The notes under the pieces were generated by a model. That model was given only the letters and a program-made list of their open reading frames with translations, was not told where the DNA came from and did not search any database. Positions 1 through 37,902 of a stretch of 37,902 bases of DNA are shown here, in pieces (within the stretch, counting starts at the first letter, position 1; the number at the start of each line of letters is the position of its first letter). Origin of the DNA: Acidobacteriota bacterium (GTDB lineage Bacteria > Acidobacteriota > Terriglobia > Acidiferrales > UBA7541); NCBI GenBank assembly GCA_003223295.1, contig QHYM01000114.1:1-37902 (forward strand). Direction: 5' to 3'. Both the position numbers and the translations under genes were made by a program.

Positions 1-2
1 CC

Positions 3-359
3 GGCGATGCAAGTTCGCCGAATTCCACAGTTGCCCCAGTGCCGGTGGGCACCTCGCCGCAAGTTTCGACAGACGCGCCAGTCCACCTGCGTTACCGCGG
101 GCTCGGAGCTGATGGCTCCATCAGCTCCGTCGAGTGTTCTTCAAAGCCAGAGCTATTCATCAATGTGAACTTGGAAAACGGCCCGGTTACCTTTCACGCC
201 GCAGATGCGGGAAAGATTCGTCTGACGTGGGCTGATGGCACCGCCGAGCCATCCATGAGCTCTTGCTCTCAGTGGAAAGGACGGCGCGTAAAGGTGTGGT
301 TCACTCCCGCTTCCGGTAAAGAATATGCCGGGGAAATCATTTCGCTTTACTTTTTCTGA
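3..359 (+). CDS. C-terminal part of an unknown protein, 5' end outside window
   Basis: The frame is open from the left edge, so the gene starts upstream; an internal GTG at 39 is the first possible start inside the window but need not be the real one. The visible 118 residues are rich in small polar residues at first, then form a beta-rich stretch with two Cys (VECSS and SSCSQW) and end in SLYFF. I recognise no family. The alternating hydrophobic pattern and the Cys pair would suit a secreted or surface beta-sandwich domain, but this is inference. The gene ends about 75 bases before a strong terminator that it shares with the convergent receptor gene. Confidence 0.55.
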   Translation, partial: GDASSPNSTVAPVPVGTSPQVSTDAPVHLRYRGLGADGSISSVECSSKPELFINVNLENGPVTFHAADAGKIRLTWADGTAEPSMSSCSQWKGRRVKVWFTPASGKEYAGEIISLYFF

Positions 360-434
360 CGCCGGACGCGGCAAAAGCCAAGCCTCTTACGCAAAACCAA
401 GAACAAAAAACAGAATACCGGACACTCAGAACTC

Positions 435-470
435 AAAAAGGGGAAAGCCACAAGGCCTTCCCCTTTTTTT
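435..470. terminator. Bidirectional intrinsic terminator
   Basis: A stem of AAAAAGGGGAA-A-GCC pairs with GGC-C-TTCCCCTTTTT across an ACAA loop, with one A/C mismatch. A run of seven T follows on the plus strand and five A precede it, so it can end transcripts from both sides. It sits between the convergent unknown gene (ends 359) and the receptor gene (ends 501). Confidence 0.88.
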
Positions 471-500
471 GCCGCGGGCGTCTTACGCCCATGGAATGAA

Positions 501-3500
501 TTAGAAGCTGATCCGGATTCCAAACTGCATCTGACGGGGATTATTGCCTTGTGAACCGGTTAGGCCAAAGTTCGCCACGCCAGCTGTTAAATCGAGACCT
601 CCATTGTAGAACACCGGATGGTTGAAGACGTTGGTGGTGACGAACTGGAAGTCGAAGCCAACACGCTCATAAACCTTGATGTTCTTGGTTACTCGTACAT
701 CCATGTTCCAATACCCGAAGCCGCGGATCTGTCCGACACCGCCAGTACCCCTATCCAAGCCCAGGATCGGATCTCGAGCCGTGGCGAAGACAGCTGCCGG
801 GTCCGCAAACATGTTGAACTCTCCTCCGCCACTAACCTCGTGGAGCGTGGAGCCGTAGGGGGGTTGCTTAGTGAAGATGCACTGTTCGTTGTCGAAGAAG
901 TTGCGGCCATCCCCCGCGCCGAAAGCTTGGGCGTTCGTATTGGTGAAGCAATAGTCCGGCGCTCCGCTACCATAGGCGAAGACCGGAGCAATTGACCACC
1001 CACCAAGGAGGCGCCCGACCACACCGCGCTGTGATTTGTAGTACGGGTCATCAATCAACGCATAGAGGTTGTAGACAAACTTCCGATCGAAGTTCTGCAC
1101 GCCATACATATTGTTAAGGTCGAAGGGATCGTTCGGAGTATACTCGCTGGTGGCCTGAACGAAAGCACCCGTGCCCAGGGCCTTGCTATATGTAAAGTTT
1201 TGCTGCAAGGTGACATTGTGCCAATTGGTCAGCTTGAGCGAAACGAAGGCGCCGTTGTAATTCCCGTGGCCAATGCTGGCATTGACTCCAACGCCGCTGG
1301 ATAGCTGCCCGTTGCTACCGAATGCTGAAGTGAGAAGAGGGCTATTTAGCATACTGCGGGGGAAGTTAAATCCGGGCACGGTAGTGCCGTTGGATCCGCC
1401 GCCGATGCCGCCCTTGTCCAGATTCGACCACAAGGTCCAGACTCGCTGCCGCCGGAAGCTGCTGAGCTGTTTGGTAACTACCGCCTCAGTGCAGCTTGCA
1501 AAACCCGTGCAGTAGCCGGTTCCGGACAGAGCCGTCTCAAAAAAGGGCTGAGGCGTGATATTGGCTGGCGCTGTGGTGATGTTGATGCAAGTGGTGTAAG
1601 ACGATGTGTCGCAACCCAGGGAGTGTTCGACTCCCGCATAGGCTTGAGCGAAACTCTGCCCGCCCAAGGTCATCATGTACGGTACGGCGTTGATGTTAAT
1701 AGGCTGGTACTCATGCGTGATTCTCCGGCCGATGTAGCCCACTTCCAACAGAATCTTGTTGGAGAGTTGTCGCTGAATGGTGAAGTCGAAAGAATCCACG
1801 ACGTTCGGCCGGAAGTGCGTGTCCAGAGCTTCGCCCGCTGCCGCCGAGACGCTGTTGACGCCCGGGAAGGTCGGCTGAGGAAGCGTCTGCGAGGGAAGCG
1901 GAATCGGAGCAACGTTACCATCCGTACCAATGCGAAATGCGTTTGCGGGGGTCAGGGCAGTGCTGCCGGCGGGCACGGTGCAAGTTCCGTCCATATTGTT
2001 ATTGCCGCACTGGACCGGCTGGATAAGCCCGGTACCCAGCAGGGGCACGAGCACGAGATCAACGCCGTTGAGGCGTCCATAGACGCGGCTGTAGCCCCCG
2101 CGAATTACAGACTTACCGCGGCCCATCAACTTACCCAAAACGCCGGAGTCATAGTTGGGGTTCCATGCCGCAGCGATGCGGGGACTGAACGAGCCATAAA
2201 ACGGTAGATACGGGTACTTCTGTCCGCCGCCGGTGTTGCCTACAAGAGCAAAACCGACCACGGGATTGTAAACCTCTCCCTTTAGTGCGGCAGCCTTCCG
2301 GGCATTGAGGTAAGCCATCACGTCAAGCTGCTGACCTGAATCGTCCACGAGTTCGATTTGCTTGCCGTTCTTCTCTACTGGAGGCATTTCGAGCGTCCAG
2401 CCCAACCCATAAGTCAGCGTGAAGGAGGGCTTCATGCGCCATGAATCGCTCCAGTAGACGTTGTAGTAGGGGATAGTGCTCTGGTCAAACGCGTGTGTGA
2501 GCGGAGGATTCAAGGTTAGCGTCGGACCTGAGCGAGTGTAGGCGACTTGCGAGTCCGTAACGATGCCCAGGACCGCAGAGACGTCGCGAGACCATTGCGT
2601 TGAATCCACGCCAGCAGGATTGGTACTGGAGAAGTCTATGAGGCCGCCACCGACCGAATCACCGAGCTGGTACGTAGGCATATAGTTGATGCCGCCGCCG
2701 TTGTCGGAGCGTTGGTGCCAGTTGTAATTGTGCTGATAGGCGCCACCAAAGGTAAAGAGATGATTGCCCTTCAGCATGGTGACATCGTCGCGGAAGAACC
2801 TGTCCTGGCCATCCCAGAAGCGCGTACGGACGGACTGGGTGTTCACGTTATACGGAGCGAGCACTGCAGTGCCGCTCTCACCGAAGGGTTCTAGCGCGCC
2901 GCCTAGCTGGGAGAACTGTGGCGGACCTTCCTTGTCCTGCCAAGACCAGAAATTGCGGAGATAGCTGAAATGGAAATCGTTCGTGGTGTTGGACGAGATA
3001 TTTGTAGTTAAGCCTGCCACCAAGTACCACGGCTGCTGGGGACGGCGGCTCAGGAGAGCGGGAGTGCCCAGTTGATCTCCGGCAAAGAAACCTCCAATAT
3101 CAGTCTGACTGGTAGAGGCTCTAACCAGCTTGTAGTAGCGGTAGCTGGCATTGAAGTGCCACTTTGCACCGAAATCATGGTCCAAGCGAGCCACGCCGAA
3201 ATGGGAGGTGTAGGGACTCGACGCATTGCCTCTGAATCCCCCCTCGTTGACGCCGTCGCAGTACGTCGAGCCAGCAAATCCGCCGCAGCCACCACCACTC
3301 GTCTCATTCGGAAGAGGCATGTACGTGGTCCACATCTGCTGGACCAAGGAGTTGATTCCTATGCTACGGGGATCACACTTAGCGGTTCCGGCCGGACCGC
3401 AATTGGTTCCGGTGTTTAAGTTGAACACGGTGGGGACTGGCGCCGGTCCGCCTGGCGCTTGGCAGGCGGCATTACACACGTCCAAGGTAAGAATACCTGC

Positions 3501-4547
3501 GCGCATGTTTGCGGATGGCACCACCCTCTCTATGGTCGTAGAGCCGGGCCACCAGAACCCTTCAAAATTGGCAAAGAAATAAGTCTTTCCGCCCAAAATG
3601 CTCTTTGGAATGATCGGACCGCCACCAGCGGCACCCATGCGGTTGTAGTGATAGCTAGGCAGTGGAGTGCCGGCCGCGTTGTTATCCCAGGTGTTAGCAT
3701 TGAAATTGTTATCGAAATAATATTCGTAAGCGGTACCGTGCCAGGCGTTCGTGCCGCGCTTCGTGACCACTTGCACTTGCGCGCCCGCCGAGCTATTGAA
3801 GTCTGCCGTCTGGTTCGCGGTATTCACCTTGAACTCTTCGACGCTATCGAGTGGCGTAGGCATCACGCCCGTGGGAGCGCCGCCGATGGAGTTCGCCACG
3901 ATGCCGCCCGTTGGGTCGCCCGCGAAGCTGGGCGTATAAACCTGCATGCTGCCGTCCATATCATTGGTGTTCTGGCCGCCATCCAGCAAGAATGTGCTTT
4001 GATCCACGACAGCGCCGGCCACGCTTCCGTCTGGAGAGACACCGGGCTGCAAGGTTACGAATGTGCTGGTGTCGCGTCCAATCGAAGGCATGGACTGCAA
4101 AAGGTCACCGGCGACGGTACTTCCCACTGTGGCGTTCATGCTCTGTAATTCAGCGCCGCTCGCGGTGACTTCCACAGTTTGACTCACCGAGCCGAGCTCC
4201 ATGCTCACGTTCAGCGTGAGTGCCGTCCCAACCGTCACTTCCTGCTTGGTAAACTTCGCCGCTCGGAATCCAGATTTACTTATGGTCAGGTTGTAAGTCC
4301 CAGGAACCACGTTGGCGAAGACGTACCTTCCCGTGTCGTTGGTAACCGCTGTTCGCTCCGTGTTAGTGGCGGTGTCAACTAGCGTTACGGTGGCACCGAC
4401 AACCGCCGCACCGGATTGATCTGTAACCGTTCCGGACACAGTCCCTGAGTTCGCCGCCTGACCGCTGGCAGCCGGTGAATACACCAAGAGCATTAAGCAG
4501 AGAAAACTACAGAGACAACACCAACCAAGCGCCACTCGCTTTGTCAT
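501..4547 (-). CDS. TonB-dependent receptor, Oar-like, with N-terminal carboxypeptidase-regulatory domain
   Basis: Outer-membrane receptor or transporter of about 1348 residues. Order: signal peptide (MTKRVALGWC... ending near SPAASGQA, about residue 29); a CarboxypepD_reg beta-sandwich (about 32-115, with GTVSGTVTDQSGAAVVGATV and TVGTALTLNVSMELG); a plug region (STFLLDGGQNTNDMDG, then SVEEFKVNTANQTADF); then a long beta-barrel rich in aromatic strands, ending in FGIRISF with the C-terminal Phe typical of BAM substrates. This ATG is chosen because AGGAGG lies seven bases upstream and a clear signal peptide starts there; an upstream in-frame ATG at 4691 would add 48 residues with no such signal. 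The substrate cannot be told. Such receptors are very numerous in Acidobacteriota and are often linked to polymer or peptide uptake (family knowledge). It is transcribed alone from the promoter at 4844-4872. Confidence 0.93.
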   Translation of the reverse strand: MTKRVALGWCCLCSFLCLMLLVYSPAASGQAANSGTVSGTVTDQSGAAVVGATVTLVDTATNTERTAVTNDTGRYVFANVVPGTYNLTISKSGFRAAKFTKQEVTVGTALTLNVSMELGSVSQTVEVTASGAELQSMNATVGSTVAGDLLQSMPSIGRDTSTFVTLQPGVSPDGSVAGAVVDQSTFLLDGGQNTNDMDGSMQVYTPSFAGDPTGGIVANSIGGAPTGVMPTPLDSVEEFKVNTANQTADFNSSAGAQVQVVTKRGTNAWHGTAYEYYFDNNFNANTWDNNAAGTPLPSYHYNRMGAAGGGPIIPKSILGGKTYFFANFEGFWWPGSTTIERVVPSANMRAGILTLDVCNAACQAPGGPAPVPTVFNLNTGTNCGPAGTAKCDPRSIGINSLVQQMWTTYMPLPNETSGGGCGGFAGSTYCDGVNEGGFRGNASSPYTSHFGVARLDHDFGAKWHFNASYRYYKLVRASTSQTDIGGFFAGDQLGTPALLSRRPQQPWYLVAGLTTNISSNTTNDFHFSYLRNFWSWQDKEGPPQFSQLGGALEPFGESGTAVLAPYNVNTQSVRTRFWDGQDRFFRDDVTMLKGNHLFTFGGAYQHNYNWHQRSDNGGGINYMPTYQLGDSVGGGLIDFSSTNPAGVDSTQWSRDVSAVLGIVTDSQVAYTRSGPTLTLNPPLTHAFDQSTIPYYNVYWSDSWRMKPSFTLTYGLGWTLEMPPVEKNGKQIELVDDSGQQLDVMAYLNARKAAALKGEVYNPVVGFALVGNTGGGQKYPYLPFYGSFSPRIAAAWNPNYDSGVLGKLMGRGKSVIRGGYSRVYGRLNGVDLVLVPLLGTGLIQPVQCGNNNMDGTCTVPAGSTALTPANAFRIGTDGNVAPIPLPSQTLPQPTFPGVNSVSAAAGEALDTHFRPNVVDSFDFTIQRQLSNKILLEVGYIGRRITHEYQPININAVPYMMTLGGQSFAQAYAGVEHSLGCDTSSYTTCINITTAPANITPQPFFETALSGTGYCTGFASCTEAVVTKQLSSFRRQRVWTLWSNLDKGGIGGGSNGTTVPGFNFPRSMLNSPLLTSAFGSNGQLSSGVGVNASIGHGNYNGAFVSLKLTNWHNVTLQQNFTYSKALGTGAFVQATSEYTPNDPFDLNNMYGVQNFDRKFVYNLYALIDDPYYKSQRGVVGRLLGGWSIAPVFAYGSGAPDYCFTNTNAQAFGAGDGRNFFDNEQCIFTKQPPYGSTLHEVSGGGEFNMFADPAAVFATARDPILGLDRGTGGVGQIRGFGYWNMDVRVTKNIKVYERVGFDFQFVTTNVFNHPVFYNGGLDLTAGVANFGLTGSQGNNPRQMQFGIRISF

Positions 4548-4754
4548 TCCACTACCTCCTGATTTCCACTCGCATCCGCGTTTCCACGTCCTGAAACGAA
4601 GATCATTAGTTGAGAGATCGAAGTAAAAGAGATTGCGAGATTCCCCCTGGAGACATTGGGCACTCGCAGTCTGGTCCTTGCACCCACTCAAGCAACTTCA
4701 CTACCAACCGACCTGCAAACACCAAAGGCAGTAAATTCTATGCTTTATCTGACG

Positions 4755-4774
4755 TGCGAATAAATTGCGAATAA
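4755..4774. repeat. Tandem 9-bp repeat TGCGAATAA, period 11
   Basis: TGCGAATAA occurs at 4755-4763 and again at 4766-4774, so the two copies lie on the same face of the helix one turn apart. This is the geometry of a tandem operator. It lies downstream of the predicted receptor start point, where a bound protein could block elongation, or the repeat could act in the mRNA. Confidence 0.6.
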
Positions 4775-4789
4775 CTCGCTTCTATACTC

Positions 4790-4809
4790 CGCCATATTCT
4801 TCTATGGCG
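4790..4809. repeat. Perfect hairpin CGCCATA-6-TATGGCG
   Basis: Seven-base arms at 4790-4796 and 4803-4809 with a six-base loop, near the 5' end of the predicted receptor leader. There is no T-run, so it is not a terminator. It could be an mRNA-stabilising 5' stem or a dyad operator. Confidence 0.6.
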
Positions 4810-4843
4810 TTTCATAGGTATCCCACTGCAACCGAATGGTGGC

Positions 4844-4872
4844 TATATATCGCTCTCCGGTTGAGCTGTCAA
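4844..4872 (-). promoter_or_regulatory. Sigma70-type promoter of the TonB-dependent receptor
   Basis: Reading the minus strand, TTGACA (4867-4872) is followed by a 17-base spacer and TATATA (4844-4849). This is the best promoter match in the window. It lies in an AT-rich gap of about 457 bases between the amidohydrolase gene and the receptor. Confidence 0.75.
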
Positions 4873-5004
4873 TATGAATTCGTTGCAAACCGTCACTAAA
4901 TTTTCTCTAAACAGAATCTGAACTGATAGGGACCTTTGGGCAGCTATGGCAGTTCCAGTACTTAAATGCGCCCTCTTATTGCCGAGAGGTCATCGAGCAG
5001 ACGT

Positions 5005-6717
5005 TCAGTTGGCTTGATAAACGGTTCGGCCCCCGACCACGGTGCGGAGCACGCGGACTTTGGTGTATTGCGATGGCGGGATTTTAGTCAGGTCGTCTGA
5101 GAGAATGATGAAGTCGGCGTATTCGCCCACCTTCAGTTCGCCCTTCTTCCCTTCCTCGAACTGCGCATAAGCGGAACCCGAGATGTAAGCCCGGATGCAA
5201 TCTTCGAGCGAAATTTTTTCCTGCGGCTCCCAGCCTTTCCTGGGCCCGCCCTCCGGCCGCTCGCGCGTCACACAAGCATACAAGCCGCGAAACGGGCTGA
5301 TAGGCTCGACGTTGTAGTCCGTCCCAAAGGCGAGGCGGACGCCATTCTTCAGCATGGTGTTCCACGCGTACGCGCCCTTGATGCGCTCACTGCCCACGCG
5401 ATCCTCGGCCCAGCGCATGTCCGTGGTTTGGTGCGAAGGCTGCATCGAAGCAATCACTTTGAGTTCCGCGAAGCGCTGAAAGTCCATTGGCGCAACCACC
5501 TGAGCGTGCTCGATGCGGTCGCGGCGGTCGCGTGGCCCGTTAGCTTTGGCCACTGCTTGGAAAACGTCCAGGCAAATGCGGTTGGCGCGATCGCCGATGG
5601 CGTGAAACGCCAGTTGGAATCCAGCCTTGTCGCGCTCGATGGCCATGGCGCGCAGTTTGTCTGGATCGTACGTGAAGATGCCCGTGGAGGAAGGATCATC
5701 GCTATAGGGTTCGAGCAGCGCCGCCGTGCGCGAGCCTAGAGCGCCGTCGGTGACGGCCTTCAGCGCACCGGTCTTCAACCACGGATCCCTATAGCCGCCC
5801 TGTGCGCGCCTATCCTGTAACTCATTGAGCGAAGCGTTGAAAGGCAGCCACTCCGTGATGCGCGCGGTGAGTTTGCCGTCTTCTTTCAGTTGCTGATAAA
5901 CCTGAAAATCTTCCCATGCCGAATTGTCCTGCACGGAAGTAACACCGTTGCGCGCGACATTCGCCAGCACGATTTCAATTCCCCGCCGCCGCTCTTCCGG
6001 CGAGGGATCGGGAATCCGCACCTTCACCAGCGCCATCGCCGCGGCTTCTTTCAACATTCCCGTTGGCTCGCCAAGCCCGTCGTGTTCAATCTCGCCGCCA
6101 GGAGGATTGGGCGTGGACTTGTCGATCTCCGCTTTCTTCAGCGCCAGCGAATTCGCCACCGCCACGTGGCCGGAAATATGCGTGAGGATTACCGGGTTTT
6201 TGGGAGCCACGGTATCGAGTTGCTGACGATTGGGAAACCTTTTGTCGGGCCAAAGCGTGTGATCCCATCCCCCGCCCGTGATCCATTCTCCTTCCTTGTG
6301 ATGCGCAACGGCTTCGGCAATCCGCTTTTGCATTTCTTCCGGCGACGCGACGCCCCTCAACTGAACGGCTAGCGCGTCGGCGCCAGCGCCGCCGAGATGC
6401 ACATGCGCGTCATTAAACCCAGGCAAAACGAAGTGGTCTTCCAGAGAAACAGTCTCCGCGCCCTGTTGGCTCCCGCCACAGTCGAGCAACACGTGGGCCA
6501 TCTTTCCGATGCATGTGATTTTTCCGTCGGCCACCGCCATGGCTTCGGCCCAAGGGCTCGCGGGATCATTCGTGTACATGCGTCCATGCGTGTAAAAAAT
6601 GGTTTGCCCAGGCCTTTCTTGGGCTCCCGAGTTCTGAAGAAGCGATGTGCTACAAAACGCCATCCCCAGCAGAAAACAAATAAACGCGCGGCGCACGCCT
6701 AGCGCTTTGTTTCTCAT
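5005..6717 (-). CDS. Secreted or lipoprotein-like metal-dependent amidohydrolase (amidohydrolase family 3, YtcJ-like)
   Basis: A 570-residue hydrolase. Residues 1-32 are a signal peptide with a Cys22 near the hydrophobic core (FLLGMAFCSTS), so export is likely. The TIM-barrel metal site is visible as FNDAHVHLGG (His105, His107). Further conserved blocks include HAIGDRANR, PSHQTTDMRW and AFGTDYNVEPISP, the last carrying the late catalytic Asp. The C-terminal strand (KVGEYADFIILSDD) is the usual composite beta-domain closure. The start overlaps the M20 peptidase stop as ATGA with GGAG just upstream, so translation is probably coupled. The family cleaves C-N bonds in varied substrates; the actual substrate cannot be predicted. 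Pairing with a peptidase fits breakdown of modified peptides, an inference. Confidence 0.9.
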   Translation of the reverse strand: MRNKALGVRRAFICFLLGMAFCSTSLLQNSGAQERPGQTIFYTHGRMYTNDPASPWAEAMAVADGKITCIGKMAHVLLDCGGSQQGAETVSLEDHFVLPGFNDAHVHLGGAGADALAVQLRGVASPEEMQKRIAEAVAHHKEGEWITGGGWDHTLWPDKRFPNRQQLDTVAPKNPVILTHISGHVAVANSLALKKAEIDKSTPNPPGGEIEHDGLGEPTGMLKEAAAMALVKVRIPDPSPEERRRGIEIVLANVARNGVTSVQDNSAWEDFQVYQQLKEDGKLTARITEWLPFNASLNELQDRRAQGGYRDPWLKTGALKAVTDGALGSRTAALLEPYSDDPSSTGIFTYDPDKLRAMAIERDKAGFQLAFHAIGDRANRICLDVFQAVAKANGPRDRRDRIEHAQVVAPMDFQRFAELKVIASMQPSHQTTDMRWAEDRVGSERIKGAYAWNTMLKNGVRLAFGTDYNVEPISPFRGLYACVTRERPEGGPRKGWEPQEKISLEDCIRAYISGSAYAQFEEGKKGELKVGEYADFIILSDDLTKIPPSQYTKVRVLRTVVGGRTVYQAN

Positions 6718-7994
6718 CGAGCTTTCTCCTCCGCGACACCGGAGATTCCAAGAATGGTCAATAACGCCCGTTTCAAACCTACTTCCCTGCCCACGGCGTC
6801 GTACCACTCTTGCAGCGAATGCGCTCCGCCGCCAGTTCCGCCCGCGCCGATGGAAATCGCGTCGATTCCGAGGGACAGAGGGATGTTCGCATCCGTGGAA
6901 GAACGCTCCATGCGGGACTGGTTCCCGATAAACTCATCGGCGGCGCGAAGCGCAGCCAGCAGCGGTGAATCCTTCGAGAGCTCTCCACCTGGCCGACTCC
7001 CGAGCAGCTCTACTTTCCATTCGAGACTCCCCTTCGAACGGTCGCGCGGAGGGTCCATCTCGTCGCGTACGCCCGCGGCAATCGATTCGCGAAGCGCGGA
7101 TTCCAGGCGCGCCAGTTCCTGTTCGTTTTCCGAACGGATGTCCACTTTAATGCGCGCCTCGTGCGGTACGGAATTGACCGATGTTCCGCCTTCGATCTGG
7201 CCGATGTTAAACGTCGTGCGTGGGCCCGCCGGTATTTTCGTGTTGATAAAGCGAACCGAACCGCGGATCAGCGCGTTGATCGGATTGGGCATGCCAAAAT
7301 CCGACCAACTGTGCCCACCGGGGCCCATTATCGTCGCCTCCAGGCGTCGTGAGGCCAGCGCTCTGGTCGTGACATGGTCCGTGCCGGACCCATCGAGCAC
7401 CACAACGGCTTTTAGCTTCGGCCGGTAGCTCTCGACTAATTCGCGCATACCCCGGAGATTGCCTTCTCCCTCTTCCCCGACATTCCCCACAAACCAAATC
7501 GTACGTTCGGGTTTCACGTGCGCAAATTGCAGGGCTCGCGCAATCGCCACAAGCGCCGCAATGCCCGTGCCATTATCGGAAATCCCAGGCGCCATCATGC
7601 GGTTGCCGTCGCGATGAACCTTCACGTTCGTGCCGGCAGGAAAAACGGTGTCCAGGTGCGCGGAAAGCACAACCATCTCACTTTCATTCTCGCCGCGGAA
7701 TTCTCCGATAACGTTTCCAATCTTGTCCGTGTGCACGGTGAGGCCACTCTCCCCCAGCAGTTCGCCCACGGCAGCGGCGCGCGATTCTTCTTGAAAAGGA
7801 GGTGCGGGAATCTCCGTCAACCGCGCTTGCGTATCAATCACCCAGGAAAGATTGTGGTTCAGCCAATCGAGAGCGGCGCGAACCCGCGCGTTCTCCGCAA
7901 GCCGGGAACCCGCGGCCAGGCGCTGAGCAGAAGTCGGAGCGGCGGAGCGGACCGGCATAACGAGAAGAATAGCGCAAACGACGGCGCGTTTCAT
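6714..7994 (-). CDS. Exported M20-family zinc peptidase
   Basis: A 426-residue di-zinc exopeptidase with a signal peptide (MKRAVVCAILLVMPVRSAA). Metal and catalytic motifs are present: SAHLDTVFP (His113, Asp115), APGISDNGTG (bridging Asp140), GNVGEEGEGN (Glu-Glu pair) and a late GGAHS with a His ligand. A lid or dimerisation domain (about 205-325) carries GPGGHSW. This fits the M20 di- and tripeptidase/carboxypeptidase group. The start at 7994 is preferred over an in-frame ATG at 8045, which lies inside the upstream gene and precedes no signal peptide; the ribosome site is weak. It lies 26 bases after the LeuA-like gene and overlaps the amidohydrolase by ATGA. Confidence 0.9.
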   Translation of the reverse strand: MKRAVVCAILLVMPVRSAAPTSAQRLAAGSRLAENARVRAALDWLNHNLSWVIDTQARLTEIPAPPFQEESRAAAVGELLGESGLTVHTDKIGNVIGEFRGENESEMVVLSAHLDTVFPAGTNVKVHRDGNRMMAPGISDNGTGIAALVAIARALQFAHVKPERTIWFVGNVGEEGEGNLRGMRELVESYRPKLKAVVVLDGSGTDHVTTRALASRRLEATIMGPGGHSWSDFGMPNPINALIRGSVRFINTKIPAGPRTTFNIGQIEGGTSVNSVPHEARIKVDIRSENEQELARLESALRESIAAGVRDEMDPPRDRSKGSLEWKVELLGSRPGGELSKDSPLLAALRAADEFIGNQSRMERSSTDANIPLSLGIDAISIGAGGTGGGAHSLQEWYDAVGREVGLKRALLTILGISGVAEEKAR

Positions 7995-8020
7995 CGTCGC
8001 TCTGTTCGGCCCTTTTCGTT

Positions 8021-9256
8021 TCAACGGGGTGCGGGCTCCGTGCACAGCGCGTGAATCTCGGCATCGGTGAGCACGCGCTGAGACTGCTTGGCGGCATCCA
8101 GTATCCGGCTTACGACGGCATCATCGGCGGGAATCTGGTGCCGCGCGAGCCAAAAAAGAACGTTCGATTTTCCGCTCATTGGACCGATCTCAATGATCTG
8201 CTCGAGACCAAACAAGTGCGCCGGAACACCGCTGTACACATCGTCGGCCAGGCGCTGATCGCCCTTCTGAATCGCTTTGACGATCGCGGCCGCGTGCACT
8301 CCCGTCGCCGTTCGAAACGCGTCGTGCCCGATCACTGGATAGTTCAGCGGAATCGAGATCTTCGTGGCTCGCGCAACTTTCTCGCAATAGTGTCTGAGAT
8401 TTGAGAGGTCGCGGTCGATTAAGCCCATCAGGCGTAGATTTACGAGCATCAGTTCCATCGGCGTGTTGCCGACGCGTTCCCCGAGCGCATTGGCCGCGCC
8501 GTGGACTTGATGCGCGCCCCCGGCGACGGCGGCCAATGAATTGGCGATGGCCAAGCCGCGGTCATTGTGGCCGTGCCAATCCACGCGGATTTTCTCCCCG
8601 GAAGGTTTCACAACTTCATCAACAACAAATTTCACCAGGTTAAAGGCGCCATTCGGCGTGGCATGGCCCACGGTGTCACACAGAACCACCGCGCGCGCCC
8701 CGTTGCGAATCGCCGTGGAATACAAACGCTTCACCGTCTCCGGGTCCGTTCGAATGGTGTCTTCCGTGACGTACATCGACGGCAGGCCATGCTGCACCGC
8801 GAACTTCACCGCGTTTTCCGTGGTGCGCTGGAGATGATCGACGGTCCACTCTTCCACCAATCGCCGGATCGGGCTGGAACCGAGAAACGTTGCAGCCTCA
8901 ATCGCGATGCCAACGCGCTCCGAAATCTCCACGATGGGGCGAATATCATTTTCGTGCGTTCGCGCGGCACAATTCGGCTTGATTTTCATCCGGCTCGTGA
9001 CGATTTCACTCGCCAGTGCCTCCGTATGCGCCGCCGCGCGCGGTCCGGCGCCTGGCAGCCCGATGTTGACGGAATCAATGCCGAGCGATTCCATCAAGTG
9101 CAGGATTTCAATCTTTTCTTCAATGGTGGGGTCGCAAACGGAGGGATTCTGCAGCCCGTCGCGCAGTGTCTCATCGTCCAGGAGCACGCGCGTCCCGGGA
9201 GGAATCTGCGGCGGAGTCGCCGTATTCCAGTCGTAGATCCATTCGTTTTGCGGCAT
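8021..9256 (-). CDS. DRE-TIM acyltransferase, 2-isopropylmalate/homocitrate/citramalate synthase-like
   Basis: A 411-residue TIM-barrel enzyme of the LeuA/NifV/CimA group. Key motifs: DDETLRDGLQ (Arg32-Asp33), WHGHNDRGLAIANS (the HxH metal ligands), ANALGERVGNTPMEL and NYPVIGHDAFRTATGVH. These enzymes condense acetyl-CoA with a 2-oxoacid. The C-terminal LeuA regulatory domain is missing: only about 70 residues follow the catalytic lid, as in NifV or short CimA/LeuA paralogues. The start is placed at ATG 9256 because longer versions run into the gene upstream, whose stop is at 9310; the ribosome site here is poor. No leuBCD genes are nearby, so a standard leucine-synthesis role is not supported by context. 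Its oxoacid substrate is open. Confidence 0.85.
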   Translation of the reverse strand: MPQNEWIYDWNTATPPQIPPGTRVLLDDETLRDGLQNPSVCDPTIEEKIEILHLMESLGIDSVNIGLPGAGPRAAAHTEALASEIVTSRMKIKPNCAARTHENDIRPIVEISERVGIAIEAATFLGSSPIRRLVEEWTVDHLQRTTENAVKFAVQHGLPSMYVTEDTIRTDPETVKRLYSTAIRNGARAVVLCDTVGHATPNGAFNLVKFVVDEVVKPSGEKIRVDWHGHNDRGLAIANSLAAVAGGAHQVHGAANALGERVGNTPMELMLVNLRLMGLIDRDLSNLRHYCEKVARATKISIPLNYPVIGHDAFRTATGVHAAAIVKAIQKGDQRLADDVYSGVPAHLFGLEQIIEIGPMSGKSNVLFWLARHQIPADDAVVSRILDAAKQSQRVLTDAEIHALCTEPAPR

Positions 9257-9309
9257 GGCCTTTGCGTGTTCCCGAAGCTGCGCCTCTGAGTCGCGCCCTA
9301 GTTTCGCAG

Positions 9310-9552
9310 TTAATTTCGCAACGTATAGCTCTGCGGCTGCTGCGCGGGGTCCGGGCGATACAACGTCTTGCAGAATTCGCAGCGATAAATCTCCGCCTTC
9401 GGTCCAATAAGTGCGGCCACTTCTTTCGGGTACTCGTACCAGCGCTTCAGGTGGCCATTGCACAGCTTGCCCTTCTCATCTTTTTCGTCGCAAGCACGCT
9501 GCTTGGGCTTGCGAGTCTTGATTTTCGGAGTGGCTGCGGTTTCTTCTGCCAT
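9310..9552 (-). CDS. Small Cys4 (zinc-ribbon-like) protein of unknown function
   Basis: An 80-residue basic protein with Cys21, Cys31, Cys58 and Cys61 (spacing C-x9-C-x26-C-x2-C), the last pair in RCEFCKTLY. The layout suits a zinc ribbon. The N-terminus is Lys/Thr/Pro-rich and probably disordered. ATG 9552 follows AAAGGA by a good distance and is preferred over an upstream in-frame start at 9579 that would overlap the aldehyde dehydrogenase gene. It sits 10 bases after the aldehyde dehydrogenase and 53 before the LeuA-like gene, so it is probably co-transcribed. I recognise no family. Confidence 0.7.
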   Translation of the reverse strand: MAEETAATPKIKTRKPKQRACDEKDEKGKLCNGHLKRWYEYPKEVAALIGPKAEIYRCEFCKTLYRPDPAQQPQSYTLRN

Positions 9553-9562
9553 GGATTCCTTT

Positions 9563-11134
9563 CTACAGGCCGTGGTCACGGAAAAGGGTTTTCAGCGCGC
9601 CTCTGGCGTTTCGCAACTTTGCGCCGATTCTGCCGGAAAAGTTGAATTGCAGAAAAGCGTCCGCAGCCCGCTCCAATTCGCCGCCATAACGATACCACCA
9701 CGGCTTCTCCCGCCTGGGCAAGCGGTCCACGTCGACATACTTCGTCTGCACCATCTCGAGCAGCCCCGCCCGGCCATGCGTGCGGCCCCAGCCGCTCGCC
9801 CCGCATCCGCCGTGGGGCGCCTCGGCAATTCCAAAATAACTGATGGCATCATTCACCATCACTGCTCCGGCACGAAGTTCCTGGGCGATCGCTTCCCCCT
9901 TTTTCCTATCTCCGGTCCACACACTGGCGGCCAGCGCAAATGGTGAATCGTTGGCGCGCTGAACTGCTTCTTTGGCATCTTTCACCGTTTGCATCGCAAG
10001 AATGGGGCCGAAGGTTTCTTCCTGAAAGAGCCTCATCGAGGAATCCACGCCGCTGATAACCGTGGGCTCGAAGAAATTCGGCCCTAGATCGGAGCGCGGA
10101 TGCCCGCCGCACAAAACTTTTGCCCCGCGCGCCATGGCGTCCTCAACCAACTCCATCATGCGGCGAACGTGCTCCGGCCGAATCAACGGCCCCACATCCG
10201 TTGCCGGATCACTCCCGGGTCCCAGGCGGAGCTTCCTCGTTTTCTCCACGCAGAGTTCCACGAATCTTTCAGAAATCCCTTGTTCAACGAAAAGACGCTC
10301 GACCGACAGGCACACCTGCCCGCAATTCGTGTAACTCCCCCAAACCGCCGCGCTCGATGCGACTTGAAGGTCGGCATCCGCGAGAACAATCATCGCGTCT
10401 TTGCCGCCCAATTCCAAAACTGTCGGTATGAGTTTTGTCGCGCACGCTTCGGCAACACGCCTCCCGGTCGCTACGCTGCCAGTAAAAAGAACCTTATCCG
10501 GCGACGCCTCGATCAGCGCCTGCCCTAATTCGCCTCCGCCCTGAACGACAGCAACCAGGTCTTGCGGAAACCCAGCGTCTCGAAAAAGTTTCTCGATGAG
10601 CGCTCCGCATTGGGGCGTAAAGTCGCTGGTCTTGCACACCACCGCATTCCTCGCCACCACGGCCGGAATGATCTGGCTCATCGGTATCGCCAGCGGATAA
10701 TTCCACGAGGCGATGATGGCAATCACGCCAAGCGGCTCGTACACGAGACGCCCGGACTTGGCCTTTGCCGCAATGCTGTGATGCGGGAGGTGTTCTGAGC
10801 GAAGCATCGCCGGTGCGTTCTTGGACCAATAATCCGCCGAATCAAGCGCCACAAAAATGTCCGCGAAGAGCGCCTCTGCGCGAGGTTTTCCGGATTCGCT
10901 GACCACGGCGCCGGCCAGTTCATTGCGCGAAGCCATTATGCATTCGCGAAGCCGGCGTAGTTTCTCGCAGCGTTCTCGAATCGAAACCTTCGCCCATTCC
11001 TTCTGTGCTGCTCGCCCAAGCAAGACTGTCCGCCCGACCATCTCCGGCGGGGTCTTCTCGATGTGCGCCAGGACTTGCCCCGTGGCCGGGTTGATGGAAG
11101 GCAACGTGTCGATAGGGATGGCTGTCGCAGCCAT
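9563..11134 (-). CDS. NAD(P)-dependent aldehyde dehydrogenase
   Basis: A 523-residue enzyme of the ALDH superfamily, oxidising aldehydes to acids. Visible motifs: ASWNYPLAIP (Asn145), TGSVATGR (cofactor loop), ELGGKDAMIV (general base Glu241) and NCGQVCLSVER (nucleophile Cys275). The C-terminal half carries QEETFGPILA and a tail of about 40 residues rich in Arg (RREKPWWYRYGG...) beyond the usual end. The closest general type appears to be the succinate-semialdehyde/benzaldehyde group, but the substrate cannot be fixed from sequence. It has no signal peptide, so it is cytosolic. It follows the ABC/M1 gene by 68 bases and precedes the Cys4 protein by 10. A TAGAAT box lies seven bases before its ATG. 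Confidence 0.92.
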   Translation of the reverse strand: MAATAIPIDTLPSINPATGQVLAHIEKTPPEMVGRTVLLGRAAQKEWAKVSIRERCEKLRRLRECIMASRNELAGAVVSESGKPRAEALFADIFVALDSADYWSKNAPAMLRSEHLPHHSIAAKAKSGRLVYEPLGVIAIIASWNYPLAIPMSQIIPAVVARNAVVCKTSDFTPQCGALIEKLFRDAGFPQDLVAVVQGGGELGQALIEASPDKVLFTGSVATGRRVAEACATKLIPTVLELGGKDAMIVLADADLQVASSAAVWGSYTNCGQVCLSVERLFVEQGISERFVELCVEKTRKLRLGPGSDPATDVGPLIRPEHVRRMMELVEDAMARGAKVLCGGHPRSDLGPNFFEPTVISGVDSSMRLFQEETFGPILAMQTVKDAKEAVQRANDSPFALAASVWTGDRKKGEAIAQELRAGAVMVNDAISYFGIAEAPHGGCGASGWGRTHGRAGLLEMVQTKYVDVDRLPRREKPWWYRYGGELERAADAFLQFNFSGRIGAKLRNARGALKTLFRDHGL

Positions 11135-11141
11135 AACCGGG

Positions 11142-11147
11142 ATTCTA
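11142..11147 (-). promoter_or_regulatory. Possible -10 box placing a start point at the aldehyde dehydrogenase ATG
   Basis: TAGAAT on the minus strand ends seven bases before the ATG at 11134, which would give a leaderless transcript; no ribosome site lies between. No convincing -35 is present 16-19 bases upstream, so this is weak. Confidence 0.25.
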
Positions 11148-11202
11148 ACCGATTTTATCGCTCCCGTCGCAGCCCGGCGCGAATCCTCGTGAAACTCAGC
11201 GG

Positions 11203-14200
11203 TTACTTTGCTGCCCTCGTGGTCGCGGTTGCCAGCGTCACCTGCTTCACGTTGTCGTCGGGGATGCGGTCGATCAGCAACACAAACGGATCGACGCCAG
11301 CTTGATACGGCAGTTCGGCCACGGTGAACGTATGAGTGGACTTGCTTCCGCTCAGATGGACGCGTTCGCGGTAAAGCGTCTTGCCATATTTCTTGTCTTT
11401 TTCCGGCTTGGCAAACGCTCCGATCTCAATCCAGTCGTTTACGGGCACTTCCGTTTCATTGCCCTTCGCGTCGGCCTTAAACTTGCGCGTCTCGATGTCC
11501 ATGATTACGTCGTACTTGCCGTCCGTGCGCTTTTGGGCTGTGGCTTCAAGCGTCCGATTCGAGAAAATGGTGATGTCCTCGAATAGATCCTTGATCAAAT
11601 ACTGCAGTTCGGCAGGCGTTTGCTCGCGGAGCGCGTCCACGAGAGCATAGGAAGTTGGATATGGCGCCTGCGCATAGGCGTATTGCTGAACGAGCTTATT
11701 TAATGCCCGGTTGACCGCCTCTTCCCCGATCATCTCCTTCAGATAGTAGAGAACGAGGCTTCCTTTGCGGTAGTGTACATAGCCCTGCTCCGCTTCCACG
11801 GTGAGCAACGGGCGCTCTTTCTGACGCTCCTTCCCGCGGCTCGAAAGATAGCGGTCCATTTCGTAACGCAAGAACTTGCGCATCAGGTCGCGGCCGTATT
11901 CGTGTTCCATGACCATCAGCGCCGAATACTGCGCCATAGTTTCTGAGAGCAGTGTCGCGCCTTGCATGTTCGCGCCAATCACTTGATGGGCCCACCACTG
12001 ATGCGCCATTTCATGGGCCACGACGTAAAACACCATGTCAATGTCGTCCGCGTGATTCAAGTTGGCAATGAACCCGATGGCTTCTGAATAAGGCATCGTG
12101 CCGGGAAAGGCCTGCGCGAACGTGGCCACGCGTGGAAATTCGATAATGCGCGCTTCCTTGTGGTAGTAAGGCCCAAAATTGTGAGTGAAGTAATCGAGCG
12201 ACTTCTTCATCGAGTTCATCATCCGTGGCACATTCCACGGATGTTCCTTCAGGTAGTAGACCTCGAGGCGGATGCCGTTCCACTGCTCGCGCGCCACCTC
12301 GTAGTCTGCGGAAATGAACGAATAGAACGCAAGCGAGGGATGATCCAGCTTGTATTGAAAGTATCGGCGATCCCCGTCCCGCCATTCGCGAATCAGTGAG
12401 CCGGGCGCGACAGCAGTCTGGCCAGCGGACGTGCTGATGATGGTTTCAACATTGATCCAGTCGGCCCGGGCACCAAGGTACGTCTCCATGCAATCCGCGG
12501 CGCAATTTCGTTCCAACGGGGGCATCAGTTCCTGCTCGCCCAGGCCGTATTTCTTCCGGTCGTTCGGATCGGCAATTTCATTTTGCGCCGAGTACCCAAT
12601 CAGCGGTGCGACGGTATTATTGAAGAAGGTGCCGTTCTGGACCACCGTCGTATCGCTCACTTCGTTTTCAAAGCCCCGCGTATGCGTTTTGACCGTGGCA
12701 TGAACCGTTCGGCTTTCTCCCGCGGGCAGCGGCGGCGAAAACCGGTAAACCTGGTAGTTCAGCCGCTGGTCGTCCTTCGCGAGGGTGGCACCGGGAATAC
12801 GAATTTCCGAATCGTAGAGCCGGTTTAGCGTGAAATGGATTTCATCCAGCGGATGCGAGTAGGGATTCTGAACGACCGCATCCGCATTCAGAACCATCTG
12901 CCTCTGTTCAGGATAGATTTCGATGTTGTACTTCACGTCTCGGAGCCGGGGCATTTCCTTCTTGTCGAACTGTTTGTAAGCCTTTTCATAATCTGCCTGG
13001 ATGCGCAGCATGTCTTTCGGCCCTTGGACCTTGTTCACGATCTTTGTGTTGTAATAAGCCCACGCGCCGACCCCCGCAAATGCGACGCAACCAACCACTG
13101 CCAGTGCCGGCCACACTCCCGCAAAACGTAACCGCGCAATGCCCACCCGATCTTTCCACTGGTTCGACTTCCCTCGCGGCCAAAAAAGGACCGTAAGCAC
13201 GTAGAGGACTGCGCAGCACAAAAGCCAATAGAGCGAAAACCAGCTCCACGCCATCCGGAAAGGCGCGTCCGCGTAAAAGTCCGAGTAGATGACCCTGGGT
13301 CGATTCGCGAACTTTGGCAGATTGCTAGCGACGTTTAGCGGAGTCCAGGCAAACAGGTTCGCCAGCAGGAACACCACATAAACGAAGTACCCGACGTACT
13401 TGTTTGGGGAAAGCACGTGAAACAAAAACGCGAGAACGGCCAACATGACGAACAGCGAAAGATCACGGATCAGGAGTTCTTTCAGGTACAGACCGAATTG
13501 GAAGCGGTAAAAGTGGTTCGCGGCTTGCACAATAATCCCGCTCACCAACACGACGAGCTGAATCAGCAGCACAACGCTGACGAGGGCCGTCAACCGCGAA
13601 GCATAGGAAACCCACTCGGGCGCTGGCAAGGAATCGGTGATTTCGTCCATGCGAACGTCACGATCTTTCCACACCAGGATCCCGGCGTAATACGTGATGA
13701 TCGCGACGATGAACATGTAGAGCGTCCCGGCGATAATCTGCAATATCCATATGGTGACAGGGAAGCTGCTGTTCCCGTAGCCTTCGGAGGCGTTCAAGGC
13801 CACTGCTGGGATGCAGTTCAGCAGCGCCGCCAGGAGAACGACGATAAACACGGTGCTCTTGACCACGCCGAAGAAATGAATACGCAGGGAGGCGAAGTAC
13901 TTCTTCCACGGTGCCTCATGAAAGGAAATCGACGGCAGCGCGACGGCAGCGCCTCGCGTCTCCGCACCATCCTGGGACATCGCCCTCACTTTCTTCCTGC
14001 GCTCGGCAAAGCTGAATCTCACATAAGCAAATGCAAAGATGGCGATGGCAACCGCCAACCAGAGAAGCCGGTTCCAGAGCAGATAACCGCCATATCCCGC
14101 TGCCAGCGAGTTCTTTTCCGCCACGGTCCAATACCGCGTGACGTACGCAAACGTGCGGATTCCAAACGGGTCCAGGAGGGCTCCAAGCTTTTGGCGCTCC

Positions 14201-14796
14201 ACATTTTGCAATAGGTAATCCGAGACGCCGTAACCCGCCAGTAGCACCAGCGAAGCCACAAATGAAACAATCTCGTTTCGCCCCAAAACGGCCACTGCAA
14301 ACAAAATCGCCGCAATGATGAACGCGTTTGGCAGCGCAAACAGCAGAATCCCATGCACGTGCGATCTCCAGACGACCGATCCCCAACGCTCCGGCTCAAC
14401 CCACGGCATGTATTTCGCAAGGAGGAACCCGAGCGACACTCCCAGCATCGGGATCATGGAAACGAATGCTGCGCCGAGAAAGCGCCCCATCAAAAAGTCC
14501 CATCGCTTCAACGGCGTCGAAAACACAATCTGGTAGGTATTGAACGTAAAATCCCGGGCTGCGGCGAAATTGATGAAGGCCGCCGCCATGATCATCGTGA
14601 AAAGACCAATAAACGAATAATAGTTCTGGACGTTGTACGGCGAATTTCGAAAAGTATTGGAAAGCGCTTCACCAAGCGTGATGTTATCGGTGCTCGCAGC
14701 GCCGAAAACCAATGCGCCGACGATCAGTAGGAAAATCCACAACATCCATGAACGCAGCCAATAGCGAATTTCGAAGGCCAGGATGTGCTTGAGCAT
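11203..14796 (-). CDS. ABC-2 type permease fused to an M1-family metallopeptidase domain
   Basis: A 1197-residue two-part protein. Roughly residues 1-600 are a membrane section with some 12 hydrophobic segments starting at RSWMLWIFLLIVGALVF, including two ABC-2 permease-like units. After a last membrane helix (VWPALAVVGCVAFAGVGAWA) the remainder is an M1-like gluzincin: HEMAHQWWAHQ (His928, Glu929, His932) and LLSETMA (Glu952). Compared with classical M1 enzymes, the third ligand is one residue further away (19 between) and no GAMEN motif is visible (906-914 reads AIGFIANLN). The C-terminal part (about 1080-1170) is beta-rich. The M1 domain probably faces outwards. The ATPase partner lies nine bases upstream. 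Such fusions occur in Bacteroidota and Acidobacteriota, and the transported substrate is unknown. Confidence 0.9.
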   Translation of the reverse strand: MLKHILAFEIRYWLRSWMLWIFLLIVGALVFGAASTDNITLGEALSNTFRNSPYNVQNYYSFIGLFTMIMAAAFINFAAARDFTFNTYQIVFSTPLKRWDFLMGRFLGAAFVSMIPMLGVSLGFLLAKYMPWVEPERWGSVVWRSHVHGILLFALPNAFIIAAILFAVAVLGRNEIVSFVASLVLLAGYGVSDYLLQNVERQKLGALLDPFGIRTFAYVTRYWTVAEKNSLAAGYGGYLLWNRLLWLAVAIAIFAFAYVRFSFAERRKKVRAMSQDGAETRGAAVALPSISFHEAPWKKYFASLRIHFFGVVKSTVFIVVLLAALLNCIPAVALNASEGYGNSSFPVTIWILQIIAGTLYMFIVAIITYYAGILVWKDRDVRMDEITDSLPAPEWVSYASRLTALVSVVLLIQLVVLVSGIIVQAANHFYRFQFGLYLKELLIRDLSLFVMLAVLAFLFHVLSPNKYVGYFVYVVFLLANLFAWTPLNVASNLPKFANRPRVIYSDFYADAPFRMAWSWFSLYWLLCCAVLYVLTVLFWPRGKSNQWKDRVGIARLRFAGVWPALAVVGCVAFAGVGAWAYYNTKIVNKVQGPKDMLRIQADYEKAYKQFDKKEMPRLRDVKYNIEIYPEQRQMVLNADAVVQNPYSHPLDEIHFTLNRLYDSEIRIPGATLAKDDQRLNYQVYRFSPPLPAGESRTVHATVKTHTRGFENEVSDTTVVQNGTFFNNTVAPLIGYSAQNEIADPNDRKKYGLGEQELMPPLERNCAADCMETYLGARADWINVETIISTSAGQTAVAPGSLIREWRDGDRRYFQYKLDHPSLAFYSFISADYEVAREQWNGIRLEVYYLKEHPWNVPRMMNSMKKSLDYFTHNFGPYYHKEARIIEFPRVATFAQAFPGTMPYSEAIGFIANLNHADDIDMVFYVVAHEMAHQWWAHQVIGANMQGATLLSETMAQYSALMVMEHEYGRDLMRKFLRYEMDRYLSSRGKERQKERPLLTVEAEQGYVHYRKGSLVLYYLKEMIGEEAVNRALNKLVQQYAYAQAPYPTSYALVDALREQTPAELQYLIKDLFEDITIFSNRTLEATAQKRTDGKYDVIMDIETRKFKADAKGNETEVPVNDWIEIGAFAKPEKDKKYGKTLYRERVHLSGSKSTHTFTVAELPYQAGVDPFVLLIDRIPDDNVKQVTLATATTRAAK

Positions 14797-14805
14797 GGTC
14801 GCGTC

Positions 14806-15678
14806 TCACTTCCAACCGCGAATCTTGACGAAGAACACGTCTTCGAGGTCCGGCACGCTCGCCTGAAAACCCCCATTCAGCGGCTGCCCGCTGAGAACAT
14901 GGATGAATGGCCTTCCACCCACCAGCCGGCTGGAAATGATCTTGTACCGCTCTTCGAATGCGGGTAGTTCGGCCTTTGCAATGGAGCGCTGCCAAACACG
15001 CCCCTTCAATTCCGAAATCGCTTCTTCGGGACGCCCCTGAAACAGCACTTTCCCTTCGTGGATGATCGCCATGTTCGTGCACAGATCCATCACGTCCTCA
15101 ACGATGTGCGTCGAAAGGATGACGATGACCTGTTCGCCAATTTCCGCGAGCAAATTGTAAAAGCGGTTGCGCTCCCCGGGGTCCAGCCCCGCAGTTGGTT
15201 CATCCACGATGAGAAGCTGGGGGCTGCCCAACAGCGCTTGCGCAATGCCAAAGCGTTGGCGCATCCCGCCGGAAAACCCCGTCAACGCTTTCTTGCGCGA
15301 ATCGTACAGGTTGCAGCGCCGCAACATCGCAGCCACGATCTCCTTTCGCTCTCTTCCATTCGTGATGCCCTTGAGCAGCGCAATATGGTCCAGCATGTCC
15401 TGCGCCGAGATGCGCGGGTAGACTCCGAAGTCCTGCGGCAGATAACCGAGCCTCCGGCGTACTTCCTCTTTTTGACGTAGCACATCGATATCGCCAAGCG
15501 ATGCCGTGCCGCTGTCCGGCTCCTGCAGCGTGGCCAGCGTGCGCATCAATGTCGACTTCCCTGCCCCGTTGGGGCCCAGTAGGCCATACATTCCGCAGGG
15601 AATTGTTAGCGAGACGTTATCCAGCGCTCGCACACCATTCGGATAGGTCTTGGACAAACCTTCAATTCTCAGTTCCAT
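14806..15678 (-). CDS. ABC transporter ATP-binding protein
   Basis: A 290-residue ATPase that would power the adjacent permease/M1 fusion. Walker A GPNGAGKST (35-43), Q-loop PQDFG (81-85), signature FSGGMRQ (135-141), Walker B LLIVDEPTAGLD (155-166) and switch His191 (STH) are all intact. Residues 215-290 form the variable C-terminal extension typical of ABC-2 exporter ATPases. GGGGAG lies about eight bases before the ATG. It ends nine bases before the permease start, so the two are surely co-translated, and it lies 64 bases after truA with no terminator seen between. Confidence 0.95.
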   Translation of the reverse strand: MELRIEGLSKTYPNGVRALDNVSLTIPCGMYGLLGPNGAGKSTLMRTLATLQEPDSGTASLGDIDVLRQKEEVRRRLGYLPQDFGVYPRISAQDMLDHIALLKGITNGRERKEIVAAMLRRCNLYDSRKKALTGFSGGMRQRFGIAQALLGSPQLLIVDEPTAGLDPGERNRFYNLLAEIGEQVIVILSTHIVEDVMDLCTNMAIIHEGKVLFQGRPEEAISELKGRVWQRSIAKAELPAFEERYKIISSRLVGGRPFIHVLSGQPLNGGFQASVPDLEDVFFVKIRGWK

Positions 15679-15742
15679 TTTAGGGCTCCCCGGGGAAGAC
15701 GAAAAACCCCCGAAAATTGTTTCCCGTAATCAAGAAAAATAC

Positions 15743-16525
15743 CTACGGCCTGCCAACCCGCCAGGCTTCCGCGTGTTGCACTTCGACCATCACCAACCCC
15801 TGAGGTGGAACGGTAGGGCCGGCCTTGGAGCGATCCTTGCTCTCGTAAAGACGATCGATATCTTCCGGCTTGAGCCGCCCTCGCCCCACGTCGAGCAGCG
15901 TGCCAACCATCTTGCGCACCATGTAACGAAGAAACGAGCGGCCACTCACCGTAAACACCAGTTCCTCGCCGTCCGCCGTCCGCGCCAACTCCGCAGAATA
16001 AATCTCACGCTCCGTCGTGCGTTCGCGTTCTTCGTCCTCCGAGTCTGCCGACGCCGCAAACGCAGTAAAATCATGCATCCCCACAAATCGCGCCGTCGCA
16101 TCTCGCATGGCGTCTTCATCCAGCGGGAATGGATAATGCAAGACGTACCGCCAAAGCATCGGGGGCACGACTTTTCCGCGGTACAAGCGATAACGGTAGG
16201 TCTTGCGCCGCGCCGACCACCGCGCATGGAAATCCGGCCCCACCTCTTCCGCGCCAACGATGCGAATCGCCTGTGGGAGCAGCGCGTTGAGCGCGCGTTG
16301 AAATTCCTGTGCCGACAATCCCGACTGTGTCTTGAAACTGGCCACCTGCCCCAGCGCATGGACACCCGCATCCGTTCGCCCTGCGCCCTGCAAAAAAATC
16401 TTCTCCTGGGTCAGACGCTGCAGCACATTGACGATTTCACCTTGAAGGGTCGGCTTGTTCCCTTGCATCTGCCAGCCGTGGAAATCCGTCCCGTCGTAAG
16501 CGATGGTGAGCTTGAAATGACGCAT
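15743..16525 (-). CDS. truA: tRNA pseudouridine(38-40) synthase TruA
   Basis: Converts uridines 38-40 of tRNA anticodon stems to pseudouridine. The 260-residue protein begins with the family pattern MRHFKLTIAYDGTDFHGWQ and has the catalytic Asp52 in GAGRTDAGVHALGQ; later blocks include DFHARWSARRKTYRYR and GRSFLRYMVRKMVGTLLDVG. Length and order match the family. ATG 16525 is chosen because the conserved first strand starts there; an upstream ATG at 16567 would overlap pyrE. The gap to pyrE is 22 bases. One acidic insert (about 155-175, rich in Glu/Arg) is longer than in many homologues. Confidence 0.96.
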   Translation of the reverse strand: MRHFKLTIAYDGTDFHGWQMQGNKPTLQGEIVNVLQRLTQEKIFLQGAGRTDAGVHALGQVASFKTQSGLSAQEFQRALNALLPQAIRIVGAEEVGPDFHARWSARRKTYRYRLYRGKVVPPMLWRYVLHYPFPLDEDAMRDATARFVGMHDFTAFAASADSEDEERERTTEREIYSAELARTADGEELVFTVSGRSFLRYMVRKMVGTLLDVGRGRLKPEDIDRLYESKDRSKAGPTVPPQGLVMVEVQHAEAWRVGRP

Positions 16526-16547
16526 GGAGGGCGAGCAGACTTTCGAA

Positions 16548-17165
16548 TCACGGAGCCGTACGCGCAAAGCGGCTGCCCGGCTTCACGGCAACGCCGCCTT
16601 GGCGGCAGAGCGGGCAATCTTCCGGCTCGTAATTGGTGATGGGCATTTGCAGGAGCGACTGCGTCTCGACATCGAACTCAATCGTTCCTCCGCTGCGGTC
16701 GATCAGCGCGCCCGCAGCCATCACGCGGCCGCCAGCTTCTTCCACAACGTGGATGGTTTCCATCGTCGAGCCGCCCGTGGTCCACACATCCTCGACCACG
16801 AGGACGTGTTGCTCCGGCTTGACCTCGAATCCGCGGCGCAGCGTCATCATCCCGCTCGCGTCTCGCTCCGCAAACAACGCCGGAACGCCTCCTCCAACCG
16901 CGCTTTTCGGCTCTGGCAACGCTCGCGCAACTTCCTGTCCGATGATGAGCCCGCCGATTGCTGGCGAAACAACGGCGTCCACTCGAACATCCGAAAACAG
17001 CTCCGCCAGGGCTTGCCCGAGTTTTTCCGCGAACCGCGGGTACTGCAACACCAGCGCGCACTGCACGTACGTTCCGCTGTGCCGTCCACTCGAGAGTTCA
17101 AAATGCCCATGCCGGATGGCGCCGGCCGTCTCGAACATCTTAAGTATTTCCTCGCGCTTCAACAT
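16548..17165 (-). CDS. pyrE: Orotate phosphoribosyltransferase
   Basis: Joins orotate and PRPP to give OMP in pyrimidine synthesis. The 205-residue protein has FELSSGRHSGTYVQ (substrate loop), VVSPAIGGLIIGQEVA, FAERD and the PRPP motif VLVVEDVWTTGGST (121-134). The end carries CPLC followed by VKPGSRF, a tail I recall from the shorter PyrE type also found in Thermus; it may bind metal. It is the first gene of the minus-strand block and is preceded by the promoter at 17223-17251. A weak point is the lack of a clear ribosome site next to ATG 17165, since TAGGAG is over 20 bases upstream. Confidence 0.95.
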   Translation of the reverse strand: MLKREEILKMFETAGAIRHGHFELSSGRHSGTYVQCALVLQYPRFAEKLGQALAELFSDVRVDAVVSPAIGGLIIGQEVARALPEPKSAVGGGVPALFAERDASGMMTLRRGFEVKPEQHVLVVEDVWTTGGSTMETIHVVEEAGGRVMAAGALIDRSGGTIEFDVETQSLLQMPITNYEPEDCPLCRQGGVAVKPGSRFARTAP

Positions 17166-17211
17166 GGCATCAGCGAACCGTCAGCCGCTCCTAAACGTCG
17201 AATTCTCAGCG

Positions 17212-17231
17212 GGCTAGCGGTGAGACTAGCC
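17212..17231. repeat. Inverted repeat GGCTAG-8-CTAGCC overlapping the pyrE -10 box
   Basis: Perfect six-base arms at 17212-17217 and 17226-17231 flank an eight-base centre. The right arm overlaps the -10 hexamer at 17223-17228, which is where a repressor site would lie. No T-run follows, so it is not a terminator. Confidence 0.5.
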
Positions 17232-17251
17232 GTGCTCCCTTTCATTGTCAA
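17223..17251 (-). promoter_or_regulatory. Sigma70-type promoter of pyrE and the downstream block
   Basis: On the minus strand TTGACA (17246-17251), a 17-base spacer, then TAGTCT (17223-17228). A start point near 17216 would give a leader of about 50 bases before ATG 17165. It lies in the divergent gap with the TolC-like gene. Confidence 0.65.
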
Positions 17252-17489
17252 GAAAACTCGCCCCTGTTAGACTGCTTTTCGCCCGACCAGCGCGACGCAG
17301 CCATTTGTTGATGCATCCAACAGTTCCGGACAACTTTTTTCCCGGGTTCCGAGGCGAAGTGGTTGAAATGTTATTCCGTCCGTCGGCACCCCTAAATAAC
17401 CGAACTTCATGAAACAAATTCCATGCCGTGAACGTTTTACAGAGTTGAGACCTTCTAAGTACAAACTGAAGTCCCTTGAGGGAGAAATC

Positions 17490-19604
17490 ATGAGGGTAAG
17501 GAGCGCTATGACTTCGTTACGCAGGACCCCGGCTGTATCGGGATCAGTGCTGTTGGCTCGACCGCTGTTGGCTGTAATTCTCGCCGTGACGCTCGTGGGA
17601 GGCCCCATCTCCCCAGCTTATGCGCAGGACGCCCCGCAAAAGCCGCCGCCTGCGCCCGCCCCTCAATCCAAAACAAACGCCACGGCCACGCCCATTTCCC
17701 TAGGTACGGCCAAGCACAACTTCACGCGCGCTCCAAGGCCGCTTCCGAACCTCTTTGCGCCTTACCGCGCAATCAAGGTCGAGCCCTCTGCCGTTACTAA
17801 CTCTCCGCGCATCGAGCAGCTCATCCATGAAGGCAAACTGGAACTCTCTCTCCAGGACGCCGTGGAACTGGCTCTCGAAAACAGCGTCGACATCGCTGTG
17901 CAGCGTTATTATCCCTGGATCGCGGATGTCGGCATTCTCAAGGCATCTTCGGGCTCTTCGGGCTATGGAACGCCAGGCGCGGCGATTGCAGGCTCTTCCG
18001 CCAGCCTTAACCCTTTCGCATTTGTCATCAACTCCTATGATCCCTTGCTGACCTCTTCCGTTTCCTTCGATGACCGCAAGGCACCCATCAACAATCCGTT
18101 CATTTCTGGAACGGGACTAGGCTCTCTTACTGCCGCCTCCATTGTCATTCACACGAACCAGTACAATACGCAGTACGCGCAGTATTTTCCAACCGGAACA
18201 AGCATGACCGTCACCTTCGACAACACGCGATCTTCCAGCAACCCTACGGCCAATTTTTTTAATCCTTATGTACAATCGTCCCTCTTCGCTTCCTTTAGCC
18301 AGAACTTACTCAGCGGCTTCGGCCTCACGGTAAATCGCCGCAACATCCTCATCGCAAAAAATAATCGAAAGATCGCCGACCTCGCCTTTACGCAGCAGGC
18401 CATCACCACTACCACAAATACAATCACCGCCTACTGGGAACTCGTGTACGCGCGGGAAAACGTGAAGGTGCAGCAGCAAGCAGTGGCCGTCTCGGAAAAG
18501 CTTTTCAACGACAACAAAAAGCAGCTCGAGATCGGCACTATGGCCCCTCTCGACGTAACCCGCGCCGAAGCCCAGTTGGCTACCGACAGGCAAAATCTCA
18601 TCGTTGCGCAAACCGTCCAGCTGCAGGACGAGCAGACGTTGAAAAACGCCATTACCCGGAATCCCCTCGATCCCAGGATTCTCAACATCGAAATCATTCC
18701 AACGGACAAGCCGAACGCACCGGAACAAACAGAAGCCGCCAGCTTCGAGGAAGCTCTGAAGGAAGCATATGCAAAGCGGCCGGATCTCCTCGAGCAGGAA
18801 TACAACTTGAGGAACGCCGCCATCGATGTGAAGGCCACCCACAACGCCCTGCTGCCGACAGCAACGCTCAGCGGTCAATATGGAACCGTGGGACTAGCTG
18901 GAAACTCCCTTATACAGGGCCAAAGCACCCTAATTAGCAGTGGAGTGCCCATTGTGGATGCAAGTGGGAACCCTATCTCCGTCAATGGCACCCCGATCTT
19001 TACACCGACTTTTTCGGCGCCTACCATCGGCACGAATCACGCCGGCTTCAGCGACGCCGTGAGCTCCGTGTTTCACAATAACAACCCGGACTATGCCGTT
19101 CAGATGAGCATCACCATTCCCATTCGCAACCGCTCCTTGCAGGCCGATAACCAGCGCTCCATGCTCGTTCAGCGCCAGATTGAGACGCAAGTGCAGCAGT
19201 TGAAGAATGCCGCCTTGCTTGACGTTCGCATTACCTACATCGCCCTGCAGCAGGACCGCGCCCGCGTGGAGGCTGCCTCCAAGGCCAGCGAATTACAGAA
19301 GCAAACCTTTGAAGCCGAGCAGAAAAAGTATCAGCTCGGAGCTTCCACCGTTTACAACGTAATCTTGACGCAGCGCGACTACGTCACCGCCCAGGGCACC
19401 GAGCTGCGCGCGCTTGCCGATCTCGTTGAGGCCAGGGCCAACTACGAGCGCGCTGTTGGCAAAACTCTGGAAGTCAATCACGTCACCATCGCCGACGCCA
19501 GAACCGGCGAAGTTGAGCGGGAAACCCTCATTCCCGGCACGCTCCATGGCCAAGTCGTTGGCGTGGATAAACTCTTCCCCAACTCCGACTCCGGTCAGAA
19601 GTGA
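17490..19604 (+). CDS. TolC-family outer-membrane efflux protein
   Basis: Outer-membrane channel component of an efflux or type I secretion system. About 704 residues: signal peptide ending near ISPAYAQ (about 46), a Pro/Ala-rich linker, then two OEP repeats. The first begins LELSLQDAVELALENS and has FTQQAITTTTNTITAYWELVYARENV; the second has FEEALKEAYAKRPDLLEQEYNLRNA and QLGASTVYNVILTQRDYVTAQ with NYERAVGKTL near the end. It is longer than E. coli TolC, mainly from inserts in the first repeat (195-290) and between repeats (520-590). ATG 17490 has GGGAG upstream; ATG 17508 with AAGGAG is an equally possible start. No membrane-fusion or inner-membrane partner is adjacent, so it probably serves a pump encoded elsewhere. 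Confidence 0.92.
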   Translation: MRVRSAMTSLRRTPAVSGSVLLARPLLAVILAVTLVGGPISPAYAQDAPQKPPPAPAPQSKTNATATPISLGTAKHNFTRAPRPLPNLFAPYRAIKVEPSAVTNSPRIEQLIHEGKLELSLQDAVELALENSVDIAVQRYYPWIADVGILKASSGSSGYGTPGAAIAGSSASLNPFAFVINSYDPLLTSSVSFDDRKAPINNPFISGTGLGSLTAASIVIHTNQYNTQYAQYFPTGTSMTVTFDNTRSSSNPTANFFNPYVQSSLFASFSQNLLSGFGLTVNRRNILIAKNNRKIADLAFTQQAITTTTNTITAYWELVYARENVKVQQQAVAVSEKLFNDNKKQLEIGTMAPLDVTRAEAQLATDRQNLIVAQTVQLQDEQTLKNAITRNPLDPRILNIEIIPTDKPNAPEQTEAASFEEALKEAYAKRPDLLEQEYNLRNAAIDVKATHNALLPTATLSGQYGTVGLAGNSLIQGQSTLISSGVPIVDASGNPISVNGTPIFTPTFSAPTIGTNHAGFSDAVSSVFHNNNPDYAVQMSITIPIRNRSLQADNQRSMLVQRQIETQVQQLKNAALLDVRITYIALQQDRARVEAASKASELQKQTFEAEQKKYQLGASTVYNVILTQRDYVTAQGTELRALADLVEARANYERAVGKTLEVNHVTIADARTGEVERETLIPGTLHGQVVGVDKLFPNSDSGQK

Positions 19605-19648
19605 CTGCGCTAGGTGACCTGAATTCTCGTGTGTAATGGACGCAAGAG

Positions 19649-19681
19649 GGCGGAGGGTACAAACAGGACCCTCCTCCTTTT
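19649..19681 (+). terminator. Intrinsic terminator after the TolC-like gene
   Basis: GG-C-GGAGGGT pairs with ACCCTCC-T-CC across a nine-base loop, followed by TTTT. It begins 45 bases after the stop codon. The short T-run makes it moderate in strength. Confidence 0.65.
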
Positions 19682-19729
19682 GAACTGGCTTTTGTATCGG
19701 TCGCTTGACATCAAGCTGCGAAGTTGTCC

Positions 19730-19760
19730 TTGATAATTCCTGTCTATCTGCTAGTATATT
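19730..19760 (+). promoter_or_regulatory. Possible promoter of a short orphan transcript
   Basis: TTGATA (19730-19735) is followed at 16 bases by TAGTAT (19752-19757) or at 19 bases by TATATT (19755-19760). It lies in an intergenic gap, after the terminator of the previous gene. Confidence 0.4.
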
Positions 19761-19766
19761 AACTGG

Positions 19767-19815
19767 ACAGTATCGCAAAATCTCAACGCTGACAGCCCAG
19801 CTGTCGGCTTTTTTT
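19767..19815 (+). ncRNA. Candidate very short noncoding RNA ending at an intrinsic terminator
   Basis: If transcription starts about seven bases after the -10 box, a transcript of roughly 50 nt would end at the terminator at 19788-19815. There is no ORF in it. GACAG occurs twice (19766-19770 and 19791-19795) and CTGTC twice (19740-19744 and 19801-19805), so alternative pairings are possible. Nothing downstream is close enough to be attenuated, as the next gene starts at 20340. Confidence 0.3.
19788..19815 (+). terminator. Strong intrinsic terminator
   Basis: GCTGACAG pairs with CTGTCGGC (one G-U-type pair) across a CCCAG loop, followed by seven T. It lies about 135 bases after a first terminator, so it either backs up the TolC-like gene or ends a separate small transcript. 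Confidence 0.82.
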
Positions 19816-20028
19816 CGGCCCCACCTCATTCCTGGGCAGCGTTTTTGTTCTCTCTTTAGATTCAGTCACTTACCAACTGCCCAATTTGCAAGCCGTTTGT
19901 TTTGATAACCGTCCGACAGTACCCGGGGTGGGGGTGGGTGCGTGTGTCACCCGCCGAGAATGAAAGTAATACTCGAAGTGCATCGCAAGCGAATTGTCAG
20001 TGAAGCTGTATCCACAAGGCATAAGCCA

Positions 20029-20075
20029 TTTAGAATGAACACTTGCGAGACCGCTCTGGAAGTTCTCATTCTAAA
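20029..20075. repeat. Long inverted repeat in the gap before the mutase genes
   Basis: TTTAGAATGA at 20029-20038 has an exact reverse complement at 20066-20075; with two mismatches the arms extend to 16 bases (20029-20044 and 20060-20075) around a 15-base centre. There is no T-run. It may be an operator or a large hairpin. The rest of the gap 19816-20250 shows no gene I can support. Confidence 0.5.
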
Positions 20076-20256
20076 GAACTTACACATTTGGTAGACCCCA
20101 TGGAATCAACACTTACAAAAATGGGGGAGGGCTCACCAGGCTGGGAGGCGGTACGACCTTCAACACGCACTCGTCTGCCCTGCAGCCTCGTTGAGGAACT
20201 ACGAAACCTCGGATGACTAGCTCAGTCGATCGCGCCTATTCGGAACCAAAGCAGCC

Positions 20257-20285
20257 TTGCCCCTCCTCTCCCTTTCGCATAGCAT
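20257..20285 (+). promoter_or_regulatory. Possible promoter of the acyl-CoA mutase genes
   Basis: TTGCCC (20257-20262), a 17-base spacer, then TAGCAT (20280-20285). The start point would be about 48 bases before the mutase ATG. Each box matches four of six consensus bases, so support is modest. Confidence 0.4.
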
Positions 20286-20339
20286 TAGTACTGGAAATGC
20301 CACACACGCCTGCGCGCACGTCCACGGAGAGACCCGAGA

Positions 20340-22058
<1,719 letters not shown>

Positions 22059-22061
22059 CTC

Positions 22062-22463
22062 ATGCCCGAGAAGAAAATACGAGTATTGATTGCCAAACCG
22101 GGGTTGGATGGCCACGACCGCGGCGCGAAGGTCATTGCGCGCGCGCTGCGCGACGCCGGCATGGAAGTCATCTACACCGGCCTGCGCCAGACGCCGGAGA
22201 TGATCGCCTCTGCAGCGGTCCAAGAAGATGTCGACGTGATCGGCCTCTCTATCCTTTCTGGAGCGCATAATACGATTTGTCCACAGCTCATGAACCTTCT
22301 TCGCGAGAAAGGAATGACCGACGTCACTGTTCTCGTCGGCGGAATCATCCCCGAAGCCGACATCTCCGGCTTAAAGAAGTCCGGCATTGCTGAAATTTTT
22401 CTTCCCGGCACTTCCACGCAAGATATCGTGGACTTCATCCACAAACGCGTTTCGCACGCTTAA
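22062..22463 (+). CDS. icmB: B12-binding small subunit of the acyl-CoA mutase
   Basis: A 133-residue free-standing cobalamin-binding domain, about the size of Streptomyces IcmB. It has the full base-off/His-on signature: DGHDRG (Asp16, His18, Gly21), SIL (Ser63-Leu65) and VGG (Gly93-Gly94). It starts three bases after the large subunit, with no strong ribosome site, so translation is probably coupled. Together they form the heteromeric mutase. Its stop overlaps the stop of rsgA on the other strand by four bases and no terminator is visible between them. Confidence 0.93.
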
Positions 22464-23533
22464 CTCTTCTTTCTGTCTTGATACATTTGCCGTACGCCGC
22501 GCATAAGTAGTTTGATCCGCTGCTTTTCATTATGCCGGGCTTCGGGGTCAATTTTCCGGCGCAGGAATTCCTGCTCGCGCTGGAGTTTGCGCCAATTCTC
22601 CAGCCGCTCAAGATCCAGTGTGCCTGCTTGGATGTCAGCTTGCACGGCGCAGCCCGGCTCCGTGGCATGGCCACAATCCGTGAACCGGCACTGCGCAGCA
22701 AGCGCGTCGATGTCCGCGAAAGCCTGCGAGATTCCTTCGTCCACGTCCCAAAGCTGCAGCTCCCGCAGCCCCGGCGTGTCCATGAGCAACGCCCCGCCCG
22801 GCAAAACGAATATTTGCCTTGACGTGGTCGTGTGTCTTCCGCGGCTGTCCGACTCGCGCACCTCATGCACTTCCTGAATGGCGCGCCCCATCAGGCGATT
22901 GACGATCGTGGACTTCCCTACTCCCGAGGATCCCAGCAGAGCAAGCGTTTGCCCGTGCGCGAAAACTTTCTGTAAATCATCGAATCCTTGCCCGGTTCTC
23001 GCACTCACTAAACAAACGGGAACGCCCATGGCCACCTTTTCCACCTCCGCTGCTTTTTCTTGCGGCTTGCCGCAGGCATCCGCCTTGTTCAAGACAATCA
23101 CCGGCTTCGCGCCGGATTCCCAGCACTGCGCCAAATACCTTTCGACGCGCCGCGGATTGAAATCACCATCGAGAGCGGACACCAACAGCGATGTGTCCAC
23201 ATTGGCGGCAATCACTTGTTCCGCAATCTTCTTTCCGGCCATCTTGCGAACAAACTGGCTGCGGCGCGGAAGGACTCCGTGAATCAGCGCTGCCCGGCCC
23301 TGATCCCGAAGCTCCGCCGCGACCCAGTCGCCCACAGCAGGCCAATCCGCGCCTTCCTCTGCCGCGAGGCGCAGCTTGCCGGATGCATCGGCCGGACACT
23401 CTCCGAAATCACACGCAACCCGCCAAATCCCGCGTCCTTGAGCGATCACTCGCACCGGGACTGCGTTCTCTCGTTCCGCATTTTTCCAGACTGCTTCGAA
23501 ATAGCCATTCCATCCCCATCGTAGAATCGACAC
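22460..23533 (-). CDS. rsgA: Ribosome small-subunit biogenesis GTPase RsgA
   Basis: A circularly permuted GTPase that checks late 30S assembly. Order: OB-fold (about 20-95, with VGDWVAAEL), G4 NKAD, then G1 GSSGVGKST and G3 DTPGLRE, and a C-terminal zinc site (CRFTDCGH...GCAV) with a helical tail. This permuted order and zinc knuckle separate it from MeaB-type mutase chaperones despite its position beside the mutase genes. The start is set at GTG 23533, preceded by GGGAGGA; an in-frame GTG at 23560 is less likely. Length 357. It converges on icmB with a four-base overlap. Confidence 0.94.
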
Positions 23534-23789
23534 TGCCGTATCCTCCCGCGGCAATGACACAACACACGGCCGCAGCTAGCGCCCAAGCAAAACAACTCAA
23601 AGGGAATGAATTGGAAACGCAGGAGGGAGTGATTCCGTCAGTTCGAACGATCCGTGGACTCAGTTCACAAAGTTAGTCCAAGGGAGCCGCGGAGACACAC
23701 CCACCCGCAGGAACCTTGGTATGCATTCGCACAGGCGCCTCCTTGGCTGAAATGAGCGATGCCGAGCAGTCCTGCGACTTCGCTCCGAA
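23534..23789. other. Intergenic stretch with no recognisable gene
   Basis: Frames that stay open here are short, lack credible starts and show no family pattern. No terminator, promoter or repeat stood out. Confidence 0.4.
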
Positions 23790-23996
23790 CTAGATGTTAG
23801 CGACCGTCTCAGCCCGAGTCAACACTCGAACCTGGCCCATCTCGCGTAACTCGGCTATCGCGGCCTGCCTTTCGGTCTCAGGGACTGCATCGACACTGGA
23901 TAAGCGAGCGATCACGTAAGCATAGCCCATTGCTTGAAATGCAGCCTCGAGGTCACGAGTGATCTGATCTTGAGTAACCAGTTCATTTTCCTGAGT
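23790..23996 (-). pseudogene. Coding-like remnant, possibly of a subtilase-type propeptide
   Basis: On the minus strand one frame reads 68 well-mixed residues to a TAG at 23790, including DLEAAFQAMGYAYVIARLSS and AAIAELREMGQVRVLTRA. The composition is protein-like, unlike the Arg/His-rich shadows nearby. There is no start codon before an internal Met (about residue 23), and the frame runs upstream into the M16 peptidase gene in another phase. The pattern 'small helix, GYAYVIARL, helix' recalls N-terminal propeptides of S8 proteases, but this is only a resemblance. It could be the trace of a gene cut off at both ends. Confidence 0.3.
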
Positions 23997-24046
23997 TGAC
24001 GCGCGACTTCCCCTTATCTCAACTGAGCAACTCGCCGAATTCCAGA

Positions 24047-26941
24047 TCAGTGGACGACGTGCCCGTCGGTGTCGCGGATTTCCGTTTTGCCGAGATTCAG
24101 CTTTTTCATTTCTTCTGCGATTTTTGCGCGGTCACCGACGGCCACCACGACCACCTTTTCCGGATGAATGTACTTTTGGGCCATGGCCTGGGCTTGCTCC
24201 GGGGTAACGGCATCGATGGCCCCAGGAAACTTCGAAAAGTAATCCAACGGCAAATCGTAGGTGAACAGTTCGGCAAAGGTTCCAGCGGCGTCGGTGCCGC
24301 GTTCGAATCGCCCCGGCATGGAACGTGTGATGGAATCTTTCGCGAGTTTCATTTCCTCCGGGGTCATCTGCGTGTCCCGCATGCGCTTCAGCTCGTTGAA
24401 GATTTCCGTCGTGGCCGGCGCGGTCACGTCCGTTCGAACGTCCGAATAGGCGAGAAACGGACCTGGTTGGCGGTGATAGGCAAAAGTCGAACCCGCTCCG
24501 TACGTGTAGCCATGGGCTTCGCGCAAGTTCATGTTGATGCGGCTCGAGAACAATCCCCCGAGTTCCGTGTTCATCACTTCCAACGCTGCGAAGTCCGGAG
24601 TCGAACGCGCTGCGCCAAGCTCGTAGCACTCCAGGGTTGTTTGCGGAGCACCTGGCCGGTCCACAAGAATCAGGCGCGCGTCGGCGCTCTCCGGCGCGGC
24701 GCTTGCCGCAGCGGCAGGCTTTCCCTGCTTCCACGCACCGAATGCTTTCTCAACCAGCGGTTGCAGCGCGGCCAGCTTGATGTTTCCGCTGACGATCAAC
24801 GCCGCATCATTCGGGAAATAGTGCTCCTGCCAGAATTTCACCAAATCCTCGCGCGATACCGCCTTGAGAGAATCCGCGGTCCCGATGTCCGGATACCCGT
24901 AAGGATGGTGGGCGCCATAAAGGGCCGTTCTCATGACGCGCGACGCCACGGAAAAGGGATCATCCTTTTCCTGTACTAGCGCGGCTTCCCTTTCCTTGCG
25001 AACGCGCTCGATCTCCGCGTTCGGAAAAGCCGGGTGCAAGGCTACGTCTGCCAGCAATTCCAGCGCGTCGGGGAAATTCCGCGTCAGCGTCTGCGTTGCG
25101 ACAAGCGAACTATCCATCGAGGCGCGTGAACCCAGCGTCGATCCCAAATCCGCCGCGCGATCGGCAATCTGCAACGCGTTTCGCGTCGTCGTTCCCTGTT
25201 GCAGCATTCGCGCCGTAAAGCTGGCCAAGCCCGGCTTGTCCGCGGGATTCGCGCCGCTCCCGGAACGCAGCACCAAGGCCGCGGCCACCAGCGGCAGCCC
25301 CGGGCGCTCGCTGTAAAGAACGGTCAGGCCATTCGAAAGCTTGAACTCTTGCGGGACCGGCAGATGCAGCGGGTTCGACGGGCCCGGCTTCGGAGGATCC
25401 TTCCGCCACTCTGCGTCGGCGTTTACCGGCTCACCGCCATTCTTAGCGGTGTCTTTTTGCTCGGCTTTGGGTGTGGGAACTTCCGCACCCAGGTTCTGCT
25501 TGCCGGGCACCCCGTACACCACGACGCATTGATTGTTGCCGAGCTGGGCTTGCGCAAAGGCCTGGAGTGATTGCACGGACGCATTCTCATAGCGCGCGAT
25601 GTCCGCCGACAGGAAATCGGGCGTTCCCAGATAATGGTTGTAGCTGTTCAAGCGATCCGCGACGCCGCCGAAACCTCCCAGCGTCTCGAGGCCCTCGATG
25701 ATGCGCGATTCCAGTACGTTTCGCGCGCGCTTCAGTTCTTCTTCCGTGGGTCCGCTGTTGCGGAACGCTTCGAGCTCTGCGTTGATGGCTTTCTCCAAGT
25801 CTTCCGGCTTCACCCCGGGGCGCGCAGTGGCCTGCACTTGGAACTCCGATCCCAGAATCAGCGACTGTTGATTGGCAGCGACGTCCAGCGCAATCTGCTT
25901 TTCGTAAACCAGCTTCTTGTACAGGCGGCTGGATTTTCCGCCTCCCAGGACGGTTGCTGTGAGATCCGCCTCGGCGTCACCAGGCTTGAAAATCGGTGAC
26001 GTGAGCCACGCTTCATAGACGCGCGGCAGTTGCACATTGTCCTGAATCACTACGCGACGCTCGGCGGCGATTGGCGGGGTTTTGGCGGTAATCCGCGGCA
26101 CTTCCGGCCCGCGCTTGAGAGGGCCAAAATATTGTTCGACGAGCGCCTTGGCCTTCTCCGGCTCGAAGTCGCCGACGATGGCGAGGCTGGCGTTGTTCGG
26201 AGCGTAGTACAGCTTGAAGAAATTCCTGACGTCTTCCAGTTTTGCGGACTGAATGTCTTCATGCGAGCCGATGACGTCGGCGTAATACGGATGGCCTTTC
26301 GGATAAAGCAAATGCATCATGCCTTCTTCGACGACTCCGTACGGCGCGTTTTCCATGCTCTGACGCCGCTCGTTGCGCACGACGTCCTGCTGATTCGAAA
26401 GATTGGCTTGATCGAGCTTGTCGGGCAGATAGCCCATGCGGTCGGACTCCAGCCAAAGCGCCAGCTCGAGTTGATTCGCGGGGAGCGTCTCGAAATAGTT
26501 GGTGCGATCGAAGTCCGTGGTTCCGTTGATGTCGCTCGCGCCCGCCGCTTCCAGCAAATGAAAATGCGTGCTCCCTGGAACGTGACGCGAGCCTTCAAAC
26601 ATCATGTGCTCGAAAAGATGCGCGAAACCCGTGCGGCCGGGGAGCTCGTTGGCCGGACCTACGTGGTACCACAAATTCACGGCCACCATCGGCAAGCGAT
26701 GATCTTCGGAGAGGATGACGTCGAGGCCGTTTTGTAGTTTGTATTTCTCGAATTTGAGTTGCGGCACTTCGAGCGGCGCGGGCTTGGGAGCGGCCTTCTG
26801 CGTCTGCGGAGCGGCGGGCGCCTTTTTCGCGGTTTGCGGGGCCTCCTGCGATGAGGCGGACTGCTGTCCAGAGGAGGCCATCGCAAAAATCAAAAATGCT
26901 GCTGCTCCCAGCATCAAGACATTCTTGTCATGCAGCTTCAT
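24047..26941 (-). CDS. Exported two-domain M16 (pitrilysin-type) zinc peptidase
   Basis: A 964-residue secreted or periplasmic peptidase. A signal peptide (KNVLMLGAAAFLIFAMASS) and a Pro/Ala/Lys-rich linker (about 30-60) come first. M16 unit 1 has the inverted zinc site GFAHLFEHMMFEG (His108, Glu111, His112) and the downstream VVRNERRQSMENAPYG. Unit 2 (from about 545) keeps the fold but has FTARMLQQGTT where the HxxEH would be, so it is inactive, as is usual in two-part M16 proteins. A linker with PTPKAEQKDTAKN lies between. ATG 26941 has AAGGAAA upstream; the TTG one codon earlier is a less likely start. It appears to be a single-gene unit. It probably degrades peptides outside the cytoplasm. 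Confidence 0.92.
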   Translation of the reverse strand: MKLHDKNVLMLGAAAFLIFAMASSGQQSASSQEAPQTAKKAPAAPQTQKAAPKPAPLEVPQLKFEKYKLQNGLDVILSEDHRLPMVAVNLWYHVGPANELPGRTGFAHLFEHMMFEGSRHVPGSTHFHLLEAAGASDINGTTDFDRTNYFETLPANQLELALWLESDRMGYLPDKLDQANLSNQQDVVRNERRQSMENAPYGVVEEGMMHLLYPKGHPYYADVIGSHEDIQSAKLEDVRNFFKLYYAPNNASLAIVGDFEPEKAKALVEQYFGPLKRGPEVPRITAKTPPIAAERRVVIQDNVQLPRVYEAWLTSPIFKPGDAEADLTATVLGGGKSSRLYKKLVYEKQIALDVAANQQSLILGSEFQVQATARPGVKPEDLEKAINAELEAFRNSGPTEEELKRARNVLESRIIEGLETLGGFGGVADRLNSYNHYLGTPDFLSADIARYENASVQSLQAFAQAQLGNNQCVVVYGVPGKQNLGAEVPTPKAEQKDTAKNGGEPVNADAEWRKDPPKPGPSNPLHLPVPQEFKLSNGLTVLYSERPGLPLVAAALVLRSGSGANPADKPGLASFTARMLQQGTTTRNALQIADRAADLGSTLGSRASMDSSLVATQTLTRNFPDALELLADVALHPAFPNAEIERVRKEREAALVQEKDDPFSVASRVMRTALYGAHHPYGYPDIGTADSLKAVSREDLVKFWQEHYFPNDAALIVSGNIKLAALQPLVEKAFGAWKQGKPAAAASAAPESADARLILVDRPGAPQTTLECYELGAARSTPDFAALEVMNTELGGLFSSRINMNLREAHGYTYGAGSTFAYHRQPGPFLAYSDVRTDVTAPATTEIFNELKRMRDTQMTPEEMKLAKDSITRSMPGRFERGTDAAGTFAELFTYDLPLDYFSKFPGAIDAVTPEQAQAMAQKYIHPEKVVVVAVGDRAKIAEEMKKLNLGKTEIRDTDGHVVH

Positions 26942-27118
26942 CAAAGTTTCCTTTCAAATGGATACAGATTGGCGCTTAACCGCTGGACCACGCTCGCAGG
27001 TGTCCTGAAGAACCTTGCATTAGCTTACCTTGGTTCGCAGGGAGTGCAAGCGTTTTGCTGCACACGATATTTTGACGGCCAAGAAGCGGCAAGGGCTTTG
27101 GCCCCTTCGGTCTCCCGC

Positions 27119-27430
27119 TTACAACTTCACTTCGCTGATTTGGATGATGGGCTGGGTGTTCGTGTAATTCGGAATATCGGCCATGATTTCCTGCGCGTGC
27201 CGCCCAAAACTCGCTTCAAATGCTTCCACGGAATCGAATTGAAGCTGTCCGATTGCCAAATAGGGAGCGGCGGAGCCTGGCGTTCCGCCTGCAATGCCGT
27301 GTTCGACGGCCACGCCCTTCAGCACCGGCCCAAGCAGCCGCTGTACCAGCGGAATGTGGGTCTTGCAGTAGTACGCGATATCAAATCGGCTTCCCGAACT
27401 GTTTGTATACACGACCGTGACTTTGATCAT
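27119..27430 (-). CDS. EthD-family protein
   Basis: A 103-residue alpha/beta-barrel (dimeric ferredoxin-like) protein of the EthD group: MIKVTVVYTNSSG, FDIAYYCKTHIPLVQRLLG, YLAIGQLQFDSVEAFEASFG and the C-terminal IQISEV. Members are found in ether degradation and in small-molecule oxygenase or cyclase settings; a precise role cannot be given. GGAGGG lies well placed before the ATG. Its ATG overlaps, as ATGA, the stop of the truncated esterase upstream, so this gene may rely on the remnant's transcript. Confidence 0.82.
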   Translation of the reverse strand: MIKVTVVYTNSSGSRFDIAYYCKTHIPLVQRLLGPVLKGVAVEHGIAGGTPGSAAPYLAIGQLQFDSVEAFEASFGRHAQEIMADIPNYTNTQPIIQISEVKL

Positions 27431-27645
27431 CGTTCCCTCCCTAAAACATCCAACAAGAACAGAGCATGCAAATTATGCCCGGATTCACCGGTGTACCCCT
27501 CCGGCAGGAGCACTCGCAAGTTCCGAGGAGCAGGAAATATCTTGCCGACAAAGGGAACGATTTCGATATCGCCTGTGGAGGTGCACTGTGGCGTTTGCGA
27601 GGAAGCAATGCTGGATGCCACAATCAAGGCCAAAGCTATGGGCAT
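27427..27645 (-). pseudogene. 5' fragment of a secreted esterase (putative esterase/enterochelin-esterase-like)
   Basis: The 72-residue product has a signal peptide (MPIALALIVASSIASSQTP) followed by a start typical of the secreted esterase family: FPAPRNLRVLLPEGYTGE and LHALFLLD. In full-length proteins this would be followed by a Gly-rich loop, the GxSxG nucleophile elbow and about 200 more residues. Here the frame ends eight codons later, at a TGA overlapping the EthD start, and no continuation is visible in other frames. It may be the scar of a deletion that joined the esterase promoter end to the EthD gene, or a new small exported protein. Confidence 0.55.
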
Positions 27646-27763
27646 GAGGACTCATCATACTCTCCCGCTCTGCTTTTCGTCAGCGCGGCAGGCTGCCGTC
27701 GCTTGATGCTTCTGTCTGAAGTGACTGCCCGAGAGGGATTCGCAAAACGATGAACAAACCTCG

Positions 27764-27769
27764 TATACT
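27764..27769 (+). promoter_or_regulatory. Possible -10 box for the acyl-CoA operon
   Basis: TATACT lies about 70 bases before the GTG start of the carboxylase gene. No good -35 is present at 16-18 bases; TTCGCA sits 19 bases upstream. Confidence 0.35.
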
Positions 27770-27840
27770 GTGAGCCTTGGCTGGCAGCGTTTGTTTCCCA
27801 TGAGCATCGGCGAACGATCGACCTTGCGAGAGGCTATAGA

Positions 27841-29517
27841 GTGTCCGCTCCCGTCCTGAAAACTGCCGCAAATCGCAAATCTCCCGACTTCGAAAAGAAC
27901 ACGCGCCGCATCATCGATCTTCTCACCGAGATCAAGAATGAAGAGGAACAGATTCGCCAGGGCGGGGGCGCCAAAGCAATTGAGTCGCAGCACAAAAAGG
28001 GCCGCCTGACTGCGCGCGAGCGCATCGCCAAGCTGATCGATCCCGGAACGCAGTTTTTCGAATTGGGAATTTACGCAGCGTTCGAGATGTATGAGGAGTG
28101 GGGCGGCGCGCCTTGCGCGGGCACCGTCACGGGCCTGGCGAAAGTTTGCGGCCGGACATTCATGATTATCGCCAACGATGCGACGGTGAAAGCCGGCGCG
28201 TTCTTTCCGATGACCGCGAAAAAAGTGATTCGCGCGCAAAATATCGCCATCGAGAATCGCGTTCCCACAATTTATCTCGTCGATTCCGCCGGAGTATTTC
28301 TTCCGCTGCAAGAAGATGTTTTTCCCGATACCGACGACTTTGGCCGGGTGTTTCGCAACAACGCGGTGATGAGCGCCAAGGGCATTCCGCAGATTACTGC
28401 CATCATGGGCATGTGCGTGGCGGGGGGCGCGTATCTTCCGGTGATGTGCGACCACATCCTGATGACCGAAGGCTCGGGACTGTTTCTTGCCGGGCCGGCG
28501 CTGGTGCAAGCCGCCATCGGGCAAAAATCCTCCGCGGAGGAACTGGGTGGCGCGAAAATGCACGCACAAATCAGCGGCACGGTGGATTTTCGAGAGCCGA
28601 ACGATGACGCCTGCATCGCGCGCATTCGCGCGCTGGCGGACAAGATGGGCGCGCCTAATCCCTCTCCCTTCAGCCATGTAAAGCCGCAGGACCCGCTTTA
28701 TTCCCCCGAGGAAATCTACGGCATCTTTTCCAGTGATCCTGCCAGGCAGTACGACATGCGCGAGATTATTGGACGTATCGTGGACGCTGGCGAGTTTGAG
28801 GAATACCGCGCCGAATACGGCGAGACGCTGCTTTGCGGCTATGCGCGCATCGGCGGATGGGCCGTCGGCATCGTCGCCAATCAGAAAAAGCACGTGCAAA
28901 CGCTGGCGCGCGGCTCGGACCAGAAGCGTATCGAGTTCGGCGGCGTGATTTATACGGAATCAGCAGAAAAAGCCGCGCGCTTCATTCTCGACTGCAATCA
29001 GAACCGCATCCCGCTCGTTTTTCTTCATGACGTCAACGGATTCATGGTCGGCAAAGACGCCGAATGGAGCGGCATCATCCGCGCTGGCGCGAAGATGGTC
29101 AACGCCGTTGCGAACAGCGTGGTCCCCAAGATTTCCGTGATTTGCGGGGGCAGCTTTGGGGCCGGTCATTACGCCATGTGTGGCAAAGCCTATGATCCAC
29201 GATTTATTTTTGCGTGGCCCACGGCGCGCTACGCGGTGATGAGCGGCGATTCCGCAGCCGGAACGCTCGTGGAGATCAAGCTGAAACAACTCGAGCGTGA
29301 GGGCAAGAAGGTCGACGAAAAGCAGAAGAAAGAGCTCTACGAATCCGTGCGCGCCACCTACGAGCATCAGACGGATCCGCGCTATGCCGCTGCACGCCTT
29401 TGGGTGGATGCCATTATCGATCCGGCTCATACGCGCGAGGCGCTCGTCTGGGCGCTGGAAGCGGCGTCTCTCAACCCGGAGATTCCTGAGTTCAAGACCG
29501 GTGTGCTGCAAACTTGA
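27841..29517 (+). CDS. Acyl-CoA carboxylase carboxyltransferase (beta) subunit, methylcrotonyl-CoA carboxylase-like
   Basis: A 558-residue biotin-dependent carboxyltransferase with two crotonase-fold halves. The N half has HKKGRLTARERIAKLIDPG and the oxyanion region MGMCVAGGAYLPVMCD; the C half has FLHDVNGFMVGKDAEWSGI, GAKMVNAVANSVVPK and GGSFGAGHYAMCGKAYDPRF. The MCGKAYDPRFIFAWP pattern is closer to methylcrotonyl- and geranyl-CoA carboxylases than to propionyl-CoA carboxylase. DVNGF replaces the more usual N-I-T/A-GF. It starts with GTG behind GAGAGG. The biotin carboxylase/biotin carrier (alpha) subunit is not in the window. Downstream hydratase- and lyase-like genes suggest a leucine-type pathway. 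Confidence 0.88.
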   Translation: MSAPVLKTAANRKSPDFEKNTRRIIDLLTEIKNEEEQIRQGGGAKAIESQHKKGRLTARERIAKLIDPGTQFFELGIYAAFEMYEEWGGAPCAGTVTGLAKVCGRTFMIIANDATVKAGAFFPMTAKKVIRAQNIAIENRVPTIYLVDSAGVFLPLQEDVFPDTDDFGRVFRNNAVMSAKGIPQITAIMGMCVAGGAYLPVMCDHILMTEGSGLFLAGPALVQAAIGQKSSAEELGGAKMHAQISGTVDFREPNDDACIARIRALADKMGAPNPSPFSHVKPQDPLYSPEEIYGIFSSDPARQYDMREIIGRIVDAGEFEEYRAEYGETLLCGYARIGGWAVGIVANQKKHVQTLARGSDQKRIEFGGVIYTESAEKAARFILDCNQNRIPLVFLHDVNGFMVGKDAEWSGIIRAGAKMVNAVANSVVPKISVICGGSFGAGHYAMCGKAYDPRFIFAWPTARYAVMSGDSAAGTLVEIKLKQLEREGKKVDEKQKKELYESVRATYEHQTDPRYAAARLWVDAIIDPAHTREALVWALEAASLNPEIPEFKTGVLQT

Positions 29518-29531
29518 GCAAGCTCGAAACC

Positions 29532-29864
29532 ATGTTCCGCATCTTCCTGGCCAACTTCGTTGTCCAAGTTCTGCCACTCCTGATGATCGCCGCGGCGATC
29601 ATTCTCGTGGTCAAGGCGCGAAAAGGTGGTCCCGGCAGTTCTCTCAAGCACTACTTTGGCCTTTCGCTGGCGGCGCTTCCTGCTGGCATCATTGCGTATA
29701 TCGTTGCGGGCATTGCGGCAGCCAGGATCCGACGTGAAGGGCATTTCTACAGCGTTCCTTTTGCCGGCTACACTGTTGATAACGGCCCGATCGTTATCAG
29801 CGTCGCGCTGTGGATCGCTTTCGTCTTTGCTGCGCTGGCGTTCCTTTTGCGTCCTCGCGAGTAA
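29532..29864 (+). CDS. Small membrane protein of unknown function
   Basis: About 110 residues with three hydrophobic segments: VVQVLPLLMIAAAIILVV, AALPAGIIAYIVAGIAA and VISVALWIAFVFAALAFLL, with basic loops. I recognise no family. ATG 29532 is chosen; a TTG at 29514, overlapping the carboxylase stop as TTGA, would add six residues. Neither has a good ribosome site. It lies inside the acyl-CoA operon, 14 bases after the carboxylase and 20 before the lyase. Confidence 0.7.
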   Translation: MFRIFLANFVVQVLPLLMIAAAIILVVKARKGGPGSSLKHYFGLSLAALPAGIIAYIVAGIAAARIRREGHFYSVPFAGYTVDNGPIVISVALWIAFVFAALAFLLRPRE

Positions 29865-29884
29865 AATTGCATAGAAGGGACCGA

Positions 29885-30781
29885 GTGGAAGAGACAATAA
29901 AAATCATCGAATGCCCGAGGGACGCGTGGCAAGGGCTGCCGGACATTATCCCCACTGAATACAAAGCGGCGTACCTCAAAGAATTGGTGCTCGCCGGATT
30001 CAAGCATATCGATGCCGTGAGCTTCGTCTCGCCGAAGCACGTCAAGCAAATGGCGGACAGCGAAGACGTGATGGCGAGATTTGGCGCTTCCCTTCCACGG
30101 GACGGTGAGCCGCCAGAGATCATCGGAATTGCGGTCAACGAGAAAGGATTGGAGCGGGCGCTGGCCACGCCGGGAGTAACGACCATCGGCTATCCCTATT
30201 CCATCTCTGCGTATTTTCGCCGCGCCAACGCCAACATGTCGCGCGACGAAGCGCGCACGCTGGTCGAGAAACTGAAGAAGGAAACGGGTGCGGCAAATCG
30301 CGGACTGGTAGTCTATATTTCGATGGCCTTTGGAAATCCCTACGACGAGCCTTGGGGACCGGAGATCGTTGCCGATACTCTGGAGTGGCTCAAGGACATA
30401 CGCGTTCGCACGGTCTCGTTGGCTGACACGGTGGGTACGGCCACGCCGGAACTCGTCGGCGCCCTCTATCGCCAAGTGAGGGATCATGTCGCGGGTATCG
30501 AGCTGGGCGTTCATCTGCACAGCCGGCCGGAAAGTGTGAAGGAAAAAACCCTTGCCGCGTATGAAGCGGGATGCCGCCGCTTTGACAGCGCGCTCACCGG
30601 GCTTGGCGGCTGCCCGTTTGCCGGTGATAATCTCGTCGGCAATATTGCCACCGAGGATGTGCTTGCGGCGCTGCGCCAAGCCGGCGCCGACCCGGGCATT
30701 GACCCGGCGCGGCTGTCAAAAGCGCTCGAAATGACCAATGAAATTCGCGCAAAATATGCTCATGCTCCGCTCGTGAATTGA
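29885..30781 (+). CDS. HMG-CoA lyase-like DRE-TIM enzyme
   Basis: A 298-residue TIM-barrel, the usual size for HMG-CoA lyase, which splits HMG-CoA into acetoacetate and acetyl-CoA. Conserved: Arg12-Asp13, SFVSPKHVKQMADSE, the metal ligands His210 and His212 (VHLH), and the lyase signature GLGGCPFAG with catalytic Cys243 and Asn253. Departures: PRDAWQ replaces RDGLQ; Asp43 stands where the human enzyme has Glu72; SRPES follows the HLH in place of DTYGQ; and the Cys-to-Asn gap is one residue longer. Start GTG 29885 follows AAGGGA and matches family length. The substrate may be HMG-CoA or a related 3-hydroxy-3-methyl acyl-CoA. Confidence 0.82.
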   Translation: MEETIKIIECPRDAWQGLPDIIPTEYKAAYLKELVLAGFKHIDAVSFVSPKHVKQMADSEDVMARFGASLPRDGEPPEIIGIAVNEKGLERALATPGVTTIGYPYSISAYFRRANANMSRDEARTLVEKLKKETGAANRGLVVYISMAFGNPYDEPWGPEIVADTLEWLKDIRVRTVSLADTVGTATPELVGALYRQVRDHVAGIELGVHLHSRPESVKEKTLAAYEAGCRRFDSALTGLGGCPFAGDNLVGNIATEDVLAALRQAGADPGIDPARLSKALEMTNEIRAKYAHAPLVN

Positions 30782-30796
30782 GAGGAGATTCGAATC

Positions 30797-31582
30797 ATGT
30801 ATTCCACGCTTATTCTTGACATCTCCGGCGCCGTCGCCACGATCACCCTGAACCGGCCGGACAAACGCAACGCGATGTCCGCTACCATGATTGCCGAGCT
30901 GCAAACCGCGCTCGATGAAATTGAGAAGAGTCATGTACGTGTGGGCATTCTAACGGGAGCGGGCAAGGCGTTTTGTTCCGGGATGGACCTGGAAATGCTC
31001 GCAGCGATCGCGCAGCAAACCCCGGCAGAGAATCAGGAAGATTCCCGGCGCATGGCAAAGATGTTCCGGCGCATCTGGAGCTTTCCGCGGCCGCTGATCG
31101 CCGCAGTGAATGGCGCAGCTCTCGCGGGCGGCTGCGGAATCGCGACGTTGTGCGATTTCACGCTCGCGGTTGCCGAAGCGAAGTTCGGGTATACGGAAGT
31201 GAAGATCGGATTTCTGCCGGCCCTTGTTTCGGTGTTCCTGATTCGCCAAATCGGAGAAAAACGAACCAGGGATCTTCTGCTTACCGGGCGAATTCTTGAA
31301 GCGGTTGAAGCCAAGGAAATGGGCTTGGTGAACGAAATCGTCCCGGCAGAAAACCTCATTGCGCGTTCGAAAGAGCTTGCCGAGCTTCTGATTGCGGCGA
31401 GCCCCGCAAGCCTGTCGCGCGCGAAACGCTTAATGACTTCCGCAGCCGCCGCAAGCGTGGACGCCGATTTGGAGCGCGCCATCCTGGAAAACGCGCGAAT
31501 CCGCTGCACCTCCGATTTCAAGGAGGGCCTAGCCTCCTTTCTCGAGAAACGAAAACCCGTCTGGCGAGGCAAACCGGAATAG
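30797..31582 (+). CDS. Enoyl-CoA hydratase/isomerase family protein
   Basis: A 261-residue crotonase-fold protein: TLNRPDKRNAMS, GKAFCSGMDLEML (first oxyanion region), AAVNGAALAGGCGIATLCD and FGYTEVKIGFLPA. Compared with rat enoyl-CoA hydratase, the Glu144 position is Gly114 here and Glu164 is retained as Glu134, 20 residues later as expected. One-Glu enzymes of this fold are often isomerases; methylglutaconyl-CoA hydratase keeps both Glu. From context a hydratase of the leucine pathway would be expected, so this residue change matters. GAGGAG lies upstream, and the gap to the lyase gene is 15 bases. Confidence 0.88.
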   Translation: MYSTLILDISGAVATITLNRPDKRNAMSATMIAELQTALDEIEKSHVRVGILTGAGKAFCSGMDLEMLAAIAQQTPAENQEDSRRMAKMFRRIWSFPRPLIAAVNGAALAGGCGIATLCDFTLAVAEAKFGYTEVKIGFLPALVSVFLIRQIGEKRTRDLLLTGRILEAVEAKEMGLVNEIVPAENLIARSKELAELLIAASPASLSRAKRLMTSAAAASVDADLERAILENARIRCTSDFKEGLASFLEKRKPVWRGKPE

Positions 31583-31596
31583 ACCGAGACAGGCGA

Positions 31597-32034
31597 ATGC
31601 TCGAATATCACGATGCCAAAGTGCGCGTCCGCTATGCAGAGACAGACCAGATGGGTGTGGTATATCACGCCAACTTTCTTGTGTGGTTCGAGGTGGGCCG
31701 CGTGGAGTTGATGCGCGCGCTGGGCGTGGAATACAAAAGAATGGAAAAAGAGGATGACTGCCACATTGTGGTGGCCGATGTGCACTGCCGCTATCACCAC
31801 TCCGCGCGCTACGACGAGGAGCTGCTCATTCGCACGCGCATTGCGGAGTCGAAAAACCGCGTCGTGGTTTTCTCGTACGAAGTGATTCGCGATGCGGATG
31901 GAAAAGTCCTGGCCAATGGCGAGACCACGCATGTGATTTGCGGAAGCAACGGGCGGCCGAAACTGTTGCCTGACAAATATCGCAAAATCATGGTCGCGGC
32001 GGGCGTGCCTGAGCCTCACGGGGGCCGCACATGA
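31597..32034 (+). CDS. YbgC/FadM-type hotdog acyl-CoA thioesterase
   Basis: A 145-residue single hotdog domain. The family motif RYAETDQMGVVYHANFLVWF carries the catalytic Asp17 and the central-helix start. It would hydrolyse acyl-CoAs and could release product or protect CoA pools in this operon. It lies 14 bases after the hydratase-like gene and overlaps hutH as ATGA, so the two are translationally coupled. The last 15 residues (GVPEPHGGRT) are variable. Confidence 0.9.
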   Translation: MLEYHDAKVRVRYAETDQMGVVYHANFLVWFEVGRVELMRALGVEYKRMEKEDDCHIVVADVHCRYHHSARYDEELLIRTRIAESKNRVVVFSYEVIRDADGKVLANGETTHVICGSNGRPKLLPDKYRKIMVAAGVPEPHGGRT

Positions 32035-33554
32035 GCGTGCTGCTGACGGGAAACGATCTCACGTTCGCGCAGCTCTACGCCGTGGCGTTACGCGGCGAAA
32101 GCGCAGGACTGGCACTCAGTGCTGTAGAGCGGATGAACGCGTCGCGCGCGGTAGTGGAGCGCCTCGTGGCTTCCGGCGCAACCGCGTACGGGATAAACAC
32201 CGGCTTCGGCAAGCTCGCCACCGTGCGTATTTCTCCCGAGCAAGTGCGGCAACTGCAAGTGAATTTGGTGCGCTCTCACGCGAGTGGCGTGGGCACGCCG
32301 CTGAGCGAAGCGGAAACTCGCGCGTTGATGGTGTTGCGCGCGAACGCGCTGGCAAAAGGATTGAGCGGCATCCGGCCACGGGTCGTGGAAACGCTATGCC
32401 AAATGTTGAACGCCAAGGTACATCCCGTGATTCCGTCGCAGGGATCAGTGGGCGCTTCCGGCGACCTTGCGCCGTTGGCGCATTTGGCGCACGTAATCAT
32501 CGGCGAGGGACAGGCCACGTTTCGCAGCGAATCGTTGACTGGTGGCGAAGCGCTGAAGCGCGCGGGGATCGTTCCGATCGAGTTGGAAGCCAAAGAAGGG
32601 CTCTCACTTCTGAACGGCACGCAAGGAATGCTCGCGCTGCTCAGCCTTGCGCTGCGCGAAACCGATATTCTGGTTGACACAGCAGACGTGGCCGCCTCCC
32701 TCTCGCTCGATGCGCTGCGCGGCAGCCCTGGGGCATTCGATGCGCGCATCATGCACGCTCGCGCTTACGCAGGCGCGGCTACGACCGCAAAGAACCTCGC
32801 GCACTTGAATGATGGCAGCCAGATTCGTGAGTCGCACCGCGCAGCAGAAAAAGATCCGCGCGTGCAAGACGCCTACAGTTTGCGGTGCACGCCACAGGTG
32901 CACGGGGCGGTGCGCGATGCCCTCGCACAAGCACGAGAGATAGCCGCGGTGGAATTGAACAGCGCTACCGACAATCCCCTCGTCTTTGTACGCGATGCAA
33001 CAAGCGGCGATATCGTCAGCGGGGGGAATTTTCATGGGCAGCCGCTGGCCATGGCGGCGGATCAGGTGGCTATTGCGATTGCTGCGCTCGGCGGCATCGT
33101 TGAGCGTCGCGTTGAGCACATGACGAATCCCCTCACCAGCATGCTTCCGGCGTTCCTGACGCCCGAGCCCGGATTGAATTCCGGCTTCATGATCGCGCAA
33201 GTGACCGCTGCGGCGCTGACGAGCGAAAACAAGGCGCTGGCGACGCCACATTCTGTGGACTCAATTTCCACTTCCGGCAATCAAGAAGACTACGTATCCA
33301 TGGGAATGAGCGGAGCGCGGCGGCTGGACGGCATGCTGAGGAATCTGCGCAACACGATTGCGATTGAGCTGCTTTGTGCGTGCCAGGGGATTGACCTGCT
33401 GGCACCGTTGAAGACCGGGAAGCTGGCTACCAAAGCCTATGAAATAGTGCGCGCGCAGTCCCGCATGTTGTCGGTGGATCGCCCCCTCGCTGCGGACATT
33501 GAAGCCGTCTCGCGTTTGGTTGCCGACGGGGCAGTTGCCGCGATTCTGCACTGA
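32031..33554 (+). CDS. hutH: Histidine ammonia-lyase
   Basis: Deaminates histidine to urocanate and ammonia. The 507-residue protein aligns without shift to the Pseudomonas enzyme: Tyr53 (TAYGINTGFG), His83 (RSHASGVG) and the self-forming MIO triad Ala142-Ser143-Gly144 in GSVGASGDLAPLAHLA. The SH context at 83 favours histidine over tyrosine or phenylalanine as substrate. Other blocks: SATDNPLV, GGNFHGQP and DSISTSGNQED. No hutU, hutI or hutG is nearby, and instead the gene ends the acyl-CoA operon, overlapping the thioesterase start/stop. The stop is followed by a short convergent gap to the glycosylase gene. Confidence 0.95.
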   Translation: MSVLLTGNDLTFAQLYAVALRGESAGLALSAVERMNASRAVVERLVASGATAYGINTGFGKLATVRISPEQVRQLQVNLVRSHASGVGTPLSEAETRALMVLRANALAKGLSGIRPRVVETLCQMLNAKVHPVIPSQGSVGASGDLAPLAHLAHVIIGEGQATFRSESLTGGEALKRAGIVPIELEAKEGLSLLNGTQGMLALLSLALRETDILVDTADVAASLSLDALRGSPGAFDARIMHARAYAGAATTAKNLAHLNDGSQIRESHRAAEKDPRVQDAYSLRCTPQVHGAVRDALAQAREIAAVELNSATDNPLVFVRDATSGDIVSGGNFHGQPLAMAADQVAIAIAALGGIVERRVEHMTNPLTSMLPAFLTPEPGLNSGFMIAQVTAAALTSENKALATPHSVDSISTSGNQEDYVSMGMSGARRLDGMLRNLRNTIAIELLCACQGIDLLAPLKTGKLATKAYEIVRAQSRMLSVDRPLAADIEAVSRLVADGAVAAILH

Positions 33555-33623
33555 GCCGCGGTCCGCTGGCTCTCAATCCACAAATACCTTGAGCAGAGTA
33601 CCCCAGACCGAAGGCATGGTCAG

Positions 33624-34529
33624 CTATTTGGGTTTGGCGGTGAGGAGCTCGAGTTCGTCCAGCGTGCGCGGCCAATCTTCCCGGAGCAGACGCGAGAGAG
33701 AGCGGTCGGCGAGGAGTTTTCCACCAGTCTGGCACGTGGGGCAATAGTTGGTCTCGTTGGAGGCATAACGGATGCGCTGGACTTTCGTGGCGCAGCGCGG
33801 GCAAAGCTGCCTGTAGCGGCCATGGACGGCCATGCCTTTGCGAAACGCCGTGACGTTTTCAGGGAACTTGCCAGCAGCTTGGGCACGCAGCCGCTCCGTC
33901 CAGCTTATGAGCGTGGCGCGAATGGCTTCGAAGAGGCGCTTGATTTCCGGCGCAGAGATCTTCTGCGTTTGCGCAAGGGGCGAAAGCTTTGCTTCCCACA
34001 GGATTTCGTCCGAGTAGGCGTTGCCGATTCCGCTGAAGAGGCGCGGGTCGGTGAGGGCGCGCTTCAGCGTATGGTTCGCGGAAAGGAGAGCAGCGGCAAA
34101 AGCCGACGCATCAGAGTCGAGAACTTCGACGCCACCCGGATCCAGTTCGCGAAGCCCGGCTTCTCCCGAGACAACGTGCAGCGAAGCGCGCTTTTGCGAC
34201 CCCGCTTCGGTCCAGAGAAGCGAGCCTGCTGGAAAATCGAATGCCGCAAGATCTCGAGGGAGGGAGACTTTGACGCTGCGGGGCCGCCAATGCAGACGGC
34301 CTGCAATCATTAGGTGCAGAACGAGCCAAAGATCGTCTTGGAGGCCGATGCAGATGCGTTTCCCGAGACGCCGCAAACGCAGAACGCTTTTGCCGGTGGC
34401 GCTGCTGAGTGGTGGCGTCGCAGTTCGCAGCAAAAACGGGCTGACGACGCGGACGCCTTCGAGCGTTTGGCCCAGCATGCGCTTTTCGAGCGCTTCGATG
34501 TAGACGACAATATCCGGCAATTCCGGCAT
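33624..34529 (-). CDS. Fpg/Nei-family DNA glycosylase/AP lyase
   Basis: Base-excision repair enzyme of 301 residues. The N-terminus MPELPD supplies the Pro2 nucleophile and Glu3; Lys57 (LGKRIC) is in place, and the helix-two-turn-helix reads DPRLFSGIGNAYSDEILWEAKLSP. A zinc finger CPRC-x16-CPTC follows. Two departures: the beta-hairpin of the finger reads ASNETNYC where Fpg has GRGTHFC, losing the Arg that touches DNA and the lesion; and about 36 residues follow the finger, which normally ends the protein. It may be a Nei-like variant with different lesion preference. It starts nine bases after the aminotransferase gene. Confidence 0.9.
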   Translation of the reverse strand: MPELPDIVVYIEALEKRMLGQTLEGVRVVSPFLLRTATPPLSSATGKSVLRLRRLGKRICIGLQDDLWLVLHLMIAGRLHWRPRSVKVSLPRDLAAFDFPAGSLLWTEAGSQKRASLHVVSGEAGLRELDPGGVEVLDSDASAFAAALLSANHTLKRALTDPRLFSGIGNAYSDEILWEAKLSPLAQTQKISAPEIKRLFEAIRATLISWTERLRAQAAGKFPENVTAFRKGMAVHGRYRQLCPRCATKVQRIRYASNETNYCPTCQTGGKLLADRSLSRLLREDWPRTLDELELLTAKPK

Positions 34530-34538
34530 GCATCCAGA

Positions 34539-35855
34539 TTACCACTGGCGTTTTTCGACGCGCGGGCGTTCGGCGCGGCTCATCGCCTTTCGAGCGATCG
34601 CAGGGTGTTTGAGATTGCGAAGCTCGTCGATGTTCTCGCAGATTTTGAGGATGGCGTCGGCAATGTCGTCCGTGTCTTTGCGCGTGCCGAGGAAAAGGTG
34701 GTGAGGAAGCCAGACGGCTTCCTCATAGGCGGCGCGCTCGGAGACAGGACAGTGATAGAGCGTTTTTAGGTTTAAGGGCGCTGTGCGGCCCCAGCTCAGC
34801 ACCGGAAAATCCGCAGGATCAACAGGAAAAAGGGCGCTGCGATAGACGGGTTCGTAGAAGAGCCCGTCGCAGGGGATGCCTTCCATTTCCAGCGCGGCAA
34901 GGAACGCGGCGCGGGGAATTCCGCCGAAGTTCGCAGGCAGATACTTGAACACAAACTGATAAGCGGCAACGCGCGTGACGCGCGGATCGCGTTTCAAGAA
35001 GGCCAAGCCAGGAGTGCCTCGGAGACGCTTCTCGAAATAGTCCATATTGGATAAGCGGGTTTTAGCCTGTCGCGGCAGGCGCTCCAACTGGACTTCGAGG
35101 ATCGCGGCCTGAAATTCGGTGATGCGATAGTTGAAGCCGATGAGGCGGTGGCGGAACTGGTCCGTGACGCTGGCACGCCCGCAGTTCACGTAGGATTGCG
35201 CGCGTTCGAAAAACTCAAGGTTGCTGGTGATTACGGCTCCACCTTCGCCCGATGTGAGGATCTTACTGGATTGAAAACTAAAGCAGCCAATATCCCCGGA
35301 GGCGCCCGCGCCTTTGCCACGCCACTGGCCACCGTGAGCGTGCGCGCAATCCTCGATGACAGTGATATTTCGTCGCCGAGCAATGCGCAGGATTTCGTCG
35401 AGGTCGGCGAAATTCATGGCGAGGTGCACGGGGAGGATGGCGCGCGTCTTCGGAGTGAGGGCCTTCTCAATGATACGTGCGTCCAGACAATAAGAATCTG
35501 GATCGATGTCCACGAAGACTGGCACAGCGTTCAGCAGCAAAATGGGACCGACCGTCCCTTCCCAGGTGTAGGCCGGAACAATGACTTCGTCGCCGGCTTT
35601 GATGCCAATGGCGCGCAAACTGACTTCGATGGCGACTGTGCCATTGGACAAGGCGATGCCGTATTTCGCACCGTGGGCCTTCGCGAACTTTGCCGCAAAC
35701 GCGCCGGCGTGCGTGTTGGGAAACGGATAGCCGCCCCAGTTGCCTGAGCGCAGAACCCGCATGAGCGCACGCGCTTCCTGATTCGAGTAAACGGGCCAAG
35801 GCGGGAAAGCCTTGCGCCGAATGGGTTTGCCCCCGGTGATGGCGAGTTTAGGCAT
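34539..35855 (-). CDS. DegT/DnrJ/EryC1/StrS-family PLP aminotransferase
   Basis: A 438-residue PLP enzyme. Asp169 (TVIEDCAHAHGG) and Lys198 (FSFQSSKILTSGEGGAV) are the cofactor residues; NYRITEFQAAI and the N-terminal AITGGKP are typical. The family aminates keto-sugars or cyclitols. The AITGGKP start and YTWEGTV block recall the scyllo-inosose/3-amino-5-hydroxybenzoate side of the family, but substrate assignment is not safe. AAGGAA lies upstream. It sits between a secreted glycoside hydrolase (32 bases upstream) and the DNA glycosylase (nine downstream). No other sugar-nucleotide genes are visible. Confidence 0.92.
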   Translation of the reverse strand: MPKLAITGGKPIRRKAFPPWPVYSNQEARALMRVLRSGNWGGYPFPNTHAGAFAAKFAKAHGAKYGIALSNGTVAIEVSLRAIGIKAGDEVIVPAYTWEGTVGPILLLNAVPVFVDIDPDSYCLDARIIEKALTPKTRAILPVHLAMNFADLDEILRIARRRNITVIEDCAHAHGGQWRGKGAGASGDIGCFSFQSSKILTSGEGGAVITSNLEFFERAQSYVNCGRASVTDQFRHRLIGFNYRITEFQAAILEVQLERLPRQAKTRLSNMDYFEKRLRGTPGLAFLKRDPRVTRVAAYQFVFKYLPANFGGIPRAAFLAALEMEGIPCDGLFYEPVYRSALFPVDPADFPVLSWGRTAPLNLKTLYHCPVSERAAYEEAVWLPHHLFLGTRKDTDDIADAILKICENIDELRNLKHPAIARKAMSRAERPRVEKRQW

Positions 35856-35887
35856 GGGTCAAATTCCTTTGTCGGCGGGTTTGCGAT

Positions 35888-37750
35888 TCACCAAAAGATT
35901 CGACCAATGTTCGAATACGCAGACTCGCCAGCATCGTTGAAGGCGCGAACGCGATAACCAATGGACTTTCCTTTCGGCGCGCTCGAATCCAGGTATTCGG
36001 TGGTTGTGGCGGGCAGCCGCGTGAGTCTCTGCCACGTGCCGCGGTTGCTGTGGCCGTCGAGGACTTGGCGTTCGATAATGACGCCTTTGCTTTCTTCGTG
36101 CGCTGCCCAGGTCAGCTTGAGAGAGCCTCCAGTCGATACGACGTTGAGGGAGCTGGGCGTTTCAGGCAACACAGGCCAATCAAAATAACTCTCGTCGGCG
36201 ATGGCCATGACGCTATCGCGCATGGGCAAGGCTTCGAGAGTGTCGGTTGTGCCTTTTTTCCACGCGAGCGGCCTAATCACTCCCGAAACCACGTCAATCA
36301 GCACCGGATGTTCGATCCCCGTGTTTTTGAGCGTGAGCTCGGAATACAGCGGAGGGAAAACGTTGCCGGGAAAACTATGCCCGGCAAGCCAGTACGCCAC
36401 GATGGCTTTTCCGGAGTGGGAGCGAAAGCCGTACGCGAGGAAAGGATAACCGTAACGGAAATGTTCAGGAGGATCTGCGTTTGTGATCCGCGTTGAGGGA
36501 TCGAATTTCGTATCAGAAAAAAGAGCGTTGGTATTCTGCAACGCGCTAAAGACAGGGCGCGGCGTGAAATCCGTTTCGTGATACGTCAGTCCGCGGAGGA
36601 TGCCGAAGTCATCGTATTCATTGCCATCCGGAGCGGCAGCAAGGATCCAGGTAAAGGTTTTGACGCCCACGGCCAAATTGTAGATCACACCACGCGGAAC
36701 ATATTTAGCTTGCACGGATTCGTCGGAGCCCTGCCACGACGGGATGGAATTGAACTCATCATCAAAAAACGGAATGTCTGCGCGAATCCCAGCGTAGTCC
36801 TTTACCAGTTCGCGCAGGGCTCTTGGTGACTCCAGTTGATAGGCGCCGGAATCCATCGTTTCGGGATTGAGGTTCTGCCCGTAGCCGGGATACGTGTGAT
36901 AGGCGTAGACGTCGATGCCTGAAGCGCACTGGCAAGTATCGAGCGCGCGCCTGGTAAAGCCCCGGTCCGGATCCGCCTGTCCGCCATAGATGACTTGGGC
37001 TTGGCGATCTGCATCATGAACGGCTTGCGCGAAAGGTTTCAGAAGCCTGCCATATTCCTCGGGGTTGCCAAAGGGATTCCAGTAATCGATGTCCTGTTCA
37101 TTCCAAAGCGCCCAGTAAGAAATGCGGCCGCGAAAATGCTGGACCATCCATTGCACGTAGCGATTGAACGCGGCGATTTGCTCCGGCGTTTTTGGCGGCC
37201 AGAAGACGGAGTAGAGACTTCGATCCGGGTTATGAAAGGAGCTAAGCGCGGGAACGCTGACATCCGGCACTTTGCCGGAGGGAGAAGTGTACATCGGATT
37301 TCCGTACATGAGCTGGACCTGGATGAGCACACCGTTGTCGACAAGGGAGTCCACGTAATCCTCGACCTGTTGCGGAACGGCGAAGACACCGCGCCGCTGC
37401 TCGACCCAATCCCAGCTCGTATAGTCAGAACTGTTTTCATACTGACCGATGCGAATCCATTTGAAGCCAGCATCAAACAGCCGCGTCCACCAGCGCCGGT
37501 TCCACGGCAGATACGGGTCACGCGGAAGGTTCGAGTTGATTCCGAAACCGTCGTGGATTTGCGACGAACGCTTGGGAGGAACGTGCGAAGGCAAAGTGTG
37601 CTTTTCGTCGTTAGCGGAAACTGCGCAGGGGATGGCGAGGATTACGGGCACGAGGCACAAACAAAGGACCCGGGGAAGACCAGACAGATAGGTGCTGGCG
37701 CGGCGCAATACGAGATGCGTCTTATTGAGAATATTCAGCAACGCGCGCAT
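35888..37750 (-). CDS. Exported clan-A glycoside hydrolase (GH39-like) with C-terminal Fn3 domain
   Basis: A 620-residue secreted enzyme. A signal-anchor-like segment (VLCLCLVPVILAIPCAVSA, about 28-46) precedes a (beta/alpha)8 barrel. YWALWNEQD places the acid/base Glu218, and FFDDEFNS the nucleophile Glu332, the usual clan-A pair. A beta-sandwich domain (about 420-520) and a fibronectin-III-like domain (about 525-620, SSLNVVSTGGSLKLTWAAHE to GYRVRAFNDAGESAYSNIGRI) follow. Likely a xyloside- or glucuronide-type exo-enzyme, though the substrate is not resolved. ATG 37750 is preferred to one at 37846 because the signal peptide then sits near the N-terminus; no strong ribosome site is present. 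It is the first gene of a three-gene minus unit. Confidence 0.85.
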   Translation of the reverse strand: MRALLNILNKTHLVLRRASTYLSGLPRVLCLCLVPVILAIPCAVSANDEKHTLPSHVPPKRSSQIHDGFGINSNLPRDPYLPWNRRWWTRLFDAGFKWIRIGQYENSSDYTSWDWVEQRRGVFAVPQQVEDYVDSLVDNGVLIQVQLMYGNPMYTSPSGKVPDVSVPALSSFHNPDRSLYSVFWPPKTPEQIAAFNRYVQWMVQHFRGRISYWALWNEQDIDYWNPFGNPEEYGRLLKPFAQAVHDADRQAQVIYGGQADPDRGFTRRALDTCQCASGIDVYAYHTYPGYGQNLNPETMDSGAYQLESPRALRELVKDYAGIRADIPFFDDEFNSIPSWQGSDESVQAKYVPRGVIYNLAVGVKTFTWILAAAPDGNEYDDFGILRGLTYHETDFTPRPVFSALQNTNALFSDTKFDPSTRITNADPPEHFRYGYPFLAYGFRSHSGKAIVAYWLAGHSFPGNVFPPLYSELTLKNTGIEHPVLIDVVSGVIRPLAWKKGTTDTLEALPMRDSVMAIADESYFDWPVLPETPSSLNVVSTGGSLKLTWAAHEESKGVIIERQVLDGHSNRGTWQRLTRLPATTTEYLDSSAPKGKSIGYRVRAFNDAGESAYSNIGRIFW

Positions 37751-37902
37751 GGAAGTCTCGAGTCGAATGAAGAAATCCGGGCGAATCCTACCATAAACGA
37801 CGGACAAATCCGTGCCTTCGCTGGCGGCAAGGAAGCGCCAGGCCAAACCTCAGCCGCTACAGAAGACCGTAAGGCAAGTCTCGTGGCCCTTGTCGCGCTA
37901 TT

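Follow-up and report, generated by a model that had tools for sequence, protein, structure and literature searches.

The locus considered here raises the question of whether a compact run of genes for acyl-CoA enzymes, ending in a histidine ammonia-lyase gene, encodes ordinary leucine breakdown or a different route. Acidobacteriota are abundant in soils, and to our knowledge their use of amino acids has been little studied. A preliminary description of the window (the whole 37,902-nucleotide stretch of DNA that was analysed) had proposed a variant branched-acyl-CoA route whose enzymes have consistently non-canonical catalytic residues. We find nothing that points to a different route, and consider it likely that the run is an operon, conserved in Acidobacteriota, that serves the later steps of leucine breakdown and has a histidine ammonia-lyase (HAL) gene joined to it.

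Organization of the gene cluster

The gaps between successive ORFs from the carboxylase to HAL are -4, 20, 15, 14 and -4 bases (Table 1), the last of these being a 4-base overlap of the thioesterase and HAL genes, and we infer that the members of the operon are co-transcribed. The coordinates and the spacing of -4 to 20 bases given in the preliminary description are thus borne out, as are, by the family matches of the ORFs, its statements that the cluster has no gene for an acyl-CoA dehydrogenase or a biotin carboxylase and that genes for a thioesterase and an ammonia-lyase have been added at its end. Its remark that the order echoes lower leucine breakdown also agrees with the families and residue patterns described below.

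Table 1. Features of the operon and of the upstream mutase gene in the window
Feature	Position	Strand	Details
Carboxylase beta (carboxyltransferase subunit, MCC-beta-like)	27841-29517	+	558 aa, GTG start
Small membrane-like ORF	29514-29864	+	116 aa, TTG start
HMG-CoA lyase homologue, divergent	29885-30781	+	298 aa, GTG start behind agaaggg, Asp at Glu72 position
Enoyl-CoA hydratase family, proposed 3-methylglutaconyl-CoA hydratase (LiuC-like)	30797-31582	+	261 aa
YbgC/FadM family acyl-CoA thioesterase	31597-32034	+	145 aa
Histidine ammonia-lyase HutH (HAL)	32031-33554	+	507 aa
Acyl-CoA mutase large subunit, upstream of cluster	20340-22058	+	572 aa; TIGR00641 793.1 bits

The carboxyltransferase and its partners

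The first gene product matches Pfam PF01039 (472 bits). When it was compared with the PDB using phmmer, the top row was 9tps (510.8 bits), which is labelled propionyl-CoA carboxylase (PCC) beta; MCC betas scored 484-507 bits (3u9r, 506.5; AccD1, 4q0g, 487.5; human MCC, 8j4z, 483.7), above geranyl-CoA carboxylase (5ikl, 376.5) and above the PCC betas other than 9tps, none of which exceeded 294 bits. The carboxyltransferase would accordingly be placed at the conversion of 3-methylcrotonyl-CoA to 3-methylglutaconyl-CoA, drawing on biotin carboxylase and carrier subunits from genes outside the operon. These scores also bear on a competing reading, in which the carboxyltransferase, hydratase and lyase form a general or terpenoid acyl-CoA module whose main substrate is another enoyl-CoA (geranyl-type, propionyl-type or unknown) and leucine is a minor one. 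The higher scores of MCC betas than of geranyl-CoA and most propionyl-CoA enzymes speak against such a module, whereas a 2011 phylogeny is in its favor, as it places the carboxylases of three Acidobacteria in the general acyl-CoA group and not with MCC (PMC3199775).

Mycobacterial AccD1 ranks high among the PDB matches, and AccD1-AccA1 has been proven to act as an MCC in leucine degradation (PMC4347857). In mycobacteria the gene for the alpha subunit adjoins that for the beta subunit, whereas the window carboxylase has no adjoining alpha gene: a fused MCC alpha subunit (biotin carboxylase plus carrier) is absent from the operon, and none was found in the genome to which the window belongs. That genome has three biotin carboxylases, namely a stand-alone protein with a separate carrier, AccC, and a 1162-aa pyruvate carboxylase-like frame, and the missing alpha subunit predicts that one biotin carboxylase and carrier serve several carboxyltransferases. 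An isovaleryl-CoA dehydrogenase (IVD) is also absent from the operon, and no IVD-type enzyme was present among the five of seven dehydrogenase matches in the genome that were inspected, the other two being short fragments; the helix-G catalytic Glu motif of IVD was seen in five proteobacterial IVDs. Every genome that has the carboxylase (25 of 25) also has the dehydrogenase orthologue (at least 55%), as does one of the four that lack it.

The hydratase and the thioesterase

The hydratase belongs to PF00378 (207 bits) and passes no NCBIfam equivalog cut-off. Gly replaces its first catalytic Glu and the second Glu is retained, which the preliminary description had counted as an altered active site. 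The same Gly/Glu pattern is, however, common to all five proteobacterial leucine-operon hydratases that we compared, at an identity of just 30-38%, and we have therefore set aside the idea of a damaged enzyme; the pattern is that of the leucine-operon type of 3-methylglutaconyl-CoA hydratase and is normal for the step from 3-methylglutaconyl-CoA to HMG-CoA, which this protein would catalyze. The thioesterase passes the TIGR00051 cut-off (97.8 against 68.7 bits) and falls short of that of the Tol-Pal-specific model (90.9 against 141.35 bits), and its N-terminal active-site region aligns with four PDB chains. At a guess, it may release CoA from stalled intermediates.

A divergent HMG-CoA lyase homologue

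The lyase matches PF00682 (85 bits) and scores 182.3 bits against the NCBIfam HMG-CoA lyase model (NF004283), under the curated cut-off of 246, so that annotation pipelines could overlook leucine degradation in such genomes. When its AlphaFold model was used in a fold search, the first eight rows were HMG-CoA lyases (Z 34.4-36.5) and the next family followed at 29.6; the TIM barrels of the human (2cw6), Brucella (1ydn) and Pseudomonas (2ftp) enzymes match with Z of 35-36.5, and identity in the structural rows is 28-32%. The window lyase retains the Mg ligands Asp42, His233, His235 and Asn275 and the catalytic residues Arg41, Tyr167 and Cys266, or seven of the eight HMG-CoA lyase residues named in PMC6941031, the exception being Glu72, whose place is taken by Asp43 of the window lyase. 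There are also differences at non-catalytic positions, such as the counterparts of human R165, C170, C174 and D236. All of 30 lyases compared have Asp where the human enzyme has Glu72, as do 79 of 80 loci (the position is not covered in the remaining one), and the six core residues are retained in all 25 lyases that adjoin a carboxylase, whereas some are lost in three of the five that do not. Bacteroidetes probably carry the same Asp-type lyase.

The enzyme is thus truly divergent and, judging by its sequence, retains a catalytic core predicted to cleave HMG-CoA to acetoacetate and acetyl-CoA. Although the change at Glu72 is a point for a general acyl-CoA module, the nearness of the fold to HMG-CoA lyases is one against it.

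Direction of the pathway and the membrane ORF

The cluster contains no biotin carboxylase, the membrane ORF lies directly after the carboxyltransferase gene, and the hydratase family can run in both directions, features that would suit either of two further arrangements: a reversed module leading from HMG-CoA to isovaleryl-CoA for iso-branched fatty acids, as in Myxococcus, or a sodium-pump decarboxylase in which the membrane ORF would supply a subunit beside the carboxyltransferase. However, HMG-CoA synthase, to which the search for the reversed module was confined, was detected in none of 29 genomes and in 4 of 14 controls, and the OAD beta membrane subunit in none of the 29 and in 2 of 14 controls; these absences speak against reversal of the module and against a sodium pump. 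The lyase, with its predicted cleavage of HMG-CoA, likewise points to breakdown. The membrane ORF is not conserved: it was found in one of 297 genomes of the phylum, its own, and in three close relatives (L135, L137 and L138) just 7 bases separate the carboxylase and lyase genes, which leaves no room for it. It has no match in Pfam or NCBIfam and is probably outside the system. We therefore reject both arrangements, to which we give very little credence. Returning to leucine catabolism, the absence of HMG-CoA synthase from the 29 genomes makes leucine the likely source of HMG-CoA.

The histidine ammonia-lyase

HAL passes the TIGR01225 cut-off (651.7 against 539.15 bits) and is the only HutH match in its genome. 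The partner genes hutU (present as two frames), hutI and ftcD are carried by a separate contig (C261); together with their products HAL would begin histidine breakdown. The Ala-Ser-Gly triad of the MIO group is present in 53 of 53 loci, and the window HAL shares its family model and its aligned active-site residues with P. putida HutH (1b8f, 1gkm). The aligned selectivity His is retained in 52 of 53 loci and is not covered in the remaining one.

The overlap of the thioesterase and HAL genes in the window could be taken to mean that HAL is an aromatic or tyrosine ammonia-lyase and that the thioesterase serves a specialised product, and a flexirubin tyrosine lyase model does match HAL, at 332.1 bits, under its cut-off of 700. 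Against this stand the HutH score, the single HutH match, the conserved selectivity His, and the fact that, of 29 genomes, the 16 with a HutH match above the cut-off are also the 16 with such a match for HutU, and because of this co-occurrence we set an aromatic or pigment lyase aside as highly improbable. In those 16 genomes hutH lies in the leucine operon in eight, adjoins hutU in seven and is elsewhere in one. Judged by these matches, HAL is an ordinary HutH. Since HAL and the hydratase pattern are ordinary and the lyase keeps seven of eight residues, the supposedly general departure from canonical catalytic residues reduces to one enzyme with one conservative change; of the two active sites singled out as altered, that of the lyase stands and that of the hydratase does not.

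Conservation of the operon

Conservation of gene order across Acidobacteriota had been named in advance as a check, and the order carboxylase beta, lyase, hydratase, thioesterase, HAL does recur across the phylum (67 named loci, with the carboxylase in 62, the hydratase in 64, the thioesterase in 56 and HAL in 53). At one locus (L048) an acyl-CoA dehydrogenase gene lies upstream of the operon and phenylalanine/tyrosine-degradation genes downstream, and another (L050) has the same gene clusters. Among Verrucomicrobia genomes with this lyase, 12 of 13 also hold the carboxylase, at 57-58% identity (best place per genome). These associations speak for leucine catabolism, as does the distribution of the dehydrogenase orthologue. 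In a Bernardetia plasmid, no annotated pathway gene adjoins the carboxylase gene. A search of titles and abstracts in PMC found no description of the operon; full texts were outside this search, which therefore does not prove that the operon is unpublished.

Several results weigh against the leucine reading: neither a fused MCC alpha subunit nor, among the matches inspected, an IVD-type dehydrogenase was found, the top PDB row of the carboxyltransferase bears a PCC label, the 2011 phylogeny groups acidobacterial carboxylases apart from MCC, and the lyase scores under its curated cut-off. A residual puzzle is posed by 18 Acidobacteriota genomes that have a carboxylase of 61-66% identity without this lyase. 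In only three of the 18 does a lyase-like hit fall below 1e-30, and 12 keep the carboxylase-hydratase pair, as a general acyl-CoA module would lead one to expect. The amino-acid degradation genes that flank the operon at L048 run counter to such a module, which, taking these points with those from the carboxylase and lyase, we regard as improbable.

Relationship to known leucine operons

Proteobacterial leucine operons that include IVD, such as those of Sinorhizobium meliloti pSymA (CP090105; L291), Azospirillum (L293), Mycetohabitans (L294) and Paracoccus (L296), resemble the window in having an MCC-beta-like carboxyltransferase, a Gly/Glu crotonase hydratase and an HMG-CoA lyase homologue in one run. 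In contrast, the window operon lacks IVD and MCC alpha, its lyase is 31-34% identical to theirs and has Asp72, and a thioesterase gene and hutH are added. The deviations from known leucine operons, in that no fused MCC alpha and no IVD-type dehydrogenase were found and that the HMG-CoA lyase is divergent, are real. It is possible, although we put this forward only tentatively and with some doubt, that Acidobacteriota, and in part Verrucomicrobiota, degrade leucine with a separately assembled set, in which the carboxyltransferase draws on a biotin carboxylase and carrier that serve other carboxyltransferases too (apparently only AccB/AccC in some genomes), a short-chain-type dehydrogenase replaces IVD, the HMG-CoA lyase is of the Asp type, a dedicated thioesterase releases CoA, and expression is coupled to that of histidine deamination.

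The preliminary description had also mentioned an isobutyryl-CoA mutase nearby, presumably the mutase ORF of Table 1. This protein instead carries a Tyr/Arg pair of the methylmalonyl-CoA mutase type, and it looks like an enzyme of that type. Its link to the operon is positional only: the mutase gene lies upstream on the same strand in 24 of the 67 acidobacterial loci, and in 22 of the 43 whose sequence extends 6.5 kb or more beyond the lyase on that side.

Conservation of the gene cluster

Contig C313, which is the window, belongs to the draft genome (6.03 Mb, 481 contigs, 95.2% complete) of an acidobacterium. Among the matches listed, the named relatives closest to this genome are MAGs that carry the labels Acidobacteria gp2 and Candidatus Acidoferrales/Acidiferrum. 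The six ORFs match, in gene order in Pfam and NCBIfam, carboxyl transferase, none, HMGL-like, enoyl-CoA hydratase, YbgC/FadM thioesterase and histidine ammonia-lyase (HAL); the second had no match in either collection. We conclude that this is a conserved, mostly textbook, predicted lower-leucine module joined to a true HutH and a thioesterase, and that it departs from the known form in its divergent lyase and its lack of a fused alpha subunit and of an isovaleryl-CoA dehydrogenase (IVD)-type dehydrogenase. Any role assigned to the thioesterase is a guess.

Coordinates and contigs of the features discussed
Feature	Location	Strand	Remarks
Six-ORF cluster	window 27841-33554	+	intergenic gaps -4, 20, 15, 14, -4
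Acyl-CoA mutase large subunit	window 20340-22058		572 aa, no B12-binding part
Long ORF	window 501-4691	-	
Long ORF	window 5005-6807	-	
Long ORF	window 6714-8045	-	
Long ORF	window 11203-14796	-	
Biotin carboxylase 1	C380		separate carrier gene, near second carboxyltransferase
Biotin carboxylase 2 (AccC)	C465		with AccB
Biotin carboxylase 3	C75		1162-aa pyruvate carboxylase-like frame
Dehydrogenase orthologue and MeaB gene	G000:C10:3103-5255 (L242)		MeaB (GTPase for methylmalonyl-CoA mutase) gene follows the orthologue
hutU	G000:C261:42214-43789 (L258:4209-5829)		spread across two frames, one matching positions 94-545 and the other 3-77
BshB1 (bacillithiol deacetylase)	L035:5217-6026		upstream of carboxylase

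The measured gaps bear out the spacing of -4 to 20 bases in the preliminary description, which had also raised the question of conserved order. From at least 582 confirmed candidates we retained the best 80 named loci (67 Acidobacteriota, 13 Verrucomicrobia, assigned by record title), chosen by lyase similarity and mostly from MAGs, and hence not an unbiased census. Among these 67 Acidobacteriota loci, the carboxylase lies upstream of the lyase in 62 (1 no, 4 contig end), and the hydratase is in order in 64 (1 no, 2 contig end), the thioesterase in 56 (7 no, 4 contig end) and HAL in 53 (7 no, 7 contig end). A second set of 29 loci from 28 genomes of the phylum (G163 also has the lyase and was left out) gave 24, 26, 21 and 7, respectively. 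None of the 13 Verrucomicrobia loci in the best 80 has the same-strand order; the carboxylase adjoins on the opposite strand in 3, and is present at 57-58% identity in 12 of the 13 genomes.

At locus L048, an acyl-CoA dehydrogenase gene precedes the operon and genes for 4-hydroxyphenylpyruvate dioxygenase, phenylalanine hydroxylase, homogentisate dioxygenase and fumarylacetoacetase follow it; these clusters recur in L050 and, differently arranged, in L040. An acyl-CoA mutase gene lies upstream in 24 of the 67 Acidobacteriota loci (best 80 of at least 582); we take the window's own mutase, by its residues, to be methylmalonyl-type. The four long ORFs had no match in NCBIfam at 1e-20. An ORF in L037 clusters with that for BshB1. 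In four Verrucomicrobia loci (L171, L173, L183 and L193), the same lyase family directly follows GrpE-like and DnaJ-like ORFs and precedes an RNA methyltransferase-like ORF, resemblances judged by eye from the first residues.

Active sites of the lyase and hydratase

Both active sites had been described as altered. For the lyase this holds in part: Glu72 is Asp, but Arg41, Asp42, Tyr167, His233, His235, Cys266 and Asn275, which PMC6941031 names among the residues critical in human HMG-CoA lyase, are all retained. Asp72 is found in 30 of 30 aligned lyases (the window and 29 loci) and in 79 of the best 80 loci of at least 582, the remaining one not being covered. With the AlphaFold model (mean pLDDT 91.8), the top eight structural matches were HMG-CoA lyases (Z 34.4-36.5; next family 29.6).

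Arg41, Asp42, His233, His235, Cys266 and Asn275 are intact in all 25 carboxylase-adjacent lyases (window, L034-L056, L060). Among five without an adjoining carboxylase, L057 (near a contig end) and L058 retain these six, and L059, L061 and L062 have lost at least one, a pattern that fits a need for lyase chemistry alongside the carboxylase. The latter three adjoin a thioesterase and lack catalytic or metal residues, with frames still open; they are either decaying copies or reused proteins.

In the hydratase the first catalytic Glu is indeed replaced, by Gly, and the second is intact, as in the 64 loci with a hydratase (best 80 of at least 582; Gly in 63, Ala in 1, second Glu in 64). The change is nevertheless usual for this step. 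Seven plasmid regions that contain a similar carboxylase were compared; in five, isovaleryl-CoA dehydrogenase, hydratase and lyase adjoin it (L291, L293, L294 and L296 annotated; L292 unannotated, its genes found by tblastn), and all five hydratases have the Gly. The Bernardetia region had no annotated pathway gene adjoining the carboxylase, and the Sphingobium region neither an annotated lyase nor crotonase. Structure 3I47, closest (46% identity) to the hydratase of a Pseudomonas leucine-pathway cluster according to PMC4619459, also has Gly there.

Carboxylase, biotin carboxylase and dehydrogenase

Some observations count against the leucine reading. The carboxylase's top PDB row is labelled propionyl-CoA carboxylase, and 18 genomes have the carboxylase at 61-66% identity and lack this lyase: lyase-like matches were below 1e-30 in 3, marginal (~1e-4 to 1e-5) in 3 and absent from the 12 others searched. 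Carboxylase and hydratase genes lie next to each other in 12 of these 18 genomes; three of the other six carboxylases lie on contigs of ~5 kb or shorter.

Three biotin carboxylases, listed in the table, were found in the window's genome. Across the 29 genomes searched, carboxylase-bearing G130, G241, G273 and G281 have one each and G249 two, one within a 1228-aa frame. In G241, a single contig, one strong short biotin carrier match adjoins the biotin carboxylase, and further matches comprise two domains in a 553-aa frame and three weak ones; its biotin carboxylase is therefore likely shared among carboxyltransferases.

Of 29 genomes, 26 have an orthologue (at least 55% identity) of the L048 dehydrogenase. 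They comprise every one of the 25 carboxylase-bearing genomes and G131, for which the search gave no close carboxylase. The three without the orthologue, G061, G112 and G202, also lack the carboxylase. We infer that this dehydrogenase acts on isovaleryl-CoA. In this enzyme the catalytic Glu occupies the short-chain position, not that of IVD, as in five inspected dehydrogenases of the window's genome and four of G241; the IVD motif was seen in the five proteobacterial IVDs compared. The MeaB gene that follows the orthologue in the window's genome is an added hint of branched-chain or propionate breakdown.

Histidine ammonia-lyase

The MIO triad is intact in 53 of 53 HAL loci (best 80 of at least 582), and the remaining aligned active-site residues, which we presume to be correctly assigned, are kept wherever covered. 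HutH and HutU exceed cut-offs in the identical 16 of 29 genomes. Of these, 8 carry hutH in the leucine operon and 7 beside hutU, and one, G139, has it at neither place. Contig C261 of the window's genome carries hutU, hutI and ftcD as a group. From this co-occurrence and grouping, HAL is the ordinary first hut enzyme at an unusual location. The split in hutU is either an assembly error or the mark of a pseudogene.
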